From Kushneria pakistanensis (GTDB lineage: Bacteria; Pseudomonadota; Gammaproteobacteria; Pseudomonadales; Halomonadaceae), in NCBI RefSeq assembly GCF_014652795.1, contig NZ_BMZM01000002.1:372001-436000 (forward strand): DNA of 64,000 bases, given 5' to 3'. Shown piece after piece: positions 1-64,000 of the stretch. The number at the start of each line of letters is the position of its first letter. Positions within the stretch are counted from its first letter, which is position 1. The notes below the pieces were generated by a model. The model had not been told where the DNA came from. It saw nothing but the letters and a program-made list of their open reading frames with translations, and searched no databases. The position numbers and the translations under genes were made by a program.

Positions 1-1221
1 CTGGTGGCGGCCTTCTTTGCGCTTTGCAACGCCATGACCTTCTCGGAACTCTCGCTGATGTATCCGCAGGCGGGCACGCTGGCCACCTATACCCAGAAGG
101 CGATCGGCCATTTTCCCGCCATCGTGTCGGTCTTCTCGGGTTATGTGGTGGTGGCGATGTTCGGGCTGTCCGCCGAGCTGTTGCTGGTTGATGCCCTGCT
201 GCAGGCGCTGTTTCCCGAAACGCTGCCGCCCCATCTGGTGCCCGTGCTGCTGCTGGTGAGTCTGGCTGCCCTCAATATTCTGGGCACCGATGTCTTCGCC
301 AGACTCCAGAACGTGTTCACCTTCGCCATGATTGCCGCCATCCTGATCGTGGGCGCCACGGCCCTGATCGAGCCGCCCACTGCCGAGGTGGCGAGTGCTG
401 CTGCGGGCATTCATCGGGGTACCGGCAGTATCGTCGATGGCAGCTTTATCGGTCTGGTGGCGCTGGCGATGTGGCTGTTTGTCGGCTGTGAGTTCATCTG
501 TCCGATGATCAACGACATCCGCCAGCCGGAAAGACGCATTCCGCGTGCCATGTTCATGTCGCTGGGCATCATCTTCGTGCTGTTTGCGCTGTTCTGTCTG
601 GGGGGCGGGCGCTATCTATCGGTCGAGACCCTGACCACCTCGCCCCTGCCCTACCTTGATCTGGTCGACGGTGTCTTTGGCAAGGCCGGGCTGATCATCG
701 CCACCGTCATGGGCCTGACCGCGACCTGCAGCACGGTCAATACGGTGCTGGCCTCGGTGCCGCGCATGCTCTCGGGCATGGCCGACAACGGGCAGGCGTT
801 CGGCATCATGGGCAAACGCCATTCACGCTATAACACGCCCTGGGTCAGCATCGTGTTTCTGGCCGCAATCGTTGCGATCCCCTTCATGCTGGTCAAGGCA
901 GACAACATCGTCATTTTGCTGATCGGTGCCTCGACCAGCTGGCTGCTGGCCTATATCGTCGCGCATATTGATGTGATCGTGCTGCGTCGTCGTCGCCCGC
1001 ATCAGCGCCGCCCGTACCGCACGCCGTTTTATCCGCTGCCGCAGGTGCTGGGCATCATCGGCATGGCCTACGTGGCCGCCAACGCCTCGCCCTCCCCTGA
1101 CATGACCCCCATGGTCTACACGCTTCTGGGCGTGGTGCTGGGCATCGTCAGCCTGATTGCGCTGGTCTGGGTGAAGTTCAAAATGAAGAAGAAACTGTTC
1201 GAGCCGGACATGAGCGAATAA
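1..1221 (+). CDS. APC-family amino acid/amine permease (5' partial)
   Basis: A polytopic inner-membrane protein of the amino acid-polyamine-organocation superfamily. The reading frame is open to the first base of the window, so the N-terminal part (about the first one or two helices of a normal ~450-residue permease) is missing; 406 codons remain. Long hydrophobic helices alternate with short loops, and a basic cytoplasmic loop (HIDVIVLRRRRPHQRRPYRTPF) precedes the last two helices, typical of APC carriers. The gene ends just before a strong hairpin terminator and faces a GMC oxidoreductase. Lying at the edge of an amine/aromatic catabolic island it may import an aromatic amine or amino acid; that substrate is only inferred. 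Confidence 0.8.
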   Translation: MVAAFFALCNAMTFSELSLMYPQAGTLATYTQKAIGHFPAIVSVFSGYVVVAMFGLSAELLLVDALLQALFPETLPPHLVPVLLLVSLAALNILGTDVFARLQNVFTFAMIAAILIVGATALIEPPTAEVASAAAGIHRGTGSIVDGSFIGLVALAMWLFVGCEFICPMINDIRQPERRIPRAMFMSLGIIFVLFALFCLGGGRYLSVETLTTSPLPYLDLVDGVFGKAGLIIATVMGLTATCSTVNTVLASVPRMLSGMADNGQAFGIMGKRHSRYNTPWVSIVFLAAIVAIPFMLVKADNIVILLIGASTSWLLAYIVAHIDVIVLRRRRPHQRRPYRTPFYPLPQVLGIIGMAYVAANASPSPDMTPMVYTLLGVVLGIVSLIALVWVKFKMKKKLFEPDMSE

Positions 1222-1265
1222 GAACGCGGCGTTGAGTGAATGGAAAAACGCCTGTGCCGTTACGC

Positions 1266-1292
1266 GGGGCGCTCCAGTGGAGCGCCCCTTTT
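1266..1292 (+). terminator. Rho-independent terminator after the APC permease
   Basis: A perfect 10-bp GC-rich stem (GGGGCGCTCC / GGAGCGCCCC, 3-base loop) is followed by TTTT. It sits between the permease stop and the convergent GMC oxidoreductase stop. Confidence 0.85.
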
Positions 1293-1304
1293 CATGAGCT
1301 CTGT

Positions 1305-2927
1305 TCAGGCCGCATTGATCAGGATATCGGCGCCCTTCTCCGCCACGGCAATGGTCGGGGCATTGGTGTTGCCGCCGGGCAGGGTCGGGAAGATCGAGCA
1401 GTCGATGACCCGAAGACCGTCCACGCCATGCACCTTCAGCTCGAGATCGACGACCGAGTGTCTGGCGTCCTGTCCCATGCGGCAGGTGCCGACCGGGTGA
1501 TAGGTCGTCTTGCAGTACTGGCGAATGAAGGCTTCCAGTGCCCGGCGGTTGTCATTGGCGTTCTGCGCCATCAGGTAGCGCGCCTCGGGTGGCGAGAAGA
1601 TGTCATCGATGACGCCGGCCAGCGCCGGCGTGTCAAGCAGCGCCAGGCCCGCACGCAGCGAGCGCATCTGGTGTTCCAGATCCTCGGGCGCCTCGAGAAA
1701 CCGGGCATCGATGGCCGCGGTCTTTGCGCCGCGCGGTCCGGTCAGGCGCACCGTGCCCCGTGAGGCCGGGCGCAGATGGCCGACCTTGAGAGTAATGCCG
1801 TGGGTGCGCCCAAGACCAATGCCGTTGGGGTCGTCCCAGGTGTCCAGCACCGGCATGAAATGGACCTGGGTGTCGGCGCGCCCCTCATCGGCGGTGTCCA
1901 GAAAGGCGCCGCCCTCCAGCACGTTGGAGGTCAAAAGCCCGCGGCGATGCAGCAGCCACTCGGCGCCGTGACGCAGTGCGCGCAGGCCCGCGTCTTCCCC
2001 GTACAGCGAGGTTTCCTCCTTGAGCGTGGCATTGATCGACATGTGCAGATGATCCTGCAGGTTGTCGCCCACCGGCAGATCCTTGAGGCACTCGATGCCC
2101 TGCTCGCTCAGGTGATGACGATGGCCGATGCCGGAGCTCATCAGAATTCTTGGCGTGCCGATCGCGCCGGCGCTGAGAATGACCTCGCGACGAGCGTGCA
2201 GCGTCATCTCACCCTTTTTGGCGTGTCGGGCCCGAATGCCCACCGCCCGGCCGCTTTCAATGATCACGCGCTCGACTTCGGTATCGGAAAGGATCGTCAG
2301 GCGCGGATCGTCACGCACGTCGCTCAGATAGGCCTTCGAGGTGCTGTAGCGCTCGCCGTTGAAGGTGGTGGTCTGGTAGTAGCCGACCCCTTCGGGGGCG
2401 TTATCGTTGAAGTCGTTGACGTAGGGCAGACCGATCTCCTGGCCGGCCCGCACGAACGTCTGGGTCAGCGGGTGGCGATAGCGGTTCTCGCTCACCCTGA
2501 GCGGGCCGTCGTTGCCGTGCAGGGGACCGGCCAGCGATTCGTTGCCTTCGCTTTTGATGAAATAAGGCAAAAGCCCCTTGTAGTCCCAGCCGGTGCACCC
2601 GTAATCACTGGCCCAGGCGTCGTAGTCGCTGCGATGTCCGCGGATATAGATCATGCCGTTGACCGAGCTGCTGCCGCCGATCAGTCGCCCCTGGGCGATG
2701 GTCATGGCGCGGTGGTTGGTCGCTTCATGCGGTGTGGTCATATAGGGCCAGGTGCGCGTCGGAATCACCCTGCCAAGGGCTCCCGGCATCCGGATCAGAA
2801 GACCGGCATCCGGGCCACCGGCCTCGATCAACAGTACCGTGGCCCGGGTGGCCTGAATCAGGCGGTGGGCGATGACGCAGCCGGCGGAGCCTGCGCCGAC
2901 GATGATGTAGTCGTATGGATTCTGCAT
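1305..2927 (-). CDS. GMC-family FAD-dependent alcohol/choline dehydrogenase-like oxidoreductase
   Basis: A 540-residue glucose-methanol-choline oxidoreductase that oxidises an alcohol to an aldehyde with a tightly bound FAD. The N-terminal Rossmann motif (IIVGAGSAGCVIAHRL) starts near residue 9. The GMC signature 1 region (GGSSSVNGMIYIRGH) follows near residue 85, and the C-terminal active-site region YHPVGTCRMG carries the catalytic His. The start is preceded by GGGAGACCCC. It belongs to the BetA/AlkJ-like branch, but no betaine genes are nearby. A promoter region with a 21-bp-spaced direct repeat lies just upstream (2995-3027). Position next to hpaR suggests a role in aromatic alcohol or aldehyde oxidation; the substrate is unknown. 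Confidence 0.85.
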   Translation of the reverse strand: MQNPYDYIIVGAGSAGCVIAHRLIQATRATVLLIEAGGPDAGLLIRMPGALGRVIPTRTWPYMTTPHEATNHRAMTIAQGRLIGGSSSVNGMIYIRGHRSDYDAWASDYGCTGWDYKGLLPYFIKSEGNESLAGPLHGNDGPLRVSENRYRHPLTQTFVRAGQEIGLPYVNDFNDNAPEGVGYYQTTTFNGERYSTSKAYLSDVRDDPRLTILSDTEVERVIIESGRAVGIRARHAKKGEMTLHARREVILSAGAIGTPRILMSSGIGHRHHLSEQGIECLKDLPVGDNLQDHLHMSINATLKEETSLYGEDAGLRALRHGAEWLLHRRGLLTSNVLEGGAFLDTADEGRADTQVHFMPVLDTWDDPNGIGLGRTHGITLKVGHLRPASRGTVRLTGPRGAKTAAIDARFLEAPEDLEHQMRSLRAGLALLDTPALAGVIDDIFSPPEARYLMAQNANDNRRALEAFIRQYCKTTYHPVGTCRMGQDARHSVVDLELKVHGVDGLRVIDCSIFPTLPGGNTNAPTIAVAEKGADILINAA

Positions 2928-2994
2928 GGGGTCTCCCTGATACAGGATGGCGCGTGTGGCGCATCACCATCAGGGTAAGAACCGGGGGAGGGGC

Positions 2995-3027
2995 TTATTT
3001 GACCGTCCATGACAGTTATTTGACTGT
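2995..3027. promoter_or_regulatory. 21-bp-spaced direct repeat upstream of the GMC gene (AraC-type operator candidate)
   Basis: TTATTTGACCGT at 2995-3006 is repeated as TTATTTGACTGT at 3016-3027, exactly 21 bp apart (two helical turns), with 11 of 12 bases identical. It lies 68-100 bp upstream of the GMC start. This geometry is typical of AraC/XylS-type activator sites, and an AraC regulator is encoded 1 kb away. Function is inferred. Confidence 0.45.
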
Positions 3028-3119
3028 TACTGCCATGGCGCAAAAAACCGTGATATCAGGGGGTTATAAAATATTCTCTGGTATGGGAGATCGTCATGGT
3101 CCCCGCCCTGCGCTGCGTA

Positions 3120-3560
3120 TCACTGGGGATCATCGGGATCGAGCTTTTGCACCTCATCCAGCAGGCCCATCAGCGTGCGGTATTTCTCCGGCCCCAGGCG
3201 CTGCTGGATTTTCTGGTACTGACGCATCATCTCCCCTTTCATGCTATCGAAAAGCGCATTGCCCTGTGGCGTCAGGGTAACGCACAGCCGGCGCTGATCG
3301 GTTTCGGGTTTCCAGCGCCTGACCAGGCCATTTTGCTCAAGACGCACCAGCACGCCGGTCAGGCTCGGACGCAGGATGCAGGCTCGCTCGGCCAGCTGAT
3401 AGCTCTCCAGCGTCTGGTCTTCTGCCTGCCAGAGGATGCGGATAACGCGCCACTGCTGCTCGGTGACGTTGTGCTGATTAAGATGCGGCCGGAAGAAATC
3501 CATGGCGGATTCACGGGCCTGCAGCAGTGCCAGAGTGAGTGAGGGAGTCGGGCGCGCCAT
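3120..3560 (-). CDS. hpaR: HpaR, MarR-family repressor of homoprotocatechuate degradation
   Basis: A 146-residue winged-helix regulator matching HpaR along its whole length: the N-terminal SLTLALLQARESAMDFFRP segment, the TEQQWRVIRIL helix, the recognition region ACILRPSLTGVLVRLE, and the wing WKPETDQRRLCVTLT. In enteric bacteria HpaR represses the meta-cleavage operon and is released by 4-hydroxyphenylacetate or 3,4-dihydroxyphenylacetate. The ATG at 3560 is preferred over an in-frame TTG five codons upstream because AAAAGG sits six bases before it. It is separated from the hpa operons by about 7 kb of other catabolic genes. The palindromes at 19852, 25414 and 32703 are plausible targets (inference). 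Confidence 0.9.
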   Translation of the reverse strand: MARPTPSLTLALLQARESAMDFFRPHLNQHNVTEQQWRVIRILWQAEDQTLESYQLAERACILRPSLTGVLVRLEQNGLVRRWKPETDQRRLCVTLTPQGNALFDSMKGEMMRQYQKIQQRLGPEKYRTLMGLLDEVQKLDPDDPQ

Positions 3561-3961
3561 GTTGTGCCTTTTCAAGGAGAAGTCGGAAACGATCCGGTGC
3601 CGGCGTCAGGTGATCGGGGGGACTCGTCCAGTATCACTGTGCCGCTCGGCCAATATAACAAAACGCTCCCCTGATCTGCCCTGCAAGCCGTCCGATGAGG
3701 GCGGCAGGGAGGGGCCTTCGCGGGAGGCCGACCATATCATACTCGCCCGTCCGGGCTATATGTCCCCTGTCGCTACAACCCGACGGGAGGACACATATTC
3801 CCATGGCCATGGGAGGGAACACCGCATGCCACGATGGGTGGCGTAGCGCCATGGCCTAACGTGGCATCCAAAGTCACGGGGATTCGCGCTAGATTGGCGT
3901 TGGCGAGGGGGCGCCTGAGTATCACGTCAACCGTTGGCGATCGTGGAACGAGGAAGGGCTC
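3561..3961. other. Divergent intergenic region between hpaR and an AraC regulator gene
   Basis: A 401-bp region with no convincing gene. It contains a perfect 16-bp palindrome, TCCCATGGCCATGGGA, at 3799-3814, and a short hairpin (TGGCG-TAG-CGCCA) near 3839-3851. It must hold the promoters of both divergent regulator genes. I cannot assign -35/-10 boxes with confidence. Confidence 0.5.
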
Positions 3962-4939
3962 ATGAGCATTCAGGAAAGACCACCATGCTCGCCGGTGCTG
4001 TCGCGACTGTCCTGTCATCGCACTGACAGCATCGAGCAGCACATCAAGGCGTATCAGGGCTGGGATCTGCAGCTCATGCAGCTTTCCCGCGGGCGCTTTG
4101 AAGGGCAGGTGACGCATGTGGAGCTGGAAGGCGTGCGGCTGGTACGCGATCACAGCAGTCAGGCCCTGCTCAAGCGCGGCGGGCTGGGCCGCTCGACGGC
4201 GGGATTCAGCTTCCCGCTATCAAGACCCGACGACCCGCTGATCTGTCAGGGGCGACGCTACACCCGCGCCGGCGTACTGGCCGTCATGGGGGACAATCTG
4301 CCGGAAGTGCGCGTAGCGGCCAACCTGGATCTGCTCTCCCTGAGCCTCGACTATCAGAAACTGGCAATTCTGTCCGCCGAGGCTGTCGAGGTCATGGACA
4401 GCCTGCGTGCCGGCCCGGGCTATCTGCCGGCGGCCTCGAACCAGCAGGCGCTGACGCTGCTGTTTGACATGGCCTGTCAGTGGCTGGCGCTGCGCCCTGA
4501 CCTGGTCTGCCGTCACGCCCTGCGCGACGCCTTTCTGGGCCACGTACTGGATGTCATCGAGCGTGGGCCGGTAGAGCGGGTGACGCCGTCGGTGCGCAAG
4601 CGCGTGGTGGACCGCGCCCGTGAGGTAATCGATGCCCAGCAGGGGGAGCCCATCGCCATTTTGTCCGTATGCCATCGCATCGGCGTCAGCCGGCGCAAGC
4701 TGCAGTACTGCTTTCAGGAGTATCTGGACATCAGTCCGGCCAGCTACGTGCGTCTGGCCCGGCTCAACGCGGTGCACCGCACGCTGGCGCGCGGCGCGGC
4801 GCTGCGGGTTCAGGATGAGGCGGTGCGCTGGGGCTTTTTCCATCTGGGCCATTTTGCGCTGGAGTACCGCCGCCTGTTCGGCGAGCGGCCTTCCGAGACG
4901 CTGCAGCGCGGGCGTCAAAACTCTGCCGAATCCGGATAA
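3962..4939 (+). CDS. AraC-family transcriptional regulator (EutR-like layout)
   Basis: A 325-residue regulator with an N-terminal sensor region and a C-terminal AraC DNA-binding domain (about residues 215-318). The first HTH is seen at LSVCHRIGVSRRKLQYCFQEYLDISPASYVRLARLNAVHR and the second at VRWGFFHLGHFALEYRRLFGERPSETL. Start choice is supported by GAGGAAGGGCTC directly before the ATG. It lies 59 bp upstream of the SphA-like gene and the MFS-amidase genes, so it probably controls them. It is a paralogue of the AraC protein at 32859-33788, sharing order and key residues through the DNA-binding domain. The inducer is unknown. Confidence 0.85.
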   Translation: MSIQERPPCSPVLSRLSCHRTDSIEQHIKAYQGWDLQLMQLSRGRFEGQVTHVELEGVRLVRDHSSQALLKRGGLGRSTAGFSFPLSRPDDPLICQGRRYTRAGVLAVMGDNLPEVRVAANLDLLSLSLDYQKLAILSAEAVEVMDSLRAGPGYLPAASNQQALTLLFDMACQWLALRPDLVCRHALRDAFLGHVLDVIERGPVERVTPSVRKRVVDRAREVIDAQQGEPIAILSVCHRIGVSRRKLQYCFQEYLDISPASYVRLARLNAVHRTLARGAALRVQDEAVRWGFFHLGHFALEYRRLFGERPSETLQRGRQNSAESG

Positions 4940-4998
4940 CGTTACCACTCGGGGGCGACATAATCTGGTGCACCACACATGTGATGACAAGGTGCACA

Positions 4999-5922
4999 AT
5001 GAAAAAAATAGTCCCTGTCTGTCTCGCGCTGGCCGGCATGACCTGCGCTGTTTCATCCTTCGCCACCGAAGGCGGTGCCCCCACCACCCCCATGGGGACC
5101 TATGACTTCGGCGCCGGCTTTCTACCCCCCACGACCCCGAACGGGACCATTGGCCTGCGTACGGCCTATTACACGACCGATGACCTGCGCACCAGCGGCG
5201 GTAAAAAATCTCCCAATGACCTCTCCCTGAACGTGCTCTCATTCGGCGTGGCCTATATCCGCATGACGGATGCAACGCTGTTTGGCGCGCGCTACGGCTT
5301 CGGCGGCGTGCTGCCCTTTTTCGATATGAAGGCCTCGCTGGACGTCAACGCCGGCGGGCGTACCGTGTTTCAGGACGACGCCCATGTGCTGGCCCAGGCC
5401 GATGCCCAGATTCTGCCGCTGATGCTGGCCTGGCAGCCTGCGCCGAACATGGGCGTCAGCGCCCAGTTCCAGATCCAGGCGCCCACCGGGAAATACGAGC
5501 AGGACCGCCTGATCAACCCCGGTCTCAACCACTGGACGTTCTCGCCCATCGTGGGTTTCACCTACGTCACCGACGGCGGCCTGGAGTTCTCGACCCTGTC
5601 GCAGCTCGATTTCAACACCCGCAACACCGACACCGACTACCGCAGCGGCGTGGAGTACCGCAACGAGTTTGCCATCGGCCAGCACGTCGATGCCTGGACG
5701 CTGGGGCTGGGCGGTTATTACTACGACCAGTTAAGCGATGACAAAAGCCCTGACCTGATGGCCGATGACGGCAATCGTGCCCGTGTCTGGGCGGCCGGGC
5801 CGGCAGTGAGCTTCCTCTCCCCCGGGCTGCCGGCCGTGTGGTTTCACGTCTACAAGGAGTTTGGCGCCGAAAACCGCACCGAAGGCTATAACGCGGCCCT
5901 GCGCGTTGCCTACAGCTTCTAG
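4999..5922 (+). CDS. SphA/MetA-pathway-type outer-membrane channel (COG4313-like)
   Basis: A 307-residue secreted protein with a signal peptide (MKKIVPVCLALAGMTCAVSS then an A-rich cleavage site) and alternating beta strands ending in aromatic YSF, as expected of an outer-membrane barrel. The segments FGVAYIRMTDATLFGARYGFG and VRIYKEFGAENR-like C-terminal strands resemble the family annotated as 'protein involved in the meta-pathway of phenol degradation', thought to admit hydrophobic aromatics. The ATG at 4999 is chosen because AAGG lies 8 bases upstream and it starts the signal peptide; the open frame begins slightly earlier. Eight bases separate it from the MFS gene, indicating an operon. 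Confidence 0.8.
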   Translation: MKKIVPVCLALAGMTCAVSSFATEGGAPTTPMGTYDFGAGFLPPTTPNGTIGLRTAYYTTDDLRTSGGKKSPNDLSLNVLSFGVAYIRMTDATLFGARYGFGGVLPFFDMKASLDVNAGGRTVFQDDAHVLAQADAQILPLMLAWQPAPNMGVSAQFQIQAPTGKYEQDRLINPGLNHWTFSPIVGFTYVTDGGLEFSTLSQLDFNTRNTDTDYRSGVEYRNEFAIGQHVDAWTLGLGGYYYDQLSDDKSPDLMADDGNRARVWAAGPAVSFLSPGLPAVWFHVYKEFGAENRTEGYNAALRVAYSF

Positions 5923-5930
5923 GAGGTCTC

Positions 5931-7187
5931 ATGAATACATCCGCCAATCGTCAGGCCGGCGCCCGCGAGGGCGCCATCCTGCTGCTGGGCAGCAGTCTGA
6001 CCATCGTCGGTTCGGTGATGGTGGCCCCCATGCTGCCGCGCATGATCGAGGCCTTCGCCCCGGTCAATCCACAGGCGTCGCTGTGGGTGCCGCTGGCCAT
6101 CACCGGGCCGGCGCTGGCCATCGCGCTCTTTGCCCCGGTGGCCGGCTGGCTGGCGGACCGCGTCGGGCGCAAGCGCATGCTGATGATCGCCACACTTTTC
6201 TACGCCCTGCTGGGTGCCCTGCCGGCGCTTTTGAATGACCTGACCGGCATCGTCGGGGTGCGGCTGCTGTTCGGCCTGGCCGAGGCGATGATCATGACCG
6301 TGTGCACCACGATGATTGCCGACTACTGGCACGGCGAGCAGCGCCTGAAATACGTCAACCGTCAGGTCGTGACCATCGCCGTGGTGGGGTCTGCCTTTTT
6401 CATCATCGGTGGCATGCTGGGAGAACACTCCTGGCGCTGGCCCTTCTATCTCTATCTGCTGCCGCTGCTGCTGTTGCCGTTCATGGCACGCATCCTGTGG
6501 GAGCCGGGCGTCTCGCGCACGCCGCCGGTGCAGGACGCATCAAGGGCGGCGCCTGCTCCGACCGACCGGGTCAACATGACGGCACTTCTGGCCGGCTATC
6601 TGCTGATCGGTATCGGCATGGTGATGAGCTTTGTAGTGCCGGTGCAGACTCCCGTGCTGCTGGTCACGATGGGTGTGACCTCGACCACCCTGATCGGGCT
6701 GGCCACCGGCGCGGGGCTGCTGGCCTCGCTGGTGGGCGCGCTGATGTGGCCGCTGGCGCGGCGCACCTTCGGCGTGAGGGGCTGCAACGTGCTGTTGCTG
6801 CTGCTGGCGGCCGCCGGGCTGACCGGGCTGGCGCTGGCCCAGAGCTACTCGGCGGTGCTGGTGTCGATTCTGGTCCACGGTATCGGCGTGGGCATGCTGG
6901 TACCCAACGCCATGGCACCGGTCATGAACGCGCTGACACCGACCTCGCGTGGGCGTGGCATGGGCCTTTTCACCGCCTTTCTCTATCTGGGTCAGTTCAT
7001 TAGTCCGCTGGTGGTGAGCCTTGCCGCCTCGCTTGCTGGCGGACTGGTCAATGGCATTCTCGCTCTGGCCGCCCTGGGGGCGCTCTATGCGGCCCTGTGG
7101 TGGCTGGCTGCTCTTTCCGTGCGACGCGGCGGTCGCGCCTCAATCGCTTCTTCATTGCTGTCTCAGGAGCATCATCATGACGCATGA
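5931..7187 (+). CDS. MFS transporter, 12-TM drug/metabolite:H+ antiporter type
   Basis: A 418-residue major facilitator. The hallmark inter-helix motif between TM2 and TM3 is present as GWLADRVGRKRML near residue 77, and TM4 carries RLLFGLAEAMIM. About 12 hydrophobic helices are visible with a charged central loop (DASRAAPAPTDR) near residue 200. It is preceded by AGGAGGTCTC and follows the outer-membrane channel by 8 bp. Its last four codons overlap the amidase start, so these three genes form one transcription unit under the AraC regulator at 3962. Together with the outer-membrane channel it likely moves an amide or aromatic substrate across the envelope; direction is not visible. Confidence 0.85.
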   Translation: MNTSANRQAGAREGAILLLGSSLTIVGSVMVAPMLPRMIEAFAPVNPQASLWVPLAITGPALAIALFAPVAGWLADRVGRKRMLMIATLFYALLGALPALLNDLTGIVGVRLLFGLAEAMIMTVCTTMIADYWHGEQRLKYVNRQVVTIAVVGSAFFIIGGMLGEHSWRWPFYLYLLPLLLLPFMARILWEPGVSRTPPVQDASRAAPAPTDRVNMTALLAGYLLIGIGMVMSFVVPVQTPVLLVTMGVTSTTLIGLATGAGLLASLVGALMWPLARRTFGVRGCNVLLLLLAAAGLTGLALAQSYSAVLVSILVHGIGVGMLVPNAMAPVMNALTPTSRGRGMGLFTAFLYLGQFISPLVVSLAASLAGGLVNGILALAALGALYAALWWLAALSVRRGGRASIASSLLSQEHHHDA

Positions 7188-8622
7188 CTTTCATCATCTG
7201 CTGGATTCACGGGACGGCCTGGCGCTGGGCGAGCACGTCAATGCCGGCGATATCTCCCGCGAGGCCCTCCTTGAGGCCGTCATTGAGCGGCTGGAAAGGG
7301 TCGAGCCGAGCCTCAACGCCGTAGTGGATCGTCTCTACGATACCGCCCGCGAGGAGAGCAGGCGGCCCCGCGCCACCGGCCAGCTGTTTGCCGGGGTGCC
7401 GACGCTAATCAAGGATCTTTTCTCACCGCTTCGAGGCGCGCGCATGACCCAGGGCTCGCAGGTCAGCGGCAACGTGCGGGCCGATTTTGATGCCGAGGCC
7501 GTGGCGCGGCTGCGTCACGCCGGCTGCGTGTTGATGGGCACCAGCACCTCGCCGGAGTTCGGCACCTCCTATACCACCGAATCCACCCGCCACGGTGCGA
7601 CCCGCAACCCGTGGGATATCGAGCGCAGTGCCGGCGGCTCCAGCGGCGGTGCCGCGGCGCTGGTGGCGGCGCGAGTGGTGCCCTTTGCCCACGGCAACGA
7701 CGGCGGGGGCTCGCTGCGGGTGCCGGCGTCGTGCTGCGGCGTGTTCGGCTTCAAGCCGAGCCGGGGGGTGATGCCGTCGGGGCCGATGGCCGGCGAGGGC
7801 TGGGGCGGCATGGGCACGTCTCACGCCATCACGCGCTCGGTGCGCGACAGCGCCGCACTGCTGGATGTCACCGCTGGAAGCGATATGGGCGCACCCTATG
7901 CAGCGCCCGCGAGCCCCTTCTCCTGTCTGGAGGCGACCCGACGCGATCCCGGCACGCTGAGCATCGCCCTGATCGAAGGGCCGACGCTGGCCCCCGAAGC
8001 CGCTGAGGTAGCGCGGCAGACGGCAGCACTGTGCGAATCGCTCGGCCATCGGGTCGAGGTGGTCAGACTCCCGCTTGACTGGGATGAGCTGTACCAGCGC
8101 TGCTTTGACATCATCGGTCCCAGCACGCAGGAGCTGCTCGACACTATCGGTCACATGCGCGGCCAGCCGGTCAGTAACGAGGAGATCGAGCCGCGCACGC
8201 GGGTCATGCTGCGCGAACGCGGTCGCCTCGACGCCACACGCTACATCGCCGCCATCAACTACATCCACGCTCTGGGGCGAAAGATTGCGGGCACCATGCT
8301 CGATTTTGACGTCCTGCTGTCGCCGACGCTGGCGCGCAAGCCGCCGATGATCGGCACGCTGGACGCTTTTGATGATCGGTTAACGCTTGATGAGGTCATT
8401 CACGCCTTTCACAGCTACTGCCCGTTTACGGCCCTTTTCAATGCTACCGGTCAGCCGGCCATGTCGGTGCCGCTGTACTGGACCGAAGACGGTCTGCCGC
8501 TGGGCAGCCACTTTGCAGGACGCTTCGGCCAGGAGAATCTGCTGTTTTCGCTGGCCGCCCAGCTTGAGCAGGAGCGCCCCTGGGCCGGACGGGTGCCGGG
8601 CGTCAACGCGTGCTCGCGCTGA
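7177..8622 (+). CDS. Amidase (amidase-signature family)
   Basis: A 481-residue cytoplasmic amidase that hydrolyses a carboxamide to acid plus ammonia or amine. The catalytic triad is visible: Lys79 (VPTLIKDLF), cis-Ser155 in the SAGGSSGGAAALVAAR signature, and nucleophile Ser179 in GNDGGGSLRVPAS. The usual Thr of the GSDTGGS motif is Gly here. The ATG at 7177 is used because TCAGGAGC lies just upstream; it overlaps the MFS stop by 11 bp, so translation is probably coupled. Its substrate could be an N-acyl amine or aryl amide delivered by the adjacent transporter (inference). Confidence 0.87.
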   Translation: MTHDFHHLLDSRDGLALGEHVNAGDISREALLEAVIERLERVEPSLNAVVDRLYDTAREESRRPRATGQLFAGVPTLIKDLFSPLRGARMTQGSQVSGNVRADFDAEAVARLRHAGCVLMGTSTSPEFGTSYTTESTRHGATRNPWDIERSAGGSSGGAAALVAARVVPFAHGNDGGGSLRVPASCCGVFGFKPSRGVMPSGPMAGEGWGGMGTSHAITRSVRDSAALLDVTAGSDMGAPYAAPASPFSCLEATRRDPGTLSIALIEGPTLAPEAAEVARQTAALCESLGHRVEVVRLPLDWDELYQRCFDIIGPSTQELLDTIGHMRGQPVSNEEIEPRTRVMLRERGRLDATRYIAAINYIHALGRKIAGTMLDFDVLLSPTLARKPPMIGTLDAFDDRLTLDEVIHAFHSYCPFTALFNATGQPAMSVPLYWTEDGLPLGSHFAGRFGQENLLFSLAAQLEQERPWAGRVPGVNACSR

Positions 8623-8940
8623 TCACCCATTGACCCTTTAATGACGAAGACGACATCGGGCGCATCCCGGTGTCGTTGTTGATCGATGGCGGATCAAGGG
8701 GCGCGCCGTCGCTTTTGGCCTTATGTCCTGTCTCCGGCAGGCAGCATCAAAAGCCCGGCAGGCTCGTCCAGGACTCACCCCGAGGTTCGATCAAGCATGC
8801 CGGGAGGGGAGATCAGCGGCGGTCAGATGTCCCATCGATCCCCTTTGAACGGCGTATTCACTGTGCTGCGGTCTGTGGGTCGACCCCGCATCGGGACGCC
8901 GACACAACCACGTGGTGTGTACGATAAAGGGGTGGGGATC
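8623..8940. other. Intergenic region between the amidase and amidohydrolase genes
   Basis: 318 bp without a supported gene, although a frame stays open upstream of the amidohydrolase. It holds an imperfect hairpin at 8651-8675 (CGACATCGGG / CCCGGTGTCG) followed by TTGTT, a weak terminator candidate for the amidase operon. Nothing else is evident. Confidence 0.5.
8651..8680 (+). terminator. Weak terminator after the amidase gene
   Basis: A 10-bp stem with one G-T pair and a 5-base loop, followed by TTGTT. It lies 29 bp after the amidase stop. Confidence 0.4.
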
Positions 8941-10641
8941 ATGAAAGGCTTACTGAAACTGACGCTCTGCGCGGTCGCGCTGCAGGCCGGCAGCGTGTCT
9001 GCCGCCGATGACATCGCCGATCGGGTCTATCGGCACGGCAATATCCATACGCAAAACGATCAGCGCGACCATGCCGAGGCAGTGGCCACCAGGGATGGCG
9101 TGTTTCTGGCCGTCGGACGTGATCAGGACATCAAGAGCTATATCGGCCCTGATACCGAGGTGGTCGATCTGCAGGGCAAAACGGTCATGCCCGGCATCAT
9201 CGACGCTCATGGCCATTACGTGCGCGGTTTTCAGCGCGAGCTTTTCAGCTGTGATTTCTCCAGCAGCACGCCTGCGGCGGCGATTGCCGAGAAGGTCGAG
9301 GCCTGTGTGAAGCGGGCCAGGCCCGGCGAGTGGGTGGTAGGCGGGGCCTGGGCATCAAGTTATGCCAACACCGGCGGCGTCAACAAGGCCCTGCTGGATG
9401 CGGTATCGCCGGACAACCCCGTCTATCTGCTCGATGACACCGGCCACAACGGCTACGTCAACTCAAGGGCGCTGGCCGCGGCAGGTTTCACGAAGGAGAA
9501 GGCGCGCGAGATGCCGGCGATTGTCACTGATGCCAGCGGTGAGCCAACTGGCATCCTGCAGGAAGATGCCGCCGGTGCGCTGACTCGGATTATCCCGCCG
9601 ATGGATGATGAGAAATACCAGGCGGTCGTCAAAAGGGCGGTCGAGATGGCCAACCGCTACGGCATCACCACCTTCGTTGAGGCACGCACCGACCGGCCCA
9701 CGATCCGGGCCTATCATGACGTGGATGGCAACACCGGGCTGACCGCGCGGGTGGTGGCCTTTCTTCAGTACGACACCGACTTCAACGAATCCAGGCAGAC
9801 GCAGCGCGAGACGCTCAATCAGCGCCAGCGCTATCAGTCCGACAACGTGGATGCCAATAACGCCAAGTTCTATCTGGATGGCGTGCCGCCGGCATTCACC
9901 GCCGCACTCCTGAGCCCCTATCAGGCGGACGCCCTGCATGAGCACCATCTGCCGGAGGATTTTCACGGCCAGCTTCGCATGAGCCCGGATGCGCTGCGCC
10001 GGGACGCCATCGCGCTGGATCAGCAGGGCATTACCCTCAAGTTTCACGCCGCAGGCGATGCGGCGGTACGCGAGGCGCTGGACACTCTTGAGGCCGTACG
10101 CCGGGCCAATCCCCAGGGGCATCTTCACCACTCCATCGCCCATGTCGGCATGGCAAGTCCGCAGGATCTGCCCCGCTTCAGGGCTCTGGACGTGACCGCT
10201 GACATCGCCCCGCCCATCTGGATAGAGGGTCCCTACAGCGACGCCATGACCGAGGTAATCGGCAGCGAGCGCTACGCACGAACGCCGCCCTCCGCGGAGC
10301 TTTTGAAGGCCGGTGCCACCATTGCCTATGGCTCGGACTGGCCATCCATTGCCAGCTCGATCAACCCCTGGCCGTCGCTTGCCTCAATGATGCACCGTGA
10401 TATCGGCCCCGAGCAGAGCATTGCGCTGCAGGCCGCCGTCGATACGATGACCCGCGGCGGGGCCTGGTCGGTCAACAAGTCCGCCGAGATCGGCTCGATC
10501 GAGCCGGGCAAGTCGGCCGACATGGTTGTCATCGATCGCGACCCGTTTGCCATTGCAGTCGATGATATTGCCAATACCCAGGTGCTTTTGACGGTGTTTC
10601 GTGGCCGCCCGGTCTATCAGGCTGATTCAGCGACCGACTAA
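8941..10641 (+). CDS. Exported amidohydrolase, YtcJ-like (COG1574)
   Basis: A 566-residue metal-dependent amidohydrolase. It begins with a signal peptide (MKGLLKLTLCAVALQAGSVSA), so it probably works in the periplasm. The metal-binding HxH is seen at PGIIDAHGHYVRG, followed by the YtcJ-type segments LDDTGHNGYVNSRAL, KFYLDGVPPAF, KFHAAGDAAVREALD and YGSDWPS. The ATG at 8941 is preferred to the far-upstream in-frame codon because it starts the signal peptide and follows AAAGGGGTGGGG. It follows the amidase gene by 318 bp, so it may be transcribed separately. YtcJ-like enzymes hydrolyse amide or formamide bonds; the exact substrate is unknown. Confidence 0.8.
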   Translation: MKGLLKLTLCAVALQAGSVSAADDIADRVYRHGNIHTQNDQRDHAEAVATRDGVFLAVGRDQDIKSYIGPDTEVVDLQGKTVMPGIIDAHGHYVRGFQRELFSCDFSSSTPAAAIAEKVEACVKRARPGEWVVGGAWASSYANTGGVNKALLDAVSPDNPVYLLDDTGHNGYVNSRALAAAGFTKEKAREMPAIVTDASGEPTGILQEDAAGALTRIIPPMDDEKYQAVVKRAVEMANRYGITTFVEARTDRPTIRAYHDVDGNTGLTARVVAFLQYDTDFNESRQTQRETLNQRQRYQSDNVDANNAKFYLDGVPPAFTAALLSPYQADALHEHHLPEDFHGQLRMSPDALRRDAIALDQQGITLKFHAAGDAAVREALDTLEAVRRANPQGHLHHSIAHVGMASPQDLPRFRALDVTADIAPPIWIEGPYSDAMTEVIGSERYARTPPSAELLKAGATIAYGSDWPSIASSINPWPSLASMMHRDIGPEQSIALQAAVDTMTRGGAWSVNKSAEIGSIEPGKSADMVVIDRDPFAIAVDDIANTQVLLTVFRGRPVYQADSATD

Positions 10642-10683
10642 CCCTGTCATGGCGGCTTTGACCCTGGAAAGCGCCGACCTGAC

Positions 10684-10722
10684 AAAACGCCCCGCCCCTC
10701 ATGTGAGGGGGCGGGGCGTTTT
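10684..10722. terminator. Bidirectional terminator between amidohydrolase and gabD-like genes
   Basis: A long stem (AAAACGCCCCGCCC paired with GGGCGGGGCGTTTT, one bulged G) flanked by A and T runs. It serves the two convergent genes. Confidence 0.85.
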
Positions 10723-10766
10723 AGGTCAGGCGTCATACCTGTCGGGCGGTACAGCGCTCCGGCAGA

Positions 10767-12218
10767 TTATTTGATGCCCATGCACAGGTACTTGACCTCG
10801 AGGTAGTCCTCGATGCCGTAGTGCGAGCCTTCGCGGCCGACGCCGGACGCCTTGATGCCGCCAAACGGGGCGACTTCAGTGGAGATGATGCCCTCGTTGA
10901 TGCCGACCATGCCGTACTCGAGCGCCTCGCCCATGCGCCAGCTGCGGCCCAGATTCTGGGTGTAGACGTAGGCCGCCAGACCAAAGGGCGTGTCGTTGGC
11001 CATGGCGATGGCTTCCTGCTCACTGCTGAAACGAAACAGCGGCGCGAGCGGGCCGAAGGTCTCCTCACCGGCCACATCCATGTCAGAGGTCACATCACCA
11101 AGCACCGTGGGCTCGAAGAAGCTGCCGCCCAGCGCGTGGGGTTTGCCGCCACACAGCACCTTCGCGCCATGTTCAACGGCGTTGTCGATATGGGCGCGAA
11201 CCTTGTCGACTGCCTTCTGGTTGATCAGCGGCCCCTGCTGGGCGCCCTCCTCTTCGGCCGGCGCCACCTTGAGCGCCTTCACAGCCGCAATCAGCTTGTC
11301 GCTGAAGGCGTCATAGACGGCATCGTGAACCAGAAAACGGTTGGTGCACACACAGGTCTGACCGCTGTTGCGGAATTTCGAGGCGATCGCACCCTCGACG
11401 GCGGCGTCCAGATCGGCATCATCAAAGACGATGAACGGCGCGTTGCCGCCCAGCTCCATGCTGACCTTCTTGATGGTGCCGGCGCACTCCTCCATCAACT
11501 GACGGCCGATCTCGGTGGAGCCGGTAAAGGAGAGCTTGCGGATGGTCTCGCTGTGGGTGAGCTCGGTGCCAATCTCGCCGGCACGCCCGGCCACCACGTT
11601 GAAAACGCCTGCCGGTACGCCCGCGCGCTCGGCAAGCTCGGCCAGCGCCAGTGCCGACAACGGCGTCTCGGAGGCGGGCTTCAATACCATGGTGCAGCCG
11701 GCGGCCAGTGCCGGGCCGGCCTTGCGGGTGATCATGGCGATCGGGAAGTTCCAGGGCGTGATCGCGGCGACCACGCCCACCGGTTGCTTGATCACCACCA
11801 GGCGACGGTCGGGCTTGTCGTTGGGGATGACGTCGCCATAGACGCGCTTGCCTTCCTCGGCGAACCACTCGATGAAGCTGGCGCCGTAGTCGACCTCACC
11901 GCGGCTCTCGGCCAGCGGCTTGCCCTGCTCCGCACTCAGAATGCGGGCCAGATCTTCCCGGTGCTCCTGCATCAGCGCGAACCAGCGCTTGAGAATCAGC
12001 GAGCGCGCTTTCGCGGTCATGTCGCGCCAGGCCGGCAGCGCGGTATTGGCCGCCTCGATGGCGCGCCGGGTTTCGGCCTTGCCCACGCGGGCAACGGTGG
12101 CGACGGTCTCGCCGTTGGCCGGGTTGGTCACGTCAAAGGTGTCGCCGCTGTCGGCGTCCACCCATTGGCCGTTGATGTAGGCCTGCTGGCGCAGAAGATT
12201 CAAATCCGTGAGGTTCAT
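10767..12218 (-). CDS. gabD: Succinate-semialdehyde dehydrogenase, GabD-like
   Basis: A 483-residue aldehyde dehydrogenase oxidising succinate semialdehyde to succinate with NAD(P)+. The ALDH fold is clear: cofactor region ITPWNFPIAMITRK, FTGSTEIG, the Glu region MELGGNAPFIVFDDADLD, and catalytic Cys in NSGQTCVCTNR (the double-Cys GabD signature). The ATG at 12218 follows GGAACAG; an in-frame TTG upstream is disfavoured. It is the last gene of the hpaD-hpaI unit, 66 bp after hpaI. HpaI releases succinate semialdehyde, so this gene completes the route into the TCA cycle. Confidence 0.9.
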   Translation of the reverse strand: MNLTDLNLLRQQAYINGQWVDADSGDTFDVTNPANGETVATVARVGKAETRRAIEAANTALPAWRDMTAKARSLILKRWFALMQEHREDLARILSAEQGKPLAESRGEVDYGASFIEWFAEEGKRVYGDVIPNDKPDRRLVVIKQPVGVVAAITPWNFPIAMITRKAGPALAAGCTMVLKPASETPLSALALAELAERAGVPAGVFNVVAGRAGEIGTELTHSETIRKLSFTGSTEIGRQLMEECAGTIKKVSMELGGNAPFIVFDDADLDAAVEGAIASKFRNSGQTCVCTNRFLVHDAVYDAFSDKLIAAVKALKVAPAEEEGAQQGPLINQKAVDKVRAHIDNAVEHGAKVLCGGKPHALGGSFFEPTVLGDVTSDMDVAGEETFGPLAPLFRFSSEQEAIAMANDTPFGLAAYVYTQNLGRSWRMGEALEYGMVGINEGIISTEVAPFGGIKASGVGREGSHYGIEDYLEVKYLCMGIK

Positions 12219-12284
12219 GGTCTGTTCCAAATAAGGGGCCGGCCGTGGGGGCGGGCCCGGTGAATCAAGGAAAGGCAGGCAACA

Positions 12285-13088
12285 TCAGTACACCGATGAC
12301 GACGGTGCCGCCGGGGCGTCGCCGCCCTTGAATTCGCCGGCCAGCGTCTTCAGCGCGTTCATCAGCACGCTGGTATCCACGCCGACCGCCACGAAGGTGG
12401 CGCCAAGCTCGAGATAGCGGCGGGCCAGCGTTTTGTTGGCCGAGAGGATGCCGGCGGCCTTGCCGGCCTTTTGAATGCGGGCGATGCCGTCCTCGATGGC
12501 GTTCTGGACGTCGTCATGGCCCGGGTCGCCGCGATGGCCCAGCGAGGCGCTTAAATCGGCCGGGCCGATGAAGACACCGTCGACGCCCTCAACGGCGGCG
12601 ATCTCGTCAAGGTTCTCAAGCCCCTTTTGCGTCTCGATCTGGACGAGCAGGCAGACTTCGCCGTCGGCCTGATCGAGATAGCCGGGGATCGAGTTCCAGC
12701 GCGAGGCGCGGGCCAGCGCGCTGCCCACGCCGCGAATGCCCTCGGGCGGGTAACGGGTGGCACGTACCAGCTCGCGGGCCTGCTCGGCGGTATCGACCAT
12801 CGGCACCAGCAGGGTCTGCACGCCAATGTCGAGATACTGCTTGATCAGGGCGGCCTCGCCCACGGGCGGGCGCACCACCGGCTGGGCGTCGTAGGGCGTG
12901 ACCGCCTGCAGCTGCTGGAGAATGGTGCGCAGATCGTTCGGGGCGTGCTCGCCGTCGATCAAGAGCCAGTCAAAGCCTGCGTTGGCGGCGAGTTCGGCGC
13001 AGTAGCCATCGGCCAGCCCGAGCCACAGCCCGATCTGCGCCTGCTGACGGGCCAGGGCCTGCTTGAAGGTATTGATCGGCATATCCAT
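12285..13088 (-). CDS. hpaI: HpaI, 4-hydroxy-2-oxoheptanedioate aldolase
   Basis: A 267-residue class II aldolase of the HpcH/HpaI family that splits 4-hydroxy-2-oxoheptanedioate into pyruvate and succinate semialdehyde, the last ring-derived step of homoprotocatechuate breakdown. The family features are [15 protein letters not shown], the metal-binding Glu in [17 protein letters not shown], and [19 protein letters not shown]. Length equals the enteric enzyme. AAGGAG lies 6 bases before the ATG. It sits 44 bp after hpaD and 66 bp before the gabD-like gene. Confidence 0.93.
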
Positions 13089-13132
13089 GGGGCGCTCCTT
13101 GCGTGGTGTCGCGTTACATCGAAAAGATGGCG

Positions 13133-13987
13133 TTACATCGGAAATACGGCGTTGATCTGGCCGGTACCGGAGCTGCCAAACGGCGCGGTCAGAATTTCGG
13201 CCGGCCGGTCATGGCCCTCGCCGAGCACGCCCATCAGCATCGCGGTGTCATGCATGCCGCCCTCGCCGTAGCAGTGCTGGGCGTACTCCGGCAGCATGGC
13301 GCGAAACGCGTCGAACTTGCCTTCGCGCCACAGCTCGACCACGCGAATGTCCATCTGGCGGTCGAATTCGCGGGTCCAGCAGTGCAGGTTCTCGAGCGCA
13401 TTGGCGTTGTCGCTGAAGCGATGCGATAACGACCCGGAAGCCAGCACCATCACCCTGTGATCGCTGGCCTCGATCGCCTGGCGTACGGCGGCGCCGAAGC
13501 GAATGCTGTCGTTCAGGTCGTGCCAGGCATCCCAGGCGGCGATGGAAATCACCTTGAAGGGCTGCTCGTCCGGCACGTCCATGTGCATGTAGCGCATGGG
13601 CACCAGCGTGCCGTATTCAAGCTTGAGGCTCTGGATATTGTGCGCCATGGTGCGGATATCGGAGCCGTTGGCGTACTCGGCGATCGCTCGGCCAAGCTCT
13701 GGGCAGCCGTCGTACCTGTAGGGCATGTTCTGAATGAAGTGCGGCAGCTCGTTGCTGGTATACACGCCTTCGAAATGATCGCCGCAGTTGATGTGATAGC
13801 CGCTGTTGACCAGCCAGTGCGTGTCAAAGACCACGGCGACGTCGGCACCGAGCTCGCGGGCGCGACGCGCGATCTCCTTGTGCCCGGCAATCGCCTCGGC
13901 GCGGCATCCATGATGCGGGCCGGGCTGCTCGGAGAGATACATCGAGGGGACGTGTGTGATCTTGGCGGCGAGTACGATTTCACCCAT
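13133..13987 (-). CDS. hpaD: HpaD/HpcB, 3,4-dihydroxyphenylacetate 2,3-dioxygenase (LigB, class III extradiol type)
   Basis: A 284-residue Fe(II) ring-cleavage enzyme that opens homoprotocatechuate to 5-carboxymethyl-2-hydroxymuconate semialdehyde. It resembles enteric HpcB along its length ([66 protein letters not shown]). Conserved His residues in ITHVP, FDTHW and GSLSHR fit the metal site. The ATG at 13987 is preceded by AAGGA; a long upstream extension of the frame is not coding. A structurally unrelated enzyme predicted for the same reaction is encoded at 16807-17787. Confidence 0.93.
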
Positions 13988-14141
13988 GATGGCATTCCTT
14001 GACGCGGACGGGCGGGGCCGAACGGCTTGAGCGCGAGTCAGACAGCGTCGTTGAGCGACGTGCCCGTCGGTGATTGTTTCGGTAGTGGTTGGTATGGCGG
14101 CCTGTCGGGCCGCTGCACCGCGCAGGTCCAGGAGCGCAGCC

Positions 14142-15041
14142 ATGACGCTGGCATTCATTCCCAACATCACCATTGGTCAGGAGTATGACCAGCGCTACGC
14201 CGATGCACCGGTGCACCACGATTCGCTGGCGCACATGGCGAACTTCTACGGGCGCAACATGCCGGTGCATCACCATGACCGGTTCTTTCAGGTGCACTAT
14301 GTCAAAAGCGGCATGGTGCGGGTCTATCTGGACGATCGGCAGTTTCACCAGCAGGGACCGATGTTCTTTCTGACCCCGCCGACCGTACCTCACTCCTTTA
14401 CCACCGAAGACGGCAGTGACGGCCATGTACTGACCGTGCGCCAGCAGCTGGTCTGGTCGCTGCTCGAGGAGATCCCCGCGCTGGGTGATGCCTCGACCGT
14501 GGCGCCGGTGTGCGTGGCCACTGGCCGGGTCAGCGACGAGACGCGCCCGGAAGTGCGCCGCGTCGAACACCTTTTTGACGAGCTGCGTCTTGAGTTCGAG
14601 GCCGACCGGCCGGGCCGGGAGGCTTCGCTGATCGCCCTGACGCGGCTGATCTTCATCGGGCTGTTTCGCCTGTCGGCCAACTCGCTCAAGGCCCAGAGCG
14701 TGCGCCACGACGAGCTGTCGCTGTTTCACCGCTTCAATCTGGAGATCGAGGCCCGCTACCGGGCGCACTGGACGCTTTCGGACTACGCCCGCGCGCTCAA
14801 CGTCACCGAGGCGCGCCTCAACAGCGTCTGCCGACGCATCGCCGGCGTGCCCAGCAAGCGGGTGGTGCATGATCGCTTGATGCAGGAGGCGCGACGCCTT
14901 CTGACCTTCACCCGCATGAGCGTCAACGAGATCGGCTATCAGCTCGGGTTTCATGACCCCGCCTACTTCTGTCGATTCTTTGCGCGTCATGCCAGCACCA
15001 CCCCCTCGGGTTACCGTCGCGATCAGCCCGGCCACGGCTAG
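14142..15041 (+). CDS. hpaA: HpaA, AraC-family activator of 4-hydroxyphenylacetate catabolism
   Basis: A 299-residue AraC/XylS regulator. The N-terminal cupin sensor contains MPVHHHDRFFQVHYV and the C-terminal domain has two HTHs (LSDYARALNVTEARLNSVCRR; VNEIGYQLGFHDPAYFCRFFARH). It resembles HpaA, which activates hydroxyphenylacetate genes. The ATG at 14142 follows CCAGGAGCGCAGC. The gene is inserted between the two minus-strand hpa operons, divergent from hpaD with a 154-bp shared promoter region, and convergent with hpaH. Confidence 0.87.
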   Translation: MTLAFIPNITIGQEYDQRYADAPVHHDSLAHMANFYGRNMPVHHHDRFFQVHYVKSGMVRVYLDDRQFHQQGPMFFLTPPTVPHSFTTEDGSDGHVLTVRQQLVWSLLEEIPALGDASTVAPVCVATGRVSDETRPEVRRVEHLFDELRLEFEADRPGREASLIALTRLIFIGLFRLSANSLKAQSVRHDELSLFHRFNLEIEARYRAHWTLSDYARALNVTEARLNSVCRRIAGVPSKRVVHDRLMQEARRLLTFTRMSVNEIGYQLGFHDPAYFCRFFARHASTTPSGYRRDQPGHG

Positions 15042-15072
15042 CGGGTTCGATCCCGGGTCAAACGTCAGCCGC

Positions 15073-15873
15073 TTATTCAAATGCCAGCGACACGACGCCG
15101 AACGGGCCGTAGTCGGCTTCGATGTTGCTGCCGGAGGGGCATTCGATCGGGCCGATGAACGAGCCCGACAGGATGACCTGGCCGGCCTCGATGCGCTGCC
15201 CGTAGGTCGCCATGCGACGCGCCAGCCATACGATGCCGGTGACCGGATCATCCAGCACGCCGGCCCCCAGGCCCGTGGCCATGACGTCCCCATTGCGCTT
15301 GACGATCGAGCCGACCCAGCGCAGATCCAGCGTACGCGGGTCGTGGCGCTCGGCGCCCAGCACGATGCCGGCGTTGGCGGCGTTGTCGGAGACGGTGTCA
15401 AAGATCACCCGCGTCTGACCGGTCTCGGGATCCTTTCTGACGATGCGGGTATCGAGAATCTCGATGGCCGGCGCCACAAAATCGGTGGCAGCCAGCACGT
15501 CCTCGCGTGTGACCTCGCCTTCCAGCGGCGCCTTCATGACAAAGGCGATCTCGGCCTCGATGCGCGGCTGGATGAAATGATCCTTCGAAATCACGGCGCC
15601 GGACTCAAAGCGCATGTAGTCATAGAGCACGCCGCTGTCGGGCGTGTCGATGCCGAGCGCGTCCTGCATGACGCGCGAGGTCAGACCGATCTTCCAGCCG
15701 ATGATCTCGTGCTCATGCGTTTTGCGCGCCATCTGGGCGGTCTGGATGGCGTAGGCATCATCCAGGGTCATGTCCGGATATGTTTTTGACAGCAGTCCGA
15801 TCTGCTGGCGACTTTTCTCGGCCTCAAGCAGGGCATCGGCGGCGGCGGCAATCTGATCGTCAGTCAGTGGCAT
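15073..15873 (-). CDS. hpaH: HpaH, 2-oxo-hept-4-ene-1,7-dioate hydratase
   Basis: A 266-residue hydratase of the FAH/MhpD superfamily that adds water to 2-oxohept-4-enedioate, giving the substrate for HpaI. It matches HpcG/HpaH in length and in motifs such as IGWKIGLTSRVMQ, RIEAEIAFVMKAPL (acidic metal ligands) and DTVSDNAANAGIVLG. The ATG at 15873 is chosen because GGAGG lies 9 bases upstream; it overlaps the preceding hpaG-like gene by 14 bp, implying coupled translation. It is the last gene of the hpaF operon. Confidence 0.93.
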   Translation of the reverse strand: MPLTDDQIAAAADALLEAEKSRQQIGLLSKTYPDMTLDDAYAIQTAQMARKTHEHEIIGWKIGLTSRVMQDALGIDTPDSGVLYDYMRFESGAVISKDHFIQPRIEAEIAFVMKAPLEGEVTREDVLAATDFVAPAIEILDTRIVRKDPETGQTRVIFDTVSDNAANAGIVLGAERHDPRTLDLRWVGSIVKRNGDVMATGLGAGVLDDPVTGIVWLARRMATYGQRIEAGQVILSGSFIGPIECPSGSNIEADYGPFGVVSLAFE

Positions 15874-16750
15874 GCTGCTCATCCTCCACACCGTTGGTCA
15901 GCGTGCCGATGCCGTCGGCCTCGACCTCGATTACATCACCCGGCTTGAGCCAGATCGGCGGATCAAACCGGGCGCCGGCGCCGGTGGGCGTACCGCAGAC
16001 AATCACATCGCCCGGCACCAGGGTGGTGAAGGTCGAGACGTAATTCACGATGTAGCGGAAGTCGAACATCATCCGCGAGGTGCGATCGTTCTGGCGAACT
16101 TCGCCGTTGACGCGGGTGGTCAGCTCGATGTCATCAAGCTGGTCGGCACTTTTGAACGGCACCAGCCACGGGCCGATGGCGCCGGTGGCATCGAAGTTCT
16201 TGCCTTGCGTGACGTTGAACTTGGCGTGGCGGACCCAGTCGCGAATGGTGCCTTCGTTGCACAGCGTCAGTGCGGCAATGTGCTCATAGGCCTTTTCGCG
16301 CGAAATGCGGCGACCGCCCTTGCCGATCACGATGGTGACTTCGCCTTCGTAGTCGAGCTGTTCACTCTCCGGGGGTCGCACAAGATTTTCGTTATGGCCG
16401 ACAAAGCTGCGCGGGAAGCGGATAAACAGCGACGGTTTGCTCGGGGCGGCCTGGCCGTCCTTGTACTCTTCGTTGCGCGAGGGGAAGTTGACGCCGACGC
16501 AGATCAGCTTTTCCGGGTTGGCGATCGGGATCAGCCAGGTGACGTCTTCCTCACGGTAGCTCGGGCTGCGGTCTTTGGCGGTGGTCAGCAGCTCATCGAT
16601 GGCGCCGGCCTCGATCACTTCCTTGAGCCCCTTGAAACGCGCGCCGAATTCCTGGCTCAGGTCGATGATGCCTTCATCGGTCACGACGCCGTAGCGGTCA
16701 GTGCCTTCAGCGTGAAAGGCGGCGAGACGGGGAGGCAGTGCTGTGGTCAT
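15860..16750 (-). CDS. hpaG: FAH-family decarboxylase/isomerase, single-domain HpaG-like
   Basis: A 296-residue fumarylacetoacetate-hydrolase-family enzyme. The FAH core is visible: KLICVGVNFPSRNEEY, the metal-binding DYEGEVTIVIGKGG, CNEGTIRDWVRH, FDATGAIGPWLVP and VIVCGTPTGAGARF. In the hpa pathway HpaG decarboxylates 5-oxopent-3-ene-1,2,5-tricarboxylate and then isomerises the product. The enteric protein (~429 residues) is a fusion of two FAH domains, whereas only one full domain with an N-terminal extension is present here. Position between the dioxygenase and hpaH supports the role. Whether one domain does both steps, or a second gene lies elsewhere, cannot be told from the window. Confidence 0.8.
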   Translation of the reverse strand: MTTALPPRLAAFHAEGTDRYGVVTDEGIIDLSQEFGARFKGLKEVIEAGAIDELLTTAKDRSPSYREEDVTWLIPIANPEKLICVGVNFPSRNEEYKDGQAAPSKPSLFIRFPRSFVGHNENLVRPPESEQLDYEGEVTIVIGKGGRRISREKAYEHIAALTLCNEGTIRDWVRHAKFNVTQGKNFDATGAIGPWLVPFKSADQLDDIELTTRVNGEVRQNDRTSRMMFDFRYIVNYVSTFTTLVPGDVIVCGTPTGAGARFDPPIWLKPGDVIEVEADGIGTLTNGVEDEQHATD

Positions 16751-16806
16751 GACGTTTCTCCTGCAGGGCCCGGCATTGGCCGGGCCGGATGCTCAGACAG
16801 TACGGT

Positions 16807-17787
16807 TCAGGGCGCGATGATGGGCGTGGCGTTGAGCTGGGAGTCCACGGGCTCCAGATTTTCAAAAAGCGAACCGTGTTCGAACCAGGAGCGTGGCGCC
16901 GGGGCACCCCACAGGGTCTGGCGCTGCGGATCCTTCAGGTCCCACTTGATCGCTTCCAGATCCGGATCAACGGTCTGGTAGTCCGAGCAGTAGATCTCGA
17001 TGCGATGGCCGTCCGGATCGAGCACATAGAGGAAGAAGGCATTGGAGATGCCGTGACGGCCCGGGCCGCGCTCGATGTTACTGACATAGCCGGTGGTGGC
17101 CATCAGATCGCACAGATCAATGATGTTCAGCGGTGTCGGCACCCAGAACGCCGTGTGGTGCAGGCGCGGACCGCGGCCGTTGGTGAATGCCATGTCATGC
17201 ACGCCGCCCTTGCGATGGGTCCATGCCGCCCACAGCTTGCCGCTTTCCTCGTCCTCGGTGTATTCGGTGACGCGAAAGCCGAGCTGATTGTAGAAATCGA
17301 CCGACTTGTCCACGCTGGGCGAGAACAGGTTGAAATGGTCGATGCGCAGCGGCTTGACGCCCTTGTAGAGGGCGTACTGCTGATGGATCGGAGAGAGCCG
17401 GTCCATTTTGAAATAAAGCTCAAGAGGCACGTCAAAGCAGTCGGTGGTACGCAGCGTGCGACCCTGATAGGGACGCTCGACCCACTCGACCGGATGACCG
17501 TGCTCCTTGAACCAGTCGTGCGCCTTGTCGAGCTCCTGCTCGTCGAACACCTTGAGCGATAGCGACTTGACGGTGGCGGTGTCGCTTTTTTCCAGCACGA
17601 TGCAGTGGTGGCCGCGCTCTTCCATCGCGCGCAGATAGATGCGCTTGTCGTCTTCATCGGTGACCTGCAGACCGAGCGTGTCGACGTAAAAGTGGCGGCT
17701 TTTGGCCAGATCAGTGACGCCGAACACCACATGGCTCAGGCGAATGATGTTGAACGCTGGATAAAGGTTGGGCGTTGGAATGGGCAT
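16807..17787 (-). CDS. Type I (VOC-fold) 3,4-dihydroxyphenylacetate 2,3-dioxygenase
   Basis: A 326-residue extradiol dioxygenase built from vicinal-oxygen-chelate repeats, like Brevibacterium HPCD and Arthrobacter MndD (Fe or Mn enzymes that cleave homoprotocatechuate). Predicted metal ligands are His151 (RIDHFNLF), His210 or 211 (RLHHTAFW) and Glu264 (GHRIEIYCSDY). Two N-terminal and two C-terminal VOC modules are seen (LSHVVFGVTDLAKSRHFY; DHFNLFSPSVDKSVDFYNQLGF). The ATG at 17787 follows GGAGACAAGT; the longer frame is not needed. It lies between hpaE and the hpaG-like gene. The unrelated LigB-type HpaD at 13133-13987 is predicted to do the same step. Confidence 0.88.
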   Translation of the reverse strand: MPIPTPNLYPAFNIIRLSHVVFGVTDLAKSRHFYVDTLGLQVTDEDDKRIYLRAMEERGHHCIVLEKSDTATVKSLSLKVFDEQELDKAHDWFKEHGHPVEWVERPYQGRTLRTTDCFDVPLELYFKMDRLSPIHQQYALYKGVKPLRIDHFNLFSPSVDKSVDFYNQLGFRVTEYTEDEESGKLWAAWTHRKGGVHDMAFTNGRGPRLHHTAFWVPTPLNIIDLCDLMATTGYVSNIERGPGRHGISNAFFLYVLDPDGHRIEIYCSDYQTVDPDLEAIKWDLKDPQRQTLWGAPAPRSWFEHGSLFENLEPVDSQLNATPIIAP

Positions 17788-17846
17788 GACTTGTCTCCAT
17801 GAGATTCCGGGCAGGAGGCGCTTCCGGCCCCCTGCGGGTAGCGATA

Positions 17847-19355
17847 TCAACCGAGTTTCGGCACCTTGTGCGGCTTGCGCGGGAAGGCGACGTTGACGGT
17901 TTCCATGTAGAAGTCGAACGACCAGTCACCGCCGTCGCGGCCGATGCCGGACGCCTTCACGCCGCCAAAGGGCGATTCCAGGTGACGCACGTTCTCGGAG
18001 TTGACCCAGATCATCCCCGCTTCCAGCTCATCGGTCATGCGCATGGCGCGGTCAAGGTCGTTGGTCCACAGATAGGCGGCCAGGCCGTACTGGGTGTCAT
18101 TGGCCAGTCGCAGCGCTTCCTCGTCGTCCTTGAACGGAATGGCGGTCAGTACCGGTCCGAAGATCTCTTCCTGGGCGATCGTCATGTCGTTCGTGGCGTT
18201 GGTGAACAGCGTCGGGCGCACGAAGCAGCCTTCTTCGGCGGCCTTTTCGCCACCGGCGGCGATAGTGGCCCCCTCTTCACGCGCCTTGTCGAAGTACGAC
18301 AGCACCTTTTGTTCGTGCTCCGGGTGGATCAGCGGGCCGACCACGGTGTCCGGGTCAAGTGGATGACCGACCTTTATGCCATTGGCGACCTCCGCCACGC
18401 GGCGGGTGAATTCCTCATAGATGTTTTCGTGCACCAGAAGGCGCGAGGACGAGGTGCAGCGCTCGCCGTTGAGTGAGTAAATCATGAAGCTGGCAGCATT
18501 GACGGCGCGCTCGAGATCGGCGTCTTCGAACACGATAACCGGGTTCTTGCCGCCGAGCTCAAAGTGAAAGCGCTTCAGCGTCGGCGCGGCCTGGGCCATG
18601 ATCAGCTGGCCGGTACGGCTTTCGCCGACAAAGGCGATCGCCTTGATGCCCGGGTGTTCGGTCAGCGCCTTGCCGGCATCTTCACCCATGCCGTTGACCA
18701 GGTTCAAAACGCCTTTCGGCAGTCCGGCTTCCTCGGCGATTTCGACCAGCAGCTTGGCGGTCATCGGCGAGAATTCGGCCGGCTTGTGGACCACGGTGCA
18801 GCCCGAAGCCAGGGCAGGCGCGATCTTCCAGGTCGAGAGCATGAACGGCGTGTTCCACGGCGTGATGACGCCAATCGGGCCCAGCGGGCGCTTGGACGTC
18901 ACGTTCATCTGCGTGTCGTTGCGCAGCGCCTGACCGTCTTCGGCCTGCGGCGCCCGGTCGGCAAAGAAGCGGAAATTGGCCGCGCCGCGAATGGCCGCCT
19001 TCGACATGAAACGCAGTGACTGACCCGTATCCATGCACTCGGTAAAGGCGATCTCTTCGGCGCGGGCTTCGATGGCCTCGGCCACTCTGATCAGAATCTC
19101 GCGGCGCTCCTTGCCCGGTGTTTTGCTCCAGGTCTTGAACGCTTTTTCGGCGGCCTGTACGGCGCGGTCGATATCGCTTTTACCGCCGTGGGCGACGCTG
19201 GCCAGCGTTGAGAGATCCACCGGCGAAATGGTGTCGAAGGTCTTGCCGGAGTCGGCGGGCACCGACTCGCCATTGATATGGTTCAAAACGCCCTGGTCAC
19301 GAAAGCGCTTCAGGTATTGCTGCGCGCGGGCGATGTTGTCGTTCAACTGACTCAT
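17847..19355 (-). CDS. hpaE: HpaE, 5-carboxymethyl-2-hydroxymuconate semialdehyde dehydrogenase
   Basis: A 502-residue aldehyde dehydrogenase oxidising the ring-fission aldehyde to 5-carboxymethyl-2-hydroxymuconate with NAD+. Typical features are ITPWNTPFMLSTWKIAPALA, FVGESRTGQLIM, the Glu region FELGGKNPVIVFEDADLE, catalytic Cys in NGERCTSSSRLLVHENIYEEF, and the C-terminal SPFGGVKASGIGRDGGDWSFDFYME that is characteristic of the HpaE group. GGAGG lies 9 bases before the ATG. It follows hpaF by 28 bp. Confidence 0.95.
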   Translation of the reverse strand: MSQLNDNIARAQQYLKRFRDQGVLNHINGESVPADSGKTFDTISPVDLSTLASVAHGGKSDIDRAVQAAEKAFKTWSKTPGKERREILIRVAEAIEARAEEIAFTECMDTGQSLRFMSKAAIRGAANFRFFADRAPQAEDGQALRNDTQMNVTSKRPLGPIGVITPWNTPFMLSTWKIAPALASGCTVVHKPAEFSPMTAKLLVEIAEEAGLPKGVLNLVNGMGEDAGKALTEHPGIKAIAFVGESRTGQLIMAQAAPTLKRFHFELGGKNPVIVFEDADLERAVNAASFMIYSLNGERCTSSSRLLVHENIYEEFTRRVAEVANGIKVGHPLDPDTVVGPLIHPEHEQKVLSYFDKAREEGATIAAGGEKAAEEGCFVRPTLFTNATNDMTIAQEEIFGPVLTAIPFKDDEEALRLANDTQYGLAAYLWTNDLDRAMRMTDELEAGMIWVNSENVRHLESPFGGVKASGIGRDGGDWSFDFYMETVNVAFPRKPHKVPKLG

Positions 19356-19383
19356 CAGACATCCTCCAGAGATGGCTTGGGAC

Positions 19384-19770
19384 TCACTTTCGGGACAGCC
19401 GGGCGTGGATCGGGGTGTCCTTCCAGCTCAGCTCGGCATTGATTTCTCGAATTTCCAGCGATAGCGCGAAGTGCGGGGCGGCCAGCACTTCGGCCAGCGC
19501 TGCCTGCACGGCGGCAAACAGACGATCGCCGGCCGCCTTCAGAGCGCTTTGCTCACGGCCGCTGCCAACGCTCAGCGTCATGGCCAGAAAATCGTTGTCG
19601 GGGTGGTCATCGGCCACGATGCAGTGATCGGCGGCAAAGGCCCGCACGCGAATACCGGCGCGCGGAAAGAGATCGTCTGTTGCCATGACCTCCCAGGCCG
19701 CCCGGCAGACGTCGCGCACATCCACATGCCGCTCGAGGGTGGGTGAATACTCGATATGCAGATGGGGCAT
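19384..19770 (-). CDS. hpaF: HpaF, 5-carboxymethyl-2-hydroxymuconate delta-isomerase
   Basis: A 128-residue tautomerase-superfamily isomerase. The mature protein begins with Pro after the initiator (MPHLHIEYSPTLE), the catalytic Pro1 of this superfamily, which fixes the start at 19770 (GGGAGAGCCAG upstream). Motifs such as FAADHCIVADDHPDNDFLAMTLSVGSGR fit HpaF/HpcD. It converts carboxymethyl-hydroxymuconate to the 5-oxopentene-tricarboxylate used by HpaG. It is the first gene of the main hpa operon, with a 387-bp divergent promoter region upstream. Confidence 0.92.
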   Translation of the reverse strand: MPHLHIEYSPTLERHVDVRDVCRAAWEVMATDDLFPRAGIRVRAFAADHCIVADDHPDNDFLAMTLSVGSGREQSALKAAGDRLFAAVQAALAEVLAAPHFALSLEIREINAELSWKDTPIHARLSRK

Positions 19771-19851
19771 CTGGCTCTCCCTTGAAGACACCGGATTAAA
19801 GGTGATGCCGGACACGGCGCCCTTGTTTCGATCAGGCGTGTCATCGGCTCT

Positions 19852-19873
19852 AATCATTAACATATTAACGACA
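19852..19873. promoter_or_regulatory. Palindromic operator candidate, site 1 (hpaF promoter)
   Basis: AATCATTAAC-AT-ATTAACGACA, an imperfect inverted repeat matching the perfect palindrome at 25414-25435. It lies 82 bp upstream of the hpaF start. Likely a MarR-type (HpaR) site; inferred. Confidence 0.55.
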
Positions 19874-19975
19874 CGGACAGGCGCCATGTGTCAAGCGCTA
19901 TCTTGGTCGAAGGCTTCTCGATGGCGGCATCCGATCAGAGCCGGACGTGACCCCGAAATACCCGATACCCAACAT

Positions 19976-19994
19976 ATTGTTCACAGATTAATGA
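19976..19994. promoter_or_regulatory. Shared upstream element A of the hydroxylase and P450 genes
   Basis: ATTGTTCACAGATTAATGA, identical at 16 of 19 positions to the element at 22185-22203. It lies about 165 bp upstream of the flavoprotein hydroxylase start. Confidence 0.45.
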
Positions 19995-20157
19995 GTTGGC
20001 AGCGTCAGTGGTGGGCAGCGCGACGAAGGTAGGGGGCGTATTCATGAAAAGTACAATCGAGCAAGCGTAAAACACATCCTCAATGCCTGGGGCCTTGCCC
20101 AGCATAAGACGCATGCCCGCCCTGCAGCGGCAATGTGACCATTACGAGGACAGCACC

Positions 20158-22035
20158 ATGCAGTTTCATCATTACGGCTATGTGTCAGGCGACCCGCGTC
20201 GGCAACCGGCTTCGGGCGAAGGGCTCGACCGGTGTGATGTACTGCCCGATGAGGTCGATGTCCTGATCGTGGGTACCGGGCCTGCCGGCATGATCATGGC
20301 GGCCCAGCTTGCGCAGTTCCCTCATATCCGTACCCGCATCATCGAGCGTCGGGCCGGTCGGCTCGAGATCGGCCACGCTGACGGCATTCAGGCGCGCAGC
20401 GTTGAAACCTTTCAGGCCTTCGGTTTTGCCGATCGCATCACCGCCGAGGCCTATCGCATCACCGAGATGGCGTTCTGGAAGCCGGACCCGAACCGGCCCG
20501 AGCACATCATCCGCACCGCCCGCACCCCGGATGATCCGGCCGGCATCAGCGAGTTTCCTCACCTGATCGTCAACCAGGCCCGGGTGCTCGACTATCTGGC
20601 GGAATCAGCACTCAACGGCCCGGCGCGCATCAAGCCCGACTTCGGCCATGAGTTTAAGGGGCTCGAGAGAGACGATACGCAGCCCTTCCCCCTCAGCGTG
20701 TCGCTTCGCGCGGTCGCCGGTCCTGAAGAAGGCACCGAGCGCACCGTGCGTGCCCGCTATGTGGTCGGCTGTGACGGCGCGCGCAGCGGCGTGCGCAGCG
20801 CCATCGGCTGCAGACTGGCCGGCGATCAGGCCAACCACGCCTGGGGTGTGATGGACGTGCTGGCCGTCACCGATTTTCCCGACATTCGCACCAAATGCGC
20901 CATTCAGTCCCGCTCGGGCGGCAGCATTCTGCTGATCCCGCGCGAGGGCGGGCATCTGTTTCGCATGTATGTTGATCTGGGCGAGGTGCCGGCCGACGGC
21001 AGCAGCGCCGTGCGTCATACGCCCATCGAGGCGATCATCAAAAAGGCCAACGAGATCCTGTCGCCCTACACCCTCGACGTTAAAAACGTCGCCTGGCACA
21101 GCGTCTATGAGGTGGGCCACCGGCTCACCGACCGTTTCGATGATGTCGAGGACCCGGACTCCGGGCGTCTGCCGCGGGTATTCATTACCGGGGATGCCTG
21201 CCATACCCATAGTGCCAAGGCCGGCCAGGGCATGAACGTGTCGATGCAGGACGGCTTCAATCTGGGCTGGAAGCTCGGCTACGTGCTCTCCGGTCGCAGT
21301 CCGGCGAGTCTGCTGTCGACCTATTCCGCCGAGCGCCAGGTGGTGGCCCGAAACCTGATCGATTTCGATAAACAGTGGTCGACGATGATGGCCAAACGAC
21401 CGGAAGAGTTCGAGGACCCGGGCGAGCTGGAGGCGTTCTATACCCGCACCATCGAGTTTCCGGCGGGCTTCATGACCGAATACGCCCCTTCCATGATTAC
21501 CAACGACGCCGCGCATCAGGCACTGGCCACCGGCTTCCCGGTCGGCAAGCGCTTCAAGTCGGCGTGGGTCTCGCGGGTGTGTGACGGTAACCCGCTGCAG
21601 CTCGGCCATCAGGCCCGCGCTGACGGGCGGTGGCGTCTTTATGTGTTTGCCGATGCCGCCTTTGCCGGCGAGTCGTCGGCGACACAGCGGCTGGCCGAGT
21701 GGCTGGCGCGCTCCAGCGACTCTCCGCTTAATGCCACGCTACCGGGCGGTGCATGGGTCGACTGGTTCGATATCAGGGTGATCTACCAGCAGCGCCATGA
21801 GGACGTGGCAATCATGCAGGTGCCGCGTGTGTTTATCCCGACGGTGGGGCCGTTTGCACTGCAGGATCTCGAAAACGTGTTTGGCGTGGCGCCCGATGAG
21901 GACATTTTTGTTGTCCGCGGCATCGACCGTCACGGCGCGGTGGTGGTGGTGCGTCCCGACCAGTACGTGGCCGATGTGCTGCCACTTGAGGATACCGGTC
22001 GGCTGGGAGACTTCTTCCGGCGTCTTCAGGCCTGA
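20158..22035 (+). CDS. FAD-dependent aromatic hydroxylase, MobA-like (3-hydroxybenzoate 4-monooxygenase / phenol 2-monooxygenase family)
   Basis: A 625-residue single-component flavoprotein monooxygenase. It has the N-terminal GxGxxG FAD motif (VDVLIVGTGPAGMIMAAQLA), the DG motif (ARYVVGCDGARSGVRSAIG), the GD motif (RVFITGDACHTHSAKAGQGMNVSMQDGFNLGWKL) and a C-terminal thioredoxin-like dimerisation domain (about 450-625). Overall it resembles Comamonas MobA, which hydroxylates 3-hydroxybenzoate at C4. Here, divergent from hpaF, a 3-hydroxyphenylacetate 4-hydroxylase feeding homoprotocatechuate is a reasonable alternative. The ATG at 20158 follows GAGGACAGCACC. No hpaBC-type hydroxylase is present in the window. 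Substrate assignment is inference. Confidence 0.85.
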   Translation: MQFHHYGYVSGDPRRQPASGEGLDRCDVLPDEVDVLIVGTGPAGMIMAAQLAQFPHIRTRIIERRAGRLEIGHADGIQARSVETFQAFGFADRITAEAYRITEMAFWKPDPNRPEHIIRTARTPDDPAGISEFPHLIVNQARVLDYLAESALNGPARIKPDFGHEFKGLERDDTQPFPLSVSLRAVAGPEEGTERTVRARYVVGCDGARSGVRSAIGCRLAGDQANHAWGVMDVLAVTDFPDIRTKCAIQSRSGGSILLIPREGGHLFRMYVDLGEVPADGSSAVRHTPIEAIIKKANEILSPYTLDVKNVAWHSVYEVGHRLTDRFDDVEDPDSGRLPRVFITGDACHTHSAKAGQGMNVSMQDGFNLGWKLGYVLSGRSPASLLSTYSAERQVVARNLIDFDKQWSTMMAKRPEEFEDPGELEAFYTRTIEFPAGFMTEYAPSMITNDAAHQALATGFPVGKRFKSAWVSRVCDGNPLQLGHQARADGRWRLYVFADAAFAGESSATQRLAEWLARSSDSPLNATLPGGAWVDWFDIRVIYQQRHEDVAIMQVPRVFIPTVGPFALQDLENVFGVAPDEDIFVVRGIDRHGAVVVVRPDQYVADVLPLEDTGRLGDFFRRLQA

Positions 22036-22338
22036 GACCCGGCATGCCGTTTTGTCATGACAGCGCCCTGCAATGGGGTGAAATCTCCTGAAAGGTTCAG
22101 GCCGGTGACACACTCTCGTGGCGCCTGCCTGGTCATGAAAAATGCAATCCCGAGCTGTTCAGGAACCCATATATACAAGGTCGAATTGTTCACTTGTTAA
22201 TGAAACGATAGCCTGGGCCATGATCGATTGGTGGAGGCGCTGAAGTCCCTCTGCCGCCGCATGAGTGGACCCGCGAGTATTTCAGGCGCTGGCACCTACG
22301 AAGCGCATACCCTTTTGCCATTGCCTCGTGGAGGTTGC
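22036..22338. promoter_or_regulatory. Intergenic region upstream of the P450 fusion
   Basis: 303 bp between the hydroxylase and P450 genes. It contains element B at 22185-22203 and an AT-rich stretch near 22168-22176 (ATATATACA). The frame of the P450 gene is open back to 22228 but GTGGAGG before 22339 marks the true start, so this region is taken as promoter and leader. Confidence 0.5.
22185..22203. promoter_or_regulatory. Shared upstream element B (P450 fusion promoter)
   Basis: ATTGTTCACTTGTTAATGA, 16 of 19 identical to 19976-19994. It lies 136 bp upstream of the P450 start codon. Probably a site for a common activator or repressor. Confidence 0.45.
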
Positions 22339-25300
22339 ATGAACAAGCCGCTGAACGCCCGCTCCGCTCCGGTGGCGGACTGGGTCGATATCAAAACGCT
22401 GTACGAAGACCCGTACCCGATCTATCAGCGCCTTCGTCGCGAGGGTGGCGTCCACTGGGTGCCCAGCGTCAATCGTTACCTGATCACCAGCTATGATGCG
22501 GTGATTGCCACCGAGCACGATCAGGACACCTTCTCGGCCAACGAAACGGATTCGCTTCAGATTCGCGCCATGGGGCATTCGATGCTGCGTCGCGACGACC
22601 CGGAGCACTACCGCGAACGGCGCCAGTGGCAGAGCGTGTTCAAGCCCAACGCGGTGAAAAATGTCTGGACCCGGACCTTCCATGAAAAGGGCCGCGAGCA
22701 GCTGGCCTTTCTCATCGACAAGGGCCCGGGGGCGGATCTGATCTGGGACTTTTCGGCGCCTTTCGCCGCGGAGTGTCTCAAATCGCTGCTCGGGCTCTAC
22801 AACGCCTCGGCCCAGGATCTGCAGCGCTGGTCGCAGACGCTGATCGATGCCACCGGCAACTATGCTGAAGACCCGGCAGTGTGGGCGGCCGGCAAGCGCT
22901 CGTTTGATGAGGTGGATGTCGCCCTGGACGAGATGCTCGAGTGGCATCTGCATCATCGTGACCACTCCCTGATCTCGTCGCTGCTCTCCTCGCCCGAGGA
23001 GCAGATGCCGATCGAAAAGATTCGCGCCAACATCAAGATGAGCATCGGCGGCGGTCTCAACGAGCCCCGCGACGCGCTCGGTGTGGCCGCCTGGGCGATG
23101 CTGACCCACCCCGACCAGCGTCGGGCGGTCGAGCGCGACCCGAGCCTGTGGTCGACGGTGTTTGATGAAACCATTCGCTGGATTGCGCCGATCGGGCTCT
23201 ACTCGCGCCAGACGACCAAAAAGACCGTGCTGGCCGGCGTTGAGCTGCCAAGGGGTGCGCGGCTGGGCATCTGCATTCTCTCGGCCAACCGCGACGAGTC
23301 GATCTGGGAGCGACCGGACGAGTTTGACATTCACCGGGAGGTCAAGCCGCACCTGGCCTTCAGCAAGGGCACCCATGTGTGTCTGGGCGCGCGGGCGGCA
23401 CGGGCGGAAGTCGCCGACGTGGCGATGCCGCTTTTGTTCAATCATCTCGAGGGGCTCGAGATCCATCCCGATCAAACACCCACCGTCGGCGGCTGGGTAT
23501 TTCGCGGCATGCTGTCGCTGCCGGTCACCTGGCGTGATGTCCGCCCGCTTGAGGGCAGTGCGACCTCCGTCCCCGTCAGCAACCCGGCCGCCGCGTCCGA
23601 GCGCGAGGCCGCCCCGCATGTGGCCATCGTGGGTTCGGGGCCGGCGGGCTGTTTCACGGCCAAAGAGATTCAGCGCCGCATGCCAGGGGCCCATATCGAT
23701 CTTGTTGACCGCCTGCCGGTGCCCTATGGGCTTTTGCGCTACGGCGTGGCCGGCGATCACCAGGGCACCAAGGCCGTATCGCGCCAGTTCGATCGCCTGT
23801 TTGATTCGCCAAACGTGCGCTTTGTCGGCAACACCACCATCGGCGATCAGGTCTCATTTGAGGAACTGCGCGCGAACTACGACGCCGTGGTGCTCGCCTG
23901 CGGCATGTGTGCCGATCGCCGACTCGATATTGCAGGCGAGCGGCTTGCCGGGGTGTTCGGAGCAGGCGGCATTACCCGCCGACTCAATGGTCATCCGGAC
24001 GAGACCGACACCCCGACGCTGGGCCGGCGCGTGGCGATCGTCGGCCAGGGCAACGTGGCCATCGATGTACTGCGGCTGCTGTCGATCCGCTCTTGCGATC
24101 TCGAGGGCAGCGACATTGATGATGCCGTGCATGGCGCACTGACCCGCGAGATCGACACGCTTCATGTCATCGGGCGCTCGAGTGCCGAGAAGGCCCGCTT
24201 TGATCCGGTAATGATTCGCGAGCTGGGCCGCTTTTCAAACATCGAACACCGCCTCCACGGCGTTGACCTGGAACGTGTGCCGGAAGGCAAGGATGCGCGG
24301 CTGGACGCGCTGCGTACCCTGCCAGGGGCGGGCAGCGTCGAGGTTGACGGCAGAGCTCACATGACCGTCGAGTGGTGGTTCGAGGCGGTACCCGAGCGCA
24401 TCGACGGACAGAGGCGAGTCGAAGGCATGGTGCTGCGTCACGGCGGCGAGACCTTCTCGCTCGAGGTGGACTCGGTCATTACCGCCATCGGCTTTGTGCC
24501 CGATAAGGGCGATGCCATCTCCAGAGCGCTGGCCGAGCTGCCGGATGCTGCCGAGAACGGACGGGTCGAGGCCGGGCTCTATCTGGCCGGGTGGCTGCGC
24601 CGCGGCGCCCGCGGCACGATTCCCGATCAGCGCACCGATGCGCGGGCCCTGGCCGGCGTGCTCGGCGCTGATATCGCCAGTGGTGACGTGCGCTGTACCC
24701 GCCAGGGGCTGGCGCCACACCCTGAGGCCACCGACATCGACGGCTGGCGGCGCATTGATCATGTGGAGTGCACCAGGGCCGCCTCCGGCCGGGTGCGCAC
24801 CAAGCTGTGCACGCTCAAGGCCCTGCTTGAATCAGCACGCGACAACTCGTTGAACATCGAGCGCGAAACCCGCGGCGGCGCAGGGCACGGCGATATCCCG
24901 GAAGATCTTTCGGTCAGCATTTTGTTTGGCACCGAGTCCGGCAACGCCGAGCTGGTGGCCGAAGAGCTCGAGCAGGCGCTGGACGGGCGCTGTGAGGTGG
25001 CGGTGTCGGATCTGGATGGCATTGATCCTGGAGCGCTCGACCCCGAGCGGTTCTATCTCATCGTCTGCTCGACCTACGGCGACGGTGAAGTACCAGGCAG
25101 CGCGCGCGACTTCTATCAGGCGCTGCGCGACGACGCCCCGGATCTCTCCGGCATTCGCTTTGCCAGTTTTGGACTGGGAGACAGCAGCTATGCGCGAACC
25201 TTTTTTCGCGGCGGTGAACTGCTGACCGAGGCGCTGACGGCCTGTGGGGCAACGCGCATCGGCGAGTTCGGTCGTCACGACGCCAGCGGTTCGCTTGCCG

Positions 25301-25374
25301 CCTCCGATGTCGCGCTGGACTGGGCGGAAGGCGTGCTGGCCCTGCTTGCCGAGGAGGCGTCCATGCCGGCCTGA
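22339..25374 (+). CDS. Self-sufficient cytochrome P450: P450 - adrenodoxin-reductase-type FAD reductase - flavodoxin fusion
   Basis: A 1011-residue three-part monooxygenase. Residues 1-400 are a P450: ExxR at Glu277/Arg280 and the heme loop FSKGTHVCLG at 341-350 with Cys348 as thiolate ligand. Residues 425-790 resemble adrenodoxin/FprA-type NADP+ reductases: FAD motif VGSGPAG (431-437), VDRLPVPYGLLRYGVAGDH, and NADP motif VGQGNVAIDV. Residues 858-1005 are flavodoxin-like: FMN loops GTESGNAE, STYGDGEVPGS and FGLGDSSYA. Electrons would pass NADPH-FAD-FMN-heme in one chain. The I-helix reads GGGLNEPRD (237-245), lacking the common Asp/Glu-Thr pair. The ATG follows GGAGG. No signal peptide. Context suggests hydroxylation or O-demethylation of a phenylacetate-type substrate; this is inference. 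Confidence 0.88.
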   Translation: MNKPLNARSAPVADWVDIKTLYEDPYPIYQRLRREGGVHWVPSVNRYLITSYDAVIATEHDQDTFSANETDSLQIRAMGHSMLRRDDPEHYRERRQWQSVFKPNAVKNVWTRTFHEKGREQLAFLIDKGPGADLIWDFSAPFAAECLKSLLGLYNASAQDLQRWSQTLIDATGNYAEDPAVWAAGKRSFDEVDVALDEMLEWHLHHRDHSLISSLLSSPEEQMPIEKIRANIKMSIGGGLNEPRDALGVAAWAMLTHPDQRRAVERDPSLWSTVFDETIRWIAPIGLYSRQTTKKTVLAGVELPRGARLGICILSANRDESIWERPDEFDIHREVKPHLAFSKGTHVCLGARAARAEVADVAMPLLFNHLEGLEIHPDQTPTVGGWVFRGMLSLPVTWRDVRPLEGSATSVPVSNPAAASEREAAPHVAIVGSGPAGCFTAKEIQRRMPGAHIDLVDRLPVPYGLLRYGVAGDHQGTKAVSRQFDRLFDSPNVRFVGNTTIGDQVSFEELRANYDAVVLACGMCADRRLDIAGERLAGVFGAGGITRRLNGHPDETDTPTLGRRVAIVGQGNVAIDVLRLLSIRSCDLEGSDIDDAVHGALTREIDTLHVIGRSSAEKARFDPVMIRELGRFSNIEHRLHGVDLERVPEGKDARLDALRTLPGAGSVEVDGRAHMTVEWWFEAVPERIDGQRRVEGMVLRHGGETFSLEVDSVITAIGFVPDKGDAISRALAELPDAAENGRVEAGLYLAGWLRRGARGTIPDQRTDARALAGVLGADIASGDVRCTRQGLAPHPEATDIDGWRRIDHVECTRAASGRVRTKLCTLKALLESARDNSLNIERETRGGAGHGDIPEDLSVSILFGTESGNAELVAEELEQALDGRCEVAVSDLDGIDPGALDPERFYLIVCSTYGDGEVPGSARDFYQALRDDAPDLSGIRFASFGLGDSSYARTFFRGGELLTEALTACGATRIGEFGRHDASGSLAASDVALDWAEGVLALLAEEASMPA

Positions 25375-25413
25375 GTCGACATGGTGTGATGACAATGCCT
25401 TATAACAACGTCT

Positions 25414-25435
25414 AATCATTAATGTATTAATGATT
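25414..25435. promoter_or_regulatory. Perfect palindromic operator candidate, site 2 (TRAP operon)
   Basis: AATCATTAAT-GT-ATTAATGATT: two perfect 10-bp arms around GT. It lies 45 bp upstream of the dctP-like start and is the best copy of the motif also found at 19852 and 32703. Likely a dimeric MarR-type repressor site (HpaR is the obvious candidate). Confidence 0.65.
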
Positions 25436-25479
25436 GTAATAACATGGCCGCTCCTTGGGACAGCAGCGGGATCACGACC

Positions 25480-26589
25480 ATGAACAGGGTGGGCCTTGCG
25501 ATATATCGACCGGCACTGGCAGCACTGCTCTGCCTGGCCGGTTTTTTGATCAGTACGCCTGCGCCGGCGATGACCACGCTGCGCATCGCCCATTTTCTGC
25601 CGGCAGTGGCCAACGTGCAGCGACGGGTGCTCGATCCCTGGTGTGACGAGCTTGAGGCGCGCTCCGATCATGAGATTCGCTGTCAGATCTACCCCTCGAT
25701 GCAGCTTGGCGGCATTCCTTCCCAGCTGCCCGACATGGTGCGCAACGGCGTGGTGGACATTGCCTGGACGGCGCTTGGCTATTCCGCCGGACGCTTTCCC
25801 AGAAGCGAGGCACTGGAGCTGCCCTTCATGCTGCCGGCCGGCGGCGTGGAAGGCAGCCGCATTGCGTGGGCCTTCAGTCAGGGGCCGGCGCGGGCGGATT
25901 TTGACGACTACCACCTGCTGGCCATCCAGAGCGACGGCGGCGCCGTGTTTCATACGCGCCATACCGCCCTTCACGGCATGGACGACATGACAGGGCTAAA
26001 GCTGCGTGCCCCGACGCGCATGGCCGCACGACTGATCGATTCGCTGGGCGCCTCGGCAGTGAGCATGCCGCCGGCCCAGATTGCTGACACGCTCGCCAAG
26101 GGCGTCATCGACGGTGCCTCGGCCGGCTGGGAGGTCGTGCCGCCGACCAAGCTTGATGAGGTCACCCACTATCACACCGAATCGAACGCGCATCAGGCCA
26201 CCCCGACCGTGACCGTGCTTGCCTTTTTGATGAACAGGGAAAGCTATGCGCGCCTGCCCGACAAGGCGCGTCAGGCGCTGGACAGCCTCAGCGGCGAGGC
26301 CCTGTCGCGACGCTTTGGCAAGGCCTGGGATGATGCCATCGCGCCGGTCAGAAAACGCCTTGAAAGTGATCCCGACCACACCGTCATTGCCCTTGATGAT
26401 GACGCCTACCGCGCCATGCGTGACGCCTCCAGGGGCGTTACCGAGGCGTGGATGGCCTCGCGCGAGCGGGGCGTCGATCGCGCGGCGCTGGTGCGCTCGC
26501 TTGAGGCGATGGTCGAGTCAATGGCCCCGGCGCTGCATCAGACGTCGGCGCCGGCCGGGCAGAACATTTCCAGGAGAGCGACACCATGA
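25480..26589 (+). CDS. dctP: TRAP transporter solute-binding protein (DctP family)
   Basis: A 369-residue periplasmic binding protein with an N-terminal signal peptide (MNRVGLAIYRPALAALLCLAGFLISTPAPA minus the first residues of cleavage). DctP features include LRIAHFLPAVANVQRRVLDPW, MVRNGVVDIAWTALGYSAGRFP, and the ligand-Arg region GLKLRAPTRMAARLIDSLGA, where the Arg typically binds a carboxylate. The ATG at 25480 begins the signal peptide; an earlier in-frame ATG at 25444 lacks a ribosome site. It leads an operon with dctQ and dctM-like genes. The ligand is probably an aromatic carboxylate given the flanking genes. Confidence 0.88.
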   Translation: MNRVGLAIYRPALAALLCLAGFLISTPAPAMTTLRIAHFLPAVANVQRRVLDPWCDELEARSDHEIRCQIYPSMQLGGIPSQLPDMVRNGVVDIAWTALGYSAGRFPRSEALELPFMLPAGGVEGSRIAWAFSQGPARADFDDYHLLAIQSDGGAVFHTRHTALHGMDDMTGLKLRAPTRMAARLIDSLGASAVSMPPAQIADTLAKGVIDGASAGWEVVPPTKLDEVTHYHTESNAHQATPTVTVLAFLMNRESYARLPDKARQALDSLSGEALSRRFGKAWDDAIAPVRKRLESDPDHTVIALDDDAYRAMRDASRGVTEAWMASRERGVDRAALVRSLEAMVESMAPALHQTSAPAGQNISRRATP

Positions 26590-27089
26590 AGACACTGCTG
26601 CAGCGGCTGGCCGCCGGGCTGGCGCTGATAGGGGGCGTTCTGCTGCTGGCGGCCATCGCCCTGTCGCTGGCCTCAATGCTGGGTCGGCGGCTCTGGACGA
26701 CGCCCATCACGGGCGACATGGAGCTTTTGCAGATGACCATGGCCGTGGCGGTGGCCTGTTTTCTGCCGCTGTGTGAAATCAACGACCGCCACATCCGCGT
26801 CGATATTATCGCCACCTTCCTGCCGCAAGGCGCCAATCGCATCCTGCTGTCGCTCTCGCATCTGACGCTGGCCGTGATCTGTGCGCTGCTGACCTGGCGC
26901 ACGGCCATGCTGGCGATGGATAGCCTCACATATGACGCCCAGAGCGTGCAGCTTGGTCTGAGCGAGGGGCTCTTTCAGATGGCCATGCTGCCCGGCATCG
27001 CCCTGATGGGGCTTTGTGCGCTCTATCAGGGCGTGTATCGACTCACCCATGACGAGGTGCCCGCCATGATCGAAGAGGAGGGATTTTAA
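26586..27089 (+). CDS. dctQ: TRAP transporter small permease (DctQ family)
   Basis: A 167-residue four-helix membrane protein. It shows the DctQ pattern of TM1 (LAAGLALIGGVLLLAAIALSLASM), GDMELLQMTMAVAVACFLPLCEINDRHIRVD, and two further helices. Its ATG overlaps the dctP stop by 4 bases (ATGA). It bridges the binding protein and the large permease. Confidence 0.88.
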   Translation: MKTLLQRLAAGLALIGGVLLLAAIALSLASMLGRRLWTTPITGDMELLQMTMAVAVACFLPLCEINDRHIRVDIIATFLPQGANRILLSLSHLTLAVICALLTWRTAMLAMDSLTYDAQSVQLGLSEGLFQMAMLPGIALMGLCALYQGVYRLTHDEVPAMIEEEGF

Positions 27090-28405
27090 TGGACGGACTC
27101 GCAATGGGGGCGGTGGCCCTTGGGGCCATGCTGGTGCTGCTGGGGTGTCGTCTACATGTGGGCGTGGGCATGCTGCTGGCCGGTGCCCTGTGTTATCTGC
27201 TGGTCTATGGCGGCGATATGCACGCGCTGCTGTATACCCTCAACAACCTGGTCTACGCGCGCTTTTCAAGCTATGACCTGGCCGTGATTCCCATCTTCGT
27301 GCTGATGGGGCAGTTCGCGATCCACGGCGGGCTCTCCTCGACGCTCTTTCAGGCCAGCGCCAGATGGATCGGCCACTGGCGGGGCGGACTTGCGATGTCG
27401 GCGGCCGGTGCCTGTGCCGGCTTTGGCGCCATCTGCGGCTCGTCGCTGGCCACCGCCACCACCATGAGTCAGGTGGCGCTGCCCGAACTCGAGCGCCATC
27501 GCTACAGCAAACGCCTGGCGACCGGCACCATTGCCGCAGCGGGCACGCTGGGCATCCTGATTCCGCCATCGGTACCCCTGATCGTCTACGCCGTACTGAC
27601 GCAGACCTCGATTGCGACCCTGTTTCTGGCCGCGGTGCTGCCGGGGCTGCTGGCGGTGGCAGGCTATTTTGCGGTGATCCGTCTGCTGGCGGTGCGCACC
27701 ATGAGCAGCATCGAAGCCTCGCCACGCTATTCGTGGTCCGAGCGACGGGCCAGTCTGCGCGAGATCGCCCCGGTGCTGGTGATCTTTGTCACTGTGATCT
27801 TCGGGCTCTACGGCGGCTGGGCAAACCTGACCGAGGCGGCCTCGCTCGGGGCCGCGGCCTGCGGGGTCTATGCCGTGTGGCGCGGCATGCGCGGGGCCGG
27901 GCTCTATAAAAGCCTGGTGGGGACGGCGGAGGCGAGCGCCATGATCTATCTGGTGGTGATCGGTGCCGATCTTTTGAACAGCGGGCTGGCGCTGGGGCAG
28001 ATGCCGGCAGCGCTTGCCGACTGGGTACTGGGCAGTGGTCTGACGCCGCTGGCGGTGCTGCTGGTGATTCTTGTGATCTATCTGGTGCTGGGCTGCATGA
28101 TGGATTCGCTGTCGATGATTCTGCTGACCATCCCGATCTTCTTTCCCATCATCATGCAGCTGGAGCTTTTCGGCCTGACCGGGCCGGAAAAGGCGATCTG
28201 GTTCGGGATCGTGGCGCTGATGGTGGTGGAGATCGGGCTGATTACCCCGCCAATGGGAATGAATCTTTTCATCGTGCAGAAATACAGCCACAACACGTCG
28301 CTGGCCACGGTCAGTCGCGGCATCGTGCCGTTTCTCGGTGCCGACATGGTACGCATCGCCATTATCGTTTTTGTACCGGCGCTGTCGCTGGTGTGGCTGG
28401 GGTAG
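27089..28405 (+). CDS. dctM: TRAP transporter large permease (DctM family)
   Basis: A 438-residue, about 12-TM ion-coupled permease. Family segments include the PIFVLMGQFAIHGGLSSTLFQ region, SAAGACAGFGAICGSSLATATTMSQVALPE, TGTIAAAGTLGILIPPSVPLIVYAVLT, LGCMMDSLSMILLTIPIFFPI and EIGLITPPMGMNLFIVQ, all hallmarks of DctM. Start and dctQ stop overlap as TAATG. A terminator follows at 28463. Confidence 0.92.
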   Translation: MDGLAMGAVALGAMLVLLGCRLHVGVGMLLAGALCYLLVYGGDMHALLYTLNNLVYARFSSYDLAVIPIFVLMGQFAIHGGLSSTLFQASARWIGHWRGGLAMSAAGACAGFGAICGSSLATATTMSQVALPELERHRYSKRLATGTIAAAGTLGILIPPSVPLIVYAVLTQTSIATLFLAAVLPGLLAVAGYFAVIRLLAVRTMSSIEASPRYSWSERRASLREIAPVLVIFVTVIFGLYGGWANLTEAASLGAAACGVYAVWRGMRGAGLYKSLVGTAEASAMIYLVVIGADLLNSGLALGQMPAALADWVLGSGLTPLAVLLVILVIYLVLGCMMDSLSMILLTIPIFFPIIMQLELFGLTGPEKAIWFGIVALMVVEIGLITPPMGMNLFIVQKYSHNTSLATVSRGIVPFLGADMVRIAIIVFVPALSLVWLG

Positions 28406-28462
28406 CCCATCAGCCCCGAACATCTGCGCCACTGATCTTCCTTTCCCTTGATCTTCATGTCG

Positions 28463-28484
28463 ACCGGCCCTGCGCCGGTTTTTT
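28463..28484 (+). terminator. Terminator of the TRAP operon
   Basis: ACCGGC-CCTGC-GCCGGT stem followed by TTTTTT, 57 bp after the dctM stop. Confidence 0.85.
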
Positions 28485-28617
28485 AATGCCGAAGGCAATT
28501 GACGGCAGCCGGGGGCCAATTTTCGTCAGCGCCAGACAAGAGCAGGACATGGCTGCTCGCTAGCCTGTCATCAGAAGTCCGGCGCTCCAGCCATCACAAC
28601 AGCACGCGTCACAGCAC

Positions 28618-28662
28618 CAGGCCTCATAACAACAGGCGTCACAACAACAGGCGTCACAACAA
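28618..28662 (+). repeat. 15-bp tandem repeat in the leader of the porin gene
   Basis: Three head-to-tail copies of CAGGCGTCACAACAA (first copy CAGGCCTCATAACAA), with a looser copy just upstream near 28600. The array ends 17 bp before the porin ATG, overlapping or abutting the ribosome site. Confidence 0.8.
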
Positions 28663-28679
28663 CAAGGGATGACTGACCC

Positions 28680-30023
28680 ATGATCAACTCACGCTACAGC
28701 CCCCTCCTGCCGCGGCTGGCCGCCGGCACTGCCCTGACGCTGTCGATGTGTGGCAGCGCTTCGGCACTCGAGCTTTATAAAACGGCGGACACCACCGTCA
28801 ATCTCAACGTCAACGGCGTGGCTGGCGCCTTTCACAGCCAGAAGGGTTATGCCCAGACGGAAACGGCCGAGGCCGGCGGGCGGGACTGGCAGGAAGGGTT
28901 CGTCAAGTACGGCCTGGAAGCGATCCACACGCTGTCACCGACCCAGGGGTCGATCTATGGCAACGTGGCCTGGACCTCCAGCGCCACCTGGGGGCAGGGA
29001 GATGCGGGCGGCTTTACCACCGGCGATGAGCGCACGACACACATCGAGAATCTGTTTGCCGGCTGGAAGTCCGGCGATCTGGTGCCGGCGCTGGGACATG
29101 ATGGTATCGATATCTCCTTTGGTCGTCAGTACATTCAGGCCGGTGACGGCTTTTTGATCTCCGGCGATTCGCTCAACTTCGGCCAGGGCGTGCTGGATGG
29201 CGCCCTTGACCGCGGCGGTGCCTACTATCTGGCCGCACGGCAGTCCTTTGACAATACTGCCGTGATTCGACTCGGTGGCGACCAGGGCTGGCGGGGCGAT
29301 CTGATGTGGCTGAAGTCCGACAATCGGGCCCAGGCCCGCCCCGAGATGGCAGTGGGTACGCTGGAGCACGTCGACGGCGACAACACGCTCGGGGCGACAT
29401 ATCTCAAGGTGCTCAACACCGACAGCGATTACGCGTTTCTCTACCCCGACCGCGAGAACACTAGGGTCTATAGCGTCTACGGTCACGGCAATGCCGGGGT
29501 CGAGAACCTGTTTCTGTCCGGTCAGTACGCCTGGCAGAACAAGGGCAACGACGACAGCGAAAACGCCTGGTATCTGGAAGCCGGCTGGACGTTTGACGAG
29601 CTGGCCTGGTCACCCTACGTAAGCTATCGCTTCAGCCGCTTCTCCGACGGCTATGACCCGCTGTTCTACGGCAACGGTCGCGCACTCGGCACCTGGTTCC
29701 AGGGCGAGGTGGCGGCCAACTACGCCGGCCCCTTTGCAAGCAATGCCCGCGTTCACCAGGTCACGCTGACGCTCAAGCCGGCTGAACAGCTGAGCCTTGG
29801 GCTCATGGCGTATCGCTTTGACACCATCAATGCCGACCGTGGGCCAAGGCTTGATGGCAACGAGATCGATATCTACGCCCACTGGGACATCACCGATCAA
29901 TGGTGGCTGATGCCGCTGCTGGGTCGCTACAAGCCGGATGAGTCGGTGGAAAGCGGCGGTTCACAGCTCGGCGACAGCGGTACGAACTACTACACCCAGC
30001 TGATGGTCGGCTTCAATTTCTAG
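28680..30023 (+). CDS. Outer-membrane porin-like beta-barrel protein
   Basis: A 447-residue exported protein with a signal peptide (about residues 1-30, ending SASA-LE). It is rich in alternating amphipathic strands (VYGHGNAGVENLFLSGQYAW; PYVSYRFSRFSDGY; HQVTLTLKPAEQLSLGLMAYRF), ends in VGFNF with the terminal Phe used for BAM recognition. Such barrels next to TRAP operons usually admit small organic acids through the outer membrane. I cannot place it in a named porin family with certainty. AAGGGATGACTGACCC precedes the ATG. Confidence 0.75.
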   Translation: MINSRYSPLLPRLAAGTALTLSMCGSASALELYKTADTTVNLNVNGVAGAFHSQKGYAQTETAEAGGRDWQEGFVKYGLEAIHTLSPTQGSIYGNVAWTSSATWGQGDAGGFTTGDERTTHIENLFAGWKSGDLVPALGHDGIDISFGRQYIQAGDGFLISGDSLNFGQGVLDGALDRGGAYYLAARQSFDNTAVIRLGGDQGWRGDLMWLKSDNRAQARPEMAVGTLEHVDGDNTLGATYLKVLNTDSDYAFLYPDRENTRVYSVYGHGNAGVENLFLSGQYAWQNKGNDDSENAWYLEAGWTFDELAWSPYVSYRFSRFSDGYDPLFYGNGRALGTWFQGEVAANYAGPFASNARVHQVTLTLKPAEQLSLGLMAYRFDTINADRGPRLDGNEIDIYAHWDITDQWWLMPLLGRYKPDESVESGGSQLGDSGTNYYTQLMVGFNF

Positions 30024-30161
30024 CACTCGGCAGCCAGCGTCATGTGTGTGGCAGAGCAGGGCAAGCACTACCTCTGTTGGCCCCCTAGTCTGGGCCCATG
30101 CATGTCATGCGGCCCCGCTGGCGCCGCTTTCACTGAATCTGCGTATGCGCAGGAGATTGTC

Positions 30162-31646
30162 ATGAGTCAGACCACCACCGCCCAGGGCGTGCAGGATTTC
30201 TTCAAGCGGGCCACCGGCTCGTTCATCGACGGCACCTTTCTCGAAGAAGGCAAGCCCTTTGACGTGCTGGACCCTTCCAGCGGTCAGGCGCTGACCACGC
30301 TGCGTGAAGGGGATCGCGCCCTGGCCGACCGGGCGATTGCGCTGACCAAGGAGAGCTTCGAGGATGGCCGCTGGTCCGGACTGACGCCGGCCGCACGCGA
30401 GCGCATCCTGCTGCGCTTTGCCGATCTGGTCGAGGCGCACGCCGAAGAGTTGGCCCAGATCGAAACCCTCAACCAGGGCAAGTCGATCAACCTCGCCCGC
30501 GGCGTTGACGTGGGCTTTTCAATCGATTTCATCCGCTACATGGCCGGCTGGACCACCAAGCTCGAGGGCAACACCCGCGACGTTTCCATCGGCATGCCGG
30601 AAGGCGCAAGGTTCAATGTCTACACCCTGCGCCAGCCGCTGGGCGTGGTAGGGGCCATTGTGCCGTGGAACTTCCCGATGATGATTGCGCTGTGGAAGCT
30701 GGTGCCGGCGCTGGCGGCGGGCTGCACGGTGGTATTGAAGCCCGCCTCGGAAACGCCCTTGAGCGTGCTGCGTCTGGCGGAGCTGGCGCTGGAAGCCGGT
30801 GTGCCGAAGGGCGTGTTCAACGTGGTACTGGGTTCGGGCTCGGTGGTCGGTACGCGTCTGGCCGAGCATCCGGACGTCAAAAAGGTCACCTTCACCGGCA
30901 GCACCGCGGTCGGCAAGCAGGTCGGCCACGCCGCCGTGGAGCACATGGCGCACTTCTCGCTGGAGCTGGGCGGCAAGAACCCGATGCTGGTGCTGGAAGA
31001 TGCCGACGTTGAAAAGGCCGTCAATGGCGCGCTGATGGGCGGGCTGTTCAATCAGGGGCAGGTGTGCGCGGCAGCCTCGCGCTTTTATGTGCATCGCAGC
31101 CTTCATGACGCCTTCTGCGAGCGGCTGGCCCAGGCTGTGGACACCATGCAGGCCGGCCCCGGCATGGACCCGCAGGCGCAGGTCAATCCGCTGGTTTCCA
31201 AACGCCAGCAGGACAGCGTGCGCGGCTATCTCGATCGGGCGCGCGAGCAGGGTGCCACCATTCATGTGGGCAACGACGTGCCCACGGAAGGCTTCTATGT
31301 GTCGCCGGCCATCATCAGCGGCGCCCATCACGATATGGAAGTTGCGCGCGAAGAGGTCTTCGGGCCGGTGCTGACCGTCATTCCGTTTGATGACGAGGAA
31401 GAAGCGCTGCGCATGGTCAATGACAGTGACCTGGGGCTGGCGGCCAGTCTCTGGACCAACAATCTGTCAAAGGCCATGGCCCTGACGCCGCGTATCGAGG
31501 CCGGCACCGTATGGGTCAATACCCACGTAACGCTTGATCCGGCCATGCCGTTTGGCGGTCTCAAGATGTCCGGGCTTGGCAAGGAGTTCGGCCCTGAAGC
31601 GGTCAACGCCTACACCGAGCTCAAGTCGGTGTGCATCGCCTACTGA
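30162..31646 (+). CDS. Aldehyde dehydrogenase, phenylacetaldehyde dehydrogenase (FeaB)-like
   Basis: A 494-residue NAD+-dependent ALDH. Landmarks: VGAIVPWNFPMMIALWKLVPALAAGC, FTGSTAVGKQ, Glu region LELGGKNPMLVLEDADVE, catalytic Cys in NQGQVCAAASRFYVH, and PFGGLKMSGLGKEFGPEAVNAYTE. It most resembles aromatic aldehyde dehydrogenases such as FeaB. It is convergent with a FeaR-like regulator. It would oxidise phenylacetaldehyde or 4-hydroxyphenylacetaldehyde, produced by amine oxidation, to the arylacetate. The ATG at 30162 follows AGGAGATTGTC. Confidence 0.85.
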   Translation: MSQTTTAQGVQDFFKRATGSFIDGTFLEEGKPFDVLDPSSGQALTTLREGDRALADRAIALTKESFEDGRWSGLTPAARERILLRFADLVEAHAEELAQIETLNQGKSINLARGVDVGFSIDFIRYMAGWTTKLEGNTRDVSIGMPEGARFNVYTLRQPLGVVGAIVPWNFPMMIALWKLVPALAAGCTVVLKPASETPLSVLRLAELALEAGVPKGVFNVVLGSGSVVGTRLAEHPDVKKVTFTGSTAVGKQVGHAAVEHMAHFSLELGGKNPMLVLEDADVEKAVNGALMGGLFNQGQVCAAASRFYVHRSLHDAFCERLAQAVDTMQAGPGMDPQAQVNPLVSKRQQDSVRGYLDRAREQGATIHVGNDVPTEGFYVSPAIISGAHHDMEVAREEVFGPVLTVIPFDDEEEALRMVNDSDLGLAASLWTNNLSKAMALTPRIEAGTVWVNTHVTLDPAMPFGGLKMSGLGKEFGPEAVNAYTELKSVCIAY

Positions 31647-31752
31647 TGGATGACACGCACCGGCCGCTCGAGGGTGAGCGGCCGGTCACGGTTGTCAGAT
31701 CAACGCGTCGTTCGGATCACGTCTGTAGCGCAGGCAGCATGTCGCCTCCGGG

Positions 31753-32691
31753 TCAGGCAGCGTGCTCAAGCCGGGTGCGACGATACTCGCGCGGCGAGCT
31801 TGAAAACTCGCGCTTGAAAGAGCGGCTGAAATGCGCCGAGTCGGTAAAGCCCCACTTGTAGGCAATCTGCGTAATCGAGCGCCGGCTCAGAATCGGGCTG
31901 GCCAGCTCTTCGGCGCAGCGCGCCAGCCGGCGGCGCTGCACGTAGCGACACACCGTCTCGCCGTGCTGCTCGAACAGGCGGTAGAGCTGTCGCACCGACA
32001 TGTGAAAGGCACTGGCCAGACGCTCCGGACTGATGCCGTCTTCCTGCAGATGCTGGTCAATGAACTGCTGAACGCAGATGAACAGCGTGCCGTCGGCCTG
32101 TTCCATGAACGCCGGTGACATCGTCTGATGCTGATGAATGGCCGGCAGCAGGGCCACCAGTGACTCCAGAATCCCCCGCTCTTTCTCCTCTGCCGCCGCC
32201 AGCGGCTCGGTCACCATCCGATTGACGATCAGCTGCAGGATCTGACTGCTGGCGCAGTCGGCCGTGATCTTCATGAAGGGAATGGCCGTGTTGCCGAAGC
32301 GCCCGGCCACGTCGCTGCGCGTCAGATGGAGTGAATCGTGCTCGATCAGGCCGTGAGGAATGATGTCACAGGCCATGACGGAGTCCATCAGCGCCATTTC
32401 TCCCGGGCGCAGCGTGATGGCGGTGTCGTTTTGCACCAGCGTGGCATGGCCCTGCTTCTGAACAACAAGAAAACAGAAGCGGTCTTCATTGCGACGCTGG
32501 GTATGGCTGCTGGTAATCCTTTCGGCGTTCGTGACGATATTGGCAATCTCGATGCCGCCATTGGCGCGTCTTGAGACGCTGCCTTGGAAGCTGCGGCGAT
32601 CCCGGGGAATCGAGTCGAACTGGCCGCATGTTTGCCGCAGGGCGCCAAGCCAGACATCGAACGGCAGTGAGGTTGCATTCGTGGTTAGCAT
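31753..32691 (-). CDS. AraC-family regulator, FeaR-like
   Basis: A 312-residue regulator similar in layout to FeaR, the activator of phenylethylamine/tyramine oxidation in E. coli: an N-terminal sensor with ALMDSVMACDII, and C-terminal HTHs (ERLASAFHMSVRQLYRLFEQHGETVCRYVQRRRLARCAEEL; ITQIAYKWGFTDSAHFSRSFKREFSSSPREYRR). It is convergent with the FeaB-like dehydrogenase. An operator-like palindrome lies 12 bp upstream of its start (32703-32724), so the gene is probably under the same repressor as the hpaF and TRAP units. Confidence 0.85.
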   Translation of the reverse strand: MLTTNATSLPFDVWLGALRQTCGQFDSIPRDRRSFQGSVSRRANGGIEIANIVTNAERITSSHTQRRNEDRFCFLVVQKQGHATLVQNDTAITLRPGEMALMDSVMACDIIPHGLIEHDSLHLTRSDVAGRFGNTAIPFMKITADCASSQILQLIVNRMVTEPLAAAEEKERGILESLVALLPAIHQHQTMSPAFMEQADGTLFICVQQFIDQHLQEDGISPERLASAFHMSVRQLYRLFEQHGETVCRYVQRRRLARCAEELASPILSRRSITQIAYKWGFTDSAHFSRSFKREFSSSPREYRRTRLEHAA

Positions 32692-32702
32692 TGGGTCACC
32701 AT

Positions 32703-32724
32703 AATCATTAACATTTTAATGGTT
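32703..32724. promoter_or_regulatory. Palindromic operator candidate, site 3 (feaR-like promoter)
   Basis: AATCATTAAC-AT-TTTAATGGTT; left arm identical to site 1, right arm with two mismatches to a perfect inverted repeat. It ends 12 bp from the regulator's start codon. Confidence 0.55.
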
Positions 32725-32858
32725 GGAATGACTCTAAAGAAAAAAGAGCGCTGTCACCACCATCCATTGGTCAAGCATGCCCTGATCCAGCGCAGCGCTT
32801 GTGCAATAGTGCAAACAACATGCCATGACCGCGGGTAGTGCGCCCGAAGGAGTCATTG

Positions 32859-33788
32859 ATGAGCATTACACTGCATCACTGTCTTGATGCCGCCGAACAT
32901 GCCCGGCGGCTGGAAGGCTGGCAGCAGGAGTCAAGCCAGATCGAGGCCGGCGTGTTTTCGGGTGAGATCGTGGACGTTTCCAGCCGTGAGGTACGCCTTT
33001 TTCGCGAAAGTGCCAATCTGGGTCTGCACCAGCGCATGCATTTTCCCGAGTCCCAGTGGCATCTGGTCACGCCCATTCGCTGGTCGAGCACGAGCCTGTT
33101 CGGCACCGATACCGTGACCGTCCTGCCGCGCTGCGATCAGTTCTGGAGCGTGGCGCCGTCGAACTACGATCTGCTGGTGGTGTCCATCGATCGAAGCCGC
33201 CATGAGTGGCTCGGCCGCGATGAACATCGTCTGCGCCGCCTTGATGTGCCTGCAGCACTTTTGAACCAGGCCCGCGGGCAGTGGCAGTTGATGACCGATT
33301 ATCTGCGCCAGCGTCCGGACCGCGAGCCGATGTCACAGGCCCTGCAGCAGTCACTGATGCGCCAGCTCGAGGAGAGCATCGAGCTGCTGCTGGGCAGCGC
33401 GACGCTCGTCGGTGAGCCGGACGTCGCCAGCTACCGAACCCGGCGCTACATCGTTGATCGCTGTCAGGCGCTGATTCGCAGCCGCCCCGATGACCCGCCC
33501 TCGCTGATGGCGCTGTGCCACCAGCTCAGAATCTCCAGACGTACCCTTCAGTACAGCTTCCAGAGTGAGGTCGGCCAGTCCCCGGTGACCTATCTGCGCG
33601 CATTGCGGCTCAATGCCGTGCGCCGCAGTCTCCTGCAGAACCCGACCCAGGCGCTGGCGGACGCCGCCGCCGCCCAGGGCTTTTTCCATCAGAGCTACTT
33701 CTGCCGCGAGTATCGTCGGCTGTTTCATGAACCGCCCTCCACAACCCGGGCACGGATTCTTGAACCCGATCGGCAGTGTGTGGCGTAG
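32859..33788 (+). CDS. AraC-family regulator of the amine-oxidase block
   Basis: A 309-residue AraC protein with C-terminal HTHs (LMALCHQLRISRRTLQYSFQSEVGQSPVTYLRALRLNAVRRSL; AAAQGFFHQSYFCREYRRLFHEPPSTT). It is paralogous to the regulator at 3962-4939. The ATG at 32859 follows GAAGGAGTCATTG; an upstream GTG is less likely. It is divergent from the FeaR-like gene and convergent with the FAD oxidoreductase it may control. Inducer unknown; tyramine or a related amine is a guess from context. Confidence 0.83.
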   Translation: MSITLHHCLDAAEHARRLEGWQQESSQIEAGVFSGEIVDVSSREVRLFRESANLGLHQRMHFPESQWHLVTPIRWSSTSLFGTDTVTVLPRCDQFWSVAPSNYDLLVVSIDRSRHEWLGRDEHRLRRLDVPAALLNQARGQWQLMTDYLRQRPDREPMSQALQQSLMRQLEESIELLLGSATLVGEPDVASYRTRRYIVDRCQALIRSRPDDPPSLMALCHQLRISRRTLQYSFQSEVGQSPVTYLRALRLNAVRRSLLQNPTQALADAAAAQGFFHQSYFCREYRRLFHEPPSTTRARILEPDRQCVA

Positions 33789-33804
33789 ATCTGCCATACC
33801 CGAG

Positions 33805-35094
33805 CTAGAACCGGCCGAATCGGTAGGGTGTCGGGCTGATGATCGGCGCCTCGTTCATGACCAGATCCGCCGCCAGCTGGCCGGCAGCCGGCGAGGTACC
33901 AAAGCCGTGCCCGGAGAAGCCGGTCGCCAGCGTCAGCCCCGGCACGCCGGGTACGGCATCGATCACCGGATTGGAGTCAGGTGTGACATCGAACATGCCC
34001 GCCCAGGACTGTTCGATGGTGGCGTTTTCAAACACCGGCCAGGCGGTTGCCAGATTGCGCAGGGCATCATTGTTGAATTTTTCGTTGACCGGCGGGTCCA
34101 TGGTACGCACGCGCTCAAAGGGTGAGCGGCCCTGCTTCCAGCGCCGGGAGAGCGCGAGATCCCGCCAGAAGTGCTTGCCCAGCGACATCTTCAAAAGCCC
34201 CCATTGCGAGCGCAGCGAACTCAGGTATTTCGAACCGACCAGCAGGTGATCAAACGTCAGCGGGGCATCCAGTGCGCCGCGCTGGGTCACGATGAAACCG
34301 CCATCCCTGTGCTTTCGAAAGGAGAAGTCCGGTCCGCCCACGGCGCTGTCGGTCGGGCCTTTCATGGAATGGGTACGAAACACCGATAAAATCAGCGGCA
34401 GCGTCGGCAGCGAAATGCCAATGTTGCCCAGAAAACGGCGTGACCACAGACCGCCGGCCAGCAGCACCTGGTCACAGCTGATCTCGCCGCGCTCGGTCAC
34501 CACGCCGCTGACTCGGCCGCCGGTGCGCACCAGGTTGCGCACTGCGCAGTGCTCGACGATGACCGCGCCACGGGCGATGGCAGCCCGGGCGATGGCGCTG
34601 GAAGCCAGTGTCGGCTCGGCATAGCCATCGGAGGCGGTGAGGATACCGCCGGCCCACTGGCCGCGGCCGCCGGGGGCGTGTTGGTCGATATCGCGGGCGC
34701 TCATGAGCCTTGAGTCCAGCGACAGGTCCGATACCGACTTGAGCCAGCTTTCGTGCACGGCGAGCTGTTCGGGCGTGCGCGATAAAAACATGATGCCCGA
34801 CGGGCGATAGCCGACATCGCTGCCGGTCCGCTCTGCCATGTTGGCCCACAGCCGGTCGGCAGCCAGCGCCAGGGGCACATCCTCGCCGTGACGGCTGGTC
34901 TTGCGAATCCAGCCCAGATTACGGGAGGACTGCTCCCCGGCCAGGCGGCCCTTTTCCAGCACGACGACCGGCACGCCGCGTTCGGCAAGGGTCAGCGCGG
35001 CGGTCAGACCGATAATGCCGCCCCCGATGATGACCACGGTGGTCGAGGCGGGAAAGTCCCTGGAGGTGTCAACGGATGCGATGGTCGGTGCCAT
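33805..35094 (-). CDS. DAO-family FAD-dependent amine/amino acid oxidoreductase
   Basis: A 429-residue flavoprotein with the N-terminal ADP-binding motif (TVVIIGGGIIGLTAALTLAERGVPVVVLEKG), the SSRNLGWIRKTSRHG segment near the flavin, and the C-terminal DPS-like region FDVTPDSNPVIDAVPGVPGLTLATGFSGHGFGTSPAAGQLAADLV typical of DadA/SolA/PuuB-type oxidases. It oxidises C-N bonds. With the downstream RidA and cyclodeaminase-like genes it probably forms an aromatic amine (tyramine) oxidation unit. AGGACACTTTC precedes the ATG. Not membrane-bound by inspection. Confidence 0.83.
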   Translation of the reverse strand: MAPTIASVDTSRDFPASTTVVIIGGGIIGLTAALTLAERGVPVVVLEKGRLAGEQSSRNLGWIRKTSRHGEDVPLALAADRLWANMAERTGSDVGYRPSGIMFLSRTPEQLAVHESWLKSVSDLSLDSRLMSARDIDQHAPGGRGQWAGGILTASDGYAEPTLASSAIARAAIARGAVIVEHCAVRNLVRTGGRVSGVVTERGEISCDQVLLAGGLWSRRFLGNIGISLPTLPLILSVFRTHSMKGPTDSAVGGPDFSFRKHRDGGFIVTQRGALDAPLTFDHLLVGSKYLSSLRSQWGLLKMSLGKHFWRDLALSRRWKQGRSPFERVRTMDPPVNEKFNNDALRNLATAWPVFENATIEQSWAGMFDVTPDSNPVIDAVPGVPGLTLATGFSGHGFGTSPAAGQLAADLVMNEAPIISPTPYRFGRF

Positions 35095-35186
35095 GAAAGT
35101 GTCCTGATCGGTGGGTCAGCAAACCAGGGGCGACCGGTCGATGCCGGTCGCCTGTCAAACGCTTGAGTAGCAACCCCGGCGGGGCC

Positions 35187-35612
35187 TTACTGCGAGGAGG
35201 TGTCGATCCTTTGAACCTCGGCGCTGCCGGCGCCGCGGTAGGCGGTCACTTCCAGCTCGACCTTGTAGACCTCCGAGCCCAGCGGCGGGCAGGTGACGGT
35301 GATGACCGGATCAACGCCGCGCATCGTCTCGCCAAACAGCGTCATGACGGTCTCGGTATCGGCCGGGTTCTGGATGAAGATCCTTGCGGATACCACGTCG
35401 GCCAGACTGCTGTCGACGGCGGCAAGGCCGCGCTCGATGTTGGCAAACACCTGCTTGAGCTGCTCGCTGACATCCTCCGGAATCTCCTTGGTGTCCGGGT
35501 TGCGACCGGCCGTGTTGGAAACAAGGATCCAGTTGTCGACGGCCACCACGCGGGAATAGCTGGCGTGTTCCTCGAATTTTGAACCTGTCTTTACCTTTGT
35601 AATCCTGGTCAT
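35187..35612 (-). CDS. RidA-family imine/enamine deaminase
   Basis: A 141-residue RidA/YjgF-like protein. Typical features are the N-terminal YSRVVAVDNWILVSNTAGRNP strand, EQLKQVFANIERGLAAVDSSLADVVSARIFI, and the C-terminal ITVTCPPLGSEVYKVELEVTAYRG (the usual catalytic Arg position reads as part of this segment and is not certain). RidA proteins hydrolyse reactive imines released by amine oxidases, which fits the neighbours on both sides. It lies 92 bp after the FAD oxidase start side and 75 bp from the cyclodeaminase homologue, all co-directional. Confidence 0.82.
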   Translation of the reverse strand: MTRITKVKTGSKFEEHASYSRVVAVDNWILVSNTAGRNPDTKEIPEDVSEQLKQVFANIERGLAAVDSSLADVVSARIFIQNPADTETVMTLFGETMRGVDPVITVTCPPLGSEVYKVELEVTAYRGAGSAEVQRIDTSSQ

Positions 35613-35690
35613 TGCAGAGTGCTCGCATTAAAAGTCGATGAAAGGGCGGGCGCCCGTAAACGGGGCGCCTGCCGAAGAAGACGCTGCTCG

Positions 35691-36830
35691 TTATCGCAGT
35701 ACTGGTTCATCCCACAGGTTGAGCCTGACGCCGATGCCCTCTTCCACGGCCCGGCGGTAGACGACCGTGGCCCAGGCGACGTCCTCGACCGGCATGCCGC
35801 CGACCGACATCATGATGATCTCGTCATCGCTTTGACGCCCCGGGCTGTCACCGGAGACGATGGCGCCCAGGTCCTCGAGATCCTCGGCCTTGAGGGTGCC
35901 GGCGTGAATCATGTCCATGAACTTCACGCCGACCAGCGGAATACAGTTGTGGGCGGGCTTGGGCACTTCCTCGTACCAGGCTTCATAGAGGCCGGTGTCG
36001 TCGAGCACCTTGCGAACATCACTCGCCTCCATGCCTTCATCGAAGTTGCACGGCGCGGGCATGGCCAGAAAGGCGCCGGGCTTGACCCACTCACGCTTGA
36101 CCAGCGGATACTGCGAGGGGTCGCCGACTTCGCCGGAAGCGCAGTAGGTCACGATGTCTGAATCGCGCACCACGGCTTCGACACTGTCGACCACCTCGAC
36201 ATTGGTGATCTGCGGATAGTGCTCTTCTATCCAGTTCAGAAAGACGCTGAGGTTTTCGCCGCTGCGGCCCTTGACCTTGAGGGTGTCAATCTGCGGACAG
36301 ACGGCCATAAACGCCGCCACGCTCGTGCGGCCCATCACGCCCGGTCCCAGAAGACCGATAACGCGGGAGTCCTTGCGCGCCAGGTGGCGGGCGCCGACGC
36401 CCGGCACCGCGCCGGTGCGGTAGGCCGACAGCAGGTTGGCCGACATGTAGGCCAGCGGCGCGGCAGTGTCCGGGTCGGTGAGCGTGAACATCAAAATGGA
36501 GCGGGGCAGCCCCTTTTCCTTGTTGGCGATGTTGGAGCCGTACCACTTCACCCCGGAAGTGCAGAAGCTGCCGCCCAGATAGGCCGGCATCGCCATCATG
36601 CGACGATCCGCGGTGGGCTTTGGCATGGTGGGAAACGGCGACTCCTGGGGAAACATGATCATCGCGCCGTGCGAGTCATTGTTGGGGCCGGCCATGCGGT
36701 AGTCACCGATGTGCAGCAGGTGAAAGACCTCTTCCATGGTATCGACGCAGGCGGCCATGTCGGTGACACCTGCGCGGATCATGTCCTGCTCGGACAGATA
36801 GATGAAATCGATTCTGGTGTTGTGGTCCAT
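35691..36830 (-). CDS. Ornithine cyclodeaminase-family protein, tyramine oxidase subunit B-like
   Basis: A 379-residue member of the ornithine cyclodeaminase/mu-crystallin family with an NAD-binding segment (RVIGLLGPGVMGRTSVAAFMAV) and substrate-site stretches (GVKWYGSNIANKEKGLPRSILMFTLTDPDTAAPLAYMSANLLSAYRTGAVPGVGARHL). Long homologues of this type occur as the second component of tyramine oxidation in pseudomonads, next to an FAD oxidoreductase. The ATG at 36830 is preferred; the frame opens earlier but without support. It is the first gene of a three-gene minus-strand unit. The precise reaction (imine reduction or cyclisation versus a structural role) is unresolved. Confidence 0.78.
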   Translation of the reverse strand: MDHNTRIDFIYLSEQDMIRAGVTDMAACVDTMEEVFHLLHIGDYRMAGPNNDSHGAMIMFPQESPFPTMPKPTADRRMMAMPAYLGGSFCTSGVKWYGSNIANKEKGLPRSILMFTLTDPDTAAPLAYMSANLLSAYRTGAVPGVGARHLARKDSRVIGLLGPGVMGRTSVAAFMAVCPQIDTLKVKGRSGENLSVFLNWIEEHYPQITNVEVVDSVEAVVRDSDIVTYCASGEVGDPSQYPLVKREWVKPGAFLAMPAPCNFDEGMEASDVRKVLDDTGLYEAWYEEVPKPAHNCIPLVGVKFMDMIHAGTLKAEDLEDLGAIVSGDSPGRQSDDEIIMMSVGGMPVEDVAWATVVYRRAVEEGIGVRLNLWDEPVLR

Positions 36831-36968
36831 CGTGCGGCCCTCGGCGAGTTCTTTCCAATGCGATGTCCCGCATGGTGCGTCTCGTCGAACGCAGGCGTTA
36901 GCACAGATCGGCAACCGATGGCGGTTCCAGGACCAAGGTCGAAGAGCGTGGCAAAAGGCACATGGAGG

Positions 36969-37670
36969 TCAAAAAAGCGCCCCGACAAGCCCAATGCCTG
37001 AAACCAGCGCATGCAGCAGCATCGGCAGCAAAAGTCCTTTGGTGCGCCAGCGGTAATAGCCCAGCACCAGTCCCCAGCCAAAAAGCGCCACAAACGTGAG
37101 CAGGTGGTGGTACTGGATCATGTGCAGCCCGGCGAAACACAGCGCGCTGAACACGATCAAAAGCGCCACGCGCCAGCCACGCGTCTGGTGATCGACTCTC
37201 GCCATCAGGAAGTGGCGAAAGGCCAGCTCCTCGATGATGGGCGCCCAGACCAGCACGCAGGCTGCCATGATCACGTTCTGGAGCAGGCTCCTGCCGTCAT
37301 AAAGCGATGCCATGAACGCCTCGGGTGCCATGTCCAGCCAGACGCTGATTGCTGCCGCCAGCCCCTGCACCAGCAGCACCAGACCAATGCCGCGGGCAAC
37401 ATCGCCTCCCGTGAAGCGCCCGAGAAGCCGGGGCTCGGAGGAAAACCAGCGCCGCCACGCCCAAAAGCCTGCCAGCATCAGCAGCAGTGACGGCGCGAGA
37501 ATCACCGCAAAGCCGTAGCCCTGAATGAGCGCGGCAAACGCGGCATCACTCAGGACATGCTGCAGCACCCATACGCTTGAAAACTGGCTGGCGAGATAGA
37601 CGGCAAACATTGCCAGGCCAAACAGGATCTGAAGGCAAGGGCGCTGATCAAAAGGGCGAGCGGTGGTCAT
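36969..37670 (-). CDS. CPBP-family intramembrane glutamic endopeptidase-like protein
   Basis: A 233-residue membrane protein with about 6-7 helices and the CPBP/Rce1 motifs: Glu147-Glu148 with Arg152 (IIEELAFRHFL), FAGLH with His183, and His220 (LLHALVSG). These form the glutamate-dependent protease site. The start at 37670 precedes the first basic N-terminal stretch and TM1. It is not obviously part of the catabolic island; its substrate is unknown. Confidence 0.85.
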   Translation of the reverse strand: MTTARPFDQRPCLQILFGLAMFAVYLASQFSSVWVLQHVLSDAAFAALIQGYGFAVILAPSLLLMLAGFWAWRRWFSSEPRLLGRFTGGDVARGIGLVLLVQGLAAAISVWLDMAPEAFMASLYDGRSLLQNVIMAACVLVWAPIIEELAFRHFLMARVDHQTRGWRVALLIVFSALCFAGLHMIQYHHLLTFVALFGWGLVLGYYRWRTKGLLLPMLLHALVSGIGLVGALF

Positions 37671-37787
37671 GGCCCGGGCTCCGGTAGCGGGAATCCAGGC
37701 AGGGTAGCACTCGTTTCTGAAGTCAGCGCAGAGCAGAGCGATGGAAAAGGGCGCTAGACTGGAAGCGTTGCCCAGCAAGGAGTCACC

Positions 37788-38702
37788 ATGAAGACCTTTG
37801 CCCTCTCCCCGGGAGATGCCGAGCGCGCCCGCCCCGATGTGGCCGGCTTTTTCGATCCCCGCACCTTCAGCATTCAGTACGTGGTGATTGATCCCGCCAC
37901 GCGGCGCTGCGTGATCATCGATCCGGTGCTCGATTTCGATGAAAAGGCCGGCGGCACCGCCACGCTGCAGGCCGATGCGCTGCTTGAATACATCGAACAG
38001 GAAGGGCTCGAGGTCGAGTGGATTCTGGACACGCACCCGCACGCCGATCATTTCAGTGCGGCGCGCTACCTGCATGAGAAAACCGGTGCGCCGACCGCCA
38101 TTGGCCGGGCGGTCACAAGGGTGCAGGCGATGTGGAAGGAGATTTATCACTGGCCGGAGTTAAGCGATGACGGCAGCCAGTGGGATCGTCTTTTTGACGA
38201 CGGCGACACCTTCCGGGTGGGTGATCTTGAGGCGCGCGTCATGCACTCGCCGGGCCATACGCTGGCATCCATCACCTGCGTGATCGGCGATGCCGCCTTC
38301 GTGCACGACACGCTCTTCCAGCCGGACTTCGGCACTGCGCGGGCCGACTTTCCCGGCGGCTGTGCGCACCAGCTGTGGCACTCGATCCAGGCCATTCTGG
38401 CTCTGCCGGACGACACGCGGCTGTTCACCGGTCACGACTACATGCTGGGGGATCGCGAGCCGCAGTGGGAAAGCACCGTGCGCGAGCAGCGCGAGACCAA
38501 CAAACATCAGGTGGGGGCGTGTGGCGAGGCCGAATTCGTCGCGCTGCGACAAGGGCGCGATCACGAATTACCGATGCCGAAGCTGATCCTGCACGCACTG
38601 CAGGTCAATATTCTTGGCGGGCGCCTGCCGGAGCCCGAGAGCAACGGCCGGCGCTATCTGAAGATTCCACTCGATGCGCTGGATGGGGCGGCGTGGGAGT
38701 AG
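37788..38702 (+). CDS. MBL-fold hydrolase, persulfide dioxygenase/Blh-like
   Basis: A 304-residue metallo-beta-lactamase-fold protein. The metal motif THPHADH (82-88) gives His83, His85, Asp87 and His88; further ligands are in HSPGHTLASITCV, FQPDFGTARADFPGG and LFTGHDYM. The arrangement, with a C-terminal PMPKLILHALQVNILGGRLPEPE segment, matches ETHE1-related persulfide dioxygenases/sulfurtransferase-linked Blh proteins, so sulfide detoxification is likely. AAGGAGTCACC precedes the ATG. It stands alone between divergent and convergent neighbours. Confidence 0.82.
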   Translation: MKTFALSPGDAERARPDVAGFFDPRTFSIQYVVIDPATRRCVIIDPVLDFDEKAGGTATLQADALLEYIEQEGLEVEWILDTHPHADHFSAARYLHEKTGAPTAIGRAVTRVQAMWKEIYHWPELSDDGSQWDRLFDDGDTFRVGDLEARVMHSPGHTLASITCVIGDAAFVHDTLFQPDFGTARADFPGGCAHQLWHSIQAILALPDDTRLFTGHDYMLGDREPQWESTVREQRETNKHQVGACGEAEFVALRQGRDHELPMPKLILHALQVNILGGRLPEPESNGRRYLKIPLDALDGAAWE

Positions 38703-38765
38703 CAGAAGAATGGCGTCGCGAATCGGGAAAATAAAATCCGACGACGCCATGAAAGTGATGAAGGG

Positions 38766-39632
38766 TTACTCGATATTTTGAATCTGCTCGCGCATCTGCT
38801 CGATCAGCACCTTGAGTTCCACCGCGCAGCGAGTGGTATCAGTGACGGCAGCCTTGGAGGAGAGCGTGTTGGCTTCGCGGTTGAGCTCCTGCATCAGAAA
38901 GTCCAGTCGGCGACCAATGGGCCCCTTCTGATTCAACTGACGCTCGACCTCGCCCACGTGGGTGTCGAGGCGATCAAGCTCCTCGGCGACATCGGCCTTT
39001 TGCGCCATCAGGGCCATTTCCGCTTCCAGCCGGTTGGGATCAAGCTCGGCCTTCACGGTCTCCAGACGCTCCAGAATCTGGCTGCGCTGGCGCTCCAGCA
39101 CGGCCGGCAGGTGGGCGCGCACTTCCTCCACCTGGGCGCGAATGCCCGTCAGACGCTCGCGGATCAGCGCGCAGAGCTGCTCGCCTTCGCGTTCGCGGCC
39201 GGCGTTCAAATCCTCGAGTGCCTGCGACATCAGCTTGAGCGCAGCGGCGCGCACGGCGTCCATGTCGATCTCGCCGCCGCGGGCAATGCCGGGATGATCC
39301 AGCAGTTCCAGCAGGCTGGGCATGGAGGCTTCCGGGGCATGGCGGCGCAGGCGGGTCAGGGTTTCCATCAGGACTTCAAGGTGGCCGACATTGATATCAA
39401 GGCCGTCACCGCTGCTCCGGGCACGTTCAAAGCGCAGCGAACATTCGATCTTGCCGCGTGAGAGCGCGCCGCGCAGGCTGTCGCGAAACGGCGCTTCCAG
39501 ATCGCGCAGGGTCTCGGGCAGGCGAAAGTGCAGATCGAGATAGCGCTGGTTGACCGAGCGCAGTTCCAGCGCAAGGCTGCCCCAGTCGGCATCCAGCGTC
39601 TGGCGGGTGAAGGCGGTCATGCTGCGTGCCAT
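38766..39632 (-). CDS. yicC: YicC family endoribonuclease-like protein
   Basis: A 288-residue protein with N-terminal SMTAFTR and SVNQRYLDLHFRLPETLRDLE, and the C-terminal LDTHVGEVERQLNQKGPIGRRLDFLMQELNREANTLSSKA segment, which define YicC. E. coli YicC has been reported to act as an RNase that promotes degradation of the RyhB small RNA. It is divergent from rph, the usual arrangement in gammaproteobacteria. Confidence 0.93.
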   Translation of the reverse strand: MARSMTAFTRQTLDADWGSLALELRSVNQRYLDLHFRLPETLRDLEAPFRDSLRGALSRGKIECSLRFERARSSGDGLDINVGHLEVLMETLTRLRRHAPEASMPSLLELLDHPGIARGGEIDMDAVRAAALKLMSQALEDLNAGREREGEQLCALIRERLTGIRAQVEEVRAHLPAVLERQRSQILERLETVKAELDPNRLEAEMALMAQKADVAEELDRLDTHVGEVERQLNQKGPIGRRLDFLMQELNREANTLSSKAAVTDTTRCAVELKVLIEQMREQIQNIE

Positions 39633-39759
39633 GGGTCATCCTTGCGTGAAGTGATAAAGGGTGAGTCTAAACGATTCGTTCATCGTGCAGGCAGGCGTGT
39701 AAGATGCCCGGCCCGCCTTTTGGTTTGTAGTTTTCATTTTTACCAGTAGAGAGAGTGTC

Positions 39760-40482
39760 ATGCGACCCAGTGGACGTGCCCCCGAGGCAACTCGTGAAAT
39801 TACCCTGACCCGCGGCTACACGAAGCATGCCGAGGGCTCTGTGCTGGTCGCCTTTGGCGATACCCAGGTGCTGTGCACGGCAAGCGTTGAAGCCGGCGTG
39901 CCGCGCTGGCTGCGTGGCAAGGGTCAGGGCTGGATCACCGCCGAGTACGGCATGCTGCCGCGCGCGACGCATACCCGCAACGGCCGGGAAGCGGCCCGTG
40001 GCAAGCAGGGCGGTCGTACCGTTGAAATCCAGCGTCTGATCGGGCGCAGCCTGCGCGCGGCGGTCGATCTGAAAAAGCTCGGTGAGTTCACCATTACCAT
40101 CGACTGCGATGTGATCCAGGCCGACGGCGGTACGCGCACGGCGTCAATTACCGGCGGCTGTGTGGCGCTGGTCGATGCGCTCCAGACGCTGCAGCGCAAA
40201 AAGCAGATCACCACCGATCCGCTCAAGCAGCTGGTCAGCGCGGTATCGGTCGGTATCTACAAGGGCCAGGCGGTGACGGATCTGGACTACGCCGAGGATT
40301 CGCGCGCCGAGACCGACATGAACGTGGTCATGACCGCCGATGGCGGCATCATCGAGGTGCAGGGCACCGCCGAGCAGAAATCGTTCTCGCGCAGTGAGCT
40401 CAACGCCATGATGGATATGGCCGAAAACGGCTGCGAGCAGCTCTTTGCGCGTCAGCGCGACGTGCTGGGCATGGTCAGCTAA
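39760..40482 (+). CDS. rph: RNase PH
   Basis: A 240-residue phosphorolytic 3'-5' exoribonuclease that trims tRNA precursors. It shows [39 protein letters not shown]-type N-terminus, [44 protein letters not shown], and the catalytic [19 protein letters not shown] and [19 protein letters not shown] segments. Full length, unlike the frameshifted rph of E. coli K-12. A strong hairpin follows at 40521. Confidence 0.96.
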
Positions 40483-40520
40483 ACGCCCGGGCGTGGTCTG
40501 CCACGCCGGACGCATAACGA

Positions 40521-40555
40521 CACGGCGCCGAAAGCCAAAGGCTTTCGGCGCCGTG
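40521..40555. terminator. Hairpin between rph and crc (bidirectional terminator candidate)
   Basis: A perfect 16-bp stem (CACGGCGCCGAAAGCC / GGCTTTCGGCGCCGTG) with a 3-base loop between convergent genes. There is only TT after the stem, so termination may be weak in the plus direction. Confidence 0.65.
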
Positions 40556-40617
40556 TTGCGCGAAGGGACCGAAACAGGTGCTGTCGATCACGGCCTGGCC
40601 GTCATCGACAACCGATA

Positions 40618-41379
40618 TCAGAGCTCCAGATCGTACTCGATAATCAGCGGGGCGAATTCGCTGAAGTCGGCCTCGTGATCGATCCAGGCGCGCTTGGCAG
40701 TGCGGGCGATGTCCGGACCGGTGATCTGATAGTCCATGCGCCAGCCATCCTGACGCTTGCGCGGCACGTCACTGTCGAGCTTTTCCCACCAGGTGTGATG
40801 ACCGGCGTTGCGCTCGACCTCACGGAAGGTGTCGACAAAGTCCATCGGGCCGAAGACCTGATCCATGAAGGCGCGCTCTTCAGGGCGAAAGCCCGGCGTG
40901 CTCTGGTGCTCGGACCAGTGATCAAGATCGACGGTCTTGTGGGCGATGTACCAGCTGCCGGCAATGATGTACTGACGACGCTTGCGGCGCAGCTTGTTGA
41001 GATAGTCGCTGTACTGCGCGATAAAGCGCTGCTTGGCGTGGGGGTCTTCCGGCATCAGAAAGGAGGCCACGCTGAAGCGGTCGTAATCGGCCTGCAGGAA
41101 ACGACCTTCGTTGTCGCACTGCTCAAAGCCCAGACCATACATGATCGCCTTGGGGATCTTGCGGCAGTAGATGCCTACGCCGGCAAAGTCGTCCTGTTCG
41201 GCATCCAGAAAATAGCCTTCATAGCCCTCGGGGTAGAGGATCGAGTCGTCCAGCTCGAAGCTTTTGGTTTTCAGGTTCTGCACGCAGACGATGTCGGCAT
41301 CCTGCGCTTTCAGCCAGTCGAGAAAGCCCCGCTCGACGGCCCTGCGCATGCCATTGACGTTGATACTGGCGATTTTCAT
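40618..41379 (-). CDS. crc: Crc-like catabolite repression control protein (degenerate exonuclease III fold)
   Basis: A 253-residue endonuclease/exonuclease/phosphatase-fold protein. It begins as ExoIII does (MKIASINVNGMRRAVERGFLDWLKAQDADIVCVQ), but catalytic residues are lost: the QET motif is QNL (Asn35), the GDxN motif reads AGSWYIAH, and the final SDH is missing (FAPLIIEYDLEL). This is the signature of Crc, which with Hfq represses translation of catabolic mRNAs in pseudomonads. Adjacent divergent pyrE matches the crc-pyrE order of Pseudomonas. It may set the preference hierarchy for the aromatic genes upstream (inference). Confidence 0.85.
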   Translation of the reverse strand: MKIASINVNGMRRAVERGFLDWLKAQDADIVCVQNLKTKSFELDDSILYPEGYEGYFLDAEQDDFAGVGIYCRKIPKAIMYGLGFEQCDNEGRFLQADYDRFSVASFLMPEDPHAKQRFIAQYSDYLNKLRRKRRQYIIAGSWYIAHKTVDLDHWSEHQSTPGFRPEERAFMDQVFGPMDFVDTFREVERNAGHHTWWEKLDSDVPRKRQDGWRMDYQITGPDIARTAKRAWIDHEADFSEFAPLIIEYDLEL

Positions 41380-41465
41380 ACATGGTCCCTTGTTTTTCGC
41401 GCGTGTATGATACCCGAGCCTGACAGGTTTGGGTAAAGAGCCGGTACAAGAAATAAGGGTACGAC

Positions 41466-42113
41466 ATGCACGATGAGCAGCGAGAATTCATCGAATTCGC
41501 CATTGCCGAGCAGGCGCTCCGCTTTGGCGAGTTCACTCTCAAGTCGGGGCGCGTCAGTCCCTATTTCTTCAATGCAGGCCATTTTCACAGTGGTGCGGCA
41601 CTGGCCATGCTGGGGCGCTGCTATGCCGGTGCCATTCAGCGCAGCGGGCTGGCGTTTGATCTTCTGTTCGGCCCTGCCTACAAGGGCATTCCGCTGGCAT
41701 CGAGTACGGCCATTGCGATGGCCACCCATCATGACCGCAATCTCCCCTGGTCGTTCAACCGCAAGGAAGCCAAGGACCACGGTGAAGGCGGCTCGATCGT
41801 GGGGGCGCCGCTGTCCGGCCGCGTGCTGATCATTGATGACGTCATCACTGCCGGCACGGCCATTGGTGAATCCATGGCGCTGATCGAGGCGGCCGGCGCG
41901 ACCGCCGCCGGCGTGGTCGTGGCCCTTGATCGTCAGGAACGCGGCCAGGGCGACATCAGCGCGATTGAAGATGTTCGCCAGCGCTACGGCATTCCGGTCA
42001 TCCCTATCGTCACCCTGGCGGGTATTCTTGAGTATCTCGAGACCCACGCCGATGACACCATGGCGCCGCACGCCCGCGCCATTCATGGCTACCGCACGCG
42101 CTACGGCGTCTGA
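41466..42113 (+). CDS. pyrE: Orotate phosphoribosyltransferase
   Basis: A 215-residue enzyme making orotidine monophosphate from orotate and PRPP in pyrimidine synthesis. The flexible loop [17 protein letters not shown] and the PRPP-binding [13 protein letters not shown] are present, with [12 protein letters not shown] near the N-terminus. Divergent from crc with an 86-bp gap. Confidence 0.97.
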
Positions 42114-42294
42114 GCGCGGCGCTTCAGTCGATGGTAAGGTGGCCTTAATAAAAAAGATGACATCATGTCGATCCGCATCATCATGATGGCACAATGCACC
42201 GGGACACACCGGTCTGTATGCCTGCAGGCGAACGGGTTAATTTTCTGACAGTGCACGTCTTGTTTTCAGGGGACGTCCAGCCAAGGATTGCAAC

Positions 42295-42846
42295 ATGAAA
42301 AAAATCATCATTTCGGTACTGGGCGCAGGCCTTGCCCTCTCAAGTCTCAATGCCTCGGCCCTGAGCGTCTCGGCCAGCGGCGGCAAGGACACTCACAGTG
42401 TTCAGATCAATCAGTCCCTGCTGCCGGGCTGGAGCGCCGGTGCGGGCTACAGCAACACTGATCGCAGCGGCGACAACACCAAGACCTATTCCGGTCAGCT
42501 GATGTTCTCGCCCTACGTACCGGGTGTGGATATTTCACTGGGTGGTCGTTACCAGTACATGGATTCCCACTATGGTAACGGCGGCGGTCTGGGCCTGGGC
42601 GGTTCGGCCTATGTTGATACCCCGATCCCGCGCGTCAGCGTCGGCGGCTACGGTTTCGTCACGCCGACCGGCCTGAGCCACGGCGATCTGGACAAGAGCT
42701 ACGAGTACGGCGCCCGCGCCCGTGCCACGCTCATTGCCAACACCTACGGCTTCGTGGGCTATCGCTACTACCGCGCCGATTTCGACAATCACAGCAACAA
42801 GACGCTGTTCAGCGGTCCGGAGCTGGGCGTTTCGGTTGGTTTCTAA
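42295..42846 (+). CDS. YfaZ-family outer-membrane protein
   Basis: A 183-residue barrel protein with a signal peptide (MKKIIISVLGAGLALSSLNASA). It has alternating strands such as WSAGAGYSNTDRSGDNTKTYSGQLMFSPYVPGVDISLGGRYQYMD and ends GVSVGF. It fits the YfaZ family of small barrels found in Halomonas-like genomes. The C-terminal coding end is followed by a 12-bp duplicate of its last bases (TTCTAAATCGAT at 42841 and 42857). Confidence 0.8.
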   Translation: MKKIIISVLGAGLALSSLNASALSVSASGGKDTHSVQINQSLLPGWSAGAGYSNTDRSGDNTKTYSGQLMFSPYVPGVDISLGGRYQYMDSHYGNGGGLGLGGSAYVDTPIPRVSVGGYGFVTPTGLSHGDLDKSYEYGARARATLIANTYGFVGYRYYRADFDNHSNKTLFSGPELGVSVGF

Positions 42847-42900
42847 ATCGATTGGCTTCTAAATCGATGGGTGTCTGATTCGATCAGCACCTGTCACGGG

Positions 42901-42926
42901 CGGGCCCGGCTTTCATGCCGGGCCCG
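42901..42926 (+). terminator. Hairpin downstream of yfaZ-like gene
   Basis: A perfect 10-bp stem (CGGGCCCGGC / GCCGGGCCCG) with a 6-base loop, followed by CTGTCGTT. A T tract is poor, so termination is tentative. Confidence 0.55.
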
Positions 42927-42970
42927 CTGTCGTTGGTAGCTCCAATTCCAGCAGGAACGCTTGCCAGACC

Positions 42971-43435
42971 ATGCTTGATATCGTTTTGTTTGAACCGGAA
43001 ATTGCCCCCAACACCGGCAACATCATCAGACTCTGCGCCAATACCGGTTTTCGCCTGCACCTGATCGAGCCGCTCGGCTTTGAACTTGATGACAAGCGTC
43101 TGCGCCGTGCCGGGCTTGATTACCACGAGTGGGCGCGCGTGCAGGTGCATGCTTCCCTTGAGGCTTTCATGGCCGCGGTTGAACCCACACGTGTGCTGGC
43201 CGTGACCACCCGCGGGCGGTCACGTCATGATCAGGTGGGCTATCAAATGGGAGATGCGCTGCTGTTCGGCCCGGAGAGCCGTGGCCTGCCGCAGGCCCTG
43301 ATCGACAGCCTTCCCGAAAACCAGCGCCTGCGCATTCCCATGCGCGAGGGCAGTCGCAGTCTCAACCTGTCCAACGCCTGCGCCGTGCTGGTCTATGAAG
43401 CCTGGCGGCAGCTGGATTTTGGCGGCGCGCTGTAG
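42971..43435 (+). CDS. trmL: TrmL, tRNA (cytidine/uridine-34-2'-O)-methyltransferase
   Basis: A 154-residue SPOUT methyltransferase that 2'-O-methylates the wobble base of tRNA-Leu. Motifs include the [27 protein letters not shown]-terminus, [13 protein letters not shown] and the knot region [27 protein letters not shown]. Its last 43 bases overlap the convergent GNAT gene. Confidence 0.95.
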
Positions 43436-43899
43436 CTCGGCTCGTTCAGCCGCCTTGTCATGAACAGACTGTAGGGGTCTTCCCGGTAATCGCCGAACGG
43501 CGGGCAGGTCTCAAAGCCGAAGCGCTCATAGAGACGCTGCGCCGGTGCAAAGGCAGCCGGCGTACCGGTCTCAAGGCTCAGGCGCTCATAGCCGCGCGAA
43601 CGCGCCTCTTTGATGATGTGCTCGAGCAGTTTGGCCGCCACGCCGCGGCGCAGATGTGTGTCGGCGGTGCGCATCAACTTGATCTCGCCGTGGGTCTCAT
43701 CGAGGGCCTTGAGCGCGCCACAGCCGGCAATGGTGTTGCCTTCCCAGACGCTCCAGAAGGTGATACCGGCGCCACGTAGCGCCTCAATATCCAGCGCGTG
43801 GCAGCTCTCCTCGGGGGAGTGGCCGGCCAGCTCCGTCACGTGTGCGCGAATCAGCGCGAGGGTGTCTGCCCTGGTCAGATCATCCTGAAGTATCTTCAT
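43393..43899 (-). CDS. GNAT-family N-acetyltransferase
   Basis: A 168-residue acetyltransferase. The acetyl-CoA motif is seen at [37 protein letters not shown], followed by [22 protein letters not shown]. It is near the PhnO/YitI-like small GNATs; the substrate is unknown. The ATG at 43899 is preferred because GAGG lies 8 bases upstream. It ends inside trmL by 43 bp on the opposite strand. Confidence 0.83.
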
Positions 43900-43984
43900 G
43901 GTCATTGCCTCTTGTTGTTGTGGTCTGTCGTGGCTTGTCATTGTAGATAAGCAGTTGCCGTTTTAAATCAGCAGGCGCTGCGCC

Positions 43985-44011
43985 GGTATAAAAAAGCCGC
44001 TTTTTTATACC
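43985..44011. repeat. Perfect 27-bp palindrome between GNAT and rep
   Basis: Two perfect 13-bp arms (GGTATAAAAAAGC / GCTTTTTTATACC) around a single C, in the divergent region upstream of rep. Each arm contains TATAAA, so it may hold overlapping -10 boxes or an operator, or be a leftover terminator. Confidence 0.75.
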
Positions 44012-44154
44012 TCGTGCAAGCAACTGATAACGCGCGGCTTTCCTCCTCGGCATGACGGTCGAAAGCCAATCCCCTGCCTGGCACTACAGCACATCCCGCG
44101 TCGCAGGATGTATCATGTGCGCCTGCGTCATCTGCCCTTCATCAGGTTGTTCCC

Positions 44155-46202
<2,048 letters not shown>

Positions 46203-46206
<4 letters not shown>

Positions 46207-47234
46207 TCCGCCTTGCCATCCTCGCCGGCCAAGGCTTGTAGATCCCGGTAGAGTGCTGCCGGGATCGAGACACCTTCCTTCAGACTACGGCTGCGCGCCT
46301 GGAAACGTCGCTGCGACGGCAGCCGCGCGCCCTGCCCCAGCATCTCCTCGAAAAGCCGCTCGGCGTGTAAAAGCCCCGCTTCACATTGCTCGCCCAGAAA
46401 GGTCTTTGGTGACAGCGCGATCACCAGTTCACCGTGACAGGGCCGGCCGGTGCCTGCCGCATTCGCCGCCTGGGTCTCATGGCTCAGGGCGTCGCCGATC
46501 AGCGGGCCGGCCAGCAGCTCGATCATGGTCGACAGTGCCGAGCCCTTGTGACTGCCAAAGGTCAGCATGGCGCCTTCCAGTGCCGCTGTTGGGTCCGTGG
46601 TCGGCTGACCCCGATCATCCAGTGCCCAGTTATCAGGGATGGATTTGCCGGCACGGCGGTGCAGCTCGATCTCGCCGCGGGCGACCACGCTGGTGGCAAA
46701 GTCAAAGGTGTAGGGGTTGCCGCCCGGGCGCGGCCAGGAAAACGCAAACGGATTGGTGCCCAGCAGCGCTCGTACACCCCCTGCCGGCGCCACAAAGGCG
46801 TGAGTCGGATTCATCGCCAGCCCCGCCAGCCCCATTCCGGAAAGTGCTTCCACCTCGGACCACAGCGCCGAGAAATGGAAACAGTGATTGATGGCCAGCA
46901 CCGCAATGCCGTTGCGTTCGGCCTTCTCCCTTAATGGCGCCAGCCCCTGTTCGAACGCCAGCAGCGAGCTGCCGTAACGGGCATCGACCCTGACGATACC
47001 GGGGGCCTGATCGATCACCTCGGGCACGGCCTGCGGATCCAGCCCGCCCATCTTCGCCGTCTCCACGCAGCCCAGCAGGCGGTAAAGGCCATGGGAGTGG
47101 CACTCGTCCCGCTGGGCGGCGACAACGCTTTGAGTAATCGCCTCAACGTGGCCGGTGCCAAAGCCAGCATGGCGCAGGATGCGCCGGCTCAACGCCTGGG
47201 CTTCCTGCAGCGAAAGGGTGATGTCATGTGTCAT
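46203..47234 (-). CDS. Ldh-family NAD(P)H-dependent oxidoreductase (malate/lactate/Delta1-piperideine-2-carboxylate reductase type)
   Basis: A 343-residue member of the YlbC/DpkA family. Landmarks are AAQRDECHSHGLYRLLGCVE, INHCFHFSALWSEVEALSGMGLAGLAMNPTHAFVAPAGG, LLGTNPFAFSWPRPGG, FDFATSVVARGEIELHRRAGKSIPDNWALDDRGQPTTDPTAAL and FGSHKGSALSTMIELL. These enzymes reduce 2-oxo acids or cyclic imino acids. It resembles Pseudomonas DpkA most, but the substrate cannot be fixed from sequence. It is convergent with rep. Confidence 0.83.
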
Positions 47235-47505
47235 GAGGGCTCCCGGTCAATACGAGGCAGACAGGGCGATCCTCAAAAGACATGCCCTGCCGGTAGCCTG
47301 CCAGCATAAACGTCTCCCCGGGTGGTGCCTGCTGGACGAAGGTGTGGGACTACATCCTTCGCGGTAGCGAGACCAGGTTTAATGAGGTCTTGTAACAATG
47401 AGTGTTAAATTGATTAATCTTTTTACCCTGCATGTATTAGCTAGCCTGGCTGCGCATAATGACCGGATTCATCTGAATGCTACTTAAGTATGTCAAGGAG
47501 TCCGC

Positions 47506-48594
47506 ATGGCCAGCGCACGTCGTATCGACTGGATCGATGCCGCCAAGGGAGTGTGCATCCTTGCGGTCGTGCTTTATCACTTCAATCAAATGGTGCTTCA
47601 GCAGATCGATTTTGGTCAGACGGCCATTCCCACGCTCTGGAATCTGATCATCACGGCGCTCAAGCCGCTGCGCATGCCGCTTTTCTTTCTCATCTCGGGA
47701 TTTCTGGCCAGCCGTTCGATTATCAGCCGTGGCTGGGGGGAGATACGGACCAGTCGTGTGGCCAACCTGCTGTGGGTCTATGTCCTGTGGGTCGGGCTGT
47801 ACTGGCTGTTTACCGAAAGCGTGATCGAGCCGCTGGATGTGGATGTTGTGGCCGCCGGTGCCCATCCGGATTCCATTGGCGGTTTTGCCGCGCAGCTTCT
47901 GGTAGCGGATACCGGGCTCTGGTATCTCTACGCGCTGGTGCTTTATTTCGCCACCTGCAAGCTGTTACAGCACCTGAAGCATCCGGCCGTTCTGAGCATT
48001 GGCCTGGGGGTGGTGCTGCATCTGGGATCAAGCCTGTGGCTGCCGCCGCAGTGGTGGAACATTGGCTCGCTGCTCGATTATCTCTTCTTTTTCGCCATCG
48101 GCTGCCATCTAAAGCCCCTCATTGACCGCCACTACGTGCAGTGCGATATGAGACGGCTACTGATAACAGGGGCGCTGACGCTGGTCGCGCTGGGCATTGC
48201 CTGGAAGCTGAGTGCACTGGAAGCGCCGGGCGTGAAGCTGGTGCTGGCCCTTTTGATGGTCTCGACCACCATTGATCTGTTCGCGTGGCTGACCGAGCGC
48301 TTTCGCATGGCGCTGCTGTGCGATGTCGGCAGGCGTACCCTGCCGATCTATGTCATTCACAAGCTGTTAATCTTCGCGCTGGTGGCCATCATGCCCGAAG
48401 CCCTCAATGTAGAAGGTGCGTTTGGAAACGGCGTGCTGGCCATGACGCCGCTGGCCATGACGGTGCTGATCGGGGCGCTGTGCCTGCTGGCCCATCGTGG
48501 GCTCAACCGTGGTCCCGGACGCGTACTCTTCACCATGCCGCATACCTTTCGGCGCGTGGCCTATCGCACCGGGCTGCTACAGCCAGTCCATTAG
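47506..48594 (+). CDS. Acyltransferase 3 family membrane protein
   Basis: A 362-residue, about 10-TM membrane acyltransferase. The start ARRIDWIDAAKGVCILAVVLYHFNQMV contains the family's catalytic-like His (LYHF), and PLRMPLFFLISGFLASRSI follows. Such proteins O-acetylate sugars or lipids at the cell surface. It is monocistronic with an AT-rich 271-bp upstream region and two hairpins downstream. Confidence 0.87.
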   Translation: MASARRIDWIDAAKGVCILAVVLYHFNQMVLQQIDFGQTAIPTLWNLIITALKPLRMPLFFLISGFLASRSIISRGWGEIRTSRVANLLWVYVLWVGLYWLFTESVIEPLDVDVVAAGAHPDSIGGFAAQLLVADTGLWYLYALVLYFATCKLLQHLKHPAVLSIGLGVVLHLGSSLWLPPQWWNIGSLLDYLFFFAIGCHLKPLIDRHYVQCDMRRLLITGALTLVALGIAWKLSALEAPGVKLVLALLMVSTTIDLFAWLTERFRMALLCDVGRRTLPIYVIHKLLIFALVAIMPEALNVEGAFGNGVLAMTPLAMTVLIGALCLLAHRGLNRGPGRVLFTMPHTFRRVAYRTGLLQPVH

Positions 48595-48601
48595 GCTTCC
48601 A

Positions 48602-48630
48602 GGGCGAGCAGTGCTCGCCCTTGTCGTTTT
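48602..48630 (+). terminator. Terminator after the acyltransferase gene
   Basis: GGGCGAGC-AGT-GCTCGCCC stem followed by TTGTCGTTTT. Confidence 0.75.
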
Positions 48631-48641
48631 CCCCCGAATGC

Positions 48642-48678
48642 AAGAGCGCCACACATCAATGGATGCGTGGCGCTCTTT
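48642..48678. terminator. Second hairpin, convergent terminator
   Basis: A 16-bp stem (AAGAGCGCCACACATC / GATGCGTGGCGCTCTT, one mismatch) followed by TC, located 68 bp from the stop of the convergent carotenoid gene. Confidence 0.65.
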
Positions 48679-48745
48679 CATGTTCGACGTCTCGAGAAGA
48701 GGGAGCATGGTGGGCATGTCGAGCTCCCGGGGAAACAGGGACGCG

Positions 48746-49411
48746 CTAGACTCCGAGCAGGTTGAGTGCTGCAAAAAATCCCGCCATCAACAGTGCCACG
48801 GCGATCGCCACCGGGTTGTGCACGCGCGTAAACAGGTAGTGAAAGAGGATCGAGATCGGCAGCGAGACGATGAACCATCCGACATAGTTGCTCAGCGGCA
48901 CCAGGGTATCGCCCCACGCCCACATCTCGTGATGGATGGCGACCGGTTCGATCAGCATGTCGAGTGCCACCATCAGGCCGGCGCCGATCACGCCCTTGAG
49001 CGGGCGCGAAAGCCCCGGCAACACGCGCTGGACCACCACGTTGAGACAATAGAGCAGCAGCGCCCAGTTGACCCCGATGATCAGCGGCGTGTGCCACAGC
49101 GTCGGCCCCAGCACGTGGCCGTAGGCGTAATCCCCGAACAAGATCCCCGTCGAGGTGCCGAGCGCCTCGGCTGCGAACCCGACGATGTAGCACAGCGCCA
49201 CATAGCCCCACAGCCGCCCGCGCGGACCCGGGTGAAAGGCCAGCACCAGGGCCAGCGATGACAGAAGCGTCAGCGGCGTCAGGCGAATGAACTGATCATG
49301 CACCGGCAGCGCAATGCCGATAACGCCGGCCAGGTAGATCAGACTCAGCAGAATGATCACCGGCGTTGGGCGCAGGCGGCGCTCACGGGTGGCAGGGGCA
49401 GGTGAGGTCAT
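48746..49411 (-). CDS. Carotenoid biosynthesis membrane protein, CruF/DUF422-like hydratase
   Basis: A 221-residue integral membrane protein with about 6-7 helices, the PVHDQF and GDYAYGHVLGPTLWHTPLIIGVNWALLLY motifs, and MLIEPVAIHHEMWAWGDT, all typical of the DUF422 family that includes the 1',2'-carotenoid hydratase CruF. Its ATG overlaps the stop of the upstream desaturase gene by one base (TGATG), so they are translationally coupled. It likely hydrates the end of an acyclic carotenoid. Confidence 0.8.
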   Translation of the reverse strand: MTSPAPATRERRLRPTPVIILLSLIYLAGVIGIALPVHDQFIRLTPLTLLSSLALVLAFHPGPRGRLWGYVALCYIVGFAAEALGTSTGILFGDYAYGHVLGPTLWHTPLIIGVNWALLLYCLNVVVQRVLPGLSRPLKGVIGAGLMVALDMLIEPVAIHHEMWAWGDTLVPLSNYVGWFIVSLPISILFHYLFTRVHNPVAIAVALLMAGFFAALNLLGV

Positions 49412-51027
49412 CAGGCATCGTCCTTGTGTGAAGACGGGGCGTTGTTTGAAAACGAAATGTCGTGCGAAGAAGGGACGTTGTGCGGCCAGGGCTCGCGTTG
49501 TGCCATGACGCGGGTCATGATTTTGGCGGACAAAAGACACAGCGGCAGGCCGCCGCCCGGGTGCACGCTGCCGCCGCAGAAATAGAGCCCATCAACGTGG
49601 CGGCTGTGGTTGGGGTGGCGCATGAAGGCCGCCATGCGGTCATTGGAGCTGGTGCCATACAGCGCCCCCTGATGCGAGAGCGTGCTGGCTTCAATCGTGG
49701 TCGGGTCGAACACTGCCTCCTCGGCGATCATGTCACGAAGGGCTACCGCCTGACCCCGACGCCTTGAAAGCATCCGCTCGATCTTGTCGATGACGCGCTC
49801 TCGGGTGCGCTGGATCAACGCCTCCCAGTCCTGGTGTGGTGCCGCGCAGGGCGCATTGATCATCACGAACCAGTTCTCGCCATGGGCCGGGGCAGCGCTC
49901 TGGTCATAGCGCGACGAGATGCTGATATAGACAGTCGGGTCATCACACAGGGTGCCGGCTTCCAGCGCGGCAAATTCCGCCGGGTAGTCGACGCTGAAAA
50001 GGATGTTATGCACATCCAGTTCAGGGAAGGGCTTGTCCACACCCCAGTAGAAGATCAGCGCCGAGGTGGATTTCTCCCGCGCCAGCACCCGCGTGGGCGC
50101 CGGAGCATTCGGCAGCAGCCGTTCATGGGTGAAGAACACATCCATGTTGCTGACCACGCGATCCAGCAGAACCTGCCGGTCATCCGCCAGACGCAGCCCC
50201 ACCGCGCGCGGGCGTTGCCTGCCCGGTCGGGTCAGTATCTCCGCTACCGGGGTATTGAAGTGAAAGATCACGCCCACGCGCTGGGCCAGGTCATACAGCG
50301 CCCGGCCGATCGCGGGGATGCCGCCTTCGGGCACGAAGGCGCCGGCGCCGTGCTCGAAGTGGGCGATCATGGATAAAAGTCCCGGCGCGCGATACGGATT
50401 GGAGCCGTTGTAGGTCGCAAAGCGATCAAAAAGCTGTACCAGATGCGCCTCACCCAGATCGCGCTCATGGACCTGGTGCAGCGTGCGAGTGAGATCCAGT
50501 CGATGCAGGCGGGTCAGCGCGTGACCCACCTCTGGCGTGAGCCAGGTCTTTGGTGAGTGCAGCGACTTTTCCAGGAAGGTGTGGCCGGTCAGCCGGTACT
50601 TCTCGGCCCCGTGAGCGAGCGTGTTGAGCACCCGCTGTGCCGGCACGCCAAGTACGCGCTCGACCTCATGGGCGAAGGTCTCCGGATCGCCCGAGGCATC
50701 CAGCCAGATGCCATCTTCCCAGGCATAGCGGCACACCGTCTCGAGGCGCTGGTAGCGAAAATGATCCGCTGGTGTCTCACCGGCCAGCGTAAAGAGCTCA
50801 TCGATGTATTGCGGCATGGTCAAAAGCGAGGGGCCGATGCCGAAGCGGTACTCGCCCAGCACCAGCTCGCCGAGCTTGCCGCCCGGCGTATCGGCGGCTT
50901 CGAACACCTCGACGTGAGCGCCTTCCAGCCGCAGACGAACGGCCGCGGCCAGCCCGGCAATGCCCGAGCCGATGATACCGATGCGTGGCGCGGTGGCCGA
51001 GGCGATGGACGCGTTCGGTTCAGGCAT
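49411..51027 (-). CDS. Phytoene/carotenoid desaturase family protein (CrtI/CrtD-like)
   Basis: A 538-residue FAD-dependent carotenoid desaturase. It shows the dinucleotide motif RIGIIGSGIAGLAAAVRLRLEGAHVEVFEA, GGKLGELVLGEYRFGIGPSLLTMP, and the C-terminal signature DGLYFCGGSVHPGGGLPLCLLSAKIM. Paired with a CruF-like gene it is more likely a 3,4-desaturase (CrtD) than a primary phytoene desaturase. No crtB or crtE is in the window. The ATG at 51027 lies inside the end of thiM (8-bp overlap). Confidence 0.83.
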   Translation of the reverse strand: MPEPNASIASATAPRIGIIGSGIAGLAAAVRLRLEGAHVEVFEAADTPGGKLGELVLGEYRFGIGPSLLTMPQYIDELFTLAGETPADHFRYQRLETVCRYAWEDGIWLDASGDPETFAHEVERVLGVPAQRVLNTLAHGAEKYRLTGHTFLEKSLHSPKTWLTPEVGHALTRLHRLDLTRTLHQVHERDLGEAHLVQLFDRFATYNGSNPYRAPGLLSMIAHFEHGAGAFVPEGGIPAIGRALYDLAQRVGVIFHFNTPVAEILTRPGRQRPRAVGLRLADDRQVLLDRVVSNMDVFFTHERLLPNAPAPTRVLAREKSTSALIFYWGVDKPFPELDVHNILFSVDYPAEFAALEAGTLCDDPTVYISISSRYDQSAAPAHGENWFVMINAPCAAPHQDWEALIQRTRERVIDKIERMLSRRRGQAVALRDMIAEEAVFDPTTIEASTLSHQGALYGTSSNDRMAAFMRHPNHSRHVDGLYFCGGSVHPGGGLPLCLLSAKIMTRVMAQREPWPHNVPSSHDISFSNNAPSSHKDDA

Positions 51028-51877
51028 CCAGCCAGCGCACCGCCAATCGCCCACGCTGGCGCAGCAGCGTTTCATCGACCTGATCCAGCGCGTCCAGCCA
51101 GGCCACGGCAAAGCTGCCCGGCCCCTGGATGTGCTCCTCGGCCAGCTCCGCGGCTACGGCCACATGCACGTGGGCGGCCGCGGCGGCGCTCAGGGGGTCA
51201 CGCACCACGGCGCAGTAGGCGGCAACGATCGCGCCGAGCGCACAGCCGGTGCCGGAGACGCGCGGCTGCCACTCGCTGCCGCCGCTGACCTCGACCAGCG
51301 CCGGGCCGTTGTGGTGGCGATCAAGCAGCGGCCCGACCAGTGTATCCACCGGGCCGGAGGCCGACACCGCGCAGGCATGCTTGAGCAGTTCACGCGCGGC
51401 ATTGATGGCGGTCTGCGGGCTCATGCCGCTGTCCACGCCACGCCCGGCGCCTTCCTGTCCGGCCAGCCCCATGATTTCCGAGGCATTGCCGCGTACCACC
51501 GTGGGAGAATGTTCCAGAAGCTCCAGCGCCAGACCGTGGCGCCACTTCATGCTGCCTGCACCAATGGGGTCGAGTACCCAGGGCGTACCGGCCTGATGGG
51601 CACCGCCGGCGGCCTTGTGCATCGCCTTGACTTGGTCGCTCTGCGGCGTGCCCAGGTTGATCAGCACCGCGTCGGCCTGGCCCGCAAAGCGCCCGGCCTC
51701 CTCGGGGTTGTCGATCATGGCCGGCGTGGCGCCGGCGGCCAGCAGCGCATTGGCGACCAGATTGACCGTCACGTTATTGGTCAGGCACTGCACCAGCGGC
51801 TTTTGTGCCTTCAGCGCCTGGTGGGCTGCAATAACCATGTTGATGGTGGGCTCGCTGCCCCGTTCACTCATGCCCAT
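51020..51877 (-). CDS. thiM: Hydroxyethylthiazole kinase
   Basis: A 285-residue ribokinase-like enzyme that phosphorylates hydroxyethylthiazole for thiamine salvage. Motifs: KPLVQCLTNNVTVNLVANALLAAGATPAMIDNPEEA, VLDPIGAGSMKWR, VVRGNASEIMGL, and the ATP-site VSGTGCALGAIVAAYCAV. The ATG at 51877 follows GAGAGAGGCCCCG; a start 22 codons upstream is less likely. It overlaps the carotenoid desaturase gene by 8 bp, an unusual gene pairing. No TPP riboswitch was recognised upstream. Confidence 0.92.
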   Translation of the reverse strand: MGMSERGSEPTINMVIAAHQALKAQKPLVQCLTNNVTVNLVANALLAAGATPAMIDNPEEAGRFAGQADAVLINLGTPQSDQVKAMHKAAGGAHQAGTPWVLDPIGAGSMKWRHGLALELLEHSPTVVRGNASEIMGLAGQEGAGRGVDSGMSPQTAINAARELLKHACAVSASGPVDTLVGPLLDRHHNGPALVEVSGGSEWQPRVSGTGCALGAIVAAYCAVVRDPLSAAAAAHVHVAVAAELAEEHIQGPGSFAVAWLDALDQVDETLLRQRGRLAVRWLDA

Positions 51878-51935
51878 CGGGGCCTCTCTCTTGTTGGCAG
51901 AAAACACAGGGTTGTCAGAAGCATCAGGATAGACG

Positions 51936-52262
51936 TTACTCATCTTCGACCGGGGCGACCAGATGATCGACCGCCGCCTTCACCTCGGCATCAGACAGCG
52001 CATCGTTGCCGCCGCGTGCCGGCATGCCACGAAAGCCTTCGATGGCGTGGGTGTACAGCAGGCTGGTCTCGCCATCCTCCAGGCGCTGCTCCCAGCGCTC
52101 GGAGCCGCGCTGCGGACCGCGCCCGCCGTCATGGCAGCGCGCACAGCTGTCGTCATAGATCTGGCGGCCATCAATGTCATCGGCCTGGGCGATAGTGGTC
52201 GTGCCCAAAAGGCCGGCCATCAAGGTGGTAGCGAGTGTCAGGGATGTGAAGCGAGCGCGCAT
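51936..52262 (-). CDS. Small periplasmic cytochrome c (c5-like)
   Basis: A 108-residue protein with a signal peptide (MRARFTSLTLATTLMAGLLGTTTIAQA) and one heme site CARCH in DDSCARCHDGGRGPQRGS. The distal Met may be in FRGMPARGG. It resembles short c5-type cytochromes that shuttle electrons to oxidases. The ATG at 52262 follows AAGGAAGAAACC. Confidence 0.87.
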   Translation of the reverse strand: MRARFTSLTLATTLMAGLLGTTTIAQADDIDGRQIYDDSCARCHDGGRGPQRGSERWEQRLEDGETSLLYTHAIEGFRGMPARGGNDALSDAEVKAAVDHLVAPVEDE

Positions 52263-52441
52263 GGTTTCTTCCTTGCAGGTCATCGGGTCAGGTCATTTTT
52301 TATGGTATGGGCATCAGTATAAAAGCCTTGTGGATGCTTGACTGCCCGACAAAAAGCGCGGCCCTGTGCGCCACTCGGGAGTGGACAGTGACAAGCACGG
52401 GCGTTAGGATAGCGCGCTGTCTTCCCCGCGAAGACACCTGC

Positions 52442-52518
52442 GCGCTTGTAGCTCAGCTGGATAGAGTACCGCCCTCCGAAGGCGGGGGTCTTGGGTTCGA
52501 ATCCCAACAAGCGCGCCA
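52442..52518 (+). tRNA. tRNA-Arg (anticodon CCG)
   Basis: A 77-nt cloverleaf with a 7-bp acceptor stem (GCGCTTG / CAAGCGC), anticodon arm CCGCC-CTCCGAA-GGCGG giving anticodon CCG, TTCGAAT T-loop, and encoded CCA. A terminator follows 11 bp later. Confidence 0.96.
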
Positions 52519-52528
52519 TAGCTTTATT

Positions 52529-52567
52529 AAAAAACGCCACTACGGTTCATGCCGAGTGGCGTTTTTT
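52529..52567 (+). terminator. Terminator of the tRNA-Arg gene
   Basis: AAAAAACGCCACT stem paired with AGTGGCGTTTTTT around a short inner loop; T tract present. Confidence 0.88.
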
Positions 52568-52597
52568 ATGGTTGCCTGTTCTGACAGCAGGCCCTGG

Positions 52598-53707
52598 TTA
52601 TTCGATATTCCACGCCTGCTTCAAGCGCGTCACCGTATGCTCCCACTTGTGCGCCGTGGGTTTGCAGACCGTGTTCTGATTGCCAAATAACCCGACCTCT
52701 CGAAAAGCCTGTTCGGCAGGAAAGCTCCTGAGCCATCGCACGGGAACAACGTATTCCAGCCTTTCCTCATCATCGGGATCGGACGGGCGATGAATATGGT
52801 CGTAGTCGGCGGGCGTGGTCATCGAGTGCAGGCTTTGCGCGCCATGTTCAGTCGGGATCATGAATTCATCGCCGCGGCGCCGCTCGCCGGTCACTTCTGC
52901 CACGCCGACATAGCCGGTTTTGGGGATGTTGACCCACACGCGATCGCCTTCGGAGAGCAGGTTGAGGGTCTTGGAGTACCATGCGGCACCGCCACCGGCG
53001 ATAAAGCCGTATCGGCGCGCCAGCTCCCACGGCCGGTCATCGCCGAACGAGGCGTAGAACTCGCCGTTCCAGGGGGCTTTTTGTGACTTCCTTGTCGCGG
53101 GCTGGAGCGGCTCGTCGGGGTCGGTCATCCAGGCGCGGCTCAGATAGCGATTGCCGCCGTCTTCGAATGCCGAGAAGAACATGGCATTGATCGAGAGCTG
53201 GGCGTGCTCGTTGAGATAGTTGATGATCCGTTCGCTGCTGGCATCCAGTCGTGTCGCCACAACCACCATCTGATGACTGTCGTTGAGGGCCACGTCGGTG
53301 AGAGGCATGCCGAATTTGGCCTCGAAGGCCTCACCAAGTGACGCATGCGGGCGGGGGTAATGCTTGGCGAACGCCTCGTAAATATCGATCAGCTGATAAT
53401 CGGCCAGCGTCACCACCCATGATGCGTAATCAATAGCCTGCGCCACGACCTCGCGGGGCGTCTTGTTGCGCTTGAGCTCGATGATAATGACGTTGCCGTT
53501 GGCATCCAGCGCTAGCAGGTCGATCAGCTTGTCAAAATCGGTACGCACCTGGCGGCCGATCAAGAGCCAGTCCCGGTTGAGGATTGAGACATCCTGCATG
53601 ATCTGCTCTTCCAGCAGACGCTCGTCAGCCAGTCCCGTCGGGCGCAGCCGCTGTGGCCGCTCGTGGGTATCATTGGCCAGCTTCCAGATGCCCTGTTCGA
53701 TCGCCAT
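52598..53707 (-). CDS. PD-(D/E)XK nuclease family protein, NucS/DUF91-like
   Basis: A 369-residue protein whose N-terminal part carries an endonuclease core: Glu33/34 in DERLLEEQIM, Asp63 in LIDLLALDANG, and Glu77-x-Lys79 in VIIIELKRNK. This matches the PD-(D/E)XK superfamily and the DUF91/NucS-like branch of uncharacterised nucleases. A C-terminal region of about 150 residues (from PWNGEFYASFGDDRPWELARRYGFIAGG) has no clear relative to me. It sits between tRNA-Arg and an Abi gene, a typical accessory/defence position. Real biological role unknown. Confidence 0.75.
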   Translation of the reverse strand: MAIEQGIWKLANDTHERPQRLRPTGLADERLLEEQIMQDVSILNRDWLLIGRQVRTDFDKLIDLLALDANGNVIIIELKRNKTPREVVAQAIDYASWVVTLADYQLIDIYEAFAKHYPRPHASLGEAFEAKFGMPLTDVALNDSHQMVVVATRLDASSERIINYLNEHAQLSINAMFFSAFEDGGNRYLSRAWMTDPDEPLQPATRKSQKAPWNGEFYASFGDDRPWELARRYGFIAGGGAAWYSKTLNLLSEGDRVWVNIPKTGYVGVAEVTGERRRGDEFMIPTEHGAQSLHSMTTPADYDHIHRPSDPDDEERLEYVVPVRWLRSFPAEQAFREVGLFGNQNTVCKPTAHKWEHTVTRLKQAWNIE

Positions 53708-53751
53708 AAATCATCCCTGCATGATGTGTAAATATTGTATGCGGATATGTA

Positions 53752-53780
53752 TTGCCCCTGCGTATGGGGATACCTATACT
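53752..53780 (+). promoter_or_regulatory. Sigma-70-like promoter for a candidate small RNA
   Basis: TTGCCC (-35) at 53752-53757, 17-bp spacer, TATACT (-10) at 53775-53780. It points into the structured element at 53786-53843, between two minus-strand genes that it does not serve. Confidence 0.45.
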
Positions 53781-53785
53781 GATCG

Positions 53786-53843
53786 GTAACACGGCCCCTA
53801 TCGGTGAGACTGCAATGCAGTCGAGCTGCTTAGGGGTTTTTTA
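53786..53843 (+). ncRNA. Candidate structured small RNA at the 3' end of the Abi gene
   Basis: About 58 nt: outer stem CCCCTA / TAGGGG (6 bp), an internal loop, and a perfect inner hairpin GACTGC-AAT-GCAGTC, ending in a T tract (TTTTTT). A promoter-like sequence lies just upstream. The T run overlaps the last bases of the convergent Abi gene. It may be an independent RNA or simply a terminator; AbiF-type systems have reported partner RNAs, which makes the former worth testing. Confidence 0.4.
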
Positions 53844-54854
53844 TTGCTGTTCTCTCCACTCCCAGTTTTCCCAGCCCTCAATGATTCCCATGCCATCCAG
53901 GTCGATGCCAACAGGTGTCAGATCGGGGAATTCGTTCAATAGCGCCGTTAAACGCTGCCACCAGGTCGAGGTCGGGTTAATGGTGGTCAGCAGGTGCTGC
54001 ACGATACACAACAGCAGAAAAGGGCGCGCCTGGATGTGGGCATCTTTCCAGCCATACTCGAACAGAGGCGCTTCGCCTGCCGCAGGCCTCCGCGGTTGAT
54101 CCGTGATATTGCGATTCCAGAGCCGGCTGTGATGCGCGCAGACGTTACGAAGGTGGTTAAGGCTTCTCAGCCATGAGGCGAACACCCGGCCGTTGCTGAT
54201 GCCATACCGAGCGGCGATGGCGTCCTGCTCTTTCTCGCGCATACCGCCGAACAGGTGAGACAGAGTGCCGAAGTCCCAGACTTCGCTGGCAATCCAGATC
54301 GGAACGGGCAGGCCGTACTTCTTCTTGTGATGCTGGATGAACGTTTCTCGGGAGCGATTGATCAAGCGCGCGTGGCCTTCCTGCCATTTGTGCAGCGGTG
54401 TTAACCCGGTCTTCTGCTCGATCTTCTGCGCAAACTCTTCATGCAGCAGAGCCGGGTTCAGGTAAGCGTACGGGTCCAGACGGCCCAGCGTGTGCGCGAT
54501 ATCCACACGCAGCCCGACCTCGATACGCTCGAGTCCATCCAGTGCCAGCAGGCGCAGTCGCTTGTCGAAAACGTAGAGATCTACCGCCTGCTGAAAGGTT
54601 GCACCGGGTTTAAAGGCATCCAGCGCCAGATAATCGGTCTTGCCCTTTTTGAGGACTGGGCGGCCGCGTTTGTCCAGTGGGCAGCAGACGTTAGAGCGCT
54701 GCCGAAAAGCGTACCAGTAGCCACTCAGGCGGTAATAGCCGATGCGTTGGAGATGCGTTAGAGCGCGTGATTCGTCGGTGATCGTCAGGCCACGATCCTT
54801 GAGCTGTTGCAGCTGATCGCGGTAGCTCAGCCAGGGTTTGTCGTAATCGGCCAT
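53841..54854 (-). CDS. Abi_2 (AbiD/AbiF)-family HEPN abortive-infection protein
   Basis: A 337-residue protein typical of the Abi_2 family: KPWLSYRDQLQQLKDRGL at the start, YYRLSGYWYAF, FDKRLRLLALDGLERIEVGLRVDIAHTLG and the C-terminal SLNHLRNVCAHHSRLWNR. Two RX4H motifs are visible (Arg116-His121 and Arg236-His241), the latter as RNxxxH, the HEPN RNase signature. Such proteins act in phage defence by cleaving RNA. The start at 54854 (GCAGG about 10 bases upstream) is preferred over 54890 but not certain. Lower GC flanks and remnants upstream suggest a mobile neighbourhood. Confidence 0.85.
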   Translation of the reverse strand: MADYDKPWLSYRDQLQQLKDRGLTITDESRALTHLQRIGYYRLSGYWYAFRQRSNVCCPLDKRGRPVLKKGKTDYLALDAFKPGATFQQAVDLYVFDKRLRLLALDGLERIEVGLRVDIAHTLGRLDPYAYLNPALLHEEFAQKIEQKTGLTPLHKWQEGHARLINRSRETFIQHHKKKYGLPVPIWIASEVWDFGTLSHLFGGMREKEQDAIAARYGISNGRVFASWLRSLNHLRNVCAHHSRLWNRNITDQPRRPAAGEAPLFEYGWKDAHIQARPFLLLCIVQHLLTTINPTSTWWQRLTALLNEFPDLTPVGIDLDGMGIIEGWENWEWREQQ

Positions 54855-55044
54855 TAGTTGATGACCTGCTGCACTTTGGGCCTGTTCCATCTTGTGGAAA
54901 TGTCGTATTTGTCTGGATTATTTTTTGTCATCCGCTTTCAGCCGCAAACTTGTTTAAATCAATTGATTCTAATTATGTATTGGTTCAAGTAACAGAACCG
55001 TTTGGGATTAATGTTTAAAAGCTAATGGTGTTATTGGAGATTTC

Positions 55045-55394
55045 ATGGACATCGAGCGACTTGGCAACGGGCTGGCGTTTTTAAAAGAGGCCGAGCGGCT
55101 CAAGAGCGTGCTGCGCACGGCCTACACCACCACCGGGTGGCAGGAGGATACGGCGGCGCATACGTGGCGGCTGTGTCTGATGGCGATGACGTTGAGCGCG
55201 AGCTGGCGCCGCTGGACATGTCGCGCGTTCTAAAACTCTGCGTGCTGCATGATCTGGGCGAGGCGATCCACGGGAATCAGCCAGCCATTGCGCAGGATGC
55301 AGACAAGAACACCCAGGAACGACTGGATCTGCTGACCATGCTGCGCACCTTGGTTGATGGCGAAACCCGGCGGCGCATCGATCACGGTCAGTAA
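55045..55394 (+). pseudogene. Decayed duplicate of the HD-domain gene at 57680
   Basis: Near-identical to 57680-58246 at both ends (MDIERLGNGLAFLKEAERLKSVLRTAYT... and ...MLRTLVDGETRRRIDHGQ). Two lesions are visible. One base is lost near 55190 (GTTGAGC versus GTTCGAGC), which shifts the frame after MAMT. A 216-bp in-frame segment is missing after DLLT, flanked in the intact copy by TGCTGACC repeats at 57966 and 58182. The HD residues LHDLGEA persist in the shifted frame. The copy is thus non-functional. Its downstream terminator is also duplicated. Confidence 0.9.
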
Positions 55395-55427
55395 CGCCCT
55401 TTCGTTATTGAGTGAGTCTCAAACGAC

Positions 55428-55461
55428 AAAACCCCGATCAAGCCTCGCTGATCGGGGTTTC
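55428..55461. terminator. Terminator copy after the decayed HD gene
   Basis: AAACCCCGATCA / TGATCGGGGTTT, perfect 12-bp stem with flanking A and T runs; homologous to 58277-58318. Confidence 0.85.
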
Positions 55462-55480
55462 TTGTGTGCCGGCAGGGCAG

Positions 55481-55639
55481 GCTCTGGAACTCATGTTGCG
55501 CCACTATCAGGGGGCACTAGTGGTGGTCTCTCACGATGAGACTTTCCTCGAGAAGCTCAACCTGACGCACCGTCTGATGGTGAATGAGCAGGGCTGGCAA
55601 CTCATTGCATGGCACAAGCGCCATCTTTCAACGTCCTGA
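55481..55639 (+). pseudogene. 3' remnant of an ABC-F ATPase gene
   Basis: About 50 codons (ALELMLRHYQGALVVVSHDETFLEKL then THRLMVNEQGW) match the end of the second nucleotide-binding domain of ABC-F proteins: the VVVSHD motif with its His switch and the following FLxxLxLTHRL. No Walker A or signature region exists upstream, so only the gene's end survives, directly after the duplicated terminator. Confidence 0.7.
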
Positions 55640-55923
55640 TCGGTATCGAGCCATAAGCAACGCGGGCACTTTCCGGACTCATTAATTATTGCTGCCAAAA
55701 GGACGTTGGTCATGTCCTTTCAGGCCGCTTGGGTATCGATATCGACCTTGATGTTGCGGTTAAAAAAAGCGCTGAGGCAGCATGTTATGGTGTGATGGGA
55801 AACAGGGATCCATTCATGAGAATGGAGCAAAATATTAATGTTTTGCCTTGAGATAATATTTCGGCAGGATAGTTAAAAACCAAAATAACGGGCATTCGTT
55901 GCTTTTATGGAGTTCGAGGGGTC

Positions 55924-57468
55924 ATGAATACATTACGTGCTTTTTTCTTCGCTGGGGCGGCGCTTGTCGCGTGCAGCAGTGCCAGTGCTGCTGAGCTGTC
56001 CGTTGCTGCTGCGGGCCAGTATGCCCAGGATACTTATGCCGAGTATCTGGATCTCCTGTCGCTTCCCAATGATGCGATCGTTCCAGCCGATATACGCAAA
56101 AACGTCGAGTTTCTCGAGGCGGCTTTTCGCAAGCGCGGCTTTGTGACACGGCAACTGGAAAACGATGGCAAGCCCATGCTTTTTGCAGAGCAGCCGGATG
56201 CTGATCCAGAGCTCAGGACGGTTCTTTTTTACATGCATCTCGATGGTCAGCCGGTCGTTCCAGAGCAGTGGTCTCAGAAGGATCCATGGACGCCTGTACT
56301 CAAACGCCGTACCGACGCCGGTGAATGGGAAGAGATGGACTCCGCGAAGTTATTTAGTGGTTCGGTCGATCCGGAGTGGCGGGTTTTCGGGCGTTCATCT
56401 GCCGATGACAAGGCCCCCATCATGATGCTTCTTGCCACAATGGATGCCCTGAAGGCCAGCGGCGCCGCTCAGGGTGTGAACGTGAAGGTGATTCTTGATA
56501 GTGAAGAAGAAAAAGGCTCGCCTTCGATCAGAAAGGTGATGTCGGCCCATCGTGATTTACTGCGCTCGGATGCCATCGTGATCAACGATGGACCCATGCA
56601 TGCCACCAACCAGCCGACATTGATTTTTGGCAATCGAGGGGCAGCGCAGGCGCGCATTACCGTCTATGGCGCCAGGGAAGCATTACATAGCGGTCACTAT
56701 GGCAATTACTCGCCCAATCCTGCTCAGCGCCTGGCGACGCTGCTGGCTTCCATGAAGGGCGATGATGGGCGTGTCACCGTGCCGGGCTATTATGACCGTG
56801 TGCAGCTTGACGCCGATGATCGTCGGATCATGGCGGCCGTGCCGGATGATGAAGATGCCATGTTAAAGCGTCTTGGTATCGCAAAGCCCGACAGGGTAGG
56901 CGCCAATTATCAGGAGGCCATGCAGTATCCATCGCTCAATGTTCGTGGAATGGCATCGGCTGAAGTGGGCGACAAGGTCGCCACTGTTGTGCCTGAAAAG
57001 GCAGTCGCCGAGCTGGATCTACGTACGACGCCGGAATCCGATGCCAGATACCTTGCAAAGCTCGTTGAAGATCATATTCAACAACAGGGCTATCACCTGG
57101 TGACAGGTACACCGACCGACGAAGAAAGAGCACGCTTTGACAAGTTGGCAAGCTTCACTTATCAGACCGAGGGTGGAAACGCTGCGGCGACGCCAATTGA
57201 TGCACCTGTAGGCCGGTGGGCGTTCCAGTCGATGGTGGAGGCGTTTGGTGAAAACCCCGCGCCAGTGCGTATCCGGATGATGGGCGGCACTGTACCCACG
57301 GCAGAAATTGTGGAAGCCCTGCAGGTACCCTTTGTCATTGTGCCTTTGGTCAACGCTGACAATAATCAGCACGCCAGCGATGAAAATATGCGGATGGGCA
57401 ATTATGTTAACGGAGTACGCACTCTCTACAGTCTGATCACAAGGCCCCTGCAGGAAGGCGCACAGTGA
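55924..57468 (+). CDS. Exported M20-family metallopeptidase (dipeptidase/carboxypeptidase-like)
   Basis: A 514-residue zinc peptidase with a signal peptide (MNTLRAFFFAGAALVACSSASA). M20 features are VLFYMHLDGQPVVPEQW (first zinc His and following Asp), GRSSADDKAPIMMLLATMDAL, VILDSEEEKGSPSI (catalytic Glu-Glu pair), and NADNNQHASDENMRMGNYVNG (terminal zinc His). It would work outside the cytoplasm on peptides or acyl-amino acids. The coding sequence is less GC-rich than neighbours, and it sits exactly between the two HD gene copies, suggesting recent arrival. TTCGAGGGGTC precedes the ATG. Confidence 0.87.
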   Translation: MNTLRAFFFAGAALVACSSASAAELSVAAAGQYAQDTYAEYLDLLSLPNDAIVPADIRKNVEFLEAAFRKRGFVTRQLENDGKPMLFAEQPDADPELRTVLFYMHLDGQPVVPEQWSQKDPWTPVLKRRTDAGEWEEMDSAKLFSGSVDPEWRVFGRSSADDKAPIMMLLATMDALKASGAAQGVNVKVILDSEEEKGSPSIRKVMSAHRDLLRSDAIVINDGPMHATNQPTLIFGNRGAAQARITVYGAREALHSGHYGNYSPNPAQRLATLLASMKGDDGRVTVPGYYDRVQLDADDRRIMAAVPDDEDAMLKRLGIAKPDRVGANYQEAMQYPSLNVRGMASAEVGDKVATVVPEKAVAELDLRTTPESDARYLAKLVEDHIQQQGYHLVTGTPTDEERARFDKLASFTYQTEGGNAAATPIDAPVGRWAFQSMVEAFGENPAPVRIRMMGGTVPTAEIVEALQVPFVIVPLVNADNNQHASDENMRMGNYVNGVRTLYSLITRPLQEGAQ

Positions 57469-57530
57469 CAGGGTTTATGCTCCATCGATAATACCCACGC
57501 CACGATGAATGATCGTTAACGCGTTTTTTG

Positions 57531-57564
57531 AAAAGAGCCTCCCTTGATGGGGCGGCTCTTTTTT
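57531..57564 (+). terminator. Terminator of the M20 peptidase gene
   Basis: AAAAGAGCC and GGCTCTTTT arms around a short loop, followed by TTTT. Confidence 0.82.
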
Positions 57565-57679
57565 ATGTCTGGCGTGGGTTATTTTTCTTTTTATGGTCAG
57601 ATGGGCGAAAAAGAGATGAATGGTCTCTGCTGATCTCGCATCTCGTACACACTAAAACCGACGCAATATCGGAGCCCCC

Positions 57680-58246
57680 ATGGACATCGAGCGACTCGGC
57701 AACGGGCTGGCGTTTTTAAAGGAGGCCGAGCGGCTCAAGAGCGTGCTGCGCACGGCCTACACCAGCACCGGGCGGCAGGAGGATACGGCAGCGCATACGT
57801 GGCGGCTGTGTCTGATGGCGATGACGTTCGAGCGTGAGCTGGCGCCGCTGGACATGACGCGCGTTCTGAAACTCTGCGTACTGCATGACCTGGGCGAGGC
57901 GATCCACGGGGATCAGCCGGCCATTGCGCAGGATGCAGACAAAAACACCCAGGAGCGACTGGATCTGCTGACCGTCATGGCACCGCTGGATGAGGCGTTG
58001 AAGATCGAGTTTCTGTCCCTGTGGGAGGACTACGAGCATGGCACCTCGCGGGAGGCGCGCCTGGTGAAAGGGCTCGACAAGCTCGAGACCATCCTGCAGC
58101 ACAGTCAGGGCGATAATCCGGCGGACTTCGATTACGCGTTCAACCTGACCTACGGGCTCAAGCAGACCGATGCCGAGCCGGTGCTGACCATGCTGCGCAC
58201 CCTGGTCGATGGCGAGACCCAGCGGCGGATCGATCACGGCCAGTAG
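57680..58246 (+). CDS. HD-domain phosphohydrolase (YfbR-like)
   Basis: A 188-residue HD-domain protein. Metal/phosphohydrolase residues are seen in DTAAHTWRLCLMAM (His), LKLCVLHDLGEAIHGD (His-Asp) and LVKGLDKLETI (Asp). This is the YfbR/HDDC2 type that removes phosphate from deoxynucleoside monophosphates. GGAGCCCCC precedes the ATG. A broken duplicate lies 2.6 kb upstream, with the M20 peptidase between them. Confidence 0.85.
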   Translation: MDIERLGNGLAFLKEAERLKSVLRTAYTSTGRQEDTAAHTWRLCLMAMTFERELAPLDMTRVLKLCVLHDLGEAIHGDQPAIAQDADKNTQERLDLLTVMAPLDEALKIEFLSLWEDYEHGTSREARLVKGLDKLETILQHSQGDNPADFDYAFNLTYGLKQTDAEPVLTMLRTLVDGETQRRIDHGQ

Positions 58247-58276
58247 CGTTTTTCTGCCATTGTCCGAGCTTCAAAA

Positions 58277-58318
58277 TACAAAACCCCGATCAGCCAGGTG
58301 CTGTCGGGGTTTTTGTAT
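58277..58318. terminator. Terminator between HD gene and YrhK-like gene
   Basis: AAAACCCCGA paired with TCGGGGTTTT around a 14-base loop; usable in both directions for the convergent genes. Confidence 0.82.
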
Positions 58319-58349
58319 GCCAGCAGGGCCGGCCGGTCACGGGCCGGGC

Positions 58350-59186
58350 TCAAGCAGGTTTGGCGGGCTTTACCGTGGTGTTGTCTTCGTACTCAAAAGC
58401 GTCATCCAGACTGTGCTCGGGATCATTGAGTTCACCACGCAGGAAGGCGAGCAGACGCTCGTCGGCTTCGCTGTCCTCGGCGGTGGCATCAAAGCGGTGG
58501 CGAATGACGATGTTGGCGCGCTGATGGTTGAAAAGGCCCCCGATCATGAAAAAGGCACTGCCGACCAGAAAGAGCGATGCCAGCAGGTTATGCAGCTGGT
58601 CATGGTCCGCCACGCTGTCAAAACCCCAGAGGTAGGGAATCGAGCCGACCACAAACAGCACCGAGCCCACCACGAAGGTGACGGCAGTGAGGTTCATCAG
58701 CTGCAGGGTGAGCAGGGCCGAGGCGCGAATCACCATCATGACGTTGAGACAGGCGCCGATAAGAAAGAGTACCGAGCCGATGATGAACAACCACGCCCCG
58801 GGCACGATCCAGTGCCACCATGACAGAAAGAACAGGCTGCCCACGGCATACAGCACGGTGCCGATGATATAGACCGCCAGCGAGATGGTCTCCAGCAGTT
58901 GCGAGGGCGAGACCTTGTTGCTGTTCTTCCAGAAGCGGCGCACTTCGATCACGTCATGGGCCTGAACGACCAGATAGACCAGCGAGCCCACAAAAAACAG
59001 CCAGGCGCCGATATCCCTGATGTGCTCAAGGCGCGGGTAGAACATGACGCTGCCGACGATGAACATGACGCCGCCCAGCTCGTAGAGCACCGCGTTGATG
59101 CCTTCCCAGCGGTAATCCTTTTGGAGATCACTCTTGCCCCGGCCCGGTCGGGCGCTTCGGGGGCGATCGGTAAACAGATGCGGCAT
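58350..59186 (-). CDS. YrhK-like multi-spanning membrane protein with repeated modules
   Basis: A 278-residue protein with about 8 hydrophobic helices. A module of the form 'helix-VGSxxF-helix' is repeated three to four times (LGGVMFIVGSVMFYPRLEHIRDIGAWLFFVGS; IIGTVLYAVGSLFFLSWWHWIVPGAWLFIIGS; FVVGSVLFVVGSIPYL). This is the pattern of YrhK-domain proteins. The first 25 residues are basic and the tail is acidic. Function unknown. Confidence 0.6.
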   Translation of the reverse strand: MPHLFTDRPRSARPGRGKSDLQKDYRWEGINAVLYELGGVMFIVGSVMFYPRLEHIRDIGAWLFFVGSLVYLVVQAHDVIEVRRFWKNSNKVSPSQLLETISLAVYIIGTVLYAVGSLFFLSWWHWIVPGAWLFIIGSVLFLIGACLNVMMVIRASALLTLQLMNLTAVTFVVGSVLFVVGSIPYLWGFDSVADHDQLHNLLASLFLVGSAFFMIGGLFNHQRANIVIRHRFDATAEDSEADERLLAFLRGELNDPEHSLDDAFEYEDNTTVKPAKPA

Positions 59187-59265
59187 GGAAATTAACCTGA
59201 GACAAAAAAGGAAAGTGTGGGTATTGGATAGGGCGTTGTATAGCGGCTGGAGTGACTATTACCCA

Positions 59266-59293
59266 TAAAAGCGCCGGGCAGGCTTGCCCGGCG
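59266..59293 (-). terminator. Terminator of rluF
   Basis: Read on the minus strand: CGCCGGGCA-AGCC-TGCCCGGCG followed by CTTTTA, 26 bp after the rluF stop. Confidence 0.85.
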
Positions 59294-59318
59294 ACTGTTG
59301 TTGGCCCCCTGGGTGCCT

Positions 59319-60395
59319 TTAGCGCTTCTTGCCGGGCCGGCCGCCCTGACCGCGCGGGGAGGGCTTGCCGGTACCGGTTTTGCCCTTGCCTGTGGGCTTG
59401 CCGCTCGGCTTGCACTGTGAGGGGGACTTGCCGCCTGGCTTGCATTGTGGCGCCGGCTTGTTGCCTCTGGCAGGCTTCTGGGCGCCGCTGCCCGCCTGTG
59501 TCTTGCCGGCCGCGGGTTTGGCTCGGCCCCTGGCCTTCATCTTATCCAGCGCGGGCTTGCCGATGCCCAGCGGGTCGGTCTTTTGGGAGGTCTCGGCCTT
59601 CGCAGGCTTCTGGCCGCCCTGTGTCGGTGTGCCTGATTTGGAACCGGACCCGGGTTTTGACGCTTTCGGTGCGGCGTCGGAGCCTTCCGTCAGCTCGATA
59701 ATCGTGTCGATTTCCTTTGGCGTCAGGTCACGCCAGTCGCCTATCGCCAGCCCCTTGAGCGAGACGTTCATGATCCGGTTGCGGATCAGCTGGGTGACCT
59801 CATAGCCAAAGTATTCGCACATGCGGCGAATCTGGCGGTTAAGCCCCTGCACCAGCGTGATCGTGAACACGAACGTGGAGACCTTCTCGACCCTGCACCG
59901 ACGCGTCACCTGACCCAGGATCGGCACGCCCTTTTGCATGGCTTCCACAAATTCCTCGGTGATCGGCTTGTCGACCGTCACCTGGTATTCCTTCTCGTGG
60001 TTGTTGTCGGCGCGCAGGATGCGGTTGACCAGATCACCGTTGTTGGTCAGAAAGATCAGCCCCTGGGAGTCCTTGTCGAGCCGGCCGATGGGGAAGATGC
60101 GCGCACCGTGTTTGACGAACTCGACGATGTTGTCCTTCTCGCTGGATTCGGTGGTGCTGACGATCCCCACGGGCTTGTTGAGCGCAATCAGGATCAGGTC
60201 TTCTTCTTCCTGCGGCTCGATCTCCTGACCGTTGACCTTTACCCGATCGCCGGCCACGACCTGATCGCCCGTGGTGGCGCGCCGGCCGTTGATCCAGACC
60301 TTGCCCTGTTCCACGAAGCGGTCCGCCTCGCGGCGCGAGCACAGGCCGCTTTCGCTGATGTATTTATTGATGCGGGTAGAGGTTCGTAGTGGCAT
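59319..60395 (-). CDS. rluF: RluF, 23S rRNA pseudouridine(2604) synthase, with long basic tail
   Basis: A 358-residue pseudouridine synthase. An S4 domain ([34 protein letters not shown]) precedes the catalytic domain with Asp in [18 protein letters not shown], and [19 protein letters not shown]. Sequence through residue 230 follows E. coli RluF. After that comes a roughly 115-residue low-complexity tail of Lys, Pro, Gly, Ser and Gln with repeated QCKPxGK units, considerably longer than usual. Confidence 0.93.
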
Positions 60396-60516
60396 GACGT
60401 TTCGCAGGGCTGAAGGTAATGGAAGCGGTCGCTGAAGCAGGTCGACGCTGCGGCCATGGTAGCGCCAATGGCGCCAATGTGCAGGCCGGTGATGCCTTCC
60501 GTGGGAATGATTCGGT

Positions 60517-60978
60517 CTATAGCGCCTTTTCCATCAGCACGCAGTCGCGATCCGGATATTGAACCATGCCCGTTTTATGCCAGCCGTGGCGTTCATAGAG
60601 CGTCTGACTGTGGGCGGTAATCAGGTGGAGCCTGTCTTCGCCCTGCGCCCGGGCGGCGTGCTCGACCGTCTCGATCAGCCGGGCCGCAATGCCTTGCCCG
60701 CGATAGTCCGGATGGACAAACACGGCGGCAAGCCAGGGGCGCAGGTCCGGGCGTCTTGAGCAGTCATTGTCGGCAAGGCTGGCCATGCCGACCGGCCAGT
60801 TGCCGTGATGGGCAACCCGGGTGAACGGCAGTCCACTGCCATGGGCGGCGCTGGCAAACAGCAGGCGGGTCTCTTCCAGCGTACGCACGGAGTGCACGCC
60901 CCACTGGCCGTAGGCCCAGGCGCTGCAGGCATCAATGAACTCGGGGCGTTCGTGCAGCGATGTGATCTCAATCGACAT
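60517..60978 (-). CDS. GNAT-family N-acetyltransferase
   Basis: A 153-residue acetyltransferase with the cofactor loop [38 protein letters not shown] and [16 protein letters not shown]. It is co-directional with rluF but 121 bp apart. Substrate unknown. Confidence 0.83.
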
Positions 60979-61235
60979 GATGGTCTGCCGGCAGTATCAG
61001 GAAGACTCGATATAAACCGATTCGGCGTGAGGTGTATACCCGCGCCTGCAGGTATGGGCTCCATGGACCCGGGACTCATGTGTCAGGCGTTTAATGCTTT
61101 CTTGTATAAGGCGCTATTGAAAAAGCATGCTGTAATAAATTTGAAACATTAATGGTTCGATCTTAATTCCTGGAAGCTATCATCAAGAAAGCCCCGGGCA
61201 CGTCGATATAGCACGCTCATTGATTCACGAGAGAC

Positions 61236-62807
61236 ATGACCATGCTGACGCGCTTGAATATCGGCACCCGTCTGGGGATGGGCTTTGGTGTGCTGACACT
61301 GCTGTTGATCGCCAGCGCTCTGGTAGGGCTGATGGGGCTTGGCAGCATGAAGGATACCGCTGACAGGGCGATCAATACGGATGCCCTGCTGGCACAGAAC
61401 GCGATGAGCGTACAGCGCCTGGCGCTGGAGGAGCGTCGGTTTGAAAAGGACAGCTTCATCAATATTGCCACGCCCGACAGGGTCGCCGGTTATTACGACA
61501 AATGGGATGCCTCTCGCCAGGCGCTGGCGCAGACACTGACGCAGGGCCAGCAGATTGCCCCGACCGATGCGCTGAAAAAGCTCTACGCGCAGGCCGGGAC
61601 AGCGCTTGAGGCGTATGCCGCGGGGTTTCAGGCCATTCATCAGCGCATCATCAGCGGTGAGCTGACAGAGCCTGCTCAGGCCAACGCGGCCTTTGGTGCC
61701 TACAAGGAGCAGGTCTATCAGCTGGAATCACTGGCCGATCAGATCAACACGGTCGCCGCCGAGCGGATGGACCGTGCCGATGACACCATTACAACGGCGC
61801 ATTCCCGGACCATGGTCAGCCTGCTGACATTTGCCGTGATCGCCCTGCTGGTAGCCATTGCGCTGGCGCTCGTCATTACCCGCAGCATCACACGCCCGCT
61901 CAAGCAGGCGCTGTATGTGGCCGAGCAGGTTGCTCAGGGTGATCTGACCCAGAACATTATCGTCACCGGGCGCGATGAAACCGCGCAGTTGCTGGCATCC
62001 ATGAAGAAGATGAACGGATCGCTTCTGACGCTGGTGAGTTCGATTCGCGATACCTGTCAGAGCGTGCATGCCGGTGCCAGCGAGCTGTCTCATGCCAGCC
62101 ACGATCTTGCCTCCCGTACCGAGCAGCAGGCGGCCTCTCTGGAGGAAACCGCGGCCAGCATGGAGGAGATCTCTTCCACGGTGAAAAACAACACCGAAGC
62201 GACCCAGCGGATCAATGCGCTGACCATTGATGCCACCGGCAGCGCACGCAGCAGCAGTAGTGATGTGGTGCAGAGCCTGTCGCTGATGAAGGAGATTGCC
62301 GTGCAGTCGCAGCGCGTCAACGAGATTCTGGCTACCATCGATTCGATCTCGTTTCAGACCAATATCCTGGCCCTTAACGCGTCGGTGGAAGCGGCTCGCG
62401 CCGGGGAGCAGGGGCGTGGCTTTGCGGTGGTGGCCTCGGAAGTGCGGGCACTGGCCAATCGCAGCGCGACCTCGGCCGGCGAGATTCGCCAGCTGCTGGA
62501 AACCATGGGCCAGCGCATTACTTCCGGCGTGTCCCAGGCAGAGCGCAGCGGCACCAGTATCGAGCAGACGCGAGGCGCCATCGAAGAGCTTGCCACGCTG
62601 ATCAATGAGATCGCCACGGCCTCGCGTGAGCAGGATGGCGGCGTGGATCAGGTCAATACCGCCATCGCCCAGATGGATCTGGTCACCCAGCAAAATGCCG
62701 CCATGGTCGAGCAGTCCACGGCCGCGGCCAGCATGCTGGAAGAACAGGCCGGCCAGCTGCAGCAACTTGTGGCCACCTTCCGGATTCGGGACACGGCGCA
62801 CGCCTGA
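61236..62807 (+). CDS. Methyl-accepting chemotaxis protein
   Basis: A 523-residue transmembrane chemoreceptor. TM1 (GFGVLTLLLIASALVGLM) precedes an all-helical periplasmic sensor of about 150 residues and TM2 (SLLTFAVIALLVAIALALVIT). A HAMP linker (TRPLKQALYVAEQVAQGDLTQNI) and the signalling hairpin with its conserved tip (IDSISFQTNILALNASVEAARAGEQGRGFAVVASEVRALANRSATSAGEI) follow. There is no C-terminal CheR pentapeptide. Start is 61236 or 61242 (GAGAG upstream suits both). Ligand unknown; island proximity makes aromatics conceivable. Confidence 0.93.
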   Translation: MTMLTRLNIGTRLGMGFGVLTLLLIASALVGLMGLGSMKDTADRAINTDALLAQNAMSVQRLALEERRFEKDSFINIATPDRVAGYYDKWDASRQALAQTLTQGQQIAPTDALKKLYAQAGTALEAYAAGFQAIHQRIISGELTEPAQANAAFGAYKEQVYQLESLADQINTVAAERMDRADDTITTAHSRTMVSLLTFAVIALLVAIALALVITRSITRPLKQALYVAEQVAQGDLTQNIIVTGRDETAQLLASMKKMNGSLLTLVSSIRDTCQSVHAGASELSHASHDLASRTEQQAASLEETAASMEEISSTVKNNTEATQRINALTIDATGSARSSSSDVVQSLSLMKEIAVQSQRVNEILATIDSISFQTNILALNASVEAARAGEQGRGFAVVASEVRALANRSATSAGEIRQLLETMGQRITSGVSQAERSGTSIEQTRGAIEELATLINEIATASREQDGGVDQVNTAIAQMDLVTQQNAAMVEQSTAAASMLEEQAGQLQQLVATFRIRDTAHA

Positions 62808-62846
62808 TACAGCAGCAATGCCCGGTCACTGGAATGTCAGATAGCC

Positions 62847-62874
62847 AAAGGCCCCGCCAGGTGCGGGGCCTTTT
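62847..62874 (+). terminator. Terminator of the chemoreceptor gene
   Basis: AAAGGCCCCGC-CAGG-TGCGGGGCCTTTT; strong GC stem with T tract. Confidence 0.88.
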
Positions 62875-62942
62875 GGGATCTCGGCATCACTATCACGTAT
62901 GACGCGGCAATTGAATCGATGGGTCGGTACCAGACACACGGA

Positions 62943-62976
62943 AACGACAAGGCCCGCCGAAGCGGGCCTTGTCGTT
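62943..62976 (-). terminator. Terminator of the cold-shock gene
   Basis: A perfect 15-bp stem whose minus-strand loop is TTCG, a very stable tetraloop. It lies 39 bp after the csp stop. Confidence 0.8.
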
Positions 62977-63014
62977 CAGGATCTTGCGATCCCGACCAGA
63001 AGATAACCCGAAGG

Positions 63015-63218
63015 TTAGTCTGCCTGGATGTTTGCAGCCTGAAGGCCTTTCTTGCCCTGAGTCACTTCAAAGGAGACCTGCTGGCCTTCCTGCAGTGACT
63101 TGAAGCCTTCAGCCTTGATTTCGGAGAAGTGGGCGAACAGGTCATCACCGCCGTCGGAGGGAGAGATGAAACCGAAGCCTTTAGCGTCGTTGAACCACTT
63201 GACTGTGCCAGTTGCCAT
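63015..63218 (-). CDS. Cold-shock protein (CspA family)
   Basis: A 67-residue OB-fold RNA chaperone. RNP1 is KGFGFI and RNP2 is DLFAHF, with the starting [20 protein letters not shown] precedes the ATG. A long upstream region (63219-63360) probably contains the structured leader typical of csp genes. Confidence 0.95.
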
Positions 63219-63476
63219 TTTCGAATTTCCTTGCGCGAAACGCGCTATAAAAAGTTACCGGGTGTTGCCCCAGATGAAGCAGGTAAAACAAGGGGGATAA
63301 AACCAGGCTACCGAAGGACTCGAGTGCAACTGACTATATTCGACTTGCTAACCAACTGACGTCATGGTGGCACGTTCATGCGGGCAGGGTCAATCAAACG
63401 TTCGAAAAGAGTTTTGCCCCGGCAAGCATGGCAGGCCACGCCGTCAGGTAATGGCGTAGCCTCAAGCGCCTGACCC

Positions 63477-64000
63477 TCAGCCCGGCCGCGGCGCCATGTG
63501 ACCGGGCGGGAAGGCCTCGGCGTCCATGGCGGCGGCCGTGTGCGCGTCTCGACGCGTCTCCAGGTCCCGGCGGATGGCGTCCATGCGGGTGTCGTCCAGG
63601 CGAAAGCGCCAGATGGCACCGGCCAGCAGCAGGGTAATCAGCGCCGGAATCAGCGTCATCATCAGCGTGATGGCCAGCACCGCACTGGCACTCTGGGTCT
63701 CAACGCCGGCCTCATAGCCGCCGATGGCGAGCATCATCCCGATCAGCCCGCCGGCGACCGCCAGCCCCACCTTCAAAAAGAACAGGTTGCCCGAAAACGC
63801 CAGTCCCGTATTGCGCTCACCGGTCTTCCACTCCCCGTAGTCCTCGGCATCCGCCATCATCGACCAGGAGATGGGCGTGCCGATGCCGTTGATGAGATTC
63901 AAAAGTGCAAAGGCGAAGGTGGTCAGCATCATCTGATCGAACGGCATGAAGAAAAGTCCGATCGAGCCTGCCGTAATGATCAGCGAGGTGCTCATGTAGA
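63477..64000 (-). CDS. GPH/MFS-type sugar:cation symporter (C-terminal part; 5' beyond window)
   Basis: About 174 codons of a melibiose-carrier-type symporter remain. Helices FGLFF..FALLNLINGIGTPISWSMMADAEDYGEWKTGERNTGLAFSGNLFFLKVGLAVAGGLIGMML are typical of the C-terminal half of GPH permeases, including the WSMMADAEDYGEWKTG loop. The frame stays open to the window end, so its start is outside. Substrate unknown. Confidence 0.85.
   Translation of the reverse strand, partial: YMSTSLIITAGSIGLFFMPFDQMMLTTFAFALLNLINGIGTPISWSMMADAEDYGEWKTGERNTGLAFSGNLFFLKVGLAVAGGLIGMMLAIGGYEAGVETQSASAVLAITLMMTLIPALITLLLAGAIWRFRLDDTRMDAIRRDLETRRDAHTAAAMDAEAFPPGHMAPRPG

Follow-up and report, generated by a model that had tools for sequence, protein, structure and literature searches.

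The window analysed here, a 64,000-nucleotide stretch of the Kushneria pakistanensis genome, carries a gene fusing a cytochrome P450 to two redox domains. The fusion lies beside genes of the homoprotocatechuate pathway, and its neighbors are as follows.

10767..12230, −, succinate-semialdehyde dehydrogenase, final pathway step (NF008415, 840.1 bits, over cut-off)
12285..13088, −, HpaI aldolase (TIGR02311, 422 bits, over cut-off)
13133..14155, −, second homoprotocatechuate 2,3-dioxygenase, of LigB fold (HpaD_Fe) and unrelated to HpaD (TIGR02298, 428.3 bits, over cut-off; PF02900)
15073..15891, −, HpaH (TIGR02312, 355.6 bits, barely over the cut-off of 351.5)
15860..16750, −, HpaG-like protein of the fumarylacetoacetate hydrolase family (TIGR02303, 183 bits, under the cut-off of 276.4)
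16807..17790 (scanned 16807-17850), −, HpaD, 3,4-dihydroxyphenylacetate 2,3-dioxygenase (TIGR02295, 424.2 bits, over cut-off)
17847..19355, −, HpaE (TIGR02299, 766.9 bits, over cut-off)
19384..19773, −, HpaF, 5-carboxymethyl-2-hydroxymuconate isomerase (PF02962)
20155..22035, +, PheH, flavoprotein of the phenol 2-monooxygenase/3-hydroxybenzoate hydroxylase type (NF006144, 995 bits against a cut-off of 560; 2dkh, 650 bits)
25477..28405, +, TRAP transporter DctP-DctQ-DctM (PF03480, PF06808; DctP open reading frame from 25444, DctQ assigned by position only)
30165..31646, +, aldehyde dehydrogenase closest to phenylacetaldehyde dehydrogenases (best model NF045735, 621.1 bits, under the cut-off of 850)
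35691-36842, tyramine oxidase subunit B-type gene, near the fusion

A promoter scan of 19700-25600 returned one promoter-like site, which equals the chance expectation. Terminator-like sites numbered 13 in the same interval, where 3.2 would be expected, and 10 of the 13 fall within PheH or the fusion.

Domain composition and cofactor motifs

The fusion gene starts with ATG and runs for 1011 codons and a stop in an uninterrupted frame. Three Pfam domains, p450, Pyr_redox_2 and Flavodoxin_1, follow one another along the chain, each over its own cut-off, and the gene is divided as follows.

22330..22334, +, GGAGG, probable ribosome-binding site for the ATG at 22339 (read from the sequence)
22339..25374, +, whole fusion gene, 1011 amino acids (open frame, three Pfam domains, 19 full-length copies including the window's)
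22339..23535, +, P450 domain, residues 1-399 (58.6% identity to PDB 6g71 over 389 residues; alignments)
23536..23613, +, linker 1, residues 400-425, variable in sequence and length (alignment; fast evolution)
23614..24846, +, FAD reductase domain, residues 426-836, adrenodoxin reductase/FprA family (matches to 1cjc, 1lqt and 2c7g; motifs)
24847..24903, +, linker 2, residues 837-855 (alignment; fast evolution)
24904..25371, +, flavodoxin domain, residues 856-1003, and a short tail (cindoxin 4oxx as best match; Flavodoxin_1)

The P450 domain shows the features of its superfamily, namely a cysteine heme loop (AFSKGTHVCLGA, with the heme ligand Cys348 at 23380-23382), an ExxR motif (residues 277-280), and an overall match to the P450 profile. 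A phmmer search of solved structures gave 6g71 as the top match (517.7 bits), with aromatic O-demethylase entries among the next ones. We take 6g71 to be CYP1232A24, which is reportedly a homovanillate demethylase. By the CYP naming convention, identities above 40% define a family and 55% a subfamily, and the 58.6% identity would place the domain in family CYP1232, subfamily A, if 6g71 is CYP1232A24.

Four segments of the P450 domain, picked in the script ahead of counting and placed where substrate contacts are presumed, are identical to 6g71 at 54 of 73 positions, against 228 of 390 for the whole domain, a level equalled by 117 of 20000 random placements. One of the four (8/15) is less conserved than the whole domain, and two more segments outside the contact sum have 15/19 and 12/21 identical positions. 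The I-helix reads GGLNEPRD (23050-23073). Its GLNEPRD also occurs in separate, unfused P450 relatives of unknown substrate, and the motif is thus no proof of O-demethylation.

The reductase domain matched 1cjc (adrenodoxin reductase), 1lqt (FprA), and 2c7g, the only distinct sequences among solved structures at an E value of ≤1e-20 (phmmer). It contains the GxGxxG FAD site as GSGPAG (residues 432-437, 23632-23649), the GxGNVA pyridine-nucleotide site as GQGNVA (residues 569-574, 24043-24060), and the C-terminal GW(x)(K/R)RG signature of adrenodoxin reductases as GWLRRG (residues 751-756). Adrenodoxin reductase and FprA have the sequence GRR, whose two arginines bind the 2'-phosphate of NADPH and are not counted as family defining. 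Residues 612-614 of the fusion read GRS, with one arginine in place of two, so it is uncertain whether the enzyme favors NADPH over NADH.

The flavodoxin domain has cindoxin (4oxx, 101 bits) as its best phmmer match among solved structures, and three FMN loops typical of cindoxin-type flavodoxins are present: TESGN (residues 865-869, 24931-24945), STYGDG (911-916, 25069-25086), and GLGDSSY (945-951, 25171-25191). Frame, Pfam, and motif evidence together uphold the domain identities, order, and coordinates of the original prediction. A whole-chain structure predicted with AlphaFold from nine fusions was too poor for use (mean pLDDT 48.5, pTM 0.35).

Comparison with known P450 systems

The separate parts of the enzyme are already known: reductases and flavodoxins of these kinds also serve P450cin ("class III") and occur in XplB/XplA. 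The substrate of P450cin is cineole, and its cindoxin is the nearest solved structure to the flavodoxin domain described here. However, P450cin, cindoxin, and cindoxin reductase are three proteins, and the P450 is of a different family; the fusion has the reductase and flavodoxin of class III in its domain content but not its division over three polypeptides. The likeness to CYP1232A24, if this is 6g71, extends from the P450 domain (58.6% identical) to redox partners of the same kind. PMC9687028 describes both systems: P450cin with an NADPH-FAD reductase-FMN flavodoxin-P450 chain, and Arthrobacter CYP1232A24 and CYP1232F1 in a proposed cluster for papaverine metabolism with a flavodoxin and a flavodoxin reductase. 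The Arthrobacter components are separate as described there, whereas the window's enzyme is one chain.

In the XplA/XplB type of system, the separate FAD reductase of Rhodococcus DN22 is 43% identical to the window's reductase domain, and the gene that follows it begins with a flavodoxin-like stretch (41%); the P450 part of DN22 gave no match to the window's P450 domain at an E value of ≤1e-10. The DN22 genes and those of Gordonia KTR9, annotated as FAD-dependent oxidoreductase and cytochrome P450, are presumably XplA/XplB. The flavodoxin there is N-terminal and the reductase has its own gene. Membership in class VI (XplA) was rejected because the window's reductase lies in the chain.

Class VII (CYP116B) was rejected as well, as Pfam domains of a phthalate-oxygenase-type reductase or a 2Fe-2S ferredoxin were absent at an E value of ≤0.01, and so was class VIII (CYP102), since the FAD module is of the Pyr_redox_2/adrenodoxin reductase type and is placed ahead of the flavodoxin. 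As these enzymes are described, CYP102, CYP116B, and the P. terrae KU-64 enzyme are likewise single self-sufficient chains, and members of CYP116B also act on a phenylacetate. However, CYP102 has a CPR-type diflavin reductase with an FNR-fold FAD module, CYP116B a phthalate-type reductase and a 2Fe-2S center, and the KU-64 ferredoxin-FAD-P450 enzyme N-terminal ferredoxin and FAD domains like those of biphenyl dioxygenase; the descriptions drawn on here give an adrenodoxin-reductase-type domain with a flavodoxin for none of them.

The class list in PMC11173547 gives class III as separate reductase and flavodoxin and class VI as a flavodoxin-only fusion, and a P450 with both partners fused is absent from its classes I to X. 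A natural single chain of P450, reductase, and flavodoxin is likewise absent among the open-access literature matches listed. Within that list and those matches, no named P450 class of this architecture, which would have undone the original prediction, turned up.

Among enzymes of similar chemistry, the guaiacol O-demethylase GcoA is a second-tier relative (5ncb, 136.5 bits, against 517.7 for 6g71). GcoA is CYP255A, and its partner GcoB is an iron-sulfur flavoprotein. The alignment with 6ycj, a structure entered as an "aromatic O-demethylase," likewise shows the Glu-Pro pair of the I-helix. VanAB vanillate O-demethylases carry out a similar reaction on methoxybenzoates but are Rieske iron enzymes.

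Of the plasmid-borne CYP1232-like P450s with neighborhoods examined, the closest (L074 and L075; 46%) lie beside genes for a 2Fe-2S ferredoxin and an FAD oxidoreductase, and members of this P450 group therefore do not always come with a flavodoxin. Five further separate relatives (L080 to L084; P450 identity 38 to 54%) lack such a reductase or flavodoxin within ~8 kb (tblastn, E value of ≤1e-8).

Distribution, selection, and conserved context

Searches for the same domain order, as the original prediction had proposed, retrieved full-length fusions in 19 genomes, the window's included: 9 of 275 in its family and 10 of 396 in one actinobacterial order. Since the same stop-free frame recurs in 19 genomes of two phyla, the gene is neither a chance arrangement nor a frameshift or assembly artifact, and the interruption between domains that might have undone the prediction is excluded. 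A scan of genome contigs with two short peptide patterns recovered only 1 of the 10 actinobacterial copies, and the list from that scan is therefore incomplete.

Among plasmids, 232 records had some match to the window's fusion and none reached 80% coverage; when an actinobacterial fusion served as the query, a single record attained 94% coverage (33%), its match being spread over three separate genes. Phage records with some match numbered 24, none covering 80% of the query, and the best among five matches listed had 46% coverage and 28% identity. In viral contigs a pattern matched 32 stretches, none coding for a relative.

Trees were built for each domain from 37 chosen loci, a subset of those found, and length cut-offs removed none of them. 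In every tree the 19 fusions form one group, which fits a single fusion event with later transfer between phyla. The domains are under purifying selection: against seven of the eight other gammaproteobacterial copies, dN/dS (NG86) is 0.065 to 0.20 across the three domains and 0.11 to 0.20 in the two redox domains, whereas both linkers evolve faster. Against the sole actinobacterial copy compared (L031), the domains gave 0.27 to 0.35.

The gene context is also conserved in part. The fusion is flanked by hpa genes and PheH in six of eight halomonad relatives and lies away from hpa genes in the other two. In 2 of 10 actinobacterial loci, with fusions 57 to 58% identical, HpaD, HpaE, an HpaG-like gene, and PheH lie within ~8 kb, and in 8 of 10 the fusion is away from hpa genes. 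HpaD occurs in 18 of the 19 fusion genomes. Within the window's family, 8 of the 9 genomes with the fusion carry it, compared with 6 of the 266 without (Fisher test, P = 3.6e-11 when genomes are counted and 0.0065 when genera are); the halomonad exception (G030) has a LigB-type enzyme instead. Counted among fusion genomes only, HpaD is present in 10 of 10 actinobacterial genomes and PheH in 19 of 19 across both groups. Of the fusion genomes, three of the 10 actinobacterial ones contain HpaB, as opposed to none of the nine in the window's family, where the usual entry enzyme is thus missing.

Proposed function

The fusion is probably a natural single-chain "class III" P450 that O-demethylates phenylacetates, with a CYP1232-type heme domain and its own reductase and flavodoxin. 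As the best candidate function, the relatedness of the P450 and the gene context point to an O-demethylase that draws on NAD(P)H and acts on methoxylated phenylacetates, homovanillate among them, and the neighbors suggest removal of methyl groups from plant-type phenylacetic acids for use as food. The neighboring homoprotocatechuate pathway supports the phenylacetate substrate guessed at earlier, and the nearest solved P450 allows that guess to be narrowed to O-demethylation, in preference to ring hydroxylation.

The analysis establishes the architecture, the cofactor motifs, their conservation, the single group in the trees, and the gene context; from these we infer how the redox reactions proceed, which way electrons travel, and what is consumed and formed. 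NAD(P)H would reduce the FAD of the reductase domain, which would pass electrons one at a time to FMN, and the FMN domain, tethered by its flexible linker, would shuttle across to the heme on its proximal side. Oxygen activated at the heme would hydroxylate a methoxy group on the aromatic ring of a phenylacetic acid, and the resulting hemiacetal would break down to a phenol and formaldehyde. Homovanillate would yield homoprotocatechuate in one step; 3- or 4-methoxyphenylacetate would yield a hydroxyphenylacetate, which the adjacent PheH, as the proposed partner acting on monohydroxyphenylacetates, may convert to homoprotocatechuate. HpaD, HpaE, HpaF, HpaG, HpaH, HpaI, and the succinate-semialdehyde dehydrogenase would then feed the ring carbon into central metabolism.

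It is unlikely that an enzyme of this architecture instead hydroxylates the ring of hydroxyphenylacetates, for example converting 4-hydroxyphenylacetate to homoprotocatechuate in place of the missing HpaBC. The lack of HpaB in all nine halomonad fusion genomes would fit such a role, and the tyramine oxidase subunit B-type gene could indicate formation of 4-hydroxyphenylacetate, but PheH, present in every fusion genome, is the better candidate for this hydroxylation. The self-sufficient CYP116B enzymes OhpA and CYP116B234 are described as hydroxylating 2-hydroxyphenylacetate (PMC8449657, PMC11889516); the CYP116B product, however, is homogentisate, which is not a substrate of HpaD. O-demethylation is preferred because the nearest solved P450, 6g71, taken as the homovanillate demethylase CYP1232A24, suggests it, as do the aromatic O-demethylase entries next in line.

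A still less probable reading places the P450 upstream of the acid, on a methoxylated alkaloid or phenethylamine, with the hpa genes merely completing the degradation. The tyramine oxidase-type gene and the aldehyde dehydrogenase (30165-31646) would suit it, but TRAP transporters and HpaD clusters fit small acids, and the CYP1232 enzymes of papaverine metabolism are said to work at the acid stage. That CYP1232A24 and CYP1232F1 take part in papaverine breakdown (PMC9687028) is the precedent for this reading. Very improbably, the fusion is redox inefficient and incidental, with separate partners serving the P450, as two other stretches of the genome match the flavodoxin domain (36 to 38%) and artificial flavodoxin-Fpr fusions vary in efficiency with domain order (PMC5575160), against which stand the cofactor motifs kept in both redox domains, their low dN/dS, and the frame still open in 19 genomes.

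We give about even odds to a broader reading, in which the fusion represents a distinct class of self-sufficient P450s that has yet to be named. On this reading the fused class III chain has a single origin, probably actinobacterial, reached the halomonads either along with the homoprotocatechuate pathway or by joining it there, and serves as a dedicated bacterial homovanillate/methoxyphenylacetate O-demethylase. Self-sufficient P450s are valued as one protein that requires no added partners, and most work has been done on CYP102 and CYP116B; adrenodoxin-reductase and flavodoxin folds, with the reductase first, would be a third natural solution. Artificial fusions with the flavodoxin after Fpr, a reductase of different fold, were less active than those in the reverse order (PMC5575160), and the linkers of the natural fusion are a design that evolution has kept in two phyla. 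The gene offers a candidate enzyme to O-demethylate phenylacetates derived from lignin and phenylethanoids, and this step thereby becomes testable. VanAB of Rhodococcus ruber R1, as described in PMC9867520, degraded neither homovanillate nor 3-methoxyphenylacetate, and the fusion, if the proposed function is true, would perform a reaction that this enzyme does not.

Domain organization and relation to known P450 classes

The P450-reductase-flavodoxin fusion is encoded in a single frame:

22339-25374, + strand: fusion gene, 1,011 codons

Pfam places P450, Pyr_redox_2, and Flavodoxin_1 domains in this order, each over its cut-off. In a search of solved structures, residues 9 to 398 matched the P450 6g71 with 517.7 bits, the middle part matched solely adrenodoxin reductase (1cjc) and FprA (1lqt and 2c7g) at E values up to 1e-20, and the last part had cindoxin (4oxx) as its best match, with 101 bits. 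The heme, FAD, pyridine-nucleotide, and FMN motifs were all found as expected. The coordinates and domain names of the original prediction are correct.

The layout had also been noted as an unfamiliar one, and it is absent from classes I to X as listed in PMC11173547. In that list, the reductase and flavodoxin of class III are separate proteins, whereas here both are fused to the P450; class VI has the flavodoxin alone fused, whereas here the reductase is fused too; and classes VII and VIII have reductases other than the adrenodoxin type. The Paraburkholderia terrae enzyme, as described in an excerpt of PMC9687028, is arranged as ferredoxin-FAD-P450, unlike the order observed here. A natural chain of P450, adrenodoxin-type reductase, and flavodoxin was found in none of the open-access literature matches listed, and subscription literature could still describe one; an artificial P450-adrenodoxin reductase-adrenodoxin fusion is cited in the reference list of PMC5575160. 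The parts of the fusion are known and its chemistry probably is as well, and its newness lies in the single-chain arrangement, of which no description was found among these matches.

Other sets of P450, adrenodoxin-type reductase, and flavodoxin genes occur in L008 (275-3283), L059, L060, L062, and L078, with P450s 23 to 27% like that of the fusion; the P450 gene is divergent in L059, L060, and L062. These further sets give the impression that class III systems are more widespread than one would expect from the handful studied so far. Two other P450 frames of the window's family, of about 795 and 832 residues (L018 and L019), suggest further putative self-sufficient P450s.

Distribution, conservation, and origin

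The whole fusion is present in 9 of the 275 genomes of the window's family, window included, across five genera, the eight other copies being 81 to 84% identical to the window's. It also occurs, at 58 to 62% identity, in 10 of 396 genomes evenly drawn from the larger total of the actinobacterial order that includes a Leucobacter metagenome bin. A scan of named genomes with two short peptide patterns gave nine confirmed loci, eight of them full-length fusions, in Larsenimonas suaedae, L. salina, Kushneria phyllosphaerae, Terasakiispira papahanaumokuakeensis, three Halomonas strains, and the Leucobacter bin; judged by contig and position, these named carriers all belong to the genomes already counted. 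At E values up to 1e-100, an even draw of 369 genomes from the window's class held no fusion besides the window itself, and an even draw of 396 from the actinobacterial phylum gave two matches, the Leucobacter bin and one P450-only match, with no further fusion.

A stop or frameshift between the domains had been named as grounds for rejecting the prediction, and an internal stop occurs in none of the 19 fusions. When the window is compared pairwise with seven gammaproteobacterial copies, NG86 dN/dS is 0.065 to 0.115 for the P450, 0.13 to 0.20 for the reductase, and 0.11 to 0.13 for the flavodoxin domain, and ranges from 0.22 to 0.97 in the linkers (26 and 19 residues; 12 of 14 values computable, with few codons each). 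Against an actinobacterial copy (L031), the domains give 0.27 to 0.35 and linker 1 gives 1.15. The linkers are variable, yet the reading frame is never broken.

All 19 fusions lie on one side of a branch in the tree of each domain, with values of 82/98 for the P450 (without the program's star), 100/100 for the reductase, and 98/99 for the flavodoxin. Halomonad copies are nested inside actinobacterial ones in the P450 and reductase trees, whereas the flavodoxin tree has a starred group of the actinobacterial copies and none of the halomonad copies. The tree program warns of long branches, which several of the separate genes show. Taken together, the domain trees fit one fusion event followed by transfer between phyla, probably out of Actinobacteria. 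Since Rhodococcus pyridinivorans and one halomonad have separate P450, FAD reductase, and flavodoxin genes arranged in this order, an operon could have become the fusion through loss of stops.

Gene neighborhood and co-occurring genes

The fusion lies 303 bases behind PheH, a flavoprotein of the phenol 2-monooxygenase family that is nearest to 3-hydroxybenzoate hydroxylase (2dkh). Nearby are HpaF, HpaE, HpaD, HpaG-like, HpaH, an AraC regulator, a LigB-fold second HpaD, HpaI, and SSADH, and then a TRAP transporter, a gene judged porin-like by eye (no family match in domain searches), and an aldehyde dehydrogenase. Six of eight halomonad relatives keep the hpa genes, PheH, the fusion, the porin-like and aldehyde dehydrogenase genes, and AraC regulators, five of them with the TRAP genes as well. 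In the other two halomonad relatives, L030 and L073, the fusion stands outside the hpa cluster, yet both genomes have HpaD and PheH. Two of the 10 actinobacterial loci (L071 and L072) carry PheH, HpaD, HpaE, and an HpaG-like gene no more than about 8 kb from the fusion; the remaining eight have no such grouping within that distance. A gene of one LysR-type cluster adjoins the fusion in nine of these loci, and one of an MFS-type cluster lies within the stretch in seven, each label coming from one cluster member named by Pfam.

HpaD (TIGR02295) occurs in 14 of the 275 family genomes: 8 of the 9 fusion genomes and 6 of the 266 others (Fisher P = 3.6e-11 by genome and 0.0065 by genus, where relatedness inflates the association less). 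The sole halomonad fusion genome lacking it (G030) has a LigB-type dioxygenase (L028). Counted among fusion genomes only, without a background rate, HpaD is present in all 10 actinobacterial genomes and PheH in 19/19. HpaB, the usual entry enzyme, is found in 0/9 halomonad and 3/10 actinobacterial fusion genomes. In L083 (8094-15740), from the actinobacterial order, a separate CYP1232-like P450 (48%) and a PheH homologue (69%) stand no more than about 5 kb apart; the P450-PheH pairing is thus either older than the fusion or independent of it.

One AraC regulator of the window has a counterpart beside the fusion of L030:

31753-32691, - strand: AraC regulator, window
12173-13117, - strand: AraC regulator, L030

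Among 18 window genes tested, fusion included, it is the sole one kept beside the fusion of L030, in a stretch without hpa genes, and for this reason it may be the regulator of the fusion. The DNA surrounding the L073 fusion gave no match to it.

The window's cluster contains two unrelated homoprotocatechuate 2,3-dioxygenases:

13133-14155, - strand: LigB-fold HpaD_Fe
16807-17790, - strand: VOC-type HpaD

Within the stretches examined around the fusion in the six relatives with the cluster, both types occur in L024, L025, and L026, only the VOC type in L027 and L029, and only the LigB type in L028, as if one were displacing the other.

Proposed function

In its P450 domain, the fusion shares 58.6% identity with 6g71, which we take to be CYP1232A24 of Arthrobacter, an enzyme that reportedly converts homovanillate to 3,4-dihydroxyphenylacetate. 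Four presumed substrate-contact segments are identical at 54 of 73 positions, against 228 of 390 over the whole alignment, one of them being below average (8/15); two more outside this sum are identical at 15/19 and 12/21. The substrate of HpaD, encoded near the fusion, is 3,4-dihydroxyphenylacetate. Because this is also the reported CYP1232A24 product, the simplest account from sequence is that the fusion would O-demethylate homovanillate and methoxyphenylacetates and so feed the homoprotocatechuate pathway, with PheH handling monohydroxy acids. According to PMC9687028, CYP1232A24/1232F1 belong to a proposed cluster that includes a flavodoxin and a flavodoxin reductase, and have a role in papaverine metabolism. 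Homovanillate and 3-methoxyphenylacetate were not degraded by a VanAB enzyme described in PMC9867520, and another enzyme may therefore be needed for them.

A pair of genes lies downstream in the window (33805-36842, - strand):

33805-35094, - strand: FAD oxidoreductase, by eye (no NCBIfam match at 1e-40)
35691-36842, - strand: tyramine oxidase subunit B-type protein (NF004848, 702 bits; cut-off, 362)

Similar-looking genes adjoin the fusion in L030, and an amine-to-arylacetate route may feed the pathway of the fusion.
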